Shown here one piece after another: positions 1 through 48,625 of a DNA stretch of 48,625 nt. The stretch is from Bacteroidota bacterium. GTDB lineage: Bacteria; Bacteroidota; Ignavibacteria; Kryptoniales; JAKASW01. The stretch spans positions 1 to 48,625 of the forward strand of contig JAKAGT010000031.1 of NCBI GenBank assembly GCA_021825585.1. Direction: 5' to 3'. Numbering within the stretch: the stretch's first letter is position 1; each line of letters begins with the position of its first letter. A model generated the notes under the pieces. It was given only the letters and a program-made list of their open reading frames with translations. It was not told the origin of the DNA and searched no databases. Made by a program: the position numbers and the translations under genes.

Positions 1-2
1 AT

Positions 3-182
3 GCGCTCCATGTAGCCGCGGCCACCGTTGCCCGTTCCGACGCAATTGTATCCTGGAATTTCCATCATATCGTTCGGCTCGACAAGATGCGCGCTTACAA
101 TCAAGTGAACCTTGCAAACGGTTACGGCATTTTGACGATCATTTCTCCGAAGGAGGTGAATTACGATGAACAAAGCCAATAA
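3..182 (+). CDS. PIN-domain protein, C-terminal part (VapC-like toxin), cut by left edge
   Basis: An open frame enters from the left edge and stops at 180-182. The visible 59 residues include SDAIVSWNFHHIVRLDKM and end in ISPKEVNYDE. The D-x-(I/L)-V-S-W-N motif followed by a histidine and a terminal I-x-(S/T)-P-x-E is the typical C-terminal half of PIN-domain RNases, where the aspartate helps bind catalytic metal. The start and the first acidic residues lie outside the window. It overlaps the next gene by 17 bases, so the two are translationally coupled. This pairing of a PIN protein with a small acidic/basic protein resembles type II toxin-antitoxin modules, although here the small gene comes second. 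The family call is fairly safe; the toxin role is inferred. Confidence 0.75.
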   Translation, partial: ALHVAAATVARSDAIVSWNFHHIVRLDKMRAYNQVNLANGYGILTIISPKEVNYDEQSQ

Positions 183-366
183 GAAAGAACTCGACTGCAT
201 TGCTGTCAAGCGGGAAGCCCAGAATCAAATCTATGAGGAGACCAAGGACTTGACGCCTGAGCAACAGATTGAGTACTTCCGGGACGCAGTACTGAGAAGT
301 CGATTCAGGAAATGGTGGGAGGAAGCGAGTACTTTCTTAGCGAAGCGATCGAGCAAAGCGTCGTAG
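166..366 (+). CDS. small partner protein of the PIN gene (possible antitoxin)
   Basis: A 66-residue protein with an excellent ribosome binding site (AAGGAGGTG eight bases before the ATG), which lies inside the end of the PIN gene. It is rich in Lys, Glu and Arg, with the recognisable stretch KREAQNQIYEETKDLTPEQQ, a form I associate with short proteins encoded beside PIN-domain toxins. No membrane segment and no clear DNA-binding motif are visible. The most likely role is the antitoxin or a cofactor of the PIN ribonuclease; this rests on the overlap and the general style. Downstream there are only 42 bases before the end of the convergent gene on the other strand. Confidence 0.65.
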   Translation: MNKANKKELDCIAVKREAQNQIYEETKDLTPEQQIEYFRDAVLRSRFRKWWEEASTFLAKRSSKAS

Positions 367-408
367 CATACGCACGCATTCCCATAACAGAAGAAAAACA
401 CTTCAATC

Positions 409-1299
409 TCATCTCATCCAGTCACAACCGGGGCCCCATCCCCGCCCCTCACCGCGACGTCTTTCTTGACGCGGCGCTGGCAATCGGTGCTCCGGTGTTT
501 CGTCCCAACTTCCGTGCATCATTCCTCTAATCCATCGACCGCGCATATCACAGACTCCTATTGCCCTGTTCACAATTTTCTCATTAGCCGAATCAACCCG
601 CGGTCGAAAGCTCTCCAATACGTCCTTCTGGTAGGTGTTTACGGCATTCAACTTCGCAAGGAAGATGGCTGATGTATCGTTAGGCGTTTCTTCCAGGGCT
701 GACTGAGCCTCCGTTAGCATCGCGTCCAGAAGTCCCTCATCCAACTTGCCAGATTTCTGCAGGACACGTTTTATCTCCTTCGTGCGCTCCTCGGAAAAAG
801 TCAGCCGAAGCTCCGCTTTCCTTTCTGAGCTGAATGTAAGGAGAAAGCTGACTTTCTCGGTCACCAACTTCAACGGATAGAGAATGTCGCCGGGAACGCT
901 ATTGGCGGAGACGGTGCTGATCGCCACAAACATGAGGACAAGCGCAAAAGCCGCGCTGAGTGTCCATGCTAACCGAGGTTGCTGAAAGAGTCTGCCAAAG
1001 AAGGAACGACGCTTCTTTTTCAGTCTCGGAGATTGGCCCCGACCAACGGTCGAGGTCTCGACCAAATGTCGGACAGGGCGAAGAAGCGCAAGTTCTTCTC
1101 CGATACCGACTAAAGCGGCTGACACGGCGTCAGCGCTCGGCTCGGGCTTCGGCAATTGCTCCATAGCCTGCACTAACTCAAGGAGCGGCTTGGTCTCGGA
1201 TATGTACTCCGGATACTTAGCAAGAATTGACTCGACGCTTCCACCCTTGCGGAGCTCGTCAATGCAATCGTCGAATATTTTTTCGAGATCCTTTTTCAT
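409..1299 (-). CDS. single-pass membrane protein, DUF5667-like, probable anti-sigma factor
   Basis: 296 residues. The N-terminus (LEKIFDDCIDELRKGGS, then a YPEY motif) matches the short helical region seen in proteins encoded after ECF sigma factors. One hydrophobic segment near residues 111-130 is followed directly by SVPGDILYPLK, the signature of DUF5667 extracytoplasmic domains, which continues as a charged helical region. The start lies 6 bases after the stop of the sigma factor gene, so both are surely cotranscribed. By position and topology (cytoplasmic N-terminus, one membrane span, outer sensor part) it probably holds the sigma factor inactive until an envelope signal arrives. The last 40 residues are very Arg/Gly/Pro rich and unlike the rest, so the C-terminal end may have been altered. 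Confidence 0.7.
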   Translation of the reverse strand: MKKDLEKIFDDCIDELRKGGSVESILAKYPEYISETKPLLELVQAMEQLPKPEPSADAVSAALVGIGEELALLRPVRHLVETSTVGRGQSPRLKKKRRSFFGRLFQQPRLAWTLSAAFALVLMFVAISTVSANSVPGDILYPLKLVTEKVSFLLTFSSERKAELRLTFSEERTKEIKRVLQKSGKLDEGLLDAMLTEAQSALEETPNDTSAIFLAKLNAVNTYQKDVLESFRPRVDSANEKIVNRAIGVCDMRGRWIRGMMHGSWDETPEHRLPAPRQERRRGEGRGWGPGCDWMR

Positions 1300-1305
1300 G
1301 GAATT

Positions 1306-1863
1306 CTATTGCTTTTCCGTTCGAAGTATCCTCTTCAGTGTTGTAAGTGCCCTGAACTGAAGCGCCCTGATGGCTTCATTTGACTTTTCAAGCAAGCGGG
1401 CTATTTCCTCGGTCTCGTACCCTTCGATGAACTTGAGTATTATGACTTCCCGCTGCTCATCTGTCAGGTGAGAGAGTCCCTTCTTCAACTGTTCCTGATT
1501 TAGTAGTTGAGTGCTTTCATCTCTGTCATCTGCAATCTCCTCTACGGATTCAGCCACAGGATCGACGACACTGCGCACGGCTCTTCTGCGATAAAAATCA
1601 GTAACAACATTAGATGCTACACGATAAACCCACCCCTTGAAGGATCCCTTCTGTTGCTGGATCGATTGCATCATCCTGAGGCACACTTCACTCGTAAGGT
1701 CTTCCGCGTCGGAACGATCGTTTACACGATAGTAGATATAGCTGAATGCTTTTGGGTAGCAGTATTGCGAAAGCTTCGCTATTGCCTTTGGCTCAAGGCG
1801 CCGTGCCTGTTCTAACACTGCCTGTAATTCCTCTTCAGCTAACTCCAAAAACTTCTCTCGCAT
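1306..1863 (-). CDS. ECF-type RNA polymerase sigma factor
   Basis: 185 residues, the usual length for the family. Region 2 is visible as AFSYIYYRVNDRSDAEDLTSEV followed by GSFKGWVYRVASNVVTDFYRRR, the -10 recognition and core-binding region. Region 4 is LSHLTDEQREVIILKFIEGY followed by the helix-turn-helix TEEIARLLEKSNEAIRALQFRA, which would read the -35 element. The membrane protein gene follows at 6 bases, a standard sigma/anti-sigma pair. The metal ATPase gene ends only 43 bases upstream on the same strand, so the sigma factor may be cotranscribed with it or may regulate it; the sequence does not settle which. Confidence 0.92.
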   Translation of the reverse strand: MREKFLELAEEELQAVLEQARRLEPKAIAKLSQYCYPKAFSYIYYRVNDRSDAEDLTSEVCLRMMQSIQQQKGSFKGWVYRVASNVVTDFYRRRAVRSVVDPVAESVEEIADDRDESTQLLNQEQLKKGLSHLTDEQREVIILKFIEGYETEEIARLLEKSNEAIRALQFRALTTLKRILRTEKQ

Positions 1864-1906
1864 ATAATGACGCAGATGGGGTAGAAAACGTTATGGGCAT
1901 TATTCT

Positions 1907-3802
1907 TTAAGCCCGTCCTGCACGTAGACCATTGGCGACCGCGATAAGCTCCGCCGATTCGTGGAAGAGGACTGCAGCGGCGACAGTCATGATGCCGATA
2001 AGAGCGGATGGAATTAGCACGCCGAGAATAAGAAGCGAGAAGACAATGTTCTGTGTGCTGACGATTCTGGATTTCTTGCCGAGGGAGAGCGCATAGACAA
2101 CCTTCGTCAGGTCATCCGCCATTAGTGCCGTGTCGGCGGCCTGGATTGCAGCATCGGTCCCAGCAATGCCCATCGCGATGCCCACGGTCGCTCGTGCGAG
2201 TGCAGGGGCGTCATTGATCCCGTCGCCGACCATTGCAACGCTTCCGTACTTCTGCTGGATCTCTTCGACGACTTTTATTTTGTCCTCCGGTTTCAAACCT
2301 GCTCTGACTTCATCCACACCGAGTTCTTCTCCTATGGCTCTTGCGGTCATCTCGTTATCTCCTGTCAGTATCACCACCCTTATCCCTTTTTGGCGAAGCT
2401 GCTCAACGACACCTTTAGCCGTCGGCTTGGGTTCATCCCGCAGAGCGATGATACCTAATATGTTTTTCTGCGTTCCAACAAGGACTGCCGTTTTGCCTTC
2501 TCTGGTCAGCGTCTGAAGTTCCGGAATCCCGGCGGTACCTATGCCCAGACTGCCAAACAATTCAGGGCTTCCGACGTAAACCGTTTCTCCATTGACTTCC
2601 GCCTTTACTCCCGAGCCGACGAGTGCTTTGAATCCGGTTACGTCGAAATCCACTACTGCTGATCCCTCGGCTTTTGCAACGATTGCCTGAGCAAGAGGAT
2701 GTTCCGAAAACTTTTCCACGCTCTTCGCAAGGCTGAGAACCTTCTCCGGGTCGCCGTTCAATGCCACCACATCGGTAACGACCGGCTTCCCCTTTGTGAG
2801 TGTTCCGGTCTTGTCGAACGCAACAACCTTGATTCTACCGAGGTTTTCGAGGTGAACGCCCCCTTTGACCAGTATGCCTGACCGGCCTGCCTTGCCAATT
2901 CCTGCAGCTACAGCCACAGGAGTGGACATGACGAGCGCACACGGGGCCGCCGCGACCAGCAGGACAACTGCCCGCATTGCCCAGGATGAAGTTAACGCGC
3001 CGAGAATCAGCGGGGCCACCACCAGCAGCGCAGAAGCGAGAAGGACTATCGGCGAGTAAATGCGGCCGAAACGGTCGATAAAAGCCTGTGTGTTGCTCTT
3101 CTGTTCCTGTGCCTCTTCGACTAAATGTACCATCTTGGATAATGTGTTGTCTGCAAAATTCGCCGTTGCCTTTATCTGCAATGCCCCCTCATGATTGATC
3201 GATGCAGCGAAAACCTTCATCCCTTCTCTCTTTTCAACCGGTATCGACTCACCCGTGACCGGCGCTTCGTTTATGCTCGATGCTCCTTTGACAATCACTC
3301 CATCGGTTGCAATCGATTCGCCCGGCCTTACGATGAATAGGTCGCCAATATCTATTTCCTCTGCGGGTATGACGGTCTCTTCTCCATTCTTGACGATTCG
3401 TACTTCTTTAGGAGCAAGGTCGAGGAGTTTCCTGATGGAAGCTCTCGTTCTCGCATAGGTGTACTCTTCCAGCCCCTCGGCTGCGCCGTACAGGAAAACC
3501 AGAAAGGCAGCCTCATCCCACATTCCCAGGACTGCCGAGCCGACGACTGCAGCGAACATCAGTATGTTTATGCCTACCTCTTTCTCTTCGATCAGCTCCT
3601 CGAATCCTTCGCGAATCCAATGATAGCCGCCGAGAACAATGGCTACGGCATAAAAGCCTATTTCGATTTGCGACGAGACGAATCGAGCGTGTGCCATGAT
3701 GAAGGCGGCGCCGACCAATAATCCCGCGATGAGCGCGTTTCGCATAGGAGGATGAGAATACCATTTGCCGTCGAAGATTTCTTTATTATCATCTTGTTTC
3801 AT
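1907..3802 (-). CDS. P1B-type heavy-metal-transporting ATPase (APC type)
   Basis: 631 residues, an inner-membrane ATP-driven metal exporter. Visible landmarks are the actuator TGES at about 183, the membrane metal-site motif APC at 286-288, the phosphorylation site DKTGT at 330, SEHPL at 366, TGDN at 480 and the hinge GDGIND near 527. The last helix carries HESAELIAVAN, close to the HE(G)-x-T motif of the P1B-4 group. There is no N-terminal metal-binding domain. APC in place of CPC or SPC makes copper unlikely and leaves zinc, cadmium, cobalt, iron or manganese open. The downstream neighbour is the ECF sigma factor, and other metal-handling genes lie upstream. Family certain, substrate unknown. 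Confidence 0.93.
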   Translation of the reverse strand: MKQDDNKEIFDGKWYSHPPMRNALIAGLLVGAAFIMAHARFVSSQIEIGFYAVAIVLGGYHWIREGFEELIEEKEVGINILMFAAVVGSAVLGMWDEAAFLVFLYGAAEGLEEYTYARTRASIRKLLDLAPKEVRIVKNGEETVIPAEEIDIGDLFIVRPGESIATDGVIVKGASSINEAPVTGESIPVEKREGMKVFAASINHEGALQIKATANFADNTLSKMVHLVEEAQEQKSNTQAFIDRFGRIYSPIVLLASALLVVAPLILGALTSSWAMRAVVLLVAAAPCALVMSTPVAVAAGIGKAGRSGILVKGGVHLENLGRIKVVAFDKTGTLTKGKPVVTDVVALNGDPEKVLSLAKSVEKFSEHPLAQAIVAKAEGSAVVDFDVTGFKALVGSGVKAEVNGETVYVGSPELFGSLGIGTAGIPELQTLTREGKTAVLVGTQKNILGIIALRDEPKPTAKGVVEQLRQKGIRVVILTGDNEMTARAIGEELGVDEVRAGLKPEDKIKVVEEIQQKYGSVAMVGDGINDAPALARATVGIAMGIAGTDAAIQAADTALMADDLTKVVYALSLGKKSRIVSTQNIVFSLLILGVLIPSALIGIMTVAAAVLFHESAELIAVANGLRAGRA

Positions 3803-3896
3803 TCTTGCCTCGATAATCTGGTTCTGTACAGATGTTTTTGTCTGCTTGTTACGATGTTAGAATCTTCCATTCAGAAAGAAAAGAAAAACAGCGAAG

Positions 3897-4247
3897 CTAT
3901 GAAGCGATGGGAGGGCGGAAAATGCGGTTAGAGAATTCGAAAGGATTTCCAGAGATCAAAATATAAGCGGTTCGCGACTGTACCGAACAATACGAGAGGG
4001 CAGCCGTGTTTGCCGCGATCATCGGTACGTGACAAATGCAGGAGCAATCCGATGTATTGAGCTCAAGCGCATTCTGTAACGAAGCGGCTTGTTGATCCTT
4101 GAGGGAAGAAATAGAAGTACCCTGGTTATTGTTCCCTCTGCTGTCAAACCGATTCACATCGTTGCACCAGAAGAGAGAAATGTTGAAAGAAACAATAAGA
4201 AGGAGCGAAACCGACGAAGCTACATTTGTTTTTAATTTTCCTGTCAT
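3897..4247 (-). CDS. small Cys/His-containing exported or membrane protein, unknown
   Basis: About 116 residues from the ATG at 4247; a GTG start at 4298 would add 17 residues and neither has a good ribosome binding site. A hydrophobic N-terminal segment (SSVSLLLIVSFNISLFW) looks like a signal or anchor. The central DCSCICHVP is a dense Cys/His patch, and the C-terminus ends in NRIFRPPIAS. Short proteins with a hydrophobic N-terminus, a C-x-C-x-C-H patch and a terminal F-R/H-P-P motif are often found beside heavy-metal efflux genes in the Bacteroidota/Ignavibacteriota range. Binding of a soft metal is plausible because metal ATPases flank it, but no function is established. Confidence 0.55.
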   Translation of the reverse strand: MTGKLKTNVASSVSLLLIVSFNISLFWCNDVNRFDSRGNNNQGTSISSLKDQQAASLQNALELNTSDCSCICHVPMIAANTAALSYCSVQSRTAYILISGNPFEFSNRIFRPPIAS

Positions 4248-4298
4248 TGCTTTAAACAAAATAAGGACGCCATCGACGAGATTCAAGGAGCGCCGCAC

Positions 4299-4648
4299 GA
4301 AGCTGGCGTACGGGGAATATGTAACATAGGGAAACCGTTCTTATTCGACATTTAACCGCACAGGTCTGCATTTCGCCGCTATGATTACGTATCCCTCTGC
4401 TTCTTTAGTCAGATACGTGTCTGCTACTCTCCTTTCTCCTACCCTGACAGGGCGCTCCTATCGGAGCCTTCTGTTAGGCGTTCTGGACTTGAGCGCAAAC
4501 AGTTCTCGCCTACGGCGCCAAAAGCGCGATCGTTGATTGATAGGTCTGGCGGAGCCCGGCGCGGCGCACGAAGGCGGATTCAAACCTACCTTGCTGCAGA
4601 CAGATTTTCCGGCGTTACATAACATGAATTGCTAAGCTAATAAGTATA
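4299..4648. other. gene-free stretch, no recognised element
   Basis: 350 bases without a supported gene. It contains a short hairpin (GGCGCTCC TATC GGAGCC around 4449-4466) and GC-rich segments, but no terminator with a T run, no tRNA fold I could complete and no homology I recognise. It may be decayed coding sequence. Confidence 0.4.
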
Positions 4649-5041
4649 CTAAAGATTGCTGATTACCTTCTTCAGCTTGCCCTGGATTGTCTCGGCCACT
4701 TCACCAAGCGATTCATTCTTCACCGCCTGCATGGAAGCGATCGGGTCAACTGCTGCGACAACAGTTTTGCCTTCATCGTTTACATAGACAATTACATTGC
4801 ACGGAAGCATCAATCCGATTTGCTCTTCAGATTGCAGCGCCTTGTATGCGAATGGTGGATTGCAGGCGCCAAGTATTTTGTACGGCTTGAAGTCAACATC
4901 AAGCTTTTTCTTGAGTGTAGCCTTGACATCGATTTCCGTCAGCACCCCGAATCCTTCTTTCTTCAGTTCATCGGTTACTTTTTCAATCGCTTCATCGTAA
5001 CCGAGATTAACTACTTTTGAAAATCCATAAGACGTGTTCAT
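4649..5041 (-). CDS. DUF302 domain protein
   Basis: 130 residues covering one whole DUF302 domain. The N-terminal YGFSKVVNLGYDEAIEKV and the central pair DFKPYKILGACNPPFAYKAL and IGLMLPCNVIVY are characteristic: the family keeps a conserved cysteine in the GACNP turn and another in the LPCN turn. Members are small soluble proteins of unknown function, often found with heavy-metal or sulfur genes. Here the gene starts 15 bases after the stop of the lipoprotein gene, so the two form an operon inside the metal segment. The start ATG at 5041 has AAGGAG upstream (AAAAAGGAGAAACAACA). Role inferred only as metal or redox related. Confidence 0.88.
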   Translation of the reverse strand: MNTSYGFSKVVNLGYDEAIEKVTDELKKEGFGVLTEIDVKATLKKKLDVDFKPYKILGACNPPFAYKALQSEEQIGLMLPCNVIVYVNDEGKTVVAAVDPIASMQAVKNESLGEVAETIQGKLKKVISNL

Positions 5042-5056
5042 TGTTGTTTCTCCTTT

Positions 5057-5575
5057 TTATTCTATTTCAAACCCGGCATTTCTAATTGCGCTTTCCAAGT
5101 CTTTATAAGCAATCGTCCTGGCATTGTATTCAATATATACCTGTCCGGATTCCGGATGTATTTCGAAATCATTAACGCCCTCAATTCTTCTTAGTACATT
5201 GCTCAATCTATTTTCCTGCTCTTTCTTCAGTTCGTTAAAACAAATTACCGTTTTTGTTTCATCAATTCTCAAAGTTTTAACTGTCTTTCCGTTGGCTTTG
5301 TCGCTTATAATGTCAGCTTCCACATAAAGACTGAAAGGCAAGTCGGTAAGCTTCGTATTCTTATTCTGGAATTTAACAGTCATACTTGTGTCAATCTTTA
5401 CCGGCATACAAGCTTTAGTGCCGAGCACACAGATCACAATTTTATCCTTGCCCATTTTTTCATTCCCTATTGTGCCCATTATCTTGTTTGATTCATGTGC
5501 GCAACCGGACACAATTAACATAGATGAAATTGAAGCCATCAACCTGATTATACCAAACACGGTTTTCATATTCAT
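5057..5575 (-). CDS. lipoprotein with HMA-like C-terminal domain
   Basis: 172 residues. A signal peptide ends in the lipobox VSGC, so the mature protein should be lipid-anchored at the outer face of a membrane. After a beta-rich middle part (about 45-110), the C-terminal 60 residues (RLSNVLRRIEGVNDFEIHPE through LESAIRNAGFEIE) have the beta-alpha-beta-beta-alpha-beta pattern of heavy-metal-associated domains, but the usual C-x-x-C loop is replaced by NELKKEQ. It may therefore bind metal differently or act as an interaction domain. The second ATG (5569) is the better spaced start relative to the GGAAGGA box. It precedes the DUF302 gene by 15 bases. Confidence 0.65.
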   Translation of the reverse strand: MNMKTVFGIIRLMASISSMLIVSGCAHESNKIMGTIGNEKMGKDKIVICVLGTKACMPVKIDTSMTVKFQNKNTKLTDLPFSLYVEADIISDKANGKTVKTLRIDETKTVICFNELKKEQENRLSNVLRRIEGVNDFEIHPESGQVYIEYNARTIAYKDLESAIRNAGFEIE

Positions 5576-5737
5576 TCCTTCCTTGTTTAGCGCAAGCCTG
5601 CCGACGCTTGTCGCAGCGGGAGTTTCATTTGATTTTTCACTGAGTCAACACTAACAGCATCTGCTGCAATTATACGACATCTGAAACGGCTAGATAGAAA
5701 AGAGAAGACGCAGTAGCGTCCTATGAGAGGGAAATTA

Positions 5738-6115
5738 TTAAATCAGAAAGGTACGGTCGTAAAGATAGATTGGGGCGGTCTCGTGCGGCGAGTAAAAAAG
5801 CTCGCTATCCAGTTTGCATGATGAGACGTTGGGCAGGCAGGTAGCATCAATATGATGAATCCGGGTTAATTTCGCGAGGGTAAGTTTGAATAAATTATTC
5901 GCGGCGGCCTTGCCAATTTCTGTCTTTATTACCCGTGCCACCAAACAATAATCTTGCGCAGGTGGATGCTGCTTTTCGACAGTGTACTGTCCGATTTCAG
6001 AGTAGGCAAACCAGGACAGAAACGGTGCTAAGAAAAAGACCGCAGCAATTAGCGAACGATATTTTGATAAATACTCAATCATTTCTGAGAATACTTCCAT
6101 CCAATCTGATGCCAA
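5738..6115 (-). CDS. small single-pass membrane protein, unknown
   Basis: 125 residues with one hydrophobic segment (SLIAAVFFLAPFLSWFAY, about residues 21-38) and a soluble C-terminal part with three cysteines, ending in IYLYDRTFLI. I do not recognise a family. Size, topology and the position between metal-transport genes resemble the other small protein at 3.9-4.25 kb, and both end in an aromatic/hydrophobic tail, so they may be periplasmic accessory proteins of metal efflux. The gene is read in the same direction as its neighbours but is separated by 162 bases from the lipoprotein gene, and by 294 bases from the Nramp-type gene. Confidence 0.5.
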   Translation of the reverse strand: MASDWMEVFSEMIEYLSKYRSLIAAVFFLAPFLSWFAYSEIGQYTVEKQHPPAQDYCLVARVIKTEIGKAAANNLFKLTLAKLTRIHHIDATCLPNVSSCKLDSELFYSPHETAPIYLYDRTFLI

Positions 6116-6146
6116 AAGTCTGCGATGGTTTCAGCGCATAGTTAAT

Positions 6147-6176
6147 CTCAGATGATCACCATTTTGATTATCTGAG
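6147..6176. repeat. 12-bp inverted repeat (hairpin or operator)
   Basis: CTCAGATGATCA, a 6-base loop, then TGATTATCTGAG: twelve pairs with one G-T wobble. It lies in the 294-base gap between the Nramp-type gene and the small membrane protein gene. There is no T run on either side, so it could be a protein-binding site or mRNA hairpin rather than a terminator. A second, shorter inverted repeat TGCAAA-N5-TTTGCA follows at 6212-6228. The remainder of the gap (6177-6409) shows nothing else I can name. Confidence 0.5.
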
Positions 6177-6409
6177 TAGGACTTCCGCAGTTGAGGGGCA
6201 AAAAGCACCTGTGCAAAAATGGTTTGCATCTACGGGGCTCAACTGGGCCTAAGAGGGCAGTAAGTCACCGAAACAGGATAAATGCGATTGCCGATGGTCG
6301 TGGAGGATTCTGTGTAAAAGGAAGTCGTACGTGCTTAGAAGTACCATCGTTTTTTCCTAAGTATAGCGTGCACAGAGATCGTTCAGAAGCGTCAGAAGTT
6401 CCCCTCCGG

Positions 6410-7606
6410 CTAGAGTAAAGACATCATGCTTATTATCCCCGTACCGAAGATAAGAGCCAAGAAGACCCAATACACAATTTTGTTAGCCACGCCAAGAGTG
6501 TAGTTACCCATAAGTCTTTTGTTCGACGATATCAATCCAAGTATAATTGCCGGACCCATGAGAACGATTATCTGGAGCACCATGAGATTGAGTGCCATGT
6601 TGACAAGGTTCAATGTGACAATCGGAACGACCAAAGCCGGCAGCGATTCCGCGAGATACAACTTAAACCAGTTCTTCCGACCCCACCCCAATGCTTCCGT
6701 GACTCCCCACGAGCTTCCGAGCGAGATGACGATGAGCGCGATGAAGGACGCCGCTATCAATCCTACCGCGAAAACAGGCGGTGCAGACTTCCCCGCCACG
6801 CCTGCCAGCGCCCCGGACAGAATCACCGGCGATGCAAAGTCGAGTGAGCTAGCATCTATGCCGGTCGCTGCGATCGCAATCGCCACCATGATCACTTCAG
6901 AAGCAATTGCTCCGATGGCAGTCTCGAGTCTCACCGCCCACAGGCTGCCTGCCTTTATACCCTTCTCAGCGGTTGCAGATGCCTGATAAAAGAGCATGAA
7001 GGGCATTATAACGGCCCCCACATTTGCCGCAAGAAGAAAGAAGAAATCGGATGAACTCGAGAAATAAAATGGCGTAAATTCGATTCCCTTCTTCGCAGTG
7101 AGGAAAGCGGAAGCGCTGAAGGCCAGCGCAAATAAGATGGAGATCACGAGGAGCGGTTTCTCTGCATCGACATATTTGCGTTTGTAAACAATCAGGACGT
7201 GGGCGATGAATATGATCGGCACCGAAATCTCCGGACGTATACCTAAAATTTCGAAACCTATGGCTGCACCAGTGTATTCGACCACGTAGCTTATAATGTC
7301 GACCAGCGCCATAGGGACAGCGGCAAAGACGGCGGTTCGCCTGCTGTAATTTTCTCTTATGAGTTCGCCTAAACCCTTGTTCGTTACCGCGCCTACCCTT
7401 CCTGCCACTTCTTGAATGACATAAAGAGGGATGATAAGAACTATGAGGAACCAGATAAGTTTTGTCCCATAAACCGCTCCGCTTTCAGCCGCTGTAATCA
7501 CACTTGCAGCGTCGACGTCTGCAATCATCACGAGCCACGCCGGGCCCCAGACTTTGAGAAGCTCCCATACCTTTGAAACGCTCTTTGTTCTTTCTGCTAC
7601 TTCCAT
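6410..7606 (-). CDS. Nramp-family (SLC11-like) divalent metal transporter, divergent
   Basis: 398 residues with about eleven hydrophobic helices, inner membrane. The fold signature is recognisable: helix 1 reads WGPAWLVMIADVDAASVITA where classical Nramps have the DPGN metal site, and helix 6 reads NVGAVIMPFMLFYQAS where classical ones have the (A/C)MPH site. The first Asp and the Met are kept but the Asn and His are not, as in a branch of Nramp-related proteins with DxDxxS. The metal may therefore differ from Mn/Fe; magnesium-transporting Nramp relatives are one option. It lies 51 bases downstream of the second metal ATPase, probably in one operon. Confidence 0.85.
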   Translation of the reverse strand: MEVAERTKSVSKVWELLKVWGPAWLVMIADVDAASVITAAESGAVYGTKLIWFLIVLIIPLYVIQEVAGRVGAVTNKGLGELIRENYSRRTAVFAAVPMALVDIISYVVEYTGAAIGFEILGIRPEISVPIIFIAHVLIVYKRKYVDAEKPLLVISILFALAFSASAFLTAKKGIEFTPFYFSSSSDFFFLLAANVGAVIMPFMLFYQASATAEKGIKAGSLWAVRLETAIGAIASEVIMVAIAIAATGIDASSLDFASPVILSGALAGVAGKSAPPVFAVGLIAASFIALIVISLGSSWGVTEALGWGRKNWFKLYLAESLPALVVPIVTLNLVNMALNLMVLQIIVLMGPAIILGLISSNKRLMGNYTLGVANKIVYWVFLALIFGTGIISMMSLL

Positions 7607-7657
7607 TGGAATTTTTCCGGCTTATCTATTTCGTTCGGGCTTAAATAGGCATCGCAT

Positions 7658-9544
7658 TCAGCGGCCCTTCCGGAATAAGCGGGCAGAGTTAAGGATAAAT
7701 GCCGTTTCGGAGCCGACATGGATCAGTGCAGCAACAAGCGGATTAATTATCGAGAAGAAGGCGAGCGCGATACCGGCAGTATCGACGAGAATCGTCCCCC
7801 AGAAGTTGAATATTATCACCTTGAAACATTGCCTGCTTATCATTATGGCTTCGACAATTTTCGAGAGGCTGTCCGTCGTTAGCACAATTCCGGCACTTTC
7901 AATCGCAATATCTGTTCCACCGCCCATGGCAATACCAACGTTTGATTCCACCATGGCTGCGGCATCGTTGATCCCGTCGCCGACCATTGCAACTCGTCTC
8001 CCGCTGCTCGTCAGCTCTCCGATCTTCTGAACCTTCTCCTCGGGAAGCATCTGTCCATAAACTTCATCGACCGCCAACGACTTTGCCACGGCCTGGCTCG
8101 CTCGAATCGAATCCCCGGAAAGCAGGATAACCGTGAGCCCGAGACGCTTCAGGTTTGCGACCGAATCCATGGAATCGCTCCTGAGGACATCCGCAACGCT
8201 TATTGCACCGACGGCGTGCCCACGAGCCGCCACGAGGATAGTCGTTTCACCCTTCTCTCTTCTTTGCATGATGTAATCCGAAACATCGGTGGTTATTTCA
8301 ACAGAGCATTCCTTCAGCAAAGACTCGTTACCGACAAGAATTTCGGTGCCGTCAGAACGGCATACTATGCCTTTTCCCGGGAAATTCTTTATTCCGGAAT
8401 AAGACGCAGGTTGAAGATCATGCTTTCTTGACTCTTTCAGTATCGCGCAGGCAATGGGATGTTCGGAGTGCTGCTCGGCCGTTGCCGCCAAATGGACCAC
8501 TTCTTTTTCAGATACGCCGTCAAGACTCAGCACCTCGACTATTTCGGGCGTACCGAGCGTCAATGTGCCGGTCTTGTCCAGCACGACCGTGTCGACTTCC
8601 GCAAGCTGCTCGAGATGGACGCCTCCTTTTACGACAATTCCCTCTTTGGCGGAGCGTCCGATTCCCGCGAGAATGGCGAGCGGTGTTCCCGCTGCGACAC
8701 CGCATGCGCCAGCGACAACGAGTGCGGAGATTGCAGATACGATGTTGTGACTGTATATGTAAGTTAGCGCCGCACCAGCTAATGCGAAGTAAACAAGGTA
8801 GGCTGCGAGCCTGTCAGCAATCCTGTGAATAGGTGCCTTCGACTTCTCAGCTTCCTCGATTGCCTCGATGATTCTTCCGAAGGCCGTATTTGTTCCCACA
8901 GAAGTGGCAGTGACATCTAATACACCGCTCTGGTTTATTGTGCCTGCATAAACCAGGTGTCCATCGAATTTTTCGACGGGTAGTGATTCTCCGGTGATTG
9001 AAGACTCATCCACGTATGAGCTCCCTTTCACAACGATGCCGTCAACCGGGATCCTTCCTCCCGGCTTTACGATCACTGTCTCGCCCGGATTGATTCCGTC
9101 AATATCGGTTTCCTCTTCCTTACCGTTCTTTTTCACGACAGCTTCATGAGGCATGAAATCAATCAGTTCTCTAATTGCTGTCCGTCCACCTTTGACGGCA
9201 AGATGCTCAATGAGTTCTGCAAATAGAACGAAGAACGTGATCACGAGTCCGGTGAGGAACTGCCCGATTAAAAGCGTGGCGAGTACCGCTATCGACATGG
9301 ACAGCTCCATCGTCATTTTTCTTTTCCGGATCGCCTCAAAAGATTCTTTGACCATCGGGTAACCACCGGCCACTGTCGCGACGAGAGAGATGAAGTCGAA
9401 TGACGCCGCGATCTTCCAGACGCTGAGGAGACCGAGGAGAATTGCCGCCGCCAGGAAGGCGAGACGTATCACATCGGTTCTGTTTTCGACGGAGAGCGAA
9501 AGCTGTTTCTTCGCACCGCCGGGTGCCCTATTCAATTCACTCAC
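7658..9544 (-). CDS. P1B-type metal ATPase with atypical membrane motif (CGVAAGTP)
   Basis: 628 residues from a GTG start. All catalytic parts are present: TGES at 184-187, DKTGT at 323-327, SEHPI at 360-364, SGDS at 476-479 and GDGIND at 522-527. In helix 4 the usual C-P-C/S-P-C is replaced by GACGVAAGTP (279-288), so the conserved proline precedes neither cysteine as in standard pumps, and the last helix carries HVGSETAFILNSARL instead of HEGGT. I know this form as a recurring subgroup annotated as cadmium/zinc ATPases, with unproven substrate. No N-terminal HMA domain. The Nramp-like gene follows at 51 bases, suggesting a joint metal import/export role. Confidence 0.9.
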   Translation of the reverse strand: MSELNRAPGGAKKQLSLSVENRTDVIRLAFLAAAILLGLLSVWKIAASFDFISLVATVAGGYPMVKESFEAIRKRKMTMELSMSIAVLATLLIGQFLTGLVITFFVLFAELIEHLAVKGGRTAIRELIDFMPHEAVVKKNGKEEETDIDGINPGETVIVKPGGRIPVDGIVVKGSSYVDESSITGESLPVEKFDGHLVYAGTINQSGVLDVTATSVGTNTAFGRIIEAIEEAEKSKAPIHRIADRLAAYLVYFALAGAALTYIYSHNIVSAISALVVAGACGVAAGTPLAILAGIGRSAKEGIVVKGGVHLEQLAEVDTVVLDKTGTLTLGTPEIVEVLSLDGVSEKEVVHLAATAEQHSEHPIACAILKESRKHDLQPASYSGIKNFPGKGIVCRSDGTEILVGNESLLKECSVEITTDVSDYIMQRREKGETTILVAARGHAVGAISVADVLRSDSMDSVANLKRLGLTVILLSGDSIRASQAVAKSLAVDEVYGQMLPEEKVQKIGELTSSGRRVAMVGDGINDAAAMVESNVGIAMGGGTDIAIESAGIVLTTDSLSKIVEAIMISRQCFKVIIFNFWGTILVDTAGIALAFFSIINPLVAALIHVGSETAFILNSARLFRKGR

Positions 9545-9661
9545 TTTTGATGCGCTTCTTTATATCTGGTCTAAATAAGATACAGTTACTTCCGGGCATT
9601 ATCAAGAATTATGGGCGCTGGAAAAGCTGTCTGATAAGGAGGGATCTATTGGATGAGGAGA

Positions 9662-9973
9662 TCAGAATGTAAACACTTTATCCGCTTCGACTGCCCACGA
9701 GGCGAGTTCGGCCATATTGCTTAATTCCACACCCTCTATCAGCTGCATGTTCTTTATTCCCCTGGCGCTCCCCGGTTCACGCCTTATGCGTACGACCATG
9801 TGAGCTATGCCGAGTCCCGAAATTACTTCGATGAAGCTGTCCACACCGAAGCCGAAGAGCGTGAGGCCTGTATCTTTCTGACCGAAAAAGACAGCAACCA
9901 ATCCTTCGGCAAGGTTGTAAACTATGGTAAAAATCGCCAGCTGAGGGCTATCCGGTATAGCCGGTTCAATTTA
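9662..9973 (-). pseudogene. remnant of a cation efflux (CDF-like) membrane protein
   Basis: The frame contains, from 9967 down, LAIFTIVYNLAEGLVAVFFG, then LTLFGFGVDSFIEVISGLG, the first two helices of cation-diffusion-facilitator-like transporters (the G-x-D-S-x-x-E pattern is typical). An in-frame stop sits upstream at 9971-9973 and no ATG precedes the motif; after the third helix the sequence becomes unrelated and ends after about 100 residues, while full-length members have about 200-300. It is therefore a truncated remnant. It stands at the upstream end of the metal-transport segment, which fits its original function. Confidence 0.65.
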
Positions 9974-10008
9974 TCGTTCCTACCCTGCATCTCATCAGGA
10001 GTTTGCAG

Positions 10009-10176
10009 CTACGTCTTAACACCTTTCAGCACAACAAAAGCACCCTCACCATGGCCTTCTTTCACAATGTCCGGCGCAATCATCGTCTCCGGATCGAAGA
10101 AGATTGTCTGGAATGACTTGATATCACTGAACCCTGATGACATCAACAGCCCCATTATCTCCTGAGATGAAAAGAA
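10009..10176 (-). pseudogene. C-terminal remnant of a class I SAM-dependent methyltransferase
   Basis: Read on the minus strand, the frame ending with TAG at 10009-10011 gives FSSQEIMGLLMSSGFSDIK, then a hydrophobic strand and IVKEGHGEGAFVVLKGVKT. The pair 'F-x-x-x-E-(I/V)-x-x-L-(L/M)-x-x-(A/S)-G-F' plus 'E-G-x-G-E-G-x-F-V-V' is the usual C-terminus of small class I methyltransferases. Just upstream (10183-10185) the frame is closed by a stop and the sequence becomes the oppositely oriented TauE/SafE remnant, so only about 50 residues survive. Confidence 0.6.
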
Positions 10177-10397
10177 TCGGCGTTACCGCTCTCGCCGGTA
10201 CGAGCGTTTATCTTGCGGCGGGAATGATCAACCCGGCACTTGCAGCGCCTGTAATAATCGGAATCGTGGCCGGAGCATTCGCCGGAACCCGGCTCCTCGT
10301 GCGTCTCACCAACCGGTCGGTCCGGCTGTTCTTCCTCGTGGTCCTGGCCATACTCGGAATTGAAATGATCGTTCGAGGGATAGGAATGATAGCATGA
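10167..10397 (+). pseudogene. C-terminal remnant of a TauE/SafE family exporter
   Basis: From the ATG at 10167 the frame reads VTALAGTSVYLAAGMINPA, then APVIIGIVAGAFAGTRLL and FLVVLAILGIEMIVRGIGM. These are the last three helices of sulfite/organosulfonate exporters of the TauE/SafE family (normally 250-300 residues); the first half is missing and replaced by the methyltransferase remnant. The end overlaps the start of the DUF1634 gene (ATGA at 10394-10397). Because DUF1634 genes typically follow TauE/SafE genes, this is the broken first gene of a former two-gene transport operon. Confidence 0.72.
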
Positions 10398-10810
10398 CAA
10401 AGGTGATGAATGAAGTGAATAAGAGGAGCTCCGGCCCCGCGAAGTCTCTTGAGTTCAAAATGGACATCCTGGTCGGCTATATACTCTTAATAGGAGTATT
10501 GACGAGCATTGGACTGATTGCCATCGGTGTCGTCTGGCGCTTTGCAGCGACTGGACGACTTGGACTTGAGTACTCCATCGCCGGGATGAACCTGTTCCAT
10601 TTTGTCCTTCACAACTTCGAGCGCGCGGCTCATCCTCCCTTCCGGCCCCGGCTCCTTGTGAACCTCGGCATCGTGACATTGATGCTTACGCCATATATCC
10701 GCGTACTGGCCTCGATGCTCTTCTTCGCATTCACGGAGCGGAATGCCAAATACACCGTGTTTACCGCCGTCGTGTTCTCCGTGCTGACTTATAGCCTGTT
10801 CCTGAGGTGA
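10394..10810 (+). CDS. DUF1634 membrane protein
   Basis: 138 residues with three hydrophobic helices (about 25-47, 89-110 and 117-135). The first helix region (VGYILLIGVLTSIGLIAIGV) and the third-helix LTYSLFL ending fit DUF1634, a family of small membrane proteins encoded next to TauE/SafE exporters and presumed to work with them. Start ATG overlaps the stop of the TauE/SafE remnant by four bases. Its partner is broken, so this gene may be on the way to loss, though its own frame is intact. It and its remnant partner are the only plus-strand genes between 0.4 kb and the right end. Confidence 0.8.
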   Translation: MTKVMNEVNKRSSGPAKSLEFKMDILVGYILLIGVLTSIGLIAIGVVWRFAATGRLGLEYSIAGMNLFHFVLHNFERAAHPPFRPRLLVNLGIVTLMLTPYIRVLASMLFFAFTERNAKYTVFTAVVFSVLTYSLFLR

Positions 10811-10967
10811 TGTCACTCGAGCCGCTCCTGTCGGGCGGATATGATGAGCTCGAAAGTGCCGGATCACTCAACCCATTGCGGCATTTTTAACGTATCATGC
10901 AATCCTTTAGAAATCGATTGGCGGGACAGTTTACTACCCCGGGGTGACCGCCCTTCATGCATTTGCC

Positions 10968-11002
10968 GAGCCCAGCCTCTTAGTTCGCCGAGGACTGGGC
11001 TC
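10968..11002. terminator. strong hairpin between convergent genes (probable bidirectional terminator)
   Basis: GAGCCCAG and CTGGGCTC form a perfect 8-bp stem, with an inner CCTC/GAGG stem, between the ends of the DUF1634 gene (plus) and enolase (minus). There is no long T run, so termination strength is uncertain. The rest of 10811-11024 holds nothing else I can identify. Confidence 0.6.
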
Positions 11003-11024
11003 CCGATTTACTTTAACCCTTCGC

Positions 11025-12305
11025 TTACGAGTTCTTAAACGCCGCCTTCCCGGCGAAGCGGGCTGCTTTGCCAAGGTTTTTCTCGATCCGCATCAGTTGG
11101 TTGAACTTCTCTATTCGTTCGCCTCTGCAGCCGCTGCCTGTCTTGAGATGACCCGCGTTGACTGCAACAGTTAAGTCTGAAATGATGGTGTCGACAGTTT
11201 CTCCGCTCCGATGGGAGACAAACGCGTTGTAGTCATTGCGATACGCAAGCTCAATGGTCTCAAGTGTTTCCGTCAGGGTGCCAATCTGGTTCAGCTTTAT
11301 TAGAATTGAATTCGCAGCCTTCTTCTCAATTCCCTTTGCCAGTATTGATTTGTTTGTGCAGAATAAATCGTCGCCGACAAGTTCGATCTTATCACCGAGG
11401 GCCCTTGTTAAATTCACCCAGCCTTCCCAATCGTTCTCAGCGAGCCCATCCTCGATAAGAACAATCGGATACTGCTGTACCCAGTTCTCCCACTGCTTGA
11501 CCATCGCGTCGCTGGTGACATGCTTTTTCGTGCTCTTGAAGAAGAGATATTTTCCGGCATCCCACATTTCGCTCGCGGCGGGATCCAGACAAATGCTGAT
11601 ATCTTTTCCCGGCTTGTAGCCCGCCTTCGTAATTCCTTCCAGAATCGCTTCGACCGCTTCTTCGTTGGACTTCAGGTCGGGAGCAAATCCCCCCTCGTCG
11701 CCGACACCCGTGCTGAGTCCCTTCCCATGCAGAACGGACTTCAGAGCATGAAAGGTTTCCTCTCCCATTCTGATCGCCTCGGCAAACGACGGAGCGTTAT
11801 GAGGCGCGATCATGAATTCCTGGAAGTCGACGTTGTTGTCAGCGTGTTTCCCGCCGTTTATCACATTCATACATGGGACGGGAAGAAGGTTCGCATTGAG
11901 ACCGCCGATGAATTGGTACAGCGGTACTCCCGCACTTGCCGCAGATGCCCTGACGTATGCCATCGACACACCGAGAGTTGCATTCGCGCCGAGAGCGGAC
12001 TTGTTCTCCGTGCCGTCCAGCTCGATCAAGAAATAGTCCAGCTCCTTCTGCGAAGAGAATTCTCGTTTTGTAACCTCAGGACCGATTTTCTTGATAACAT
12101 TCTCGACGGCCTTCTTGACACCTTTCCCGCCGTAACGCTTTTTGTCCCCGTCTCGCAATTCGGTGGCTTCTCTCTCGCCCGTAGAAGCGCCGCTCGGGAC
12201 CATCGCCCGGGCTTGCGTTCCATCTTCAAGCAATATGTCTACTTCAACAGTTGGATTCCCTCTTGAATCCAGGATCTCCATAGCATCTAAAGATTTGATC
12301 TTCAT
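11025..12305 (-). CDS. eno: enolase (phosphopyruvate hydratase)
   Basis: 426 residues, the normal length. It interconverts 2-phosphoglycerate and phosphoenolpyruvate in glycolysis. Visible signatures are [17 protein letters not shown] near 40-55, the acid/base and Mg ligands in [23 protein letters not shown] and [10 protein letters not shown], the catalytic lysine in [10 protein letters not shown], and the histidine in FVSHRSGET followed by [10 protein letters not shown]. It is the last gene of a long minus-strand array, 16 bases after a MutS-type ATPase gene, an unusual place for enolase. Enolase is strongly inhibited by fluoride together with phosphate and Mg, and is a known fluoride-riboswitch companion, so a role as an extra supply under fluoride stress is likely here. 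Whether the genome has another copy cannot be seen. Confidence 0.97.
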
Positions 12306-12321
12306 TTAAATCTCCATTTCT

Positions 12322-13842
12322 TCATTGTGTGTGGTCCAAAGTTACGAAAATTCGGTCGTATAAATCCTTACCATAGCTGGTCTCCAGCGGTTCTGCCGCT
12401 CTCAGCTTAAATGTTCGGCTGCCATCATCCCCCCTCTCAGCGCGGAGGAAAAGGGCATTGTCCGCTCCTTTTTCATGGAATCCGCGCGCTAAGGAATAGA
12501 AATGTGTAACGAAGAATACTTTGTTGCGCTTTTCAAGCAAGGCAGAAACTATCTGCGTGGCTATTCCGGATCCCTCCCTCTCATTTGTTGCAGCGAAGGA
12601 TTCGTTGAACAACAAGAGGGAATCTGGCGTTACGTGATCCGCGATACTGCTCATCCTCCTTAGCTCTTCGTCAAATTTCCCGCTCTGCATGGTTGTGTCT
12701 TCTTCTCTCTTGTAATGCGTGATAACGCCTGTACAGAGATTAGCTGAGAATGTTTCGGCGGCGACGAACATGCCGGACTGCATCATAAGTTGTGCCAGTC
12801 CGATGCTCCGAAGAAAAGTAGATTTTCCGCCCTGGTTTGCGCCGGTAATCATGACGAGTTCTTTACCGTTCGCATCCACATCGTTGCCGACGACCTTCGC
12901 TTCAGTTCTCAGTGCCAGACAGACATCATAAAGTCCGACAAAGGAATGTATGCGCTCGTCGGCAGGAGCGGGCACGGGAAAACAAACAGGGATGCCCTTT
13001 TGCTCAAGTCGCTCATACAGATTCAGGCAACTGAGGTAAAAGCCCAGCTCGATCCTGAGCATGTTGAAAAAGCTCAGGATATGATCCGCGGATTGGGCGA
13101 GTGCGTTTGCTACCAGGTTCATTCCTCGGTCCCTCAAGTTACCAAGTGCTTCGGCGCCTCGTTCATCGCGGGGGTCGAGGTGAAAAGTGAAGGGCTCTGA
13201 CTTTCGCGAGACAGCAAGTGTAATGCGCTTCATCCAGCTCACCTTGAATTTCGGCGGCTTACGAAGTACGTAGTTAGTCCCCTTGTTACCGGTCCCAAGA
13301 TCTGCGCTGACGAGAACATCGTGGTCGGACCCCAGATAAGTAAGGTGTGACTCAATCTCCTCGAAGTACTCATCACTAAGTTCCTGCCGCAGCATGGTAA
13401 ACAGTCTCGAAAAGCCGGACGATTTGAATTCATGCCCGTGCTCGTCGGCTATACCTCTCAGTAATTTCAGTTTTGCGACAAATATTCGCATCGATTCGTT
13501 GGCGCCGTAAAGGACTGAATGGGGCGACCTGTGTGAGAAGAAGGCCCAGAAAGACTTTCTCTTCTCTTCGATTGCTTCGACTACGATCTCATAAGCGCTT
13601 CGGAGGATAGAGGGATTGCGCAAACAATCTCTTAGGATTTCCTGGCGATATAATATCGTGTTCATGTCTCGTGAGCCGGACAAAATTACCTTCCTCGCAA
13701 CGTCAAGCAGAAACTTATCTCGATTTCCCATCGCGTCAAGGAGCGTGTCGAGCGCCAAGTCCTGTGTCAAGCCGTCTTCGTTCCACGGCAGATGTTGCTC
13801 CATGTCGAAGTCGCGATCCTTGTAAAGAAGAGAGGCTTTCAT
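12322..13842 (-). CDS. MutS-type ATPase without mismatch-recognition domain (second of tandem pair)
   Basis: 506 residues. It has the MutS core/lever helices followed by the ATPase domain: Walker A GANQGGKST, a signature stretch around EEDTTMQSGKFDEELRRM, Walker B SLLLFNESFAATNE and the His switch FFVTHF. The N-terminal domain I with the F-x-E mismatch-binding motif is absent, so it is not canonical MutS. Its start overlaps the stop of the first MutS-type gene by four bases and enolase follows after 16 bases. The two MutS-type proteins probably form a heterodimer with composite ATP sites. MutS-type genes of this kind are reported under fluoride riboswitches; their task is unknown. Confidence 0.85.
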   Translation of the reverse strand: MKASLLYKDRDFDMEQHLPWNEDGLTQDLALDTLLDAMGNRDKFLLDVARKVILSGSRDMNTILYRQEILRDCLRNPSILRSAYEIVVEAIEEKRKSFWAFFSHRSPHSVLYGANESMRIFVAKLKLLRGIADEHGHEFKSSGFSRLFTMLRQELSDEYFEEIESHLTYLGSDHDVLVSADLGTGNKGTNYVLRKPPKFKVSWMKRITLAVSRKSEPFTFHLDPRDERGAEALGNLRDRGMNLVANALAQSADHILSFFNMLRIELGFYLSCLNLYERLEQKGIPVCFPVPAPADERIHSFVGLYDVCLALRTEAKVVGNDVDANGKELVMITGANQGGKSTFLRSIGLAQLMMQSGMFVAAETFSANLCTGVITHYKREEDTTMQSGKFDEELRRMSSIADHVTPDSLLLFNESFAATNEREGSGIATQIVSALLEKRNKVFFVTHFYSLARGFHEKGADNALFLRAERGDDGSRTFKLRAAEPLETSYGKDLYDRIFVTLDHTQ

Positions 13843-15473
13843 GACGGAAGACGTTCCTTGAGAGTTTTGTACGTGACGCGGTATTTCTCCGCGAGCGACA
13901 TGGCATATGCAAGGCCATCGGCAGGTTTCCTTACTATCTTAAAAGTTCGGACTGCCGGCTTTTGTGGGTCGACGGTACTGGCGACGCTCACAGTGGAGTC
14001 ACTCATTGAGGCGAGCTCATCGATGAAAGTAACGCAGACGGCAAGACAGCCTAGCCGAATTATCTCTTCAAGCACGTTTCTGCCCAGAAAGATCGCGTCC
14101 TGAAGGGTCGTGGATGTAAAAATCTCGTTCATAATAATGATGCTCCGCGGCGTGGCTCTGGTCAGAATCTCGTGAATCCTGATTAAGTCATCCTCAAGCT
14201 TTCCGCGAAGGCTCACCATTTTCTCCTGTTTCTCAAAATGCGTAAAGACCTGGTCGAAGAGAGACAGCCGTGCTTCTCTCCCGGGAATGGGGCAGCCCAG
14301 GCTGACAAGGTAGTGCAGCTGGCCGAATGTTCGGGCAAATGTTGTCTTACCTCCCTGGTTCGGACCGGTGACGACGAATATTCTTTCTTCCCCCGCCAAG
14401 TAAAAATCATTGCACACAACCGGTGAGTCTTCCGAAACGAGTTTGCGTGCCAGAGCTAAATCGAAGCATTCATAATCATAAAGATGCACCGCGCCCTTCG
14501 GGACGTTCAAATCGGGTTCGGTGATTTCCGGATAGCAAAATTTGAGTCCGGACTCCTTCAATGTCGTAATGTACTCCAGATAAGCGACATAGAATTGTAT
14601 TTCGCGGTCGAAATCACTCACTGTCTTGTCGAGATAATCAGTATGTTTTGCGCAGTAATTATCGAGGCCCTGGAAAATCTTCGGGTATAATTGAGCGACG
14701 AAAGCCAATGCCTGCGCTTCGATATGGTTCATCTCCAGCGGATCCGGAAATTTGACCCTGTAATCCGTCACCGACCCCTTTCCCGCCAAGTCGGGATCCC
14801 TTCGGGACTTGAACTTTGTGAACGTCTTCTCCACTACTGCGCTGTAGTCGACCTCGGAATTGTATTTGCGAACGGTGAAACTGCCGCCCCTTATGATAAG
14901 CGAGTACTTTACATTGGTCAGGTCCGTCTTCACATCTTCCGTTTCGGAGAGAAGTGCCGTGAAGCGGTCTGATCGGACATATGAAGTCAGGTAATCACGA
15001 AATGAGCGGAGGCCGCGCGATTTCAGATCCGCGCGGGACAAATCATCGAGCAGGGCATGTACGACATCGCAATAGAGATCCACCGCATCGAGGAACCATC
15101 TCTCCTTCTGGTACTTGTACGAGAGTTTTTCGGATAGTCCGATGTATTCGCGGACTACGTGCATTCCTTGTGCGAACGTTTTTATGTCGTCAAAAAGCGT
15201 CTGGCCTTCGAGGTCTTTCATGATTTCGTGACGGTATCGGATGGTCTTGATATCTTTCAGCGAGGTGTAAAAGAATGCTTTTAGATTATACTCCTCCTTG
15301 CCGCTCGTGACAGCATTAATGACCTGGTCAAGGTTCAGGTCGGCAAAGTAAGGGGGCTCCTGCTGCGTCTCTCCTTCCATGCCCTGCCCGGATCCTTCAA
15401 ACAGGATGCTGCGAAAGGAAATGGCGTTGGGTTGGCTCGTCGATTCCATGCGCTGACTTTCGGGTGATCCCAT
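13839..15473 (-). CDS. MutS-type ATPase without mismatch-recognition domain (first of tandem pair)
   Basis: About 544 residues from the ATG at 15473; a TTG at 15485 or an ATG at 15449 are alternatives, none with a strong ribosome binding site. Helical core, then Walker A VVTGPNQGGKTTFARTFGQL, signature near KMVSLRGKLEDDLIRIHEIL, Walker B SIIIMNEIFTSTT and the switch region AVCVTFIDEL, where the usual TH is TF. Like its partner it lacks the mismatch-recognition domain. The two share low but clear similarity and opposite details in the ATP site, which suits an asymmetric pair. A 146-158 base gap separates it from the acid phosphatase gene upstream, where a promoter could sit; I see no riboswitch there. 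Confidence 0.83.
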   Translation of the reverse strand: MGSPESQRMESTSQPNAISFRSILFEGSGQGMEGETQQEPPYFADLNLDQVINAVTSGKEEYNLKAFFYTSLKDIKTIRYRHEIMKDLEGQTLFDDIKTFAQGMHVVREYIGLSEKLSYKYQKERWFLDAVDLYCDVVHALLDDLSRADLKSRGLRSFRDYLTSYVRSDRFTALLSETEDVKTDLTNVKYSLIIRGGSFTVRKYNSEVDYSAVVEKTFTKFKSRRDPDLAGKGSVTDYRVKFPDPLEMNHIEAQALAFVAQLYPKIFQGLDNYCAKHTDYLDKTVSDFDREIQFYVAYLEYITTLKESGLKFCYPEITEPDLNVPKGAVHLYDYECFDLALARKLVSEDSPVVCNDFYLAGEERIFVVTGPNQGGKTTFARTFGQLHYLVSLGCPIPGREARLSLFDQVFTHFEKQEKMVSLRGKLEDDLIRIHEILTRATPRSIIIMNEIFTSTTLQDAIFLGRNVLEEIIRLGCLAVCVTFIDELASMSDSTVSVASTVDPQKPAVRTFKIVRKPADGLAYAMSLAEKYRVTYKTLKERLPS

Positions 15474-15631
15474 CGTTATCTGCAAGGATCTGTAATCAAA
15501 TGATGGATCATGTTTCCGTTTTCCCGTGCATGCACGCCGGGGTGAGTTTCGGCACGCAGGCGTGTTCCATTCTACCTTTTCCCATCATAAGGCGAATTCC
15601 TGTCTCCTCTCCCCTGTTTCTTTCCCCCTCC

Positions 15632-16369
15632 TCATGGGATGTAATACATCGGGTCCGGGAGTTTAAACTTACCTTCGGCATACCCGCCGACAAGGTCGCT
15701 GTACTGGTCGCCGATATTGGCAACAATTGTGTAACCCTTTGCCGTTATTTCCTTCCTCACCGAGGTCTTGAATTCGGCAGTCGTCATTTTTTGTTTCGGA
15801 TCCTTGAAATAGAGTCCTGCCCAGCGAGGATAACCTACCTTCTTCAGATTGATAACCGTAGGATCGTCAGGAAGACTTGCCGAAAGTTGTTCCCTGCCTG
15901 AAATAAAAAAGATGGCGATGTGCCGCTTGGCGGCCCACCGCGCAAATTCAAGCATGGGTCTTATGGCGCTGGCGGAAGCTTTCCTGACCCAGGCATTCCA
16001 AAGCGATATTTCGAAGCCGAAGCCGTAATGATATTCGAACTGGACATTTGAAAGGGAGGTCTCATCGATGTCGAGAACAATGGCGGGTTTCCTGACGGTG
16101 GTGTAACGCGATTCGACAAAAGATCTGGCGGAATCAATCACTTCAGCAATTCCCTTTTCGTAAGCGCCGGACTTTATGTAGGACTTTACTGAATCCTGGA
16201 GTATCCCGAGGTTCGTCGGCTCGGGAACGGAGTAAATTTTCGCATCATGATATGACTGCGCGCGGGCAGTGAATGTACCGGATGCCAACGCAACAACAAA
16301 CGCCAGGACAACATACAGTTTCCTGTCTCCCGTCTCCTTTCTCCTGTCTCCCTTCTTCAATTGTGTCAT
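15632..16369 (-). CDS. secreted HAD-type acid phosphatase (class B like)
   Basis: 245 residues. The N-terminal KLYVVLAFVVALASGTFTARA is a signal peptide, so the enzyme should act outside the cytoplasm. The HAD nucleophile motif is VLDIDET (DIDET at 100-104), followed by FFISGR (motif II, 154-159), a lysine in GLYFKDPKQ and the acidic motif NIGDQYSDL. This order and the two extra aromatic stretches match the HAD superfamily class B acid phosphatases that hydrolyse phosphomonoesters. Its start overlaps the stop of the DUF190 gene by four bases. The first 17 residues are encoded by a purine-rich tandem word repeat (GGAGACAGGAGAAAGGAGAC type), so the true start may be further in. Confidence 0.85.
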   Translation of the reverse strand: MTQLKKGDRRKETGDRKLYVVLAFVVALASGTFTARAQSYHDAKIYSVPEPTNLGILQDSVKSYIKSGAYEKGIAEVIDSARSFVESRYTTVRKPAIVLDIDETSLSNVQFEYHYGFGFEISLWNAWVRKASASAIRPMLEFARWAAKRHIAIFFISGREQLSASLPDDPTVINLKKVGYPRWAGLYFKDPKQKMTTAEFKTSVRKEITAKGYTIVANIGDQYSDLVGGYAEGKFKLPDPMYYIP

Positions 16370-16719
16370 GGGTTCTTTCCTCTCAAGTATCTTATGATTT
16401 CTGCCTTCTCTACGGTTATCATTCCGCCGCAGCCTGCGTCATCCAATATTTGCTCGACTACGGGGATAAACTTGTTTATGTTCGCTTCAGTGTCGACGAT
16501 TTCAATAATCATGGGTAGATCGTCGCTTAGTTTTACCGACCTCGCATTACTGAAGGTGCTGTCCGGCCCAAATCCAAGCGCACCGCGGGACACTGTAGCT
16601 CCGGCCATTTTGGATTCTTTCGCCTTGAGGACGATGGTTTTATAAAGCTGCTCGTTGTCTTTCCGGTCCATCTCCCCGAGAAAAATCCTTATCAGTTTCC
16701 CTTCCCCGTAGAGTCTCAT
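16366..16719 (-). CDS. DUF190 protein, first copy
   Basis: 117 residues forming one DUF190 domain: GKLIRIFLGEMD, MAGATVSRGALGFG, LSDDLPMIIEIVDTE and GCGGMITVEKAEII. DUF190 has a PII-like fold and is a known frequent neighbour of crcB. The partner copy in this window directly follows crcB and shares the same motifs in the same order. Here it is packed between the metallophosphoesterase (4 bases upstream) and the acid phosphatase (4-base overlap), so all three are one transcript. Function unknown; a trimeric small-ligand sensor linked to fluoride or nucleotide state is one reading of the fold and context. Confidence 0.9.
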   Translation of the reverse strand: MRLYGEGKLIRIFLGEMDRKDNEQLYKTIVLKAKESKMAGATVSRGALGFGPDSTFSNARSVKLSDDLPMIIEIVDTEANINKFIPVVEQILDDAGCGGMITVEKAEIIRYLRGKNP

Positions 16720-16723
16720 GAGG

Positions 16724-17437
16724 TTATCCTTTCTCCTGAATTTGCGCGGGAACCCAGCCGATAATTTTTGACATCCCCCCTTTTGTAAATGTCGAAACCG
16801 GACTCTGCAAGAGCTTTTCTACCGTACGCCGGTTATCGTACGGAACCCGGCGAAGTGTTACATCTCCGTTTTCCAGGACGGCGTAGCAGGCGTCATGATT
16901 CTCGCGCGACAGGCCGACGCTCCCCGGATTGACGACCGTGGTGCGACCAATCTTCTTCTTGAATTGGAAATGCGTATGGCCCAGGAGAATCAGATCGTGT
17001 TTTTCCAGTCCCTCGATCTCTTTCAAACCGATTTCCTCCTCCTTCAAATACCTGTACATATTGCCGTCCGGAGCACCATGTGTCATGTAAACGGACATCC
17101 CGTCAATGTGTACGTAAAGCGTGATCGGAAGCGATTTGAGAAATTCCAGGTCTTCATTATCAAGCAACGACCTGTGCCAGGCGAGCGTCTCCTCGGCATA
17201 TATTTTAAAATCGGCACGGCAACCGCAGTCTTTATCATTTGCCATCGCATAGTCGTGATTGCCCATCACGCCATGGTTCATGTTATCACGAAGGAACTGA
17301 ACGCACTCTTTCGGAAACGAGCCGTAGTCAACTGAGTCTCCAAGAAAAATGATTAGATCATAATCTCCAACATCTATCAGGACTGCTTCGAGAGCGGGAA
17401 GATTTGCGTGTATATCGGATAGAATCAAAGTCTTCAT
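16724..17437 (-). CDS. metallophosphoesterase, YfcE/MJ0936-like
   Basis: 237 residues from the ATG at 17437, which begins the canonical MKTLILSDIHANLPALEAVL. A longer frame to 17503 would read through a word-like repeat and is not credible. Motifs of the calcineurin-like family follow: IIFLGDSVDYG, VMGNHDY, THGAPDG, LLGHTHFQF and NPGSVGLSR, giving the two-metal active site. Such enzymes cleave phosphodiesters or phosphomonoesters; the cellular substrate is unknown. The gene is followed after 4 bases by DUF190 and preceded by repeat A (17459-17580). Phosphoesterases with two metals are often sensitive to fluoride, consistent with its place in this array. Confidence 0.9.
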   Translation of the reverse strand: MKTLILSDIHANLPALEAVLIDVGDYDLIIFLGDSVDYGSFPKECVQFLRDNMNHGVMGNHDYAMANDKDCGCRADFKIYAEETLAWHRSLLDNEDLEFLKSLPITLYVHIDGMSVYMTHGAPDGNMYRYLKEEEIGLKEIEGLEKHDLILLGHTHFQFKKKIGRTTVVNPGSVGLSRENHDACYAVLENGDVTLRRVPYDNRRTVEKLLQSPVSTFTKGGMSKIIGWVPAQIQEKG

Positions 17438-17458
17438 TTGTTTACCTGACTTGATAAA

Positions 17459-17580
17459 TGCCAAACACCAAAATCCAAGTCCCAAACAAAAACACAGCTC
17501 CAATAAACAACATGGACTCCATACGTTTTGAGACTCAAGTATGGTTCATTGGAACTTGGCGATTGGAGCTTGGAGCTTTT
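17459..17580. repeat. word-like intergenic repeat A
   Basis: A CCAA-rich left arm (CCAAACACCAAAATCCAAG at 17461-17479) and a TTGG-rich right arm (CATTGGAACTTGGCGATTGG, 17547-17566) give a long imperfect inverted repeat. The same type occurs at 21928-22104 and 28046-28192, always in the same orientation and between minus-strand genes. It fills the gap between the MFS and metallophosphoesterase genes, and its right end touches the MFS stop codon. Confidence 0.7.
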
Positions 17581-18794
17581 CATGGCTGAGACACCCTTCT
17601 CCTAAGACTCAGGAAAATTGGTATCGCAACGAGCTGAAGCGTAACTGATAAAATCACTACTGCCGGAATCCACAGATCGTATAATATTCCCAATGCCACA
17701 CTTCCGAGGAACCAGAAAATGCCGTAGCCGGCGGTGAAGATACCATAGGCCGAAGGCCTGCGCTGCTGCGGAACCATGGTCGCAACTGCTGCCGGTATGA
17801 TGGATTCGTGGACTCCCATTCCGAGGCCCCACAACGCGGAACCGATCAAAGCGAGCCAGAACCCACCGAAGAAAACAAGCGGAGCTGACGCGGCTGAGAT
17901 GATCGTCAAGGGAATCAGTATCCAGAGTCCCACGCGGTCGAAAAGGCGGCCGAACGCGAGCGAGCCGGCACCGCTGACCGCCATCGCGACAGAATAGAAA
18001 ATCGGAACCCACATGCCGGGGATGTGATCTGTCTTCTGGAAGTGAAAGGCTATAAGCGAGAAGTCGGCAAATCCCGCTGCGACAAGCACTGCTCCCGACA
18101 GATAAATCCAGAAGATTTTTGGAAGTCCCTTTGAGTGAACGTCCGGTACGCTCACTTCCATCTCTTCAGGTTTCGGGTACAGGAATCTTCCCGTAAAAAT
18201 CAAGCTCACACAAATAACGGCGGGAACAAGCAGAGTCGCGAAGGCTATCTTGTAGCTCCCTTGGCTGGCGAGCACCGCAGCGACAACTAATGGTCCGATG
18301 AGCGCGCCTAACTGGTCAAGCGCTTCATGAGTTCCGAATACCCAGCCGAAACCGCCAAGCTGTTTGCCGGCGTGAGAGAGCATGACATCGCGGGGAGGAT
18401 TGCGTGTAGCTTTGCCGATCCGCTCCGTGATAATGAGCAGCCCAAAGATCTGCCAGTTGGGCGCGAGCGCCATCAGCGGGACCGAAGCCATCTGGATTAC
18501 ATATCCGAACAGCGTGACCGGCCAGAATTTGCCTGTGCGTTCGCTGAGCCGGCCGGAAACGAGCCGCAGGCCATAGCCGAGGAGTTCACCAAATCCGCCG
18601 ATGAATCCCACAAGTGTCGCGCTTGCTCCAAGGATTGCGATATAGGGCCCCGCGATGCTCCGAGCGCCTTCGTAGGTAGCATCCGCGAACAGACTGACTA
18701 CTCCGATAAGGAGCACAAATCTCAAGGCATGTCGTTTGGTTTTGGCTTGAGCTCCGGTCTCTGTTCCTGTTTTGTCGGTTGAAACGCCAGACAT
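17580..18794 (-). CDS. MFS transporter, 12-helix
   Basis: 404 residues with about twelve hydrophobic helices, inner membrane. The family motif between helices 2 and 3 is present as RLVSGRLSERTGKFWP and a related loop between helices 8 and 9 is GRLFDRVGLWIL; helix 4 carries ITERIGKATRNPPRD. The R-x-G-K-x-x-R-x-P-x-R-D pattern is shared with a group of uncharacterised bacterial MFS exporters. No substrate can be read from the sequence. It sits 30 bases after the PAP2 phosphatase gene in the long array, and its stop abuts repeat A. In view of the context, export of a small anion or toxic product under fluoride stress is possible, but unproven. Confidence 0.88.
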   Translation of the reverse strand: MSGVSTDKTGTETGAQAKTKRHALRFVLLIGVVSLFADATYEGARSIAGPYIAILGASATLVGFIGGFGELLGYGLRLVSGRLSERTGKFWPVTLFGYVIQMASVPLMALAPNWQIFGLLIITERIGKATRNPPRDVMLSHAGKQLGGFGWVFGTHEALDQLGALIGPLVVAAVLASQGSYKIAFATLLVPAVICVSLIFTGRFLYPKPEEMEVSVPDVHSKGLPKIFWIYLSGAVLVAAGFADFSLIAFHFQKTDHIPGMWVPIFYSVAMAVSGAGSLAFGRLFDRVGLWILIPLTIISAASAPLVFFGGFWLALIGSALWGLGMGVHESIIPAAVATMVPQQRRPSAYGIFTAGYGIFWFLGSVALGILYDLWIPAVVILSVTLQLVAIPIFLSLRRRVSQP

Positions 18795-18824
18795 TATACG
18801 GCTACTCCAAAATATGATATCAGT

Positions 18825-19538
18825 TCATCCATAGCTCTGGAGCTCAAGTTCTTTCCGAGTATAAGATTGGTTTACGAGATTCCCCACAGATATAGATATC
18901 ACTGCGGCGAGCAGGACATCCGAGAACCAATGCTGGTCATGATAGATTCTCCCGAGGCATGTGAGCGCCCCGAGCAAATACCAGAATCCTTTCCAGAACC
19001 TCTTCCTGGAAAAGCCCGCCAGGATCATCGAGTAAGCGACTGCCACGCCGACATCACCCGACGGGAACGAAAGGTGCACATTGGGACCGAAGGTCGGTCC
19101 CACGAACGCAAAGCTGCCGTGTCCCGTGAACGGCCTCCATCTGCCGAAGAGGGACTTGAAAATCGTCACCGTGATTCCTGAAATCGCAAATCCCTCAAAT
19201 ATCTTCCAGCCCGCCGTTCGGAGTGTATCATGTCGTATCGCCAAGCCGATCAGGTAGAGGATTATGAACGAGTCGAGAGTCAGATGGATCTTGCCGTACC
19301 AGTGAGCAAAAGAGAATACTCCGTCGAGAAAAGGCGTGTGTATCTCGGCAAATAGCACACGGACAAATGGATCGACGAAGAAGAGTCCGGGGAATAGGAC
19401 TATGCCCGCGGCAACATACCGCCAGGTTCTTGTTTGCCAACTAAAGGGCAATTTATAATACGAGACCAGGTCCGTCCAGAACTGTTGAAAGTCTCTTTTT
19501 ATATTACCGATGCGTCCGGAATTAATCTTATCGTTCAT
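18825..19538 (-). CDS. PAP2-family membrane phosphatase
   Basis: 237 residues with about five to six helices. The three family motifs are visible: KSLFGRWRP (K-x6-RP), FPSGD (usually PSGH) and GRIYHDQHWFSDV (R-x5-H-x3-D). The second motif carries Asp where most members have the catalytic His, which could lower or change activity. Members remove phosphate from lipid carriers or phosphatidic acid at the outer membrane face of the inner membrane. It begins 7 bases after the HyfB-like gene and ends 30 bases before the MFS gene. PAP2-type enzymes are fluoride-sensitive phosphatases as a class, which may matter in this island. Confidence 0.88.
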   Translation of the reverse strand: MNDKINSGRIGNIKRDFQQFWTDLVSYYKLPFSWQTRTWRYVAAGIVLFPGLFFVDPFVRVLFAEIHTPFLDGVFSFAHWYGKIHLTLDSFIILYLIGLAIRHDTLRTAGWKIFEGFAISGITVTIFKSLFGRWRPFTGHGSFAFVGPTFGPNVHLSFPSGDVGVAVAYSMILAGFSRKRFWKGFWYLLGALTCLGRIYHDQHWFSDVLLAAVISISVGNLVNQSYTRKELELQSYG

Positions 19539-19545
19539 TTTACCG

Positions 19546-21444
19546 TCACAGTAAAAACGCGAGAACGAACACGACTAAGATGTAGAGCACGTACAATGAA
19601 ATCTTTCCGTTCATGACGGTCCTGCCGACGAAGTAACTCAGCTTTCTCACGAACTTGTTCAGGTACTCGTATAAGTATTCGGCGGCATCTTTGTTCGTGA
19701 CTTCCGCTGTGTACCCTGTTCTCACCTCCCTTGTGAGATAGAGTTTGCGAAGGACATATTCGAGAATGAAGGAGTAAGCAGGGACCGTGAAGTATTCATC
19801 TTCTGTCAGCGCCAGGCCGCCATTCCAGGCCTGGACCTTACGCGATTTTTTGGCACTCCTATGGTAAAGGAGATACGGAATTAGGAAAAGGAACCCCACC
19901 ACGACAAGAAACATTGTTGGCGATACGACTCCGAAGATCGGATTGCTAGACAGTATCAGAAGCGGATCCGGAACCGCAAGCAGACCACCCAGGAAATTTG
20001 AATAACCAAGGAGCCTGACGATATAGGGAGAAAATACGCCGCCAAGGATGAGCAGGGCAATAAAGAACATTTCAGCGGACTTTATTCTCGCTGATGGGAA
20101 TTGATGAGTTTTCCTCCCGTGGTCCGGGCCAAGCGCGGTATAGCCAATCAGTTTTATCATCGAGAAGGCCGCGAGACCGATTGCGAGCGCGATGAGAATT
20201 CCCGCAAATGCCGCGATGAGCCGTTCGGCATTGCCTTCAAATTTGTATGACTGGAAAAGCGCCTCGAGCACCATCCACTCCCCCACGAAGCCAATCGTCG
20301 GTGGAAAGGCGCTAAAGGAAAGTCCGGAAGTGAGTATTCCGGCGGCCGGAATCCCTCCGACGTTGCTCCATATTCCGCGAACATTATCGATACTCTCTTC
20401 CTGGAGAGACTCTTTTGCGTGGCCGACAGACATGAATAGCAGCGATTTAGCCACGGTGTGTGAGAACGCCACGAATAGAGCCGCGAGAAAAGCGAACCGT
20501 GAAAGGATTATCATCGGTTGAGTACCGGCCGCCCCCGCCATGGCGCTTAACCCGATTGCTGTCAGTATTATCCCGTTGTTTTCCACGGTGGAGTAGGCGG
20601 GAAGTTTCTTAAGGCTTCTTTCGGCGGCGGCCTGCATTGCCCCCCAGAACGCGGAGATGGCGCCAAGCGACAGCACCATCACGCCCCACCAAGTGGAATA
20701 GCCGACCAGCGAGAGAGTCCTCACGATTCCATAAACCCCCATTAGAGTCAATGGGGCGCTCAAAAGTGCCGCGGTATTCGAGGGAGCCTTTGAATATGCT
20801 CCGGTTACCCAGGTATGGAAAGGGAATATATCCATCTTTATGATGAACCCTAAAGTAACCATCACGAGAAAGAACGGCGCCGCCTGCGAGTGGGCAAGCG
20901 CGGCTGAAACGCCGTCCCTTATCGAGAAGGAGCCGCTTGTGAGGAACAGAGACGCGAATCCAATTATCAAAGCCATTGCGGAGGCCTCACCGAACGCGAT
21001 GAACTGAAAAGCCTCCTCGTGGGACTCTTTGCGCTCGAGAATCTGGAGGAACAAGCCTATTGTCATCAACTCCCAACCTATCAGGAAATCGACGGAGTCC
21101 TGGGCAGAAATGACGAGTGTCATTCCGAAGAGAGATAAGTTAAACCACGCGGCCATTTTCCGACTGAAGAGTTTGCCGAAATCGATGGAGTAAAAGGTGA
21201 GCGCGACGAACGAAAGCGAAGCGACTATCAGGAAAATTCCGGAAGTCTTGTCGAGTCCAATTCCGATGGATAATCCCGGCATCATCGAAAATTGCGGCGA
21301 AGAGCATTCCTTGGTCAACGCTAAAATTCCGGCAACAAGCGAAGAGAGCGCGCCGGCAAATGCGATCCCATAACTCAGCTCCCTCCGAAGGGAGAGGACT
21401 ATTCCGAGCAGGTAAAGGGCGAAGGACAAATACAAGAACGTCAT
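19546..21444 (-). CDS. HyfB/NuoL-like proton-pumping antiporter subunit
   Basis: 632 residues, about fourteen to sixteen helices. It belongs to the NuoL/Mrp antiporter family as found in hydrogenase-4 and Ehr complexes. Key ion-path residues are present: the Glu in FLIGWELMTIGLF, the Lys in IKMDIFPFHTWVTGAYSKAP and the Lys in FSHTVAKSLLFMSVGH. The C-terminal part (FTVPAYSFILEYVLRKLY to the final helix) is the hydrogenase-4 B type extension. It is the last gene of the membrane-complex operon, starting one base after the NuoB-like gene. The pump apparatus thus looks intact although the redox subunits beside it do not. Confidence 0.9.
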   Translation of the reverse strand: MTFLYLSFALYLLGIVLSLRRELSYGIAFAGALSSLVAGILALTKECSSPQFSMMPGLSIGIGLDKTSGIFLIVASLSFVALTFYSIDFGKLFSRKMAAWFNLSLFGMTLVISAQDSVDFLIGWELMTIGLFLQILERKESHEEAFQFIAFGEASAMALIIGFASLFLTSGSFSIRDGVSAALAHSQAAPFFLVMVTLGFIIKMDIFPFHTWVTGAYSKAPSNTAALLSAPLTLMGVYGIVRTLSLVGYSTWWGVMVLSLGAISAFWGAMQAAAERSLKKLPAYSTVENNGIILTAIGLSAMAGAAGTQPMIILSRFAFLAALFVAFSHTVAKSLLFMSVGHAKESLQEESIDNVRGIWSNVGGIPAAGILTSGLSFSAFPPTIGFVGEWMVLEALFQSYKFEGNAERLIAAFAGILIALAIGLAAFSMIKLIGYTALGPDHGRKTHQFPSARIKSAEMFFIALLILGGVFSPYIVRLLGYSNFLGGLLAVPDPLLILSSNPIFGVVSPTMFLVVVGFLFLIPYLLYHRSAKKSRKVQAWNGGLALTEDEYFTVPAYSFILEYVLRKLYLTREVRTGYTAEVTNKDAAEYLYEYLNKFVRKLSYFVGRTVMNGKISLYVLYILVVFVLAFLL

Positions 21445-21445
21445 A

Positions 21446-21925
21446 TCAGTTCGTTCCTCCCTTGATCTTCAGAAGGACAGCAATCAACTCTCCCGGCTCC
21501 CGGTAATTCGTAAGGTGGGCAACGACGTTGGGGAGATTAAGGCTTTTGATACCCACACCAGTCTGGCTTTTCCGGCGCGTGGGATCTTCGTTCTCGACCA
21601 CCACAATGGAAAATGGTTCCGGCATCTGATTGACGGTCTCCGTAAGAACCGGTACCATCTTTTCTGTGGGTCTTCCAAGAACCAGCAGCACGTCCGCGTG
21701 TCGCGGGACGTCGGCGAAGAAGATGCCAAACCTGTGGATGTTGTACTGCGGAGCCTGCAAGGCTCGTATATCTAAATTCAAGTCGTTTGAGTTACCAACA
21801 TCAATCGGATAAATATGCAGGGACTTCCGGAAGATTTTGATTTTCGTTTCTACTGTCTGTTCGGTCGCGTAAGGCTTCCGTTCCGTCAATCTCTTCGTCA
21901 GTCCCCAGACAGGCCACCACTTCAT
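21446..21925 (-). CDS. NuoB/HyfI-like subunit that has lost all cysteines
   Basis: 159 residues from ATG 21925, which has GGAG five bases upstream; a longer TTG start would use repeat sequence. The fold is clearly that of NuoB and group 4 hydrogenase small subunits: SLHIYPIDVGNSNDLNLDIR corresponds to the usual S-L-H-x-Y-x-x-D-x-G-x-C-N-x-C-D-x-E, and the ALQAPQYNIHRFGI and HADVLLVLGRPT stretches follow. All four cluster-binding cysteines are gone and the whole protein contains no cysteine, so it cannot hold the proximal [4Fe-4S] cluster. It should be structural only. One base separates it from the HyfB-like gene, and repeat B lies just upstream. Confidence 0.85.
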   Translation of the reverse strand: MKWWPVWGLTKRLTERKPYATEQTVETKIKIFRKSLHIYPIDVGNSNDLNLDIRALQAPQYNIHRFGIFFADVPRHADVLLVLGRPTEKMVPVLTETVNQMPEPFSIVVVENEDPTRRKSQTGVGIKSLNLPNVVAHLTNYREPGELIAVLLKIKGGTN

Positions 21926-21927
21926 AT

Positions 21928-22104
21928 AGGCTCCAAGTTCCAATTCCCAAGTTCCAAAGAAGTTCCAAATACCAAAATCAAAAAATCAAACGCCAACAAT
22001 TCCAACCAGCAACTAGAACTACTTGAACACATGAGACTCCTTTTTCTTTTTTGCAGCTTGGAGCTTTGCTTTTGTTTGGAGCTTGGTGTTCGGAACTTGG
22101 GATG
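21928..22104. repeat. word-like intergenic repeat B
   Basis: The longest of three related elements. Left arm: CTCCAAGTTCCAATTCCCAA at 21931-21950 with further CCAA words; right arm: TTTGGAGCTTGGTGTTCGGA at 22075-22094. It separates the NuoD-like and NuoB-like genes. Its left end, read on the minus strand, gives the GGAG that acts as ribosome binding site for the NuoB-like gene. Confidence 0.72.
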
Positions 22105-22106
22105 TT

Positions 22107-23360
22107 TCATCGTGCAGCATCCGCGAAATACGCTCCGAAGGAGTCAACAGCGAAGGGAAAATCGGTGAAGATGTTCCCGGGCAATGATTCCGTTATAGCT
22201 TTGAATCCTAAGAGAGACGGGGTGGCAGCGTAGACGGAAGCAAGCTTTCCCTTCTCGATTTCAACATGATACGCGAGGAGGCCACTTGGAGATTCGCAGT
22301 AACCAATACCGGAACCGGTCCCGTTATGTCCTCTCCGGCCATGTTCAACCGGCTCTATTCCGGATTCACTCAGTTCTCTCAACTCTCCCGCGGTATCCGA
22401 GATGATTTCAACCGACCCGAACACTTCCTCCGCTCTCACCTCCATGCGGGCCAGCGAATCTCCCATCTGCGAGGTGGCGCATCTTAACCCCTCGTAATCG
22501 GGGTCATGAAGTCTGAAGTCCTCTCTTACGCCGGTAGCTCTCAGTGTCGGGCCCGTGACTCCGATCGTCATTGCTTTCTCCGAATCAAGCTTTGCCGTAT
22601 CATGCAAACGATCCATGAAATTCTCGCTCTCAAGAGCGCGTTTGTAAAGATATTCGAACCGGTCGGACAAGCCGTTTATTCTGCGCGAGAGATGTATCAA
22701 CGCCTCGATGTTGATAGGTTTCCTGGTGGCGGCAATTCCGTTAAATCCCTTCAAGAACCTGGAGCCGAAAAAGTCGTTGTTCAGGCGCAGGAGACCCTCG
22801 TAAATTGCCTGTAAGTGGCTTGTCATCACCTTTTGCGCCGCTGCGGAAGCGAGCTGTGTTATCACGTAGATGTGATTATATATTCTCTCAAGCTCGAGTC
22901 CGATGATCCTCAACTTCTTTGTCTGCATCGAGACTTCAATGCCAAGGGCTGACTCCACGGCTTTCGCAAAGGCGAGAGAATGTGCGAAAGCGAAATTGCC
23001 GCAGATGTCTTCTGCCCTGCCCACTGCGTCGTGCACGCTCTGTGTTATCATCGACCTCTCGATCCCCCGGTGTTTGTAGCTCCAGTCGATATTGACGCAC
23101 AGAATTCTTTCACCGTAAGTGAACAGATGGTATGCGCCTGATTCAATGACTCCACCTGTTACCGGACCATATCTGAAATCAAAGACACCATCGCCGAAGA
23201 CCTCCTGCCCTTCTATGCCCTTATCACGATTGGCTAGCAAGTCCAATTGGCCATCAATAGACGCACCCGACGATTTCCCGGATGTAATCCACACTTCGCT
23301 GCCATCGTGAACGAGGAGACGGTTCCGGTCGTTATCCAAAATTCCGATCTGGCGGTTCAT
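22107..23360 (-). CDS. NuoD/HyfG-like large subunit lacking the NiFe-binding motifs (Ehr type)
   Basis: 417 residues. It matches the large subunit of group 4 hydrogenases and NuoD in FDFRYGPVTGGVIESGAYH, CVNIDWSYKHRGIE, and VESALGIEVSMQTKKLRIIG. Where NiFe hydrogenases carry R-x-C-G-x-C-x-x-x-H it reads EDICGNFAFAH (one Cys at 120, the second replaced by Phe 123), and the C-terminal D-P-C-x-x-C is replaced by SFGAYFADAAR. Nickel therefore cannot be bound. No NuoC domain is fused and no NuoC gene is nearby. This is the hallmark of energy-converting-hydrogenase-related (Ehr) complexes, whose function is unknown. It starts 58 bases after the HyfF-like gene. Confidence 0.87.
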   Translation of the reverse strand: MNRQIGILDNDRNRLLVHDGSEVWITSGKSSGASIDGQLDLLANRDKGIEGQEVFGDGVFDFRYGPVTGGVIESGAYHLFTYGERILCVNIDWSYKHRGIERSMITQSVHDAVGRAEDICGNFAFAHSLAFAKAVESALGIEVSMQTKKLRIIGLELERIYNHIYVITQLASAAAQKVMTSHLQAIYEGLLRLNNDFFGSRFLKGFNGIAATRKPINIEALIHLSRRINGLSDRFEYLYKRALESENFMDRLHDTAKLDSEKAMTIGVTGPTLRATGVREDFRLHDPDYEGLRCATSQMGDSLARMEVRAEEVFGSVEIISDTAGELRELSESGIEPVEHGRRGHNGTGSGIGYCESPSGLLAYHVEIEKGKLASVYAATPSLLGFKAITESLPGNIFTDFPFAVDSFGAYFADAAR

Positions 23361-23418
23361 TCTACCACAACTCCTTCGGCTCCATGCGCCATAGACTTTG
23401 CGCTTCGCGTTCTTCTTT

Positions 23419-24789
23419 TCATTTCACAGCGACTCCCCTCAGGAACATGTAAATCACCGGCGTAAGAAACGTGATACTCAGCGCAACGGCCAACCCGATG
23501 ATCGGAACGGTCGCATTATCATCCAGGTGTTTGTATTGACCATCCGGCTCGGAGAACACCATGCGTACGATACGGTAGTTGATACCGATAAATGCAACTA
23601 CAAGAAACGAGGCGATGAGGATAGTGAACCAGGCTCCGTAAACGCTAATCATGCGCGTCATTATAAGAAGCTCGCCGAAAAATGTCCCGAACGGAGGCGC
23701 ACCGGTGACTGCGAGCGAAGCGAAGAAGAGCGAGTAACCGGTGAGCGGCATTGTTTTGGACACTCCCTTCACGTCCTTGATGGCGCTTGTGCCGTAACCC
23801 GCGAGGACGTTCCCTGTGAGGAAGAATGCGGCCGATTTTGCAAAAGCGTGCGTCAGGATTATTATCACGCTGCCGATAAAGGCATTTCCACCGAGAGCAA
23901 TGCCTATCAGCGCGACGCCCATGTTTTCGATTGAAGAATACGCAAACATACGCTTGTAGTACCGTTGCGAGAATGCCATGAGAGAAGCCACGATGACGCT
24001 GAGTGAACCGAGAACAACGGCAAAATTCCTCACGCTCTCGAGTGGAACGATCTGAACGAACCGTACGATTGTATATAAAGCGACTGGAAGGAGCACGGCG
24101 GAGAACATGGCGCTTACCGGCGCGGGCGCGCGCCCGTGAGCATCAGGGAGCCATGTATGCATCGGGAAGATTCCGCCCTTCGTCCCATAACCTATAATTC
24201 CGAGAAGCGCACCTACAGAGACGATCTTTGTTGCCTGTGGAGCTTGCAGGAGGGCGTTCAACGAAAGGGTGTGAAACCCACCATAGATAAAAATCGTGGC
24301 AAGAAGAGATATCGTAAGTCCAGTGGAAACGATGACTATATATCTCCACGTTGCCTCCACTGCAACCTCGTTGTTATCAGTCGCAATGAGCAGTGCGCTC
24401 GTCACGGTCGTTGCTTCGACGCCGACCCAAAGCAGACCGACGTTGTCGACCATAACGGTGAAAAACATCGAAACAACGAACCAATTGAGGAGAAGAAAGT
24501 AAAGATTAGTCTGGAACAACTTGTTCTCAATATGGTCGAGATAGTGAATCGAGAATATGACAGTGAGGACATAAACAGCGGAAATCATTAGCTGCATTAG
24601 CTTGGAAAAGCCATCCACATATAATCCAAATGAACTTGCATCCGGCATGAAGGCGATAAGTATGGAGGCTCCGAGCGTCGCAAAGGAGGCGACTATGGAA
24701 ACATCCTCTTCAAATCGTGTTTTCGGTATGAGGCACAAGAGTCCCCCAATCCCACTCAGTGCGACCGGTAAGTAATAGATCCAAATCAT
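23419..24789 (-). CDS. HyfF/NuoN-like antiporter subunit
   Basis: 456 residues with about fourteen helices. Conserved elements of the antiporter-like subunits are present: the Glu in LLWVGVEATTVTSALL, the Lys in IGYGTKGGIFPMHTWLPDAH followed by GRAPAPVSAMFSAVLLPVAL, the middle-channel Lys in FSQRYYKRMFAYSSIENMG and THAFAKSAAFFLTGN. The length and the last part fit hydrogenase-4 subunit F. It starts 3 bases after the HyfE-like gene. Since this family carries proton translocation in complex I-like enzymes, the complex may still move protons or sodium even without redox chemistry. Confidence 0.9.
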   Translation of the reverse strand: MIWIYYLPVALSGIGGLLCLIPKTRFEEDVSIVASFATLGASILIAFMPDASSFGLYVDGFSKLMQLMISAVYVLTVIFSIHYLDHIENKLFQTNLYFLLLNWFVVSMFFTVMVDNVGLLWVGVEATTVTSALLIATDNNEVAVEATWRYIVIVSTGLTISLLATIFIYGGFHTLSLNALLQAPQATKIVSVGALLGIIGYGTKGGIFPMHTWLPDAHGRAPAPVSAMFSAVLLPVALYTIVRFVQIVPLESVRNFAVVLGSLSVIVASLMAFSQRYYKRMFAYSSIENMGVALIGIALGGNAFIGSVIIILTHAFAKSAAFFLTGNVLAGYGTSAIKDVKGVSKTMPLTGYSLFFASLAVTGAPPFGTFFGELLIMTRMISVYGAWFTILIASFLVVAFIGINYRIVRMVFSEPDGQYKHLDDNATVPIIGLAVALSITFLTPVIYMFLRGVAVK

Positions 24790-24792
24790 GGA

Positions 24793-25458
24793 TTAACCTC
24801 TCAACTCCGTGAAGTCTTCTCGACGAGTCGAGTCCTCGACTTCGGTATTCTGCGCCGGCTCTTCCTTCAACCGAACAATGACTCCGGAGATCATGACAGT
24901 GCCGATGACATCGAGTACAACTCCGGCTTCCACGACGAACGGGAGTTCCGGGAAAAGGGATCCGAACAGATACAGGGCGTTTTCCATCACAAGGTAGCCG
25001 ATGAGCTGCGTAATCGGATTGCTCCTGGAAATTATCAGGAACGCCCCCTGCAGGAAGAGCGCAACGGGTATCGCTCCAAATGCCGAATGGACATAGTCGT
25101 ACATTGTCCAGGTGTAAATGACATAGCCGAACACGGCAAACAGAAGAGACAGGATTATGGTCGAGGCGATTCCCAATACAGGTTTTAATTCCCTTGCTCT
25201 CCATCGGTCACGCCTGAGCATCCTTGACAGGAAGCCCGGAATGAACCAGGCTCTTATCCCAGCAGTGAGAAAACCTAACACCATCAAATACGGCTCCCCG
25301 TTGACATATCCCGCGGCAAGAAGGAAGGCCGCAAGAAAATAGGAACCGACTGAAAAAGTCTTTATGACACTCGAGATGTAGATCTGCCACTGCATGAAAG
25401 CTACAAGAGCAATTTGAATGAACCCGACTAAGATGAATATCTCGTTGAGATTGAACAT
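24793..25458 (-). CDS. HyfE-like membrane subunit (NuoK-like)
   Basis: 221 residues from ATG 25458, preceded by a good GGAGGG box; the longer frame overlaps the previous gene and is a shadow. Six to seven helices. The C-terminal half reads TQLIGYLVMENALYLFGSLF and FVVEAGVVLDVIGTVMISGV, with the Glu of the M-E-N-x-x-Y/F motif and of V-E-x-G, as in hydrogenase-4 subunit E and NuoK, where these glutamates line the proton path. It lies one base after the HyfC-like gene and 3 bases before the HyfF-like gene. Confidence 0.88.
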   Translation of the reverse strand: MFNLNEIFILVGFIQIALVAFMQWQIYISSVIKTFSVGSYFLAAFLLAAGYVNGEPYLMVLGFLTAGIRAWFIPGFLSRMLRRDRWRARELKPVLGIASTIILSLLFAVFGYVIYTWTMYDYVHSAFGAIPVALFLQGAFLIISRSNPITQLIGYLVMENALYLFGSLFPELPFVVEAGVVLDVIGTVMISGVIVRLKEEPAQNTEVEDSTRREDFTELRG

Positions 25459-25459
25459 T

Positions 25460-26416
25460 CTAAAACCCTCCTCCCGGTCTCGTTGTGAAGAAAACCAGGG
25501 CGGCCAGGAACGCGAAGACAAATGTGACGGCGACATAGTCAAATATTTTGAACAACCGGTATTTGGAAACCGATTCGTTGAGAAGCGCAAAGACAACCAC
25601 CAGTACCAGAATCTTAACGAAGTTTATAAGGGCATAAACCAGGACCGCCGGGATCGAGAGCGCCATCGGCACCAGGAAAGGAACCGCGAGAACATTCATA
25701 AACACATTCATGAGGAGGAAGTGTTTCATGTAGCTCCCCCATTTGTACAGGGCGAGCTCCCTGCCGGAATATTCCATTTCCATCGACTGGTCGATCATTC
25801 CCAGCTCTCCCATGGAATGAGATTCGATGGGGAGTTTTCCGGTCTCAACGATCAACACCATGAAGAAGGCAATCGTAACGAACCAGTGCACAAGCGAACC
25901 ATACCAGGCACCAGATGTCTGAAGAATATTGTTGATGACGTAGGGATTATTGGTATGTGAGATTACTCCCAGCATGATGAATATAAGAAGCATTATCGGT
26001 TCGGAAAGGGCTCCAATACTCGCAGCCCTGGACGTGCCCAGATGCGAGTAGTTGTTCCTGCTGTCAAGAGCCGCAAGCTTCTTGATTGCCGCGGCGGCGC
26101 CGAACACGAGTCCGCCGCCCATGAAGTCGACAACCGGGCCGAACGTGAGAGGAAAGGCAGTTATTATCGGCAGGACCAGTGTGAGGAGCAGGTAAAATGC
26201 AAACGTCAAATAAGGTGCGATCCGGAAAAATGGTAAAGCAACGCCGGGGACGAGGCTTTCTTTCCGGAAAAGCTTAGCGAGATCGTAGTAAGTTTGGAAG
26301 ATGGAGGGCCCCTTCTTGGACTCAAGGAGTTCTTCAGTCTTCGCGAGTACTCCGGCCGCCAACGGCGCCAGCAGCACAACATACAGGAGCTGAAGTATGC
26401 TGAGGATCAAAAGCAT
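25460..26416 (-). CDS. HyfC/HycD/NuoH-like membrane subunit
   Basis: 318 residues with about eight helices. It resembles the formate hydrogenlyase subunit 4/NuoH family: APLAAGVLAKTEELLESKKG and SIFQTYYDLAKLFRKE near the N-terminus (loop contacting the peripheral arm), VETGKLPIESHSMGELGMID in the middle with conserved acidic residues, and EYSGRELALYKWGSYMKHF. It is the first gene of the operon and anchors the NuoD/NuoB-like subunits in relatives. Upstream lies a 238-base gap with a possible degenerate fluoride aptamer (26526-26587) and an AGTAACCG/CGGTTACT hairpin near the start codon. Confidence 0.9.
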   Translation of the reverse strand: MLLILSILQLLYVVLLAPLAAGVLAKTEELLESKKGPSIFQTYYDLAKLFRKESLVPGVALPFFRIAPYLTFAFYLLLTLVLPIITAFPLTFGPVVDFMGGGLVFGAAAAIKKLAALDSRNNYSHLGTSRAASIGALSEPIMLLIFIMLGVISHTNNPYVINNILQTSGAWYGSLVHWFVTIAFFMVLIVETGKLPIESHSMGELGMIDQSMEMEYSGRELALYKWGSYMKHFLLMNVFMNVLAVPFLVPMALSIPAVLVYALINFVKILVLVVVFALLNESVSKYRLFKIFDYVAVTFVFAFLAALVFFTTRPGGGF

Positions 26417-26525
26417 ATTATCATACTTCCTTTTGATTGAAAGTAACCGTCAACAAACATTCACCGGTAAATCGGTTACTTGATCCCGGCGTATCGCACC
26501 AGGATTGCTTTTTGACTTTCACACG

Positions 26526-26587
26526 GTAGGCGCCATCAGCGATAGCGTATTTCCAAAGAAATCTTCGGAAAGGAGGGCGTCATCTCC
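26526..26587 (-). promoter_or_regulatory. possible degenerate fluoride riboswitch aptamer before the Ehr operon
   Basis: Read on the minus strand: GGAG-ATG-ACGCC-CTCC, a hairpin of TTTCCGAAGA with TCTTTGGAAA, then GCTGATGGCGCC. The 4-3-5-4 spacing, the invariant ATG and the CTGATGG match the crcB motif, and the loop ACGCC can pair with GGCG as the pseudoknot. However, the usual A-rich joint after the first stem and a proper third stem next to TGATGG are missing. Further on, AGTAACCG and CGGTTACT form an 8-bp hairpin with only a TTTC run. Formate-hydrogenlyase-like genes are known companions of this riboswitch. The remaining parts of 26417-26654 show nothing else. Confidence 0.38.
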
Positions 26588-26654
26588 AGAATGACATCAC
26601 AATATAATTGACCACCTGCGACAAATCAAACGCTATCATGGCACCCGTCACGAG

Positions 26655-27008
26655 TTACGGTGTTTTACCATGGGTATAGTGGATCACGGTCGCCTTTTCC
26701 TCAGTTACCATTCCACCGCACCCGGACTTCTCGAAGAGCTCGGTCACTATCGGAAGAAAAGCGTCTATCTTCTCCTCGGTATCGACTATTTCTATCACGA
26801 GAGGAAGATCTTCGCTGAGTTCTAGAAGCTTGGCAGTGTGTATCCTGCTTCCCGCGCCATAACTTTCTACTCCGCGCAAGACTGTTGCGCCGGCCATCCC
26901 GAACTCTTTCGCCCGCTCGACGAATACCTCGTAAAGGGGTCGTCTGTTCAGGTGGTCTTCTTCACCTATGAAGATTCGGAGAAGTTTCCCGGTTCCTTCA
27001 AGTTTCAT
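26655..27008 (-). CDS. DUF190 protein, second copy, crcB partner
   Basis: 117 residues from ATG 27008, which has GGAGG five bases upstream; an ATG at 27020 is in frame but carries that box inside it. Motifs GKLLRIFIGEED, MAGATVLRGVESYG, LSEDLPLVIEIVDTE and GCGGMVTEEKATVI are those of DUF190 and closely parallel the copy at 16.4-16.7 kb. DUF190 genes commonly follow crcB, and here the gene begins right after the crcB stop, so it is under the same fluoride riboswitch. The PII-like fold suggests a regulatory or sensor role for fluoride export; not proven. Confidence 0.92.
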   Translation of the reverse strand: MKLEGTGKLLRIFIGEEDHLNRRPLYEVFVERAKEFGMAGATVLRGVESYGAGSRIHTAKLLELSEDLPLVIEIVDTEEKIDAFLPIVTELFEKSGCGGMVTEEKATVIHYTHGKTP

Positions 27009-27019
27009 TTTATCCTCCA

Positions 27020-27394
27020 TTAGATTACTCTCCCTGCCATGGTTCCGACCCACGTCGCGGTAAGTCCGACGACAATCGAAACGGCAACGTTCAATAACCC
27101 AATCGCAACGGCGCCATCTTTGAGCAATCCCACGGTCTCGAAGCTGAAAGTGGAAAAAGTCGTGAAGCCTCCGAGCACTCCGACCGCGAAGAATATGCGG
27201 AAGGACGGGCTGATCAAGAACCTGTCCTCAGCCATCGTGAGGAACAGGCCGATCACAAAGCAGCCGATGACATTTACCGCAAGCGTGCCGTATGGGAAAT
27301 CGGTACCGAGGACATTGTAAACCCATCCGGACAACAAGTAGCGAAACACGGCACCAATACCGCCGCCGACAAAAACGAGTATATTTCTAACCAT
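27020..27394 (-). CDS. crcB: fluoride channel/exporter CrcB (Fluc)
   Basis: 124 residues from the ATG at 27394; a longer frame would begin inside the riboswitch terminator. Four helices, as expected of the dual-topology Fluc dimer that lets fluoride leave the cell passively. Family motifs: GGGIGAVFRYLLSGW, FPYGTLAVNVIGCFVIGLF with the pore Asn, and GVLGGFTTFSTFSFET with the conserved TTFSTF loop containing the pore Phe. One copy only is seen, so it should form homodimers. A fluoride riboswitch with terminator lies directly upstream (27429-27532), and DUF190 follows without a gap. Confidence 0.97.
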   Translation of the reverse strand: MVRNILVFVGGGIGAVFRYLLSGWVYNVLGTDFPYGTLAVNVIGCFVIGLFLTMAEDRFLISPSFRIFFAVGVLGGFTTFSTFSFETVGLLKDGAVAIGLLNVAVSIVVGLTATWVGTMAGRVI

Positions 27395-27428
27395 TTCATT
27401 TCTTTCATATTTGTAGTTGTGTATATAC

Positions 27429-27483
27429 AAAAAATCCTGTCACGCACATCTGGTCCGAAATGCAAAAGACCGTGCTGACAGGA
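27429..27483 (-). terminator. intrinsic terminator of fluoride riboswitch 1
   Basis: On the minus strand TCCTGTCA-GCAC pairs with GTGC-G-TGACAGGA, followed by six T. Its 5' arm shares TCCT with the aptamer. Confidence 0.92.
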
Positions 27484-27532
27484 GTCATCATTTGCGCAAC
27501 AGCGCAAAGTTTATTCGGCGAACTCCATCGCC
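27429..27532 (-). promoter_or_regulatory. fluoride riboswitch 1 (crcB motif) upstream of crcB
   Basis: Minus strand: GGCGATGGAGTTCGCC, GAATAAAC, a perfect 7-bp third stem TTTGCGC/GCGCAAA, then TGATGACTCCT (aptamer 27480-27532). GAGT of the first loop can pair with ACTC to form the pseudoknot. The ACTCCT end overlaps the 5' side of an intrinsic terminator (27429-27483), so fluoride binding should block termination and switch crcB on. A plausible promoter (TTGCAG, 16 bases, TAAATT) precedes it within 27533-27571. Confidence 0.95.
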
Positions 27533-27571
27533 ATAATTTAATTTAACTAATCACAACGAGTCTGCAAAACC

Positions 27572-27988
27572 TCACCAAGGCTTTTCGTGGTCACCTAGAC
27601 TCTGCAAAATCACCTCCACAATCCTTGAGGCTACCGCAGACCGGAAATTCCCCCTTCTGTTAAGTCCGTCTGCCACATCTGCGTCATCTTCTCCGAGAAT
27701 ATGGGCAATTGCCTTGATAAATGCGCGTGCCATGATTGGATCAAGGTCGACGCGGTTGACAAAAGCGTTTGCTATGGCATCCGCGCCGGGTCTCGACCTT
27801 CGCGTCGCGAGTATCTCAGCGGCCCTCATCGCCGTCTGAGGCTCGAAATGCATGAGCGCCTTCATAAGCTTTTCGTCGTAAGTCAAATTGTTGAAGGCGG
27901 ACAAGCTGCTCCCACAAGAAGGACAGACCGTGTCCTCCTCGCGGACCTCGCGCCAGCATTCGGTGCAGAATATCCTCGTCTCAGACAT
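27572..27988 (-). CDS. zinc-ribbon protein with helical C-terminal part, unknown
   Basis: 138 residues. The N-terminus has FCTECWREVREEDTVCPSCG, a C-x2-C and C-x2-C zinc ribbon (residues 8-25). The rest, with LMKALMHFEPQTAMRAAEIL and repeated A-rich amphipathic helices, looks like a short HEAT/ARM-type array. I do not recognise a named family. It lies between repeat C (upstream) and the crcB riboswitch (40 bases downstream) and reads in the same direction, so it is either the last gene of the riboswitch-2 operon or separately expressed from within the repeat. ATG 27988 has GAAAGG upstream. Confidence 0.6.
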   Translation of the reverse strand: MSETRIFCTECWREVREEDTVCPSCGSSLSAFNNLTYDEKLMKALMHFEPQTAMRAAEILATRRSRPGADAIANAFVNRVDLDPIMARAFIKAIAHILGEDDADVADGLNRRGNFRSAVASRIVEVILQSLGDHEKPW

Positions 27989-28045
27989 CTAGATGCCTTT
28001 CAAGGCGTGTGCCTCAACACGATTCATCGTTTATCGAATGGCGCT

Positions 28046-28192
28046 AAGCTCCAAACACAAAAATCCAAATTCCAAACAACTTCTAAGCTCCAATTCCCAA
28101 ATTCCAACAACGAGTTTGCCGGGGCAGCTTTGTCTTTTGTATTTGGACATTGGAGCTTGTTTGGAGCTTGGTGTTTGGATCTTGGAGTTTCC
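28046..28192. repeat. word-like intergenic repeat C
   Basis: Left arm AGCTCCAAACACAAAAATCC (28047-28066) with several CCAAATTCC words, right arm TTTGGAGCTTGGTGTTTGGA (28160-28179). Same layout and orientation as the elements at 17.5 and 22.0 kb. It separates the 137-residue and the zinc-ribbon protein genes. Confidence 0.72.
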
Positions 28193-28197
28193 ATTAA

Positions 28198-28611
28198 TCA
28201 TCTTCCCAGGTCTTTAAGAGCTTTTATTATGTATTCCCTGGCGACCTCGACATCGTCCAGCATTTTTTCTGCGAGGGCGAGCTGTTCATAGGGATCGTAA
28301 GAGACTTTGTTCCAATCGAAATAACCTTCAAGGAACTCCGCGCCGAACTCATGATTCGCGATCTTTACGTTCTCGAAGGGATACAGGATTTCCATCTTCT
28401 CGCTCTTCAAAACGCGTTCAAATGATTCGGCAAATTCAAGCAGGTTACCTGCCGCCTTCCCAAAATCTTCGAATGCAAGGACGAGAATCGTAATGAGCGC
28501 GTCCAACCGTTTGGTATCGCCGCGTACGAAGCAGAGCTTTCGAAGTGTATCGACGGCAAACCCAAACTCATCACTTATACGATGAACGGGATTCTCAATC
28601 TGCGCGCTCAA
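28198..28611 (-). CDS. helical protein of unknown function in fluoride-responsive operon
   Basis: 137 residues, largely alpha-helical by composition (ALITILVLAFEDFGKAAGNL, LALAEKMLDDVEVAREYIIK), no membrane segment, two cysteine-free halves and a conserved-looking YPFENVKIANHEFGAEFLEG in the middle. I do not recognise a family. The first codon is TTG at 28611, so the start is uncertain. The gene follows the 241-residue Cys/His protein after 53 bases, a purine-rich stretch of AGGTCAAGAGGTAAAGAGG type that could supply ribosome binding sites. By position it is the fourth gene of the operon behind fluoride riboswitch 2. Confidence 0.55.
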   Translation of the reverse strand: MSAQIENPVHRISDEFGFAVDTLRKLCFVRGDTKRLDALITILVLAFEDFGKAAGNLLEFAESFERVLKSEKMEILYPFENVKIANHEFGAEFLEGYFDWNKVSYDPYEQLALAEKMLDDVEVAREYIIKALKDLGR

Positions 28612-28664
28612 TCTCCCTTATTCCCTTTCACCTTTGACCTCTTTACCTCTTGACCTCCTTCTTA

Positions 28665-29390
28665 CTACCATCTCATTTGCCCCGAGAATAAGTTCACAGC
28701 ATCCAGGTAGCTGTCCAGCTCATACCGGGTGTAATCATGAGCGCCCTGGTAATCATGCTTCATTATGAAATTTGACACGTCGTTTTTCATCTTCTTTACC
28801 TTTTCTATGGTGGCATGCAATAAACGCGGGCTCGCTTTCTCCTTTGCCAGCATCTGAACATGCCTGAAGCAGATGAGGGTCTTCGAGTCTTTATATTCCG
28901 CGATCAACTCATCATCGTCTGACAAGTACAAAAGACTATGCAGCGTGATTTCTTCGGCATTCTTCACGAAATCACACACGAAACATTTGCCTGCATCGAC
29001 TGATCGGACAGTTTTCTTTTTCTTCCTCTTGTTAGTTTCGGCGGCGATTTCCTCGATAAGCTTAACCTGCTGTCCAAGAAGAGCTATATTTTCCTCCAGG
29101 ACCGTTTCAAACATAGTCGCAAGATGAAGGCCGTCGCTTCCTAATTTGACCTCCGCCATGAGAGCGAGCTTCGCGTGACGCGTACAGAATCCGTGTTGGC
29201 GATGCAGTTTCTTGCGAACTCCTACGTCGAGGACATATTCGTAAAGCAGCCCCTCAAGGTAATGCTGCTCGGTCCTCTCAATTTGGGAACACACCGGGCA
29301 TCCTGTTCCACGCAATGCCTCTTCCAACCTAACCCAGCTTATGCCCCGCTTCGCACGGGTCATGTCATCTTCAATAAAGGGCTCAGTCAT
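28665..29390 (-). CDS. Cys/His-rich protein with two CxxC/CxxH pairs (DUF6062-like), larger copy
   Basis: 241 residues, soluble. Two similar halves each begin with a C-x-x-C and continue with a C-x-x-H about 40-55 residues later: GTGCPVC (28-34 region) with GFCTRHAKL, and KCFVCDF with LICFRHVQML. Each half could bind one zinc or another metal. A lysine-rich linker (KRKKKK) joins them. This pattern resembles the uncharacterised DUF6062 type. The start codon directly follows the stop of the 201-residue paralog. Expression under fluoride riboswitch 2 is inferred from the unbroken operon. The role is unknown; nothing in the sequence indicates an enzyme. Confidence 0.7.
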   Translation of the reverse strand: MTEPFIEDDMTRAKRGISWVRLEEALRGTGCPVCSQIERTEQHYLEGLLYEYVLDVGVRKKLHRQHGFCTRHAKLALMAEVKLGSDGLHLATMFETVLEENIALLGQQVKLIEEIAAETNKRKKKKTVRSVDAGKCFVCDFVKNAEEITLHSLLYLSDDDELIAEYKDSKTLICFRHVQMLAKEKASPRLLHATIEKVKKMKNDVSNFIMKHDYQGAHDYTRYELDSYLDAVNLFSGQMRW

Positions 29391-29996
29391 TTATTTCCTT
29401 CCACTAAATTTCTCGACGCTTCTCCAAAGCGAGCTTTTGACATCGGCGCTGACCTGGTAGTAATTTCCGGTTTCTAACACCTTGAGCTGGTCGAAAAGTC
29501 TTTGCAGGGAGTCCTTGTAGGCGTTAAGAATCTTCTCCCTGTTTGCGGGATAAGTACTCGCGAGTACCTTCTTCAAGTGATCAAGGCAGACAAAATCTCC
29601 GGTCGATTTCTCAAAAGGAACTTCTGCTATCTTGCGGACCTCTTCCATGTCGGCCAACTCGAGGCATTCGCAGACAGGGCATTCCCGATGATACTCGCGG
29701 AAAATATTCATGGCTCCGTTCGCTCCATCTTCACCTAAACTTTTCCTGATCAAATACCTGAGCAGCTTCGAGGAAATCCCCGAGGAAGTAATCCGGTTGA
29801 ACATCCTCAGGTGTTTCCCACATATGCCATACAATCCACTTGTTTCGAGATAATCCTCGTCTCCCTTCCCGACGTTGTACTGTAGTTGAGCAAGCGCATC
29901 GAACTGTATATTCCAAATACGTTCACAGATCGGGCAGCCTTCAGATGCCTTGACCTCTTCGGCGTCCTTATTTCCAGGGATCGTCGTACTGGTCAT
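29391..29996 (-). CDS. Cys/His-rich protein with two CxxC/CxxH pairs, smaller copy
   Basis: 201 residues with the same layout as its downstream neighbour: EGCPICERI and GICGKHLRMF in the first half, ECPVCECLE and FVCLDHLKKV in the second. The four motifs would make two four-ligand metal sites. No membrane segment. The start lies inside the end of the zinc-finger gene upstream (29-base overlap) and the stop touches the start of the next gene, so the three are tightly coupled. The repeated use of the same architecture in two adjacent genes suggests a hetero-oligomer. Function unknown; placed behind fluoride riboswitch 2. Confidence 0.7.
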   Translation of the reverse strand: MTSTTIPGNKDAEEVKASEGCPICERIWNIQFDALAQLQYNVGKGDEDYLETSGLYGICGKHLRMFNRITSSGISSKLLRYLIRKSLGEDGANGAMNIFREYHRECPVCECLELADMEEVRKIAEVPFEKSTGDFVCLDHLKKVLASTYPANREKILNAYKDSLQRLFDQLKVLETGNYYQVSADVKSSLWRSVEKFSGRK

Positions 29997-30264
29997 GTTT
30001 TATGTAATCTTTTTTGAGGCTGTCGATGATGTCTTGGATGTAAATCACCTTTATCAGCAGGTTCTCGTTGAGTTTCGGGGCTTCGCCGGATATCTTTTGG
30101 AAGCTATGTGCATCTACCCTTGCATCGAGATGTTTGTCAAGTTCATCTTTCTCCAGGAACAGCTTGTTACAGGCTCTGCACCTATACTGGACACCGGAGA
30201 GTCGTTCGACGGCGAACGGCACTCCCCTTCGCTTCCTGAACTTAACCTTCAATGCCGGGGTCAT
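29968..30264 (-). CDS. small C2H2-like zinc-finger protein, first gene behind fluoride riboswitch 2
   Basis: 98 residues. A C2H2-like finger is visible as YRCRACNKLFLEKDELDKHL followed by a further His (DAHSF), giving C-x2-C-x12-H-x-n-H spacing. The N-terminus is basic (KVKFRKRRG), the C-terminus helical and charged. ATG 30264 has GAGGAG eight bases upstream, and the riboswitch terminator ends about 24 bases before it, so fluoride-dependent readthrough would directly control this gene. Bacterial C2H2-like fingers can bind nucleic acid or proteins; neither is shown here. I do not recognise a named family. Confidence 0.68.
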   Translation of the reverse strand: MTPALKVKFRKRRGVPFAVERLSGVQYRCRACNKLFLEKDELDKHLDARVDAHSFQKISGEAPKLNENLLIKVIYIQDIIDSLKKDYIKHDQYDDPWK

Positions 30265-30288
30265 ATACTGAGCTCCTCACATTTATGA

Positions 30289-30328
30289 CAAAAAACTCCT
30301 GCCTCTGATATTGTCAGCAGCAGGAGTC
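30289..30328 (-). terminator. intrinsic terminator of fluoride riboswitch 2
   Basis: Minus strand ACTCCTGC pairs with GCAGGAGT, with an inner CTGA/TCAG stem, followed by TTTTTTG. The 5' arm is shared with the aptamer's ACTCCT, the usual mutually exclusive arrangement of an on-switch. Confidence 0.92.
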
Positions 30329-30367
30329 ATCATCATGATCGCATGATATTTGGCGAACTCCATCGCC
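30289..30367 (-). promoter_or_regulatory. fluoride riboswitch 2, between dynamin gene and Cys/His-protein operon
   Basis: Minus strand: GGCGATGGAGTTCGCC, AAAT, third stem ATCATG/CATGAT, then GATGACTCCT (aptamer about 30321-30367). The loop GAGT can pair with ACTC. It lies only 36 bases after the dynamin stop codon, so it can act within the dynamin transcript or from its own promoter. The start of the zinc-finger gene follows the terminator after about 24 bases. Confidence 0.95.
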
Positions 30368-30403
30368 GGTTTTCCACTCATCTGGGAAACATCGAAGCCG
30401 GGT

Positions 30404-32203
30404 TCATTTTTCCATCTCCGCGAATTGGCTTTCAAGAATTGTCAGCCCGGAAAGAGCCTCTTCATATTCTAATACCTTGCCGGAGGATTCAGCCGAATTT
30501 GCTTCTCTCATTGCCACCGCATCATCGATTATGGCACTGATTCGCGACAGGTGATCAATCACAGAATCGGAGAACATTTTGCCAAGTTTTAGCATGCTCT
30601 TGTCGATCCTTTGAAGTATGTCATATCTGACTCTGCCGCATTGCCTGTCAAATTCGATCCTGAGCGTCTCCTTCTGTTTCCTGAGAATAAGGTGCCTCGC
30701 AATACCTTTTGGCAGCCGCTTGACGAGCGCGTCGGATAGCTCTTCGAGAGAGGGCTTGATATCTTCGAGTATGAAGTAATAGAATTCAGAGTCGTCATTG
30801 AACAGGAGGTAATCCTGCAACCTCTCAAACTGAACATCGAACAGTTCTGCGGCATGTTGGTACACGTCGTCTATCAAGTCGTTCATCCGGCCAAACAGTT
30901 CCGCCACAGCGGCATTGAATTTCGACCTGATTTTCGACTCCTCATCTTCCCGCCACTTATCGATGGCTTGAGTGACAAGGCTGATGATAGTCTCGTCGAG
31001 CTTTGAGATGAGTTGAGAAGCTGTCAGGCTTGAGTAACGCGACGCGATTTCATCGAACTCCTGTTCGATCACGGGAACGGACCTCTCCTCGAACTGCACC
31101 CTGTCCTCTTCAACCATTGTCGTGATATTAGACGCCGTGTAGATAACACGGGAGATCTCTTCCTGCCTCCGCCGGATCTCTGCCCTGAAGTTCCTAAATT
31201 CCTCGACCTTCTTTTGGAGGCTTTCCGCCGACTCCGAATAGGCCTTGAGCCGGAGCTTCGCGAGAGTGGAGGCCTCTGCCGCTATCTTCCTCGCACGGCG
31301 CGCAGCAACGTTAACGAGGACTTTCGATTTTTCGCCGGCCAAAAAATCCCCGAGCGATTTTTCGAGAGTGCGAATACTGCTTTTCTCCTCAAGTTGTTCA
31401 TCTCTTGTTAATCTCGCTTTGAGGGCGGTCTTGGAACTCAGCAGGAAGAGCCTGATGCTTTCCTTGTCGACCGACATTTCCTTAGACAACGAGTCCCGGA
31501 TGAATTCAGCCGCCTCTTGTCCTTCCGCTTCGGTCAGCATGTCCATCTTATTAAGCACGAAGAAGATTTTCGTCACGTGCTCGCGGACATTTCGGAGAAA
31601 CTCAACTTCGCCGATACTGAGGGGCTGGTCAGCTGTCATGAGAAATATTGTAGCGTCGGATTCGGGGAGGAAATGGTTTGCGGCGTCTGTATTGTGCGAG
31701 TAAATCGAGCCCACACCCGGTGTGTCTACCAGCTGGACTCCCCCCTCGAGGAACGCGACCGGCAGCTCTATGTCAACCGACTGAACTTTTCTGACGTTTT
31801 GCGGATTGCGTTTTTCGGTTACATACTCCGGGAGTTCATCGCGCGATATGACCTCCCTGGTTCCGTTCGTGAAGGTGGCTATAATTTCTTCAACGGGGCC
31901 GTAACGCAGTATGGTAACGATTGAGGTCAGAGGGACAACCGCGGTGGGCAGGATAGCCTCCCCAATCAGCGCGTTTACAAGAGTCGATTTACCGCGCTTG
32001 AATTGTCCCACGACGACAAGGTTGAATTTCTCGTCCTGGATCTTCTTCGTGAGGGCTTCGATATGCGGGGCAAGATCCGGAAATTGGGGTGACAGAAGGC
32101 GTGAAAGCTTCCCAAGTTGGCCCAGGAGGCCGGCTTTTTTCGTCATTCCGCCGGAACTTCCGTCATTCAGGGGTTTCTTTCGGACTTCGGGGGCTGTCAT
32201 CAT
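30404..32203 (-). CDS. dynamin-like GTPase under a fluoride riboswitch
   Basis: 599 residues. The GTPase domain shows the G1 loop VVVGQFKRGKSTLVNAL (66-74 core), G2 Thr in PLTSIVT, G3 LVDTPGVGS (160-163) and G4 NKMD (218-221). After about residue 290 it is a long helical stalk with heptad patterns, as in bacterial dynamin-like proteins that bind membranes and drive fusion, fission or repair. A short hydrophobic patch occurs only around GIARHLI, so membrane contact is probably peripheral. Start ATG 32203 (or 32200) follows directly on the terminator of fluoride riboswitch 3, and riboswitch 2 follows the stop. It is the first gene of the island. A fluoride-induced dynamin suggests membrane damage control, an inference. 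Confidence 0.9.
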   Translation of the reverse strand: MMTAPEVRKKPLNDGSSGGMTKKAGLLGQLGKLSRLLSPQFPDLAPHIEALTKKIQDEKFNLVVVGQFKRGKSTLVNALIGEAILPTAVVPLTSIVTILRYGPVEEIIATFTNGTREVISRDELPEYVTEKRNPQNVRKVQSVDIELPVAFLEGGVQLVDTPGVGSIYSHNTDAANHFLPESDATIFLMTADQPLSIGEVEFLRNVREHVTKIFFVLNKMDMLTEAEGQEAAEFIRDSLSKEMSVDKESIRLFLLSSKTALKARLTRDEQLEEKSSIRTLEKSLGDFLAGEKSKVLVNVAARRARKIAAEASTLAKLRLKAYSESAESLQKKVEEFRNFRAEIRRRQEEISRVIYTASNITTMVEEDRVQFEERSVPVIEQEFDEIASRYSSLTASQLISKLDETIISLVTQAIDKWREDEESKIRSKFNAAVAELFGRMNDLIDDVYQHAAELFDVQFERLQDYLLFNDDSEFYYFILEDIKPSLEELSDALVKRLPKGIARHLILRKQKETLRIEFDRQCGRVRYDILQRIDKSMLKLGKMFSDSVIDHLSRISAIIDDAVAMREANSAESSGKVLEYEEALSGLTILESQFAEMEK

Positions 32204-32204
32204 A

Positions 32205-32240
32205 AAACGAAAAACTCCTACTTTTGGTCAAGTAGGAGTT
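32205..32240 (-). terminator. intrinsic terminator of fluoride riboswitch 3
   Basis: Minus strand AACTCCTACTT and AAGTAGGAGTT form an 11-bp stem with a six-base loop, then TTTCGTTTT. The stop point would be within a few bases of the dynamin start codon. Confidence 0.9.
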
Positions 32241-32297
32241 ATCAATCCCTGCCGATCGTCGACTTCTCGGGATAGTTGATGGGCGAACTCCATCGCC
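32205..32297 (-). promoter_or_regulatory. fluoride riboswitch 3 upstream of the dynamin-like GTPase
   Basis: Minus strand: GGCGATGGAGTTCGCC, CATCAACT, a third stem with ATCCC/GGGAT, then TGATAACTCCT (aptamer about 32234-32297). GAGT of the loop pairs with ACTC. GATAAC replaces the more usual GATGAC. The terminator arm AGTAGGAG is also the only ribosome binding site before the dynamin start codon, 11 bases away, so both transcription and translation could be controlled. Confidence 0.93.
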
Positions 32298-32307
32298 GAC
32301 AGGTTCA

Positions 32308-32336
32308 ATTTAAATAGAAGCCTCCCACCAAATCAA
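32308..32336 (-). promoter_or_regulatory. probable promoter of riboswitch 3 transcript
   Basis: Minus strand TTGATT, 17 bases, TTAAAT, placed about 10 bases before the aptamer. It fits a housekeeping sigma-70-type promoter; other start signals for this phylum cannot be excluded. Confidence 0.5.
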
Positions 32337-32418
32337 GGGCTGAGTTTGAAGGGGCGATGAAAAGGACGGCAAAAAGATTATGCTCAGGTCCTGCCCGGGA
32401 TCCTTTGTCTGTGCATCT

Positions 32419-32643
32419 TCATAGAGAAAGGAATAGTTCGGGAGATATCCCAACCTGTTTCAGGATAGCCCGCAACGTTCCCTCCGGAATATCCCCAGGA
32501 TGATGTGGAACGGTAGTGATCTTATTTGTGGAATCGTTGAACCAAATTTCGTGGCTGCCTGCTGCTTGTCGGCGGAACGAGAAACCCAACCTCCTAAGTC
32601 TCCTGACAACTTCCCTATACGTGAAGCCGGCAAGTTGCCCCAT
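32419..32643 (-). CDS. hicA: HicA-family mRNA interferase toxin
   Basis: 74 residues forming one double-stranded-RNA-binding-like fold: FTYREVVRRLRRLGFSFRRQ, then AGSHEIWFN with the catalytic His of the G-S-H motif, and TVPHHPGDIPEGTLRAILKQ, which is typical for HicA. Such toxins cleave mRNA when freed from HicB. Its start overlaps the stop of the upstream hicB gene by one base, giving the antitoxin-first order. It sits between the dynamin riboswitch and the frameshifted enzyme gene, in a region with a 113-base inverted-repeat element. Confidence 0.92.
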   Translation of the reverse strand: MGQLAGFTYREVVRRLRRLGFSFRRQAAGSHEIWFNDSTNKITTVPHHPGDIPEGTLRAILKQVGISPELFLSL

Positions 32644-32864
32644 TACATTTCAATTACGAGCGGGTAGTCAAATGGAATTGTCAGGGTGTTTTTGTCCGAG
32701 TCCTCCGCCCGGAGTTCCAGTATTTTTCTTGCTACATCACGGGCGATCTCCAGCGTCTCGCTAACCGTACGCCCTTGAGCAACTAACCCCTCGACGTCGT
32801 CCGATGTTGCGAGAAAAACACCTTCCGGCAATTTTTCAATATGTACCTTCACAATGCGTTCCAT
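32643..32864 (-). CDS. hicB: HicB-like antitoxin (DUF1902 type)
   Basis: 73 residues, short HicB type without a DNA-binding tail. VKVHIEKLPEGVFLATSDDV and EGLVAQGRTVSETLEIARDV are the beta-beta-alpha RNase-H-like antitoxin fold that covers HicA. The ribosome binding site GGAGGTG precedes ATG 32864 by six bases. Since no helix-turn-helix is present, autoregulation would need HicA or another factor. Confidence 0.88.
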   Translation of the reverse strand: MERIVKVHIEKLPEGVFLATSDDVEGLVAQGRTVSETLEIARDVARKILELRAEDSDKNTLTIPFDYPLVIEM

Positions 32865-32987
32865 CTCTTCACCTCCGAAGGAGTAATAATATAGCCATGC
32901 ACTTTACCTTCTTTAATTTACCTAAAGATAAGCTGAGGCTCAAAAGGTCTCCGGATTTGGTACTGGCCCACATTCAGAAAATCAGAG

Positions 32988-33100
32988 GTACCTTGCGAAG
33001 TCACGCCGAAGGCGGATTCGCCTTAGGCGAGGTTTTCATGGAGAAGTCATTCGAATTAGACGCATTAATGGATTCAACCGAAAGGACCTTCGCAAGGTAC
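32988..33100. repeat. 113-base element with 13-bp terminal inverted repeats (MITE-like or RNA hairpin)
   Basis: GTACCTTGCGAAG at 32988-33000 is perfectly inverted as CTTCGCAAGGTAC at 33088-33100. Inside is a second inverted repeat, GCCGAAGGCG-GATT-CGCCTTAGGC, at about 33007-33030. No target-site duplication is obvious. It lies between hicB and the broken thiamine-diphosphate enzyme gene and could be a miniature mobile element or a structured transcript end. Confidence 0.5.
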
Positions 33101-33114
33101 GCACTGTTTCACGT

Positions 33115-34844
33115 TCAGCCCGTTATCCGGCGCTTTATGATTCTCCCCGCGAAGCGCAGTTTCGCCGATGCGGAGAATTTGCCGGAGACAGTCTTCACGA
33201 CTCCGGATGTGAACCGAGTCCGCTTGCCGTATTCGATATCGACGCCAACGATTACGGGAATTCCACTCGCGCTCAGGTCAATAGAATTCTCGATTATTGA
33301 GGTTAGCTCCTCGTTCTTACCGATCTCCAAATATTTGGCACCGACCGTCTCCGCAAGCCCTTCCCAGTTCATTTTCCCGATGGCTGTAGAAGTTTTCCGG
33401 TTGTAAGTTATTTGCTGGCTCTGCGAGATCTGCGAAAGCTCGCCGTCATTGAACACGAAATAGGCTATGCCGAGTTTCTCCCGCGCGGCCGTTACCATCT
33501 CCATGCATGTCATCAGAAACGCGCCGCCCCCCCGATGCCCACAACCTGTTTGTCCGGATTGGCCAGTTTGGCACCGATCGCCGCGGGGACACAATATCCC
33601 ATGCAGTTGAAGTCCGTGGGAGTGATGAACTGTCCCGACTTCATCGAGGTAAAAAGCTCAGCCGCCAGGTAAGTGTGGTTTCCGTCATCCACAGCGACGA
33701 TAGCATCGTCGGAAAGCTCTCTGCGGAGCTCTTCGAAGAACAGGAGCGGGTTTACACGTGCCGTCTTCAGCTTCATCCATTCATTCGCATATGCCGCCCT
33801 GTCTCTCCCGATTTGAGCCGAGACTGATTTCTTCGCGGGAATAACGCCGGTGGCCTTCAATTCCTTCAGAAGCATCTCCAAAACTTCGGCCGCGTCTCCT
33901 TCGATGGCGATCTTCGCCGGATAGTTCCTGCTGAACACAACCGGGTCGATGTCGACATGAATCAGGTTCGCGGGGACCTTCGCTCCGAAACTCCCGGTCG
34001 GTATTTCCGAGAACCGGGCACCCACCGCCATCATGCAGTCGCAATTCTTGAAGGCGTTGTACGCCGCCGGAACAGCCGCACGACTGAATCCCATTCCGGT
34101 AAAGAGAGGGTGATTTCCCGGAAAGACGCTCAAACCCTGCAGCGTCGTCGCCACCGGAGCGGAGAGAAGTTCAGCGACCTGGACAAGGAGATCCGTCGCG
34201 TGCCTGGCTCCCCATCCCGCAAAAACGCAGGGATGTTTTGCCTTCCTCAAGAGCCTTGCCGCATCCCGGATTTGCGATTCATCTGGCGTGACAGGAGTGA
34301 CGGTGGGCAGTCTTTGCTTCTTATAATTGCCCGCCTCACCGGCAAACAGCTGTATGTCTGCGGGTATTTCCACGAAGACGGGGCCAGGCTTTCCGGAAAC
34401 CGCGGTCCGATACGCCTCGAAAATAGCAGGCACGATTTCTTTGTGCTCATGGATCAGAAAACTCCTCTTCGTTATTCCAGCCAGGATTTTGTGCTGGTCT
34501 ATTTCGTGAAGCTGAAATGTTTTTCCAGTATCGAGCCGAACTCCGCCCGAAATCACGAGCATCGGTATCCCGTCAAGGAAAGCTTCGCCGATTCCGCTGA
34601 GTGCGTTCGTCATGCCCGCGGCGGGAACAATAACAAGGGTGCCGATATCTCCTGAAGTGCGGCTGATCCCATCCGCGATGAACGCGGCGCCGCCTTCGTG
34701 AGTAACGAGGATGGGCCTGATCTTCTTCGATTTACCCAGCTCGTCGTAGAGATCCGTATTGTGTACGCCCGGAATCCCGAACGTATACCTGATGGGAAGC
34801 TGCTCAAGGGCGTAAACCGCAAGTGCCGCACCTGTCTTTTTCAT
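33115..34844 (-). pseudogene. thiamine-diphosphate enzyme (acetolactate synthase-like), one frameshift
   Basis: Two frames cover one gene of about 577 residues. The first 443 (34844 to about 33527) carry the pyrimidine-binding domain with the activating Glu in LVTHEGGAAFIADGISR, the middle domain (KHPCVFAGWGARHATDLLVQ) and AVDDGNHTYLAAELF. The frame breaks in a run of seven C (33527-33533); with one more base it would read VVGIGGGGAFLMTCMEM, the diphosphate-binding G-(D/G)-G motif, and continue to the stop at 33115. The family includes acetolactate synthase, sulfopyruvate and related decarboxylases; the substrate is unclear. The break may be a sequencing error in the homopolymer or phase variation. 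The flavoprotein fragment lies 10 bases upstream. Confidence 0.82.
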
Positions 34845-34854
34845 TTGTTGCTCC

Positions 34855-35484
34855 TCAACCTTTTATAATCGCCTCGGCAGCGATGCGGCCCGTCAGTATG
34901 CAGGAACCAAGGAATGTTCCCTCGAGAGAGCGTTTGCCGTGAATTCCGCCGCCGCCGAATCCGGCCGCTTCACCGACCGCGTACAAACCCGGCATGGTGT
35001 TGCCGGTGTCGTTGATCACCCGGCTCTTCATGTCGGTTTGAATGCCGCCGAGGCTCTTCCTGGATAGGATGAATTCCCGAATCGCGATGAGCGGATAAGC
35101 CTTCGGGTCATCTATCTTCTGATACTTACAAAGCCGGATCCGGTCTCCCCTGTATTTTCTGAAGTTGACAATCATTCGAAGCTGCTCGTCCGTAAAATGG
35201 TCTTTCCCGGTTTCTATTTGCGCGTCGTAATCTCTTATATCTTTCTCAAAGCCTTCACGGTCGATCTTGAATCCAGGCTGGCTCAAATTATCCATCTTGT
35301 CGGCGAGTTCGGAAAGAGAGCCCGCCGAGACAAAATCCTCAGACTCATCGAGGAGTCGTTTCATCTCGAACCACTCGAGTCGGTCTAATGTAAGTTCTTC
35401 GATTTCCAGATTTTTGCAGAGGTCGACAAATTCGCGAGCGCTGAGGTAGGTTCTCCCATAATCTGTAGGTAAAGGTCGCTTCAT
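34855..35484 (-). pseudogene. N-terminally truncated FAD-binding dehydrogenase (fumarate reductase/KstD-like)
   Basis: 209 residues. The C-terminal part of a flavoprotein is clear: SRKSLGGIQTDMKSRVINDT, PGLYAVGEAAGFGGGGIHGK and EGTFLGSCILTGRIAAEAI, the second FAD-contact region of the fumarate reductase flavoprotein family. The N-terminal Rossmann G-x-G-x-x-G domain (about 300 residues) is absent, and a stop codon lies just upstream of the ATG. The protein could not bind FAD normally, so this is a remnant. It precedes the thiamine enzyme gene by 10 bases; the two may once have formed a keto-acid or quinone-linked pathway. Confidence 0.72.
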
Positions 35485-35867
35485 TTCTTCTTAATCATAC
35501 TTAACTTCTCTCAAATCGGCCCAAATGGTCATCCGCCCGCGCATGTGACAGCAGGCAGTAATTGGGACGCGCTGTGGGGCGATCCTTCCCGTGCGTGTAG
35601 GAACGGAGGAGTGACAGACTACGTTCACGTTGTTCCAAGGCATAATTCCAACAAACACTTGTATTCAAGTTAGTTTTCCTTTGTAGTCTTGACTAGTCAA
35701 TCCGTCTGTATTTGCACAAGCGACCAATTAGTGTCAAGGTCGTTTCCACCTGACGAAGCAGTTGTGAATGCACCAGGCGATCTGTCTCGGTTGATTCTGT
35801 CCGAGTCCTAAATGACGGGCGGAGAAGCCAGCGGCCTCTCTGAGTATCTGCCACCAAGTGAAAGACA
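35485..35867. other. gene-free stretch with a 12-bp palindrome
   Basis: 383 bases between the DUF4411 gene and the flavoprotein fragment. The perfect palindrome TTGACTAGTCAA (35689-35700) could be an operator. No other structure is apparent. The missing front of the flavoprotein gene is not here. Confidence 0.45.
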
Positions 35868-36395
35868 TTATTTCAGGTTGAACCCAAGCTCTCGAAGCAT
35901 CGCGAAAGTGTCAGTGTACTTGATACCGAAAGCGTTGCAGATGTTCGGAATCGGGACCTTCCATTTCATGCCGGGCTTGTACACTTCCTGTGTCACAAGC
36001 ACTGTTCCGTGACTTGCTTTGACATATGCAACCAGCCAGCCATCCGGATCTGTGGCAAACGCTTCTTTCGCTGGCGGAGTGAACTGGGAATTGCGCTGGA
36101 CCCAATTGACGATTTCCTCGTAGGCTTTCACGACCTCAGAGGTGCCTGAGTTTGCAAAGGCCTCCGCCATATTGCCGGCCTTAATCCAATCGGCAAGTTC
36201 ATCATTCCCATCTTCGAGCTGTTTCTTGATCCGGTCAATGCTGTGAACTCGGCCTTCTGCTGAAAAGCGGATGAGACCGTTCCAAAATGCGGGAACTATG
36301 TCGAATGGATAATACGAGTTCTTAGCGCTTATGAAGACGTTGGCATCAAGAACAAATATAGAAGGTGGGGTGTCTGTGACGGGAATGTCGCTCAC
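35868..36395 (-). CDS. DUF4411 PIN-like RNase, toxin partner of ImmA-type protein
   Basis: 175 residues. The PIN-like fold starts with FVLDANVFISAKNSYYPFD, carrying the first catalytic Asp, and contains AFATDPDGWLVAYVKA with the second acidic cluster and TVLVTQEV. The Y-Y-x-F-D-x-x-P-x-F-W motif after the first strand is characteristic of DUF4411. Its start overlaps the stop of the XRE/ImmA gene by four bases. DUF4411 genes following a helix-turn-helix/ImmA gene are a recurrent toxin-antitoxin arrangement, with the PIN protein as RNase toxin. Confidence 0.88.
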   Translation of the reverse strand: MSDIPVTDTPPSIFVLDANVFISAKNSYYPFDIVPAFWNGLIRFSAEGRVHSIDRIKKQLEDGNDELADWIKAGNMAEAFANSGTSEVVKAYEEIVNWVQRNSQFTPPAKEAFATDPDGWLVAYVKASHGTVLVTQEVYKPGMKWKVPIPNICNAFGIKYTDTFAMLRELGFNLK

Positions 36396-37543
36396 GCAGC
36401 CCGGCTTCCGAATAGCTCCGCTGCAAATTGGTCGAAGGTCTTGCCCTGTAGCCCGGTTAACTTGTACGCGTCATAGGGCAACAACTTCCCTTCCTTGACT
36501 GCCGTGACGACAGTATTAGCAAACAGCCGGCCAATGCGCGAAGATTGTGTCGCATAGAAATCACCGCCGTCGTTTTTCTTCCTGCGACGGCGGTCGTCCT
36601 TGAGATAGCTTCTATAGAAAGCAAGGAACTTGTCCTTACCGATCATTCCAAGATCCAGTGCGCGTCTGGCTGCGACCAGAGCGCTTACCTTAAAATGGCG
36701 TGCTATAATCTGAAACGGTTCATCGTTGGTTCTTGCTGCTGGCCAAATACTTCTAAGCTCTTCCTCTGGTACGAGCAACTCAGCGGCAACCTTATTGCAT
36801 GCCTGCTCAGTAGAGTTCGAGGCCGCCTGCATGTCGCGAAGGTCGAATGCGGCGCTGCTACCGAACCAGATATGAGCGATCTCATGGGCAAGCGTGAACA
36901 TCTGTGCGGCTTTCGCGTCGTTGCCGTTGACAAAGACCAATGGAGCGTATTCGTCATGGAGCACAAAACCTCTAAACTCTTTTACGCTCAGTTTGCGATA
37001 ATTGTTGTTCCCCACGACGCCACTTGTCACAACAAGAATACCGGTTTCCTCCATGGAAACCCTGAGTGCGCGGAGTGCTTGTTCCCACGTCTTGAATCGG
37101 GAAGCCCACAGTTCTTCCAGCCCCAGTGCCTTCCTGATCTCTCGCGCGACGGAAACAGGATCTTGGGAGCCCTTAACAGAGCCGGCGAAAGACAGCGGTT
37201 TGTCCTGTTGATCCTGAAGATACTCCTTCATCCATGCCTGACGTCTTTCCATGAGATGAACGGTCTCAAGAAGGTCGGGGCTCGGCTGAGGTATCCGTTT
37301 GTTATTAACCGTTCTGAAAACCGGTATGGGCAAGCGCTCCTCAGGAGGCTCTTTCAGAAAGAGATAGCCTAACGGGGTCCTGGTTTTGCTTGCAAAACTC
37401 TCTATCTGTCTGAGGGTGGGATGCTTCTTTCCCTCTTCCCACAGCTTAAGTTTTGGGAATTTCTGCTCCAGAACTCCCTTCGAAATTCCGGAGCGCTTCC
37501 TTGCCCAACGCAAGATTTCGGGATTTATTGCGACATTTTCCAT
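36392..37543 (-). CDS. XRE-type DNA-binding protein with ImmA/IrrE metallopeptidase domain
   Basis: 383 residues. N-terminal helix-turn-helix: LRWARKRSGISKGVLEQKFP and LKLWEEGKKHPTLRQIESFA. The peptidase domain carries the zinc motif LAHEIAHIWFG (HEIAH at 220-224), followed by an Asn/Glu region NKVAAELLVPEEEL. Such proteins act as repressors that are also antitoxins or proteolytic switches. The DUF4411 PIN gene overlaps its stop by four bases. Upstream, a 12-bp palindrome CCGGCGCGCCGG at 37602-37613 could be its operator. Confidence 0.92.
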   Translation of the reverse strand: MENVAINPEILRWARKRSGISKGVLEQKFPKLKLWEEGKKHPTLRQIESFASKTRTPLGYLFLKEPPEERLPIPVFRTVNNKRIPQPSPDLLETVHLMERRQAWMKEYLQDQQDKPLSFAGSVKGSQDPVSVAREIRKALGLEELWASRFKTWEQALRALRVSMEETGILVVTSGVVGNNNYRKLSVKEFRGFVLHDEYAPLVFVNGNDAKAAQMFTLAHEIAHIWFGSSAAFDLRDMQAASNSTEQACNKVAAELLVPEEELRSIWPAARTNDEPFQIIARHFKVSALVAARRALDLGMIGKDKFLAFYRSYLKDDRRRRKKNDGGDFYATQSSRIGRLFANTVVTAVKEGKLLPYDAYKLTGLQGKTFDQFAAELFGSRAA

Positions 37544-38128
37544 GATTAAGCTTTTACAATTTAAGCAATTGGCTATGGATTATCACCTGTATGAAGGAGG
37601 ACCGGCGCGCCGGCGATGTCAGCTCTTGCCTAGAAGTGCGGGATCTGCGCGGTAATAGAAATATGGAACGGGACAGTCCCTCCTTTTGGAATCTTGGGGT
37701 TGGGGAGGTGCCCACAGCGCGTCGCGCCTAAGTCGGATTCTCATTGGCAAATGAATAAAGATAAAGGCACGACGATTAGTTGCGAGCTCCGTTCATGAGA
37801 CGCGCGGGGCGTGATGGCTGTCTGACATAGCTTCGCCGAAACAAAAGGGGGGGCCATTGGATAAGACAGTGTAGCCGTCTCTTTCCGAAGGATCCCCTTC
37901 GAGCTGGTCCGAAGGATCACGGCCGAATGAATATTAGGTCATGACATGAAGCGAGTGATAAAGTCTTTGCGAAATCTCGATCTGGTCGAGACGAAGCGAT
38001 GTCTTTATTTTGGTTGCCGTGCTTGAACCTCGGATAGGGGCATTTCTCGGCAAGCCTGTCCCGGGTATCTCTTCCGCGGGTGGTGCACTGTGCGATTAAT
38101 GTAATGGTCAAGTGAAGTCGCCTTTGAT
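37544..38128. other. gene-free stretch, 585 bases
   Basis: It holds the palindrome CCGGCGCGCCGG (37602-37613) and two copies of TCCGAAGGATC near 37886 and 37910, but no supported gene, terminator or RNA. Open frames here have no recognisable features. It marks the border between the toxin-antitoxin pair and the defence island. Confidence 0.4.
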
Positions 38129-41071
38129 TCAGAGAGATCGAGCTTCGCCTTGTTCTATGTGAGCCGAGGAGATGGACACGTGTCCTATGTCCCAAATATC
38201 CTTGTAACTAAATATGCCACATTTACCAAGCTTATCAGCGAGAATGGTTGCAAGCTCTGCGCTGTGGCTGCCTGCTTGCAAGCCGTCTTCCATAATCTTA
38301 TGAACTTTCTGGGCATGGTAACCGAACCGAATTCTCTCACTAGGATTTAGATAGAATGCACTCAACAATTCCAAAGTTTCAACCGGATTGGTCCGGGAAA
38401 ATGAGGTCAGATAATTTATGATTTCTCCGCCGACAAACTCTGATCTGCACTTGCGCAAAGTCTCGTAGAGGAGAGGATAATTGTCGACGACGGTTCCTGG
38501 AATGTTAGGGACCCACCATGTTAAAAAGGAAGCCATTTCATCTTCATATGGCTTTATGATATTACCTGGCTTATAAAACTTTGTGCGCCACTCCCAGAAT
38601 TTACTCGCACTCTTCCATGCAGGGTTGTCTAGCGTCAATTGTTCAGCTTTCTTCATTTCCTGTAAGCCTAACCCTATATATCTTATGAAACTCACTCTCA
38701 TTTTCACAGGAGCCTTCTTGAAGAAAAGTGAAATGTTTGAAGCACTATCGTTGAAATCTTCCCACTCCCTCCAGCATACCAATGCCAAGTGTTGTGTGAA
38801 TCTTTCGGCCTCGAGATTTTCGGCTTTCATGGATCGCCTTAAGGCAAGAATGGCTTGCCGATAATTCGTTTTAAGCGACTCGTATATTTCTCGGTAAACC
38901 CCATGAGAGGTTGTGTACCCCTGCCAGGCCGCAAGATAACCACTTTTGTCATTGCTTGGAAAGACGTGCGGCAGCTCTCTTCTAATCCATTCTGCATCAA
39001 GATACCACAGGTTTGCTAAGTACATTCCAAACACGCCTTTGATGAATGGTTCAGACGAGTTTTCTATCAACTTCCGCAATGCTTCTTTGACATCGTCCTC
39101 CATCCGCGCTTTTGGGTCCTGGAGATTCTTCCCTTGCGCATAGTGGATCGCATATCTTATTAGACTCCGCAGAGTTTGACCTTTCCAAGTGTTCAGTGAC
39201 TGCGACTGCCATTCGAGTTTCTTGTTCTGACTACTCATCAAGTCATCATCGAGTGGAAGCGGGTCCTCCAGCATTGCGAGGAACAATCGTTTCATTTTCC
39301 CCAACGTCTCAAGAAATGCGTCGGAGGATACTTGCTCGGTTTTGGGTTTGTTTGAGACGACGGTTTCGATAAGGCGCCCCAAGTTGAGGCGCATCCGGGT
39401 CTGCTCATTAAGTGTCCAGAATTTTGTGCCTTCTCCCCTTGACGCAACAATTTCTGCCAGTGAATGGATCTCGTCAGTCCAAACCAATACTCCCTGGGGC
39501 CAGATGCTTTCCAATCCCCTGAAATAGTTCACAATGAATTCCGGGTTTATCCCAGGCCCTTTTAGGATCGTTGCGTAATCGTGTTTAGTTGGACTGGTTT
39601 CCACCAATTTTTGAAAGGCAAGGAACAGTCCAGTATATCCGTAAACTAAGTCACGACTTCTTAGTGTTAGTGGGAGCTTAAGAATGGCACTGAGCACCTT
39701 CGGAGTTGCTTCACTTAGCACCTCAGCATTGAATGGAGACTCGGGACCTCCGATCTCCCTCTCCTGCCATGAAGCGAACTCCGCCTGCGGAGGAACAGTG
39801 TGTTTCTTTTTGAGTTGGTCAATGATTTCCTTTTTATCTGGCAGGTAGCCCTCAATAAGAGAATATCGTTCAATCTTCCATTGATCAATAAATTCCTGAG
39901 TCAATTCCTTTGACGGTCTTTTGCCCGACTCCTTTGTCTGCCATGTCATCCATCTTCTAGTGTCGGGCCCTTTATCCATCCAGTTAATTATGAAATCTTG
40001 AGTTGATTTCCTTAGCAAGTTGAAATCTCTGCGTAATAGGCCGCGAATTTCATGCTTCATATGTATATCGTCTAGGTTCTTCGTCTGATTTAGGAGTTGA
40101 TCGATAAGATCCATGTACAGCTGTGGAAATTGGGACATGATATATACTGCGATTCGCCGGAAGATGGATAAGCGCGATTTTAAGTAACGCTTAACTACTG
40201 GACGAAGAGATTTATTCCCAAGCAGATTTGCCTGAGACATAAGGCAATCCCGCAGGGTTGAGACCAGAAGTTCCTTCATCTCACCCAAAGGTTGATTTTG
40301 TTCGTGATCCTCGATTGCGGGCCGCCAAATCCATGAGTAATCCTCCCATCCCTTCCCTTCCTTCGCGCGTAATTCCATCTCAACCGCCTGACGCAAGTTG
40401 CCTTCAAATAACTTTGCGGCCTCATGGGGATATGTCTCTTTGAGCTTGGAGATGGTCTTCTCAATGATCAAAGTAAAGCTGTAGAAATCGAGTTTGGGTT
40501 CAACCTGCACAACCCTCGAGGCTCGATAAGGCTTTGGCATTTTTATTTTTGAAATCTTAACGGATGGTTTTGTGATGGCATCGACTATGAGAAGCGCTGC
40601 CTCCTTGTTACCACTTTCAACCAGTTTAATGATCAGGTTAGATATTGAATCAGCGTTTGCCATCCAATTCCCCTCGAGCGAACGGACCATGGCCTTCACC
40701 AACTTTGCGGAATGACTGGCTTCAAGTGATAACGACAGGTCCCAAACCAATTGCTTTGTGTAATTATCCTTCGGGACGGCCGTTGCCAAAATCGCATAAA
40801 CCATCTTTGAATGGGTCTCCGCAACCCTTTGCAAATATGGCATGACGTAATAAGCCGACAAGCGTGAACTTGTCGACATAATATCTGACAAATATTGTCT
40901 AAAGGAGGAATTGTGTAAGTACTGCGGATTGTCAAGATTATAGAAGAAGTACCGGAAATGTGATTCGTCGTCAAGACCGTGCAACAGGATTTCTACATCT
41001 TCCTTGGTTGGAGATTGCCTTCCTTTCAAAGAATCCAAATAACTAACCAGTTCGTAAAAGTATTTTCTCAT
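38129..41071 (-). CDS. large helical protein of unknown function paired with SIR2 gene (defence candidate)
   Basis: 980 residues, no membrane helix, no Walker or nuclease motif that I can find, rich in amphipathic helices and Trp. I do not recognise a firm family. The C-terminal part (KFWEWRTKFYKPG, SFLTWWVPNIPGT, LLYETLRKCRSEF and PVETLELLSAFY) is reminiscent of DUF4020-type regions that in other bacteria are fused behind SIR2 domains in one polypeptide; that likeness is tentative. The gene begins 57 bases after the SIR2 gene in the same direction. A working model is that this protein senses infection and unleashes NAD+ cleavage by the SIR2 partner. Confidence 0.6.
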   Translation of the reverse strand: MRKYFYELVSYLDSLKGRQSPTKEDVEILLHGLDDESHFRYFFYNLDNPQYLHNSSFRQYLSDIMSTSSRLSAYYVMPYLQRVAETHSKMVYAILATAVPKDNYTKQLVWDLSLSLEASHSAKLVKAMVRSLEGNWMANADSISNLIIKLVESGNKEAALLIVDAITKPSVKISKIKMPKPYRASRVVQVEPKLDFYSFTLIIEKTISKLKETYPHEAAKLFEGNLRQAVEMELRAKEGKGWEDYSWIWRPAIEDHEQNQPLGEMKELLVSTLRDCLMSQANLLGNKSLRPVVKRYLKSRLSIFRRIAVYIMSQFPQLYMDLIDQLLNQTKNLDDIHMKHEIRGLLRRDFNLLRKSTQDFIINWMDKGPDTRRWMTWQTKESGKRPSKELTQEFIDQWKIERYSLIEGYLPDKKEIIDQLKKKHTVPPQAEFASWQEREIGGPESPFNAEVLSEATPKVLSAILKLPLTLRSRDLVYGYTGLFLAFQKLVETSPTKHDYATILKGPGINPEFIVNYFRGLESIWPQGVLVWTDEIHSLAEIVASRGEGTKFWTLNEQTRMRLNLGRLIETVVSNKPKTEQVSSDAFLETLGKMKRLFLAMLEDPLPLDDDLMSSQNKKLEWQSQSLNTWKGQTLRSLIRYAIHYAQGKNLQDPKARMEDDVKEALRKLIENSSEPFIKGVFGMYLANLWYLDAEWIRRELPHVFPSNDKSGYLAAWQGYTTSHGVYREIYESLKTNYRQAILALRRSMKAENLEAERFTQHLALVCWREWEDFNDSASNISLFFKKAPVKMRVSFIRYIGLGLQEMKKAEQLTLDNPAWKSASKFWEWRTKFYKPGNIIKPYEDEMASFLTWWVPNIPGTVVDNYPLLYETLRKCRSEFVGGEIINYLTSFSRTNPVETLELLSAFYLNPSERIRFGYHAQKVHKIMEDGLQAGSHSAELATILADKLGKCGIFSYKDIWDIGHVSISSAHIEQGEARSL

Positions 41072-41128
41072 GACCTTATTCCTCTGCCTCTTTGCTGAGC
41101 ACCCATTTCAATTACCTTTCCATTCATT

Positions 41129-42067
41129 TCATGGCGCGCTGGTAGTTAAGCTTGGGCAAGGCGCATAGGATATTGGACCGCTAATCTCCGCGTCGAGTAG
41201 GGCTTTCAGTTCCTCAAGAGCCTCGTTCAGCTTATCATGCCTTAACACGCCACCACGTGACCTTTCAATTTTATAAGTAACAATCTCAGTATTCCAAAGG
41301 GATTCGTAAATGTCTAAAGTGGACTGCGGAACGTCGGTTTCCGCACCAAGGATGCCGAGGTGAGTATATCTGCTGGTGCTTCGACTTAGCGGACCGAAGC
41401 GTTCAAGTATTCGCAAGATGTACTGATCATTGAATCCGAATCCTACAAACACGACCAAGTATTTTGAGAAGATTTCGTAGAGGAATTCCTTGACGTCGGA
41501 ACCGTCCCTATAACAATCTTCGTATTGTGAACTTGTGAGGACTACACTATTCGAGCCTCGTTGCGCCGTGCCATGAATTTGGTAAAGGACAGCGCCGTCC
41601 AGCGTTGAGAGTGCAGCTGCATTCGCCTTTGAAGGTTGGAAGGGGTTTAATTTTGCGCCGGGCCTCGCTTCTCTGAAGGATTTCTGGAAACAAAAATCGT
41701 AGTTTGTTGTTACAAAACCGAAAGTACCAAGCGCGAGTAAATTTGTCCCTCCTTTTGTTGAATTGTACTTATCCGGATTGGGTGAGAATATCGCAGTAAA
41801 AGTGTTGTCGAATATCCTTTGATTGGCTTTCCTCAGGCCTTCAAGGCCACTCAACTGATTACTGTCGACGAACGCTTTCATGCTGGCAATTTCATCCGGT
41901 GCCTTTTTCCCATCCTTTGCCCATTCATCAACGAAACGTTGAATCATGTCTGGCCAAACCGGAAGTGGGTTGGATGCGGAAACGCCGGAGCCGAAGAAGA
42001 TTACAAACTCATTGAGTTTTATTGCGGCCGCTATTCTTTCAATATGTTCCTTTCGCCAGTAGCTCAT
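41129..42067 (-). CDS. SIR2-family protein (probable defence NADase)
   Basis: 312 residues. The SIR2 core is complete: the NAD-binding FVIFFGSGVSASNPLPVW, the catalytic pair FVTTNYDFCF (Asn/Asp) and LYQIHGT (His), and the closing VVFVGFGFNDQYILRIL. This is the bacterial defence type (SIR2_2) rather than a deacetylase, since the zinc-ribbon cysteines are missing. Such proteins destroy NAD+ on phage infection and are switched by partner proteins. The 980-residue gene follows at 57 bases and a membrane-protein gene precedes it by 11 bases. Confidence 0.9.
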   Translation of the reverse strand: MSYWRKEHIERIAAAIKLNEFVIFFGSGVSASNPLPVWPDMIQRFVDEWAKDGKKAPDEIASMKAFVDSNQLSGLEGLRKANQRIFDNTFTAIFSPNPDKYNSTKGGTNLLALGTFGFVTTNYDFCFQKSFREARPGAKLNPFQPSKANAAALSTLDGAVLYQIHGTAQRGSNSVVLTSSQYEDCYRDGSDVKEFLYEIFSKYLVVFVGFGFNDQYILRILERFGPLSRSTSRYTHLGILGAETDVPQSTLDIYESLWNTEIVTYKIERSRGGVLRHDKLNEALEELKALLDAEISGPISYAPCPSLTTSAP

Positions 42068-42078
42068 GTTATAGGGCG

Positions 42079-42813
42079 TTAAGCTACCTCCCCCTGAGGC
42101 GTGTAACGATCAACCCACTCTACGAACTGGTGCTGGTACAACCGCAGCGCTACAAACAATGTCTCTGACACCCATCCGATGATTATGAGTATCAAGGCAA
42201 ACGCGATGAAGACCATAGTCAATAAGAACGGAAGATGGAAATGTGGTAGCAGATAGATGAGGTACAATATTAGAAAATGAATAGTTACGAACGGAGAAGT
42301 TGCAGGCGCGAATGGGAGTTTATCTTCCTCTCTTTCCCAGCTCCGCTTCACGTTTTCAGCGAGCTTTCGAGGAATCGGACCGACGTGATACTCATTTCCA
42401 GAAAAAGTGACGAAGCCAAAATTCTCTAGCAATTGGCTAATCTTCTGGATTCTTCTCACCTGTTTCTCGGTCATTGCACCCTGTGTAGTCTGTGGGTTAC
42501 TAGATATTTTAGCTCTAACAGTAGCCACGAGGCGAACCGCAAAGACGGTCTCAATGTATGGGAAAAATCCGTAGAAGACGTACCAAAACAGGAAAAAGAA
42601 CGCTAAGACTATTGCGAAATTCCCGTTTACGACGAACGGGGTTATTTCGGGCACGCTGAAGCCACCGATGTCGGTGATTCTAGAATGCATCGTCGATGAG
42701 TATGCCGTAATGGACATCACTAGCGTAAGCACGAACTTTACAAAAATCTCCGTTACTTCTCTTCTGCAACTTTCGCCGGTAAGAAGGAGTCCGAGAAAGT
42801 TATCAGGATTCAC
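42079..42813 (-). CDS. multi-pass membrane protein of unknown function
   Basis: 244 residues from a GTG start with GGAG five bases upstream. Four or five hydrophobic helices: about 25-42, 63-88, then, after a soluble middle (residues 90-165, with MTEKQVRRIQKISQLLENFG resembling a small winged-helix), two more at about 170-190 and 196-220. No family recognised. It sits 11 bases before the SIR2 gene, so it is probably part of the same operon and may supply a membrane-located sensor or effector. Confidence 0.6.
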   Translation of the reverse strand: MNPDNFLGLLLTGESCRREVTEIFVKFVLTLVMSITAYSSTMHSRITDIGGFSVPEITPFVVNGNFAIVLAFFFLFWYVFYGFFPYIETVFAVRLVATVRAKISSNPQTTQGAMTEKQVRRIQKISQLLENFGFVTFSGNEYHVGPIPRKLAENVKRSWEREEDKLPFAPATSPFVTIHFLILYLIYLLPHFHLPFLLTMVFIAFALILIIIGWVSETLFVALRLYQHQFVEWVDRYTPQGEVA

Positions 42814-43002
42814 TTTTGCTCCACCGCCTCAATCTCCTGCTCCATCAGCGCTCACAGCTCACATAAAGCCGGTCTATGTTTCGACCCAGCGAGTCGCACT
42901 GGAGTCGAGCTGTGTGCACTCGCACTTTATCTTTCTGAGGAAGGTCGCGCGATCGTAAACTAGGATGTAAAATCGAGCCATGTCTAAGGGAGATTGTAAT
43001 GT

Positions 43003-43593
43003 TCATTTGCCGATGACTACCCAGTTAAACGTAATTGAAGTGAACGAACCGGTCCGTGACTTTCCGACAGTGAATCCATGGTCAGTTAAGGTGGAAATCG
43101 TCAATACAGGGATTCTTGAGCTGAAGGCAGCTTGCTGGGAATGAATGACCGGGCTCAGAAAGAGCCTCGGAGGTCCATGAAACTTGTTCTTGAACTCTAT
43201 CTCTTCATCAGGTCTGCCCTCTCCGTATTCAACGATTAGTTGCGTTCCGTTCGTTTCAGCAAATGAAAACCAGTTTGACCCGGAAGAATACGGAGCACTT
43301 CTCAGCTTTTCATACCTAGACAATCGTCCGATTATTTCTTTATAGTGTGCATCGACTGAGACCATACGAGAATTGAGCGAATCTAAAAGTGCCTCTTTGA
43401 ACTCTTTCGACTTAACTAGATTACTTATCTCGGATTGTGCTTTGTCTTTCATGAATTGCCCGACGCCAAAATAAACGGCAAAGGCAGTGAGTCCAAAAAT
43501 GAATGTTGTCCAACGGATCGTCGACCACTTTGTTTTTTCTTTTATTCTCAGATAGATATTCTCATAGTCTTCAGTTGTTAATTTATCAGTCAT
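43003..43593 (-). CDS. membrane-anchored protein with possible H-type-lectin-like domain
   Basis: 196 residues. One helix near the N-terminus (WTTFIFGLTAFAVYFGVGQF, 29-48) is followed by a helical linker (50-95) and a beta-rich C-terminal domain. There NKFHGPPRLFLSPVIHSQQA, then DHGFTVGKSRTGSFTSITFN and WVVIG follow the pattern F-x-x-P-P-x-x-(F/V)-(V/L)-S ... F-T-V ... W-x-A/V-x-G of H-type lectins and some phage tail receptor domains. This match is from pattern memory only. It lies 189 bases upstream of the membrane-protein gene and 89 bases after the Shedu gene. A surface-sensing role is conceivable. Confidence 0.5.
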   Translation of the reverse strand: MTDKLTTEDYENIYLRIKEKTKWSTIRWTTFIFGLTAFAVYFGVGQFMKDKAQSEISNLVKSKEFKEALLDSLNSRMVSVDAHYKEIIGRLSRYEKLRSAPYSSGSNWFSFAETNGTQLIVEYGEGRPDEEIEFKNKFHGPPRLFLSPVIHSQQAAFSSRIPVLTISTLTDHGFTVGKSRTGSFTSITFNWVVIGK

Positions 43594-43682
43594 CTACGAG
43601 CCCCCTGTATGCCTCTCTAATGTTCATTGGGCTTAACAGATCTCCGTATATGCTTTGGGTCGCGACATCTGATGTCTCTTCT

Positions 43683-44558
43683 CTATAGCTTCTTTGGTTT
43701 CTTGGAGACGTTTCGCCCTTGATCCAATTTCCTTTCGATCTGATTCCGTATTTTATCGAATTCGATGGCGAGACGATTATATTCTCTGTACTGGAGGATT
43801 AGTTCTTCGAGTCGAATTCGTCCGCCCCCCTTTTTGTAAGAAAAAACTATTGCTCGCCATTGCTCATCCGAAAAGGCTTTAAAGAAAGGATTCGCCAACT
43901 CAATTGAATGCTCGAAGGAGCACCACCCTCCCATTAGGTGAGGCATGACGGCATCTGAGAAGTCGTGCATTCTAAGGTTTTCAGCGAGAGAATCAAATGA
44001 TCTGATGCTAATTCCGTGGTGTTCCGCAAAACCATTCCGCTTCTCGATCCATTGGCGGCTATTTTCTCTTGTTCCTATAATGACTGTAAATTTCAATCGC
44101 TCTGAAGGAGACAGCCCACCATGATAGAATGGAAAAAGTCTGTGAAACTCATAACGATTCTCCTTTATCCAGAGCCTCCAATTATCAATCTGCTGCACCG
44201 CTTCAACGAGTCTTGCACTTGGATTGCCCTTCTTAGTGTAGGGAGGAGCCCAGGGGGGTTCAATTTCTATGAATTCGTATTGTATCCCAGCGCTGAAGTG
44301 ATCCCATGTCTTCACAAAATCAATCACATAATCAGAACCTAGTCTCAATTTTGAACCGACCATACTTTCGATGGCGTAATTTCTTACCAAGAAGAGGCCA
44401 GCATAATCAAAAAGAAACCTGTGATAAACTTCCTCTTTGCTTTTCTTGAGAAGCAAATTGTTCCATTGCTCCAGGAGTGCAGCTATTGTGGATTTAGCTT
44501 CCCTGTAAAGCAACGACCATCTGCGAGCGGGTGGATCAAATAGCTCACGGGTGCTCAT
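43683..44558 (-). CDS. Shedu-type nuclease (DUF4263), SduA-like
   Basis: 291 residues. The PD-(D/E)-x-K-like core is visible: RLGSDYVIDFVKTW (Asp 80 region), YEFIEIEPPWAPPYTKKGNP (E98, E100) and LVEAVQQIDNWRLWI with the Q-x-x-x-W helix, the arrangement of the DUF4263 antiphage nuclease SduA. The second catalytic position is Glu rather than Lys, as in part of the family. A coiled or helical C-terminus follows. The start overlaps the stop of the type IIG gene by four bases, so the two are coexpressed, an uncommon pairing that hints at cooperation or coordinated loading of a defence island. Confidence 0.85.
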   Translation of the reverse strand: MSTRELFDPPARRWSLLYREAKSTIAALLEQWNNLLLKKSKEEVYHRFLFDYAGLFLVRNYAIESMVGSKLRLGSDYVIDFVKTWDHFSAGIQYEFIEIEPPWAPPYTKKGNPSARLVEAVQQIDNWRLWIKENRYEFHRLFPFYHGGLSPSERLKFTVIIGTRENSRQWIEKRNGFAEHHGISIRSFDSLAENLRMHDFSDAVMPHLMGGWCSFEHSIELANPFFKAFSDEQWRAIVFSYKKGGGRIRLEELILQYREYNRLAIEFDKIRNQIERKLDQGRNVSKKPKKL

Positions 44559-47500
44559 TTCCCTTCCACCACTTTTATTTCCTCCTCCGTCAGGCCGTAC
44601 AGTTCATAGACTGCCTGGTCTATCTGCCGATCTAGCGACTCGCACTCTCGGTCCAGGCGGTTTGCCTCCGCTTCAGTTTTCGCCTTGCTCAACTCCTCTT
44701 TCACCGCAAGCATCCGCTCGACAAGCTTAGCAACGTGCTCATGACGGCTTTGGTCGTCTGGGTCATCGAGATTTACTGTTGTAATCGGAAGGTTCTCTAT
44801 ATATTGACGGTTATAGGCATAGTATCCACCGCGGAACGTGGTGCTAATAGATTTCAGGCAGTAATCTAGGAGTTTTGAGTTCAGTAGCCCGAGGACAAAG
44901 AGCGGGCTGACCGGATAATCTCTTTTTATCGTGATACCGTATCCGCCGCCGCCGCCACCTCCGCTACCTACGAAATAGAGATTTCCGCCAGAATCGAAAG
45001 TAAATGAGGCCTCTTTCGCTATACTGGGAGTGAGTATTTTCTTCTGATCCATTTCGGATAGATTTTGAGATCGCGCAAAAGCGTACCAGATTTTATGCTT
45101 CCATTTCCCTCTTTCTCTACCTTCCAGAAGCTTGCGATTTACATTGAGATAGGCCCACGCTTTGGGATACCGCAGTCTGAAAACTTCTTGAGCAATAAGT
45201 TCAGCTTTACCATCAACTAGCCTATACGGAAAAAGAATTGATTTGGTGACGCCTTCGATTCGATATCTCCTAATATTGACAGAGCCTTTGCATAATGGGT
45301 GCATCAATTCCTTTTCAATTGAATGGGCTGATCCCGTCGCTTCAGATTGGTATTTTCCACTGTCCAAGTTCGTCAATAGAAAGACTGAATCGGCACCGGT
45401 TACGAGTCCCTGATAGATTCTGTCTGCTATGTTGGCTAGTTTTACGGGCATATTGGTCAGTCTGTCCAGTAAATCACGACCTTTGCCGATATGGAAGTTC
45501 CACTCCAATTCTCGAATCAACGATGAATGACATTTTTGAGTCTCCGCCTTATTTTTGCGTCGCCATTCGGCAAGATCTTTTATTGAATCAAAATCGAATT
45601 CATCCGATCCCGCCTTGTTCAAAAACAGCAGGCATGTGTAGGTAGTTGGGCCATCGAAGATTTGCATGTCCCCAAAAAACACAATCTTTCTTAGGTGCTT
45701 GCCCTTGCTAATTAGACCTCGCAATCCTTCGCCGTATTGAGCGTTGAAAAACTTGTGCGGCAATATGTATCCAAGTACGCCTTCATTGCTCAGCTTCTGC
45801 AAGACCTGTTCTACAAAAATCACATAGATGTCATAGTTGCCTGCTATCGCCGACGAATAGCGGCGTGTAAAATATTTTGCAGCTTCTGGATTTGTCTCCC
45901 TCAAGGTTTGTATCCTGATATACGGCGGATTCCCTACCACCGCGTCAAATCCACCACGCTTCATTACATCCGGGAACGCGTCCTCGAAGTTCATCGGTTT
46001 CAGCTTGCTCTCATCGATGTCAGGAAAAAGCGTCCCCTCCGAAATGTCAGTACCGATCAGGGAATTGCCACATATGATATTCCTGCTCAAATTCGGAAGA
46101 ATTTTGTCCTTCGTCAGCGTGAACTGATATGCATCGTTTGTTGTAACATCCTCCAGATGCTTCAGGTAGAGCGAAAGCTGCGTTACCTCTGTTGCCTGGT
46201 AGTCGATGTCGACGCCATAAATGTTGTTGACGAGTTTTTCCTGGCGCTTCTTGAGCGAGAGCACCTTTTGCCCGCTCCGGTTGGATAAATCGGATCTCTT
46301 TGCTTTGTCCGGGTGATCAGCATAATACCGCTCATGATAGTTCAGCAGGAGATCGTAGACCTCTATGAGGAAAGATCCAGATCCACAGGCAATGTCTGCG
46401 AAGGCCATGTTCGAAATTTCTGCCGGCGTCTTCCCTTCGATGAGCTTCCCTACTGTCTCTTTGACAATGTACCTTACGATGTAATCGGGCGTGTAATAGA
46501 CACCGCCCGCTTTCCTGACTTCGGGCTTGTCCTGAACCTTCGCCTGCTTCGCCGTGGCGTGTACGACCTTGCCCAAGAAACGCTCATAAATGTTTCCAAG
46601 AATGGAAATTGGGATTTGGTCAAAGTTGTACGGCGAGTCCGGTCCGGCCAGACCTTTGCAAACTTCCTGGAATACCTCCTCGTCAGGCGGATTGAACCCC
46701 TCCGCGTCTATGACGGGATGTGGCTTGAAGATGAGGCCGTTGTATTTTGGGTCAAGTTTCCTGGAGTACCTGCTGAAGAGCTCCCATGCAAGCTTCCGAT
46801 CAATGAGGTTCGCGACTTCTTTCTCCTCGATAAGCTTGTCTTCCAGGAAGCGCATGAAAACGAGCCTGTCGAGCGTTCGCTGGACCGCTTCGGTGAGTTC
46901 CTCACCCTGCAGGTCCTGGTTAGATTTCTTGAAGGCTTTGGCCAGTTTTGCTCGGTAGTCGTCGAGTTCGGCGAGAAATACTTCGTCGAATGGTTGAAAC
47001 TTGCTTACGCCATGGACGGCCTTTCCTTTTGGGCTCGCGAGCTTCTCAGCGAATTTCTCTATGGAACCGTCGGCCACTGCCTCGTGTGAAAGCAGGTAGT
47101 ATATCCACCTGAATTTCTCTTCATCGAGATAATCGGTGTATCGAAAAGACTTCAATTCTCGTTCAAGAGCATGCTTGATGCTTGGTTTGAGTCGGCAGTC
47201 GATGAGATATGGTTCTTCAAAGTCGGTTAGAATGGCAACCGGCGTATTCTTCGGCCACCCATAGCTCATAGTCTGAAAGAAGAAGTCGGGGCTCTTGAGC
47301 TGGCGCGCTGGCTTCTTCGCTTCGACGAAGAATTTAGGGTCACGGAAATTAGGAGCGAGGAAGAATGCGTAGTCTGCCCTCCGCTGGGTGCCCAGGCCAG
47401 AAATCCGATTCTCTACCTGTACTTCGTACTCGTGGGGGTTCTTCTGGCGTTCGTGTGTTACGTCCCAGCCTAAGGCGATGAAAAACTTGTCTACGAAATC

Positions 47501-47626
47501 CTGCCGGACGTTGTATTCTTGGTAGGTTGGAGAAAGGTAATTACGCTCGTTTGCCTTGAAGTCGTCCGCGAGATTTTTGACGGCCTGGTAGGCCTGTTGC
47601 AGTGAATACTCTGAATTATTAGTCAT
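44555..47626 (-). CDS. type IIG restriction-modification enzyme (Eco57I/TaqI-like)
   Basis: 1023 residues from ATG 47626 (a TTG 21 bases upstream is in frame). The N-terminal nuclease region has RRADYAFFL and FFVEAKKP (D85, E102-A-K). A helical linker leads to the adenine methyltransferase: VYYTPDYIVRYI (motif X, 377), FADIACGSGSFLIEVYD (motif I, 411), NIYGVDIDYQATEVTQL and VVGNPPYIRI (NPPY, 566), which marks N6-adenine methylation. The C-terminal third is the target-recognition part, with an odd seven-glycine run near 900 (GSGGGGGGGYG). One polypeptide thus cuts and modifies. It overlaps the Shedu gene by four bases. Confidence 0.92.
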   Translation of the reverse strand: MTNNSEYSLQQAYQAVKNLADDFKANERNYLSPTYQEYNVRQDFVDKFFIALGWDVTHERQKNPHEYEVQVENRISGLGTQRRADYAFFLAPNFRDPKFFVEAKKPARQLKSPDFFFQTMSYGWPKNTPVAILTDFEEPYLIDCRLKPSIKHALERELKSFRYTDYLDEEKFRWIYYLLSHEAVADGSIEKFAEKLASPKGKAVHGVSKFQPFDEVFLAELDDYRAKLAKAFKKSNQDLQGEELTEAVQRTLDRLVFMRFLEDKLIEEKEVANLIDRKLAWELFSRYSRKLDPKYNGLIFKPHPVIDAEGFNPPDEEVFQEVCKGLAGPDSPYNFDQIPISILGNIYERFLGKVVHATAKQAKVQDKPEVRKAGGVYYTPDYIVRYIVKETVGKLIEGKTPAEISNMAFADIACGSGSFLIEVYDLLLNYHERYYADHPDKAKRSDLSNRSGQKVLSLKKRQEKLVNNIYGVDIDYQATEVTQLSLYLKHLEDVTTNDAYQFTLTKDKILPNLSRNIICGNSLIGTDISEGTLFPDIDESKLKPMNFEDAFPDVMKRGGFDAVVGNPPYIRIQTLRETNPEAAKYFTRRYSSAIAGNYDIYVIFVEQVLQKLSNEGVLGYILPHKFFNAQYGEGLRGLISKGKHLRKIVFFGDMQIFDGPTTYTCLLFLNKAGSDEFDFDSIKDLAEWRRKNKAETQKCHSSLIRELEWNFHIGKGRDLLDRLTNMPVKLANIADRIYQGLVTGADSVFLLTNLDSGKYQSEATGSAHSIEKELMHPLCKGSVNIRRYRIEGVTKSILFPYRLVDGKAELIAQEVFRLRYPKAWAYLNVNRKLLEGRERGKWKHKIWYAFARSQNLSEMDQKKILTPSIAKEASFTFDSGGNLYFVGSGGGGGGGYGITIKRDYPVSPLFVLGLLNSKLLDYCLKSISTTFRGGYYAYNRQYIENLPITTVNLDDPDDQSRHEHVAKLVERMLAVKEELSKAKTEAEANRLDRECESLDRQIDQAVYELYGLTEEEIKVVEGK

Positions 47627-47796
47627 GGATCCCGAAGAGATTTTCAAAAATTGTGAGGGTCTGCGTAACTGCCAACCTTGGAATGCCCTGTTTAGTTTTT
47701 AGAATGTAAGTGAAAGCAGGTGGAGATTCAACGATTGGGAGTCGACGCGGATGGTGAATGAGCTGCAAGCAGGCGGTGCCGTATACGGACTGGCGC

Positions 47797-48625
47797 TTAC
47801 AGGTTTGGGGCGAGACCAAGGTATTGTCTATGGTTTTGCAGCTTCCATAAGACAGCCGGATGTTTCTCAAGACGTTTGGCCTGGTCCTGGTCAGCAAACA
47901 GCAAGGTGGGTTCGTAAACTCCTTCGTCGAGGAAGCGGTCCATGAAATGGCGCTCGTCGTCACTGTAATCCATCAGCCTAGTCAGGAACTGCTTCACTGC
48001 TAATTTCATTGACTGCAAATCGATTGTGTTCCCGGCCCTGAGCATAGGGGCCAGTTGTTCGTCAACCATTTGTTGGTCAATTCTGTCAATTGTCCTGAAA
48101 TCCTTTCGTCTCCAATCGTCATCACATGTGATTCCGAAGAGAACGACATTCTTTCTCAAGTTGGGAATATCTAACTGAAAACCTGACTCGGACAGCCTAA
48201 ACACATCATAGAAGTCCCTTGGAGCAGATCGGTCCAGCAGGGCTTTTATCTTTCCGGCAAAGAGTTCCTCAAAAGAAACAATCTGGGATTCAAATATGTA
48301 ATCTTCGTCCAAAGGAAAAGGTGATCGCGACTGGAGGCCGAAGACCGGGACCCTCATTAAGTAATTGAGATCCAGCTCAAGCGAGAATGATCCGCCAAAG
48401 GCGCTCGGTGTCTGGAGCCTCCATTTTCCGCCAGCGTGATCCGACGGAAGGTTCTTTACTGCAATCCCTCGCGACTCGATAAGTTTCTTCATCTCCTGTT
48501 CGAGGTTAGGGCGTTCCGCGATCATGGTCTGCCGATCGGGACTGCCTATGTAGTTCAAATCTATGTCGACTGACAATCTCGGAAGTTCAAAGAAGAAGAG
48601 GTTTATAGCAGTGCCTCCCTTCAGC
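47797..48625 (-). CDS. AbiEii/AbiGii-family nucleotidyltransferase toxin, cut by right edge
   Basis: At least 275 residues; the true start is beyond 48625. The visible N-terminal part reads KGGTAINLFFFELPRLSVDID, the G-G-(T/S)-x-(L/I)-N and S-x-D-(I/L)-D nucleotidyltransferase motif with catalytic aspartates. Then LELDLNYLMR, SFEELFAGKIKALLDRSAPRDFYDV with the conserved lysine and R-x-x-D-x-x-D motif follow. The family modifies tRNA or other targets and is held by an AbiEi antitoxin, which would be expected to the right of the window. The gene is followed by 170 bases without a gene before the type IIG start. Confidence 0.88.
   Translation of the reverse strand, partial: LKGGTAINLFFFELPRLSVDIDLNYIGSPDRQTMIAERPNLEQEMKKLIESRGIAVKNLPSDHAGGKWRLQTPSAFGGSFSLELDLNYLMRVPVFGLQSRSPFPLDEDYIFESQIVSFEELFAGKIKALLDRSAPRDFYDVFRLSESGFQLDIPNLRKNVVLFGITCDDDWRRKDFRTIDRIDQQMVDEQLAPMLRAGNTIDLQSMKLAVKQFLTRLMDYSDDERHFMDRFLDEGVYEPTLLFADQDQAKRLEKHPAVLWKLQNHRQYLGLAPNL

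Follow-up and report, generated by a model that had tools for sequence, protein, structure and literature searches.

Fluoride riboswitches (the crcB motif, RF01734) are known to control crcB and genes for CLC-F, enolase, pyrophosphatase, Na+/H+ antiporter, UspA, MutS and formate hydrogenlyase. Enolase, the antiporter, UspA and MutS are established fluoride genes (PMC11139923, PMC5533749, PMC2864571), and formate-hydrogenlyase-type genes are known riboswitch partners (PMC2864571, PMC11139923). In the E. cloacae FRM GI3 operon (ppaC-uspA-eno-gpmA-crcB, PMC5533749), exporter, enolase and UspA share a multi-gene, riboswitch-controlled island. The locus described here lies within a 48,625-nucleotide stretch of DNA, referred to as the window, and resembles such regulons in its aptamers, overlapping terminators and partners: crcB, DUF190, enolase, MutS and a hydrogenase-like operon. 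It differs in having four aptamers within 6 kb, and in adding a dynamin, DUF6062-type Cys/His proteins, a small protein named P98 and a zinc-ribbon/HEAT protein. The FRM GI3 operon has one riboswitch, rather than four, and neither dynamin nor Cys/His proteins. In the open-access literature searched, no dynamin was found with a fluoride riboswitch, DUF6062 was not named, and none of these added proteins was listed among the regulon genes. Co-mentions of fluoride riboswitches and GTPases were, judging by titles and abstracts, general reviews or unrelated work. Note that the original 2012 gene list (Baker et al., Science; supplement) was outside this search, so a dynamin or unnamed GTPase there is not excluded.

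The original prediction placed three fluoride riboswitches upstream of a dynamin-like GTPase, a run of four or five Cys/His and helical proteins, and crcB-DUF190. All riboswitches and genes of the run given below are on the minus strand. A cmscan search with RF01734, for which the gathering score is 34 bits, recovered riboswitch 1 (32226..32306; 39.1 bits, E 2e-7), riboswitch 2 (30314..30376; 38.3 bits, E 3.7e-7) and riboswitch 3 (27472..27541; 41.4 bits, E 3.5e-8). The sequence GGCGATGGAGTTCGCC is exact in all three, as is GAT(G/A)ACTCCT. Downstream of each is a hairpin with a U-run that shares the 3' ACUCCU segment of the aptamer (-16.5, -21.0 and -22.9 kcal/mol, respectively). For riboswitch 1 this hairpin is at 32240-32213. 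A separate terminator scan recovered one of the three. The next open reading frames start 22, 49 and 41 nt from the aptamers, and are the dynamin gene, the first of five small genes, and crcB-DUF190. Hence, the three riboswitches and their targets were as predicted, the run of small genes numbering five; the refuting outcome, with only the crcB copy above threshold, did not occur. Chance riboswitch matches were considered as an explanation and rejected. From sequence alone, we infer that riboswitches 1–3 are arranged as transcriptional ON switches; fluoride binding and induction are likewise inferred. Without fluoride, the terminator would form. With fluoride, the folded aptamer would block it, and the units of the island would be switched on.

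The gene after riboswitch 1 (30404..32203) encodes a 599 amino acid dynamin-like GTPase (Dynamin_N, 1.9e-28) with the nucleotide-binding motifs GQFKRGKS, DTPGVGS and NKMD. The nearest solved sequences are BDLP, C. jejuni DLP1/2 and IniA. An AF2 model (pLDDT 75.5, pTM 0.62) has a BDLP/IniA-like fold; its top Foldseek matches are 2j69 (BDLP, 9e-22) and 6j72 (IniA, 5e-21). Nostoc BDLP (PDB 2j68, 2j69) is the best match by sequence (5.6e-42) as well as structure, and the model predicts a similar layout of GTPase, helical neck and trunk. However, identity is only 17% in the structural alignment, and the window dynamin is shorter, without a clearly hydrophobic paddle. No transmembrane or strongly hydrophobic segment was found in the 599 residues, and the tip (residues 462-493) is modelled as disordered, with low confidence. 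IniA (PDB 6j72, 6j73), a bacterial dynamin linked to stress, has the same fold. It binds acidic lipids and has been proposed to keep the plasma membrane intact (PMC6715688). It comes from mycobacteria and is about 17% identical to the window protein, and its inducers are tuberculosis drugs, not fluoride. B. subtilis DynA also supports membrane integrity under stress (PMC8844932). Compared with the copy on contig C88, which carries a related block, the dynamin gene has dN of 0.21 and dS of 2.8. Purifying selection acts on all six genes, where dS could be estimated.

An anti-phage role, with the dynamin a LeoA-type defence protein in the island by chance, could be argued from PADLOC LeoA and LeoBC profiles, which match the dynamin (9e-21 and 9e-17), and from a restriction-modification/SIR2 region at 38-48 kb of the window. 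However, any bacterial dynamin might give such LeoA scores. Moreover, there is a single dynamin gene, no LeoB or LeoC partner, and the neighbours are riboswitches and unrelated proteins. The fluoride riboswitch recurs beside the dynamin in three phyla and defence neighbours do not. We consider this explanation virtually ruled out. Among viral contigs there was one dynamin relative (L089), and no fluoride riboswitch was found there.

The original prediction would also have failed had the genes not recurred behind fluoride aptamers elsewhere. They do recur: both the dynamin and the Cys/His genes follow fluoride aptamers elsewhere, namely in further families of this class, in a Bacillota phylum and in Chloroflexota. 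All nine close dynamin copies in the class are within riboswitch units, as are 19 of 23 in the Bacillota phylum. For Chloroflexota the figure is no fewer than 3 of 20 dynamin loci. In the Bacillota phylum, 15 of the 23 dynamins are within 1.5 kb of a riboswitch on the same strand (chance is ~1.6e-4 per gene, so ~0.004 are expected). Riboswitch-linked members occupy several deep branches of the dynamin tree. Conversely, most fluoride riboswitches control no dynamin; one is found behind only 4 of 60 sampled. Many of the operons also carry enolase, Na+/H+ antiporter, UspA or MutS. A curiosity confined to the genus was considered and rejected. Another possibility is that riboswitch-promoter cassettes were copied, by recombination, before unrelated genes, the association itself having no function. 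Such bystanders are favoured by the presence of three block versions in a single assembly, and of a transposase-like gene close to the block on C88. Recurrence in three phyla, in unrelated arrangements, and 15 of 23 within 1.5 kb against ~0.004 expected, leave this idea almost no room.

A third alternative is target replacement, where the dynamin is an ordinary housekeeping protein and extra copies offset GTPase inhibition by fluoride. Fluoride, with Mg or Al, mimics transferred phosphate, and dynamin-type GTPases are sensitive to metal fluorides. There is also precedent: enolase is overproduced to offset fluoride inhibition (PMC11139923), pyrophosphatase is likewise made in excess to compensate, and the dynamin is often in the same unit as enolase. 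However, in the class this dynamin family hardly occurs outside riboswitch units, and most genomes have no copy. Hence, the dynamin looks like a dedicated stress protein. Target replacement also leaves the Cys/His genes unexplained, and we regard it as unlikely.

The unit after riboswitch 2 has five open reading frames, encoding proteins of 98, 201, 241, 137 and 138 amino acids. P98 (29968..30264), the gene for which overlaps the next, is zinc-finger-like (weak zf-C2H2 match, 0.038) with a conserved CxxC...H motif; C29, C32 and H45 are invariant in alignment A9. Its homologues follow fluoride riboswitches in two other genomes (G086 and G005). P241 (28665..29390) is a DUF6062 protein (PF19538, 2.6e-20; 73.3 bits against a curated cut-off of 27) with the two CxxC/CxxH pairs carried by its relatives. 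C31, C34, C69, H72, C136, C139, C174 and H177 are invariant, or nearly so, in DUF6062-type proteins from bacteria to archaea. P201 (29391..29996) also has two CxxC/CxxH pairs but matches no Pfam or NCBIfam family above cut-off, PF19538 included. Since all four of its motifs, comprising eight Cys/His positions, align with DUF6062, P201 is likely a divergent relative, rather than a member, although this is inferred from sequence alone. The P241 model is all-helical (AF2 pLDDT 85), with no clear match in the PDB (Foldseek E >= 1.2; best VIA Z 4.9), and a DUF6062 search of solved structures gave nothing up to E 1. P137 (28198..28611) is helical, has no family match, and is conserved in C88, G118, G085 and C58. 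P138 (27572..27988) has an N-terminal zinc ribbon, for which matches are just below cut-off, followed by a helical, HEAT-like domain. Zinc-ribbon/HEAT relatives are in riboswitch units of G086 and G328, and L081 has a HEAT protein.

DUF6062 genes are in riboswitch units across phyla (10 of 12 copies in the class and about 15 of 36 in the Bacillota phylum), often adjoining the dynamin. However, canonical clostridial members are found away from fluoride riboswitches, and the fluoride-linked proteins are their distant relatives. No riboswitch was found near the canonical clostridial DUF6062 genes or those of Pyrodictiaceae archaea. Hence, DUF6062 as a family is not fluoride-specific. An ordinary DUF6062 context was rejected as an explanation, since the clostridial genes adjoin other genes. 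A plasmid search gave no DUF6062 match. The zinc proteins might instead serve metal or protein homeostasis: fluoride would perturb metal sites, and these proteins would buffer or re-deliver zinc or rescue metalloproteins, while the dynamin acts independently on membranes. The near-invariant Cys/His residues of DUF6062, and the zinc-finger-like nature of P98 and P138, fit this proposal; metal content is inferred. Against it, no structural relative was found, and DUF6062 directly adjoins the dynamin in several genomes. We think it improbable.

We conclude that the dynamin and Cys/His genes almost certainly belong to the fluoride regulon (probability about 0.95), with induction by fluoride in vivo an inference. 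Since three or more bacterial phyla show this pairing, the proteins very probably contribute to fluoride survival in a way that has been overlooked. The fluoride-stress role originally proposed is thus supported, with protection itself inferred from regulation and synteny. An undescribed resistance system was also proposed, and this held only in part: unit composition differs from genome to genome, so we favour a larger effector set over one fixed system.

How these effectors act is a matter for conjecture. In our model, fluoride would induce a soluble BDLP/IniA-type dynamin and DUF6062-type CxxC/CxxH proteins, in addition to the exporter, enolase and genes related to pH. Under fluoride/HF stress the dynamin, as a peripheral protein, may assemble on the cytoplasmic membrane and keep it intact by remodelling or patching, which would limit leakage of HF and protons. 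DUF6062-type proteins may bind zinc and either work with the dynamin as partners or protect metalloproteins that are sensitive to fluoride. We put this model of membrane maintenance forward tentatively as the best explanation, though one slightly more apt to fail than to hold. Membrane action and zinc binding are inferred, and the partnership rests on gene proximity alone, without expression or phenotype data. A bolder and less likely possibility is an export-independent module, in which fluoride-induced dynamin and zinc-binding DUF6062 partners protect or repair the membrane and, in some bacteria, form a main line of defence. By some bacteria we mean six dynamin-bearing genomes that have the riboswitches, and in which no crcB or CLC match was found. 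If these roles are borne out, fluoride resistance would comprise not only exporting the ion and overproducing its targets but also maintaining the membrane and protecting metal proteins, which would be relevant to engineering organofluorine-degrading strains. Bacterial dynamins and DUF6062 proteins mostly lack a known cue. Here, the riboswitch names it directly, so the function of both becomes testable by adding fluoride; for bacterial dynamins, this would offer a ligand-controlled system for asking what they do.

The riboswitches head a co-directional run of ~21 kb, from 32306 to 11025. The crcB/Fluc channel gene (27020..27430; PF02537 6e-30, TIGR00494 2e-32) and DUF190 gene (26655..27053; PF02641 2.6e-35) are followed by riboswitch 4 (26520..26596; 32.0 bits, E 4.2e-5), slightly below threshold. 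Its altered 3' segment matches its own loop (GACGCC/GGCGCC), no overlapping terminator was seen, and C88 has a counterpart in the same place (32.5 bits). Next is a hydrogenase/NADH-dehydrogenase-like membrane operon of six open reading frames (19546..26416; Proton_antipo_M and Complex1_49kDa matches). In principle, the Cys/His and zinc-ribbon proteins could be maturation or protection factors for this complex, with the dynamin a separate passenger. The operon, with its own riboswitch, is directly downstream, and the zinc ribbon of P138 weakly matches HypA. However, some riboswitch units that house DUF6062 and P98 genes, in G007, G086 and Bacillota clusters, showed no hydrogenase-like gene, making this very unlikely.

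The far end of the run is made up of fluoride-associated genes, which encode a PAP2 phosphatase (18825..19538; PF01569 2.3e-18), an MFS transporter (17580..18794; PF07690), a calcineurin-like phosphoesterase (16724..17503; PF12850 7.9e-23), a HAD-family acid phosphatase (15632..16369; PF03767 2.6e-43), two MutS-type ATPases (12322..15485; PF00488 1.6e-22 and 4.5e-19) and enolase (11025..12305; PF00113 3.5e-117). Originally, riboswitch 4 had been missed, as had the fact that the run extends as far as enolase at 11025. In G086, a PAP2 gene is in first place in a riboswitch unit and a phosphoesterase relative is the first gene after a riboswitch. Relatives of the MFS transporter, and the MutS pair, are in Bacillota fluoride clusters. 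The genes for crcB, enolase and MutS are within one co-directional island, conserved in related genomes, and three other blocks from the genus are colinear with most of the run. The three versions within a single assembly, together with the transposase-like gene near the C88 copy, are suggestive of a mobile or duplicated island.

The RF01734 covariance search (cmscan) places three fluoride riboswitches in the window above the gathering score. These are switch 1 (32306-32226, minus strand, 39.1 bits), switch 2 (30376-30314, minus strand, 38.3 bits), and switch 3 (27541-27472, minus strand, 41.4 bits). Inspection showed that all three contain GGCGATGGAGTTCGCC and the 3' segment GAT(G/A)ACTCCT. 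On the 3' side of each is a hairpin, with a U-run, that shares the ACUCCU segment of the aptamer. Because the hairpin re-uses this segment, aptamer and terminator are mutually exclusive. Hence, each has the layout of an ON switch. The original prediction, of three fluoride riboswitches with this motif and overlapping terminators, is confirmed. A permissive scan also detected a sub-threshold aptamer, switch 4 (26596-26520; 32.0 bits, E 4.2e-5). Both presumed pseudoknot halves differ together (GACGCC/GGCGCC), which supports its assignment.

Switch 1 precedes a 599-aa dynamin (Dynamin_N, 1.9e-28). Switch 2 heads five genes, named by protein length: P98, P201, P241 (DUF6062, 2.6e-20), P137, and P138. 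Since the P98 gene overlaps that of P201, which abuts that of P241, a single transcript is likely. Switch 3 precedes crcB and DUF190, and switch 4 a six-ORF hydrogenase/NADH-dehydrogenase-like operon. Further along the run are genes for PAP2, MFS, phosphoesterase, acid phosphatase, two MutS-type proteins, and, at 11025, enolase. Because the switch units and the run to enolase are co-directional, we consider the whole (11025-32306, minus strand, ~21 kb) a fluoride island.

We surveyed 149 genomes of the class. Fluoride riboswitches were found in 31, the dynamin family in 10, and DUF6062 in eight, all with riboswitches (hypergeometric 1.6e-6). Ten of 12 DUF6062 copies are in riboswitch units; the remainder are on contig C58 of the window's own assembly (at the contig edge) and contig C77 (no riboswitch). 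All nine dynamins at E < 1e-170 are in such units, with differing gene orders. Arrangements include switch-dynamin (genome G090), the same with P98 downstream (G005), switch-dynamin-DUF6062-crcB (G007), switch-PAP2-P98-DUF6062-enolase-dynamin (G086), and enolase followed by switch-dynamin-antiporter-UspA (G140). No riboswitch was detected alongside weaker dynamin matches in G088 and G097.

When named genomes were scanned with the DUF6062 alignment, matches extended to Bacillota, Ignavibacteriales, FCPU426, KSB1, Anaerolineae, and hyperthermophilic archaea. In L081, a record from Bacillota, a dynamin follows a switch of 30.3 bits, and a second switch precedes antiporter-UspA-MFS-DUF6062-HEAT-DUF6062. 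Note that the phyla we sampled as Bacillota and Chloroflexota are those to which the database assigns the genomes with L081 and a further locus, L082. Riboswitches occur in 95 of 249 Bacillota genomes, DUF6062 in 29, and the dynamin (E < 1e-60) in 21, as 23 copies. Fifteen copies have a same-strand riboswitch within 1.5 kb upstream (chance about 1.6e-4 per gene), two have sub-threshold aptamers (31.8 and 24.6 bits), and another two sit further down a switch-headed operon, giving 19 of 23 in riboswitch units. Gene orders include switch-DUF6062-dynamin (G361, G336, G192, and G304), switch-dynamin-enolase (G394), and switch-DUF6062-antiporter-UspA-dynamin (G309). Of the 20 Chloroflexota dynamin loci that were scanned, at least 3 have a riboswitch directly upstream. 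The association with fluoride aptamers thus recurs in at least three phyla. Among sampled Bacillota riboswitches, dynamin is the first or second gene in only 4 of 60, as is DUF6062; they are thus recurrent but minor regulon members. Riboswitch-linked dynamins in loci L070 (G078), L179 (G272), and L243 (G343) are broken, by fragmentation or an internal stop codon, so the dynamin is sometimes lost while the switch stays. Copies of DUF6062 in Pyrodictiaceae/Desulfurococcales archaea (L079, L080, and L083) have no fluoride riboswitch nearby; the family's role is wider.

When 46 dynamins are placed on a tree, the riboswitch label requires six changes (shuffled mean 13.9), at least three forced by well-supported branches, and is present on several deep lineages. 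Exact counts are unsure, given some long branches. Either the dynamin was recruited to the switch several times, or the link is ancient and some lineages have lost it.

We conclude that the dynamin and Cys/His genes are very likely (about 0.95) members of the fluoride-riboswitch regulon; fluoride induction itself is inferred. The original prediction went further, proposing that they serve fluoride stress; any protective mechanism is only inferred. Literature targets include exporters, antiporters, pyrophosphatase, enolase, HAD proteins, MutS, formate hydrogenlyase, and others (PMC2864571, PMC11139923, PMC5533749). The literature searched, which excludes the original 2012 gene table, contains no mention of dynamin with a fluoride riboswitch, and does not name DUF6062 in this context or otherwise. 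The predicted absence from known targets holds to that extent. The bare association is likely, though not proved, to be new, and would add a new class of effectors to a known regulon.

The nearest solved sequences to the dynamin are Nostoc BDLP, C. jejuni DLP1/2, and IniA. Its predicted model (pLDDT 75.5, pTM 0.62) best matches BDLP and IniA, which sets the fold class. No transmembrane-like segment was found in the dynamin, and residues 462-493, the presumed membrane tip, are disordered in the model. The DUF6062 model is confidently predicted (pLDDT 85) to be all-helical, and comparison with the PDB gave no clear match. Both of its CxxC/CxxH pairs show little or no variation across bacteria and archaea, and P201 retains all. 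In the mechanism we propose, fluoride would induce the riboswitch-controlled units. HF passes through membranes and lowers the pH inside the cell (PMC11139923), so limiting membrane damage and leak is a plausible need. By analogy with IniA (PMC6715688) and DynA (PMC8844932), the dynamin may maintain the membrane during fluoride stress. DUF6062-type proteins may act as zinc-binding partners or protectors. This specific scheme is tentative, and we rate it slightly below even odds.

A CrcB match is absent from 10 of 29 genomes with this dynamin, which hence is not simply a CrcB accessory. Six of the ten (G090, G149, G192, G257, G304, and G158) also lack a CLC match at E 1e-10; of these, only G090 has a known completeness (99%). 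These six, with riboswitches and dynamin, could use another exporter or an export-independent defence.

The island is mostly colinear on C88, another contig of the window's assembly (G000), and in Bacteroidetes MAG records G118 and G085, each with four aptamers at matching places. No MutS match was found in the G085 copy, and G007 has a shortened form. Candidatus Thermokryptus belongs to the same order as the window. Three block versions occur in G000 (contigs C82, C88, and C58). DNA identity is 86-95% between C88 and G118, and about 90% between C58 and G085. Transfer or duplication could explain this, as could bin mixing (4% contamination). Near the C88 block lies a transposase-like gene (L009 13908-14960). 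Comparison with the C88 copies shows purifying selection on the genes in units 1 and 2 wherever dS could be estimated (e.g., P98: dN 0.085, dS 1.27); dS was saturated for P241 and P137.

Immediately upstream of the dynamin unit are genes for a HicA toxin and HicB-like partner (DUF1902; 32419-32864). Beyond, the frame of a thiamine-diphosphate enzyme gene (33115-34844, minus strand) is broken at a seven-C run (33527-33533), possibly by assembly error, pseudogene formation, or slippage. A SIR2-like protein and Eco57I-type restriction-modification enzyme (38129-47647) likely mark an adjoining defence region. On the island's other side (1907-9544) are two P-type metal ATPases and an NRAMP-like transporter. 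Named from sequence alone, these would place metal handling beside fluoride handling.
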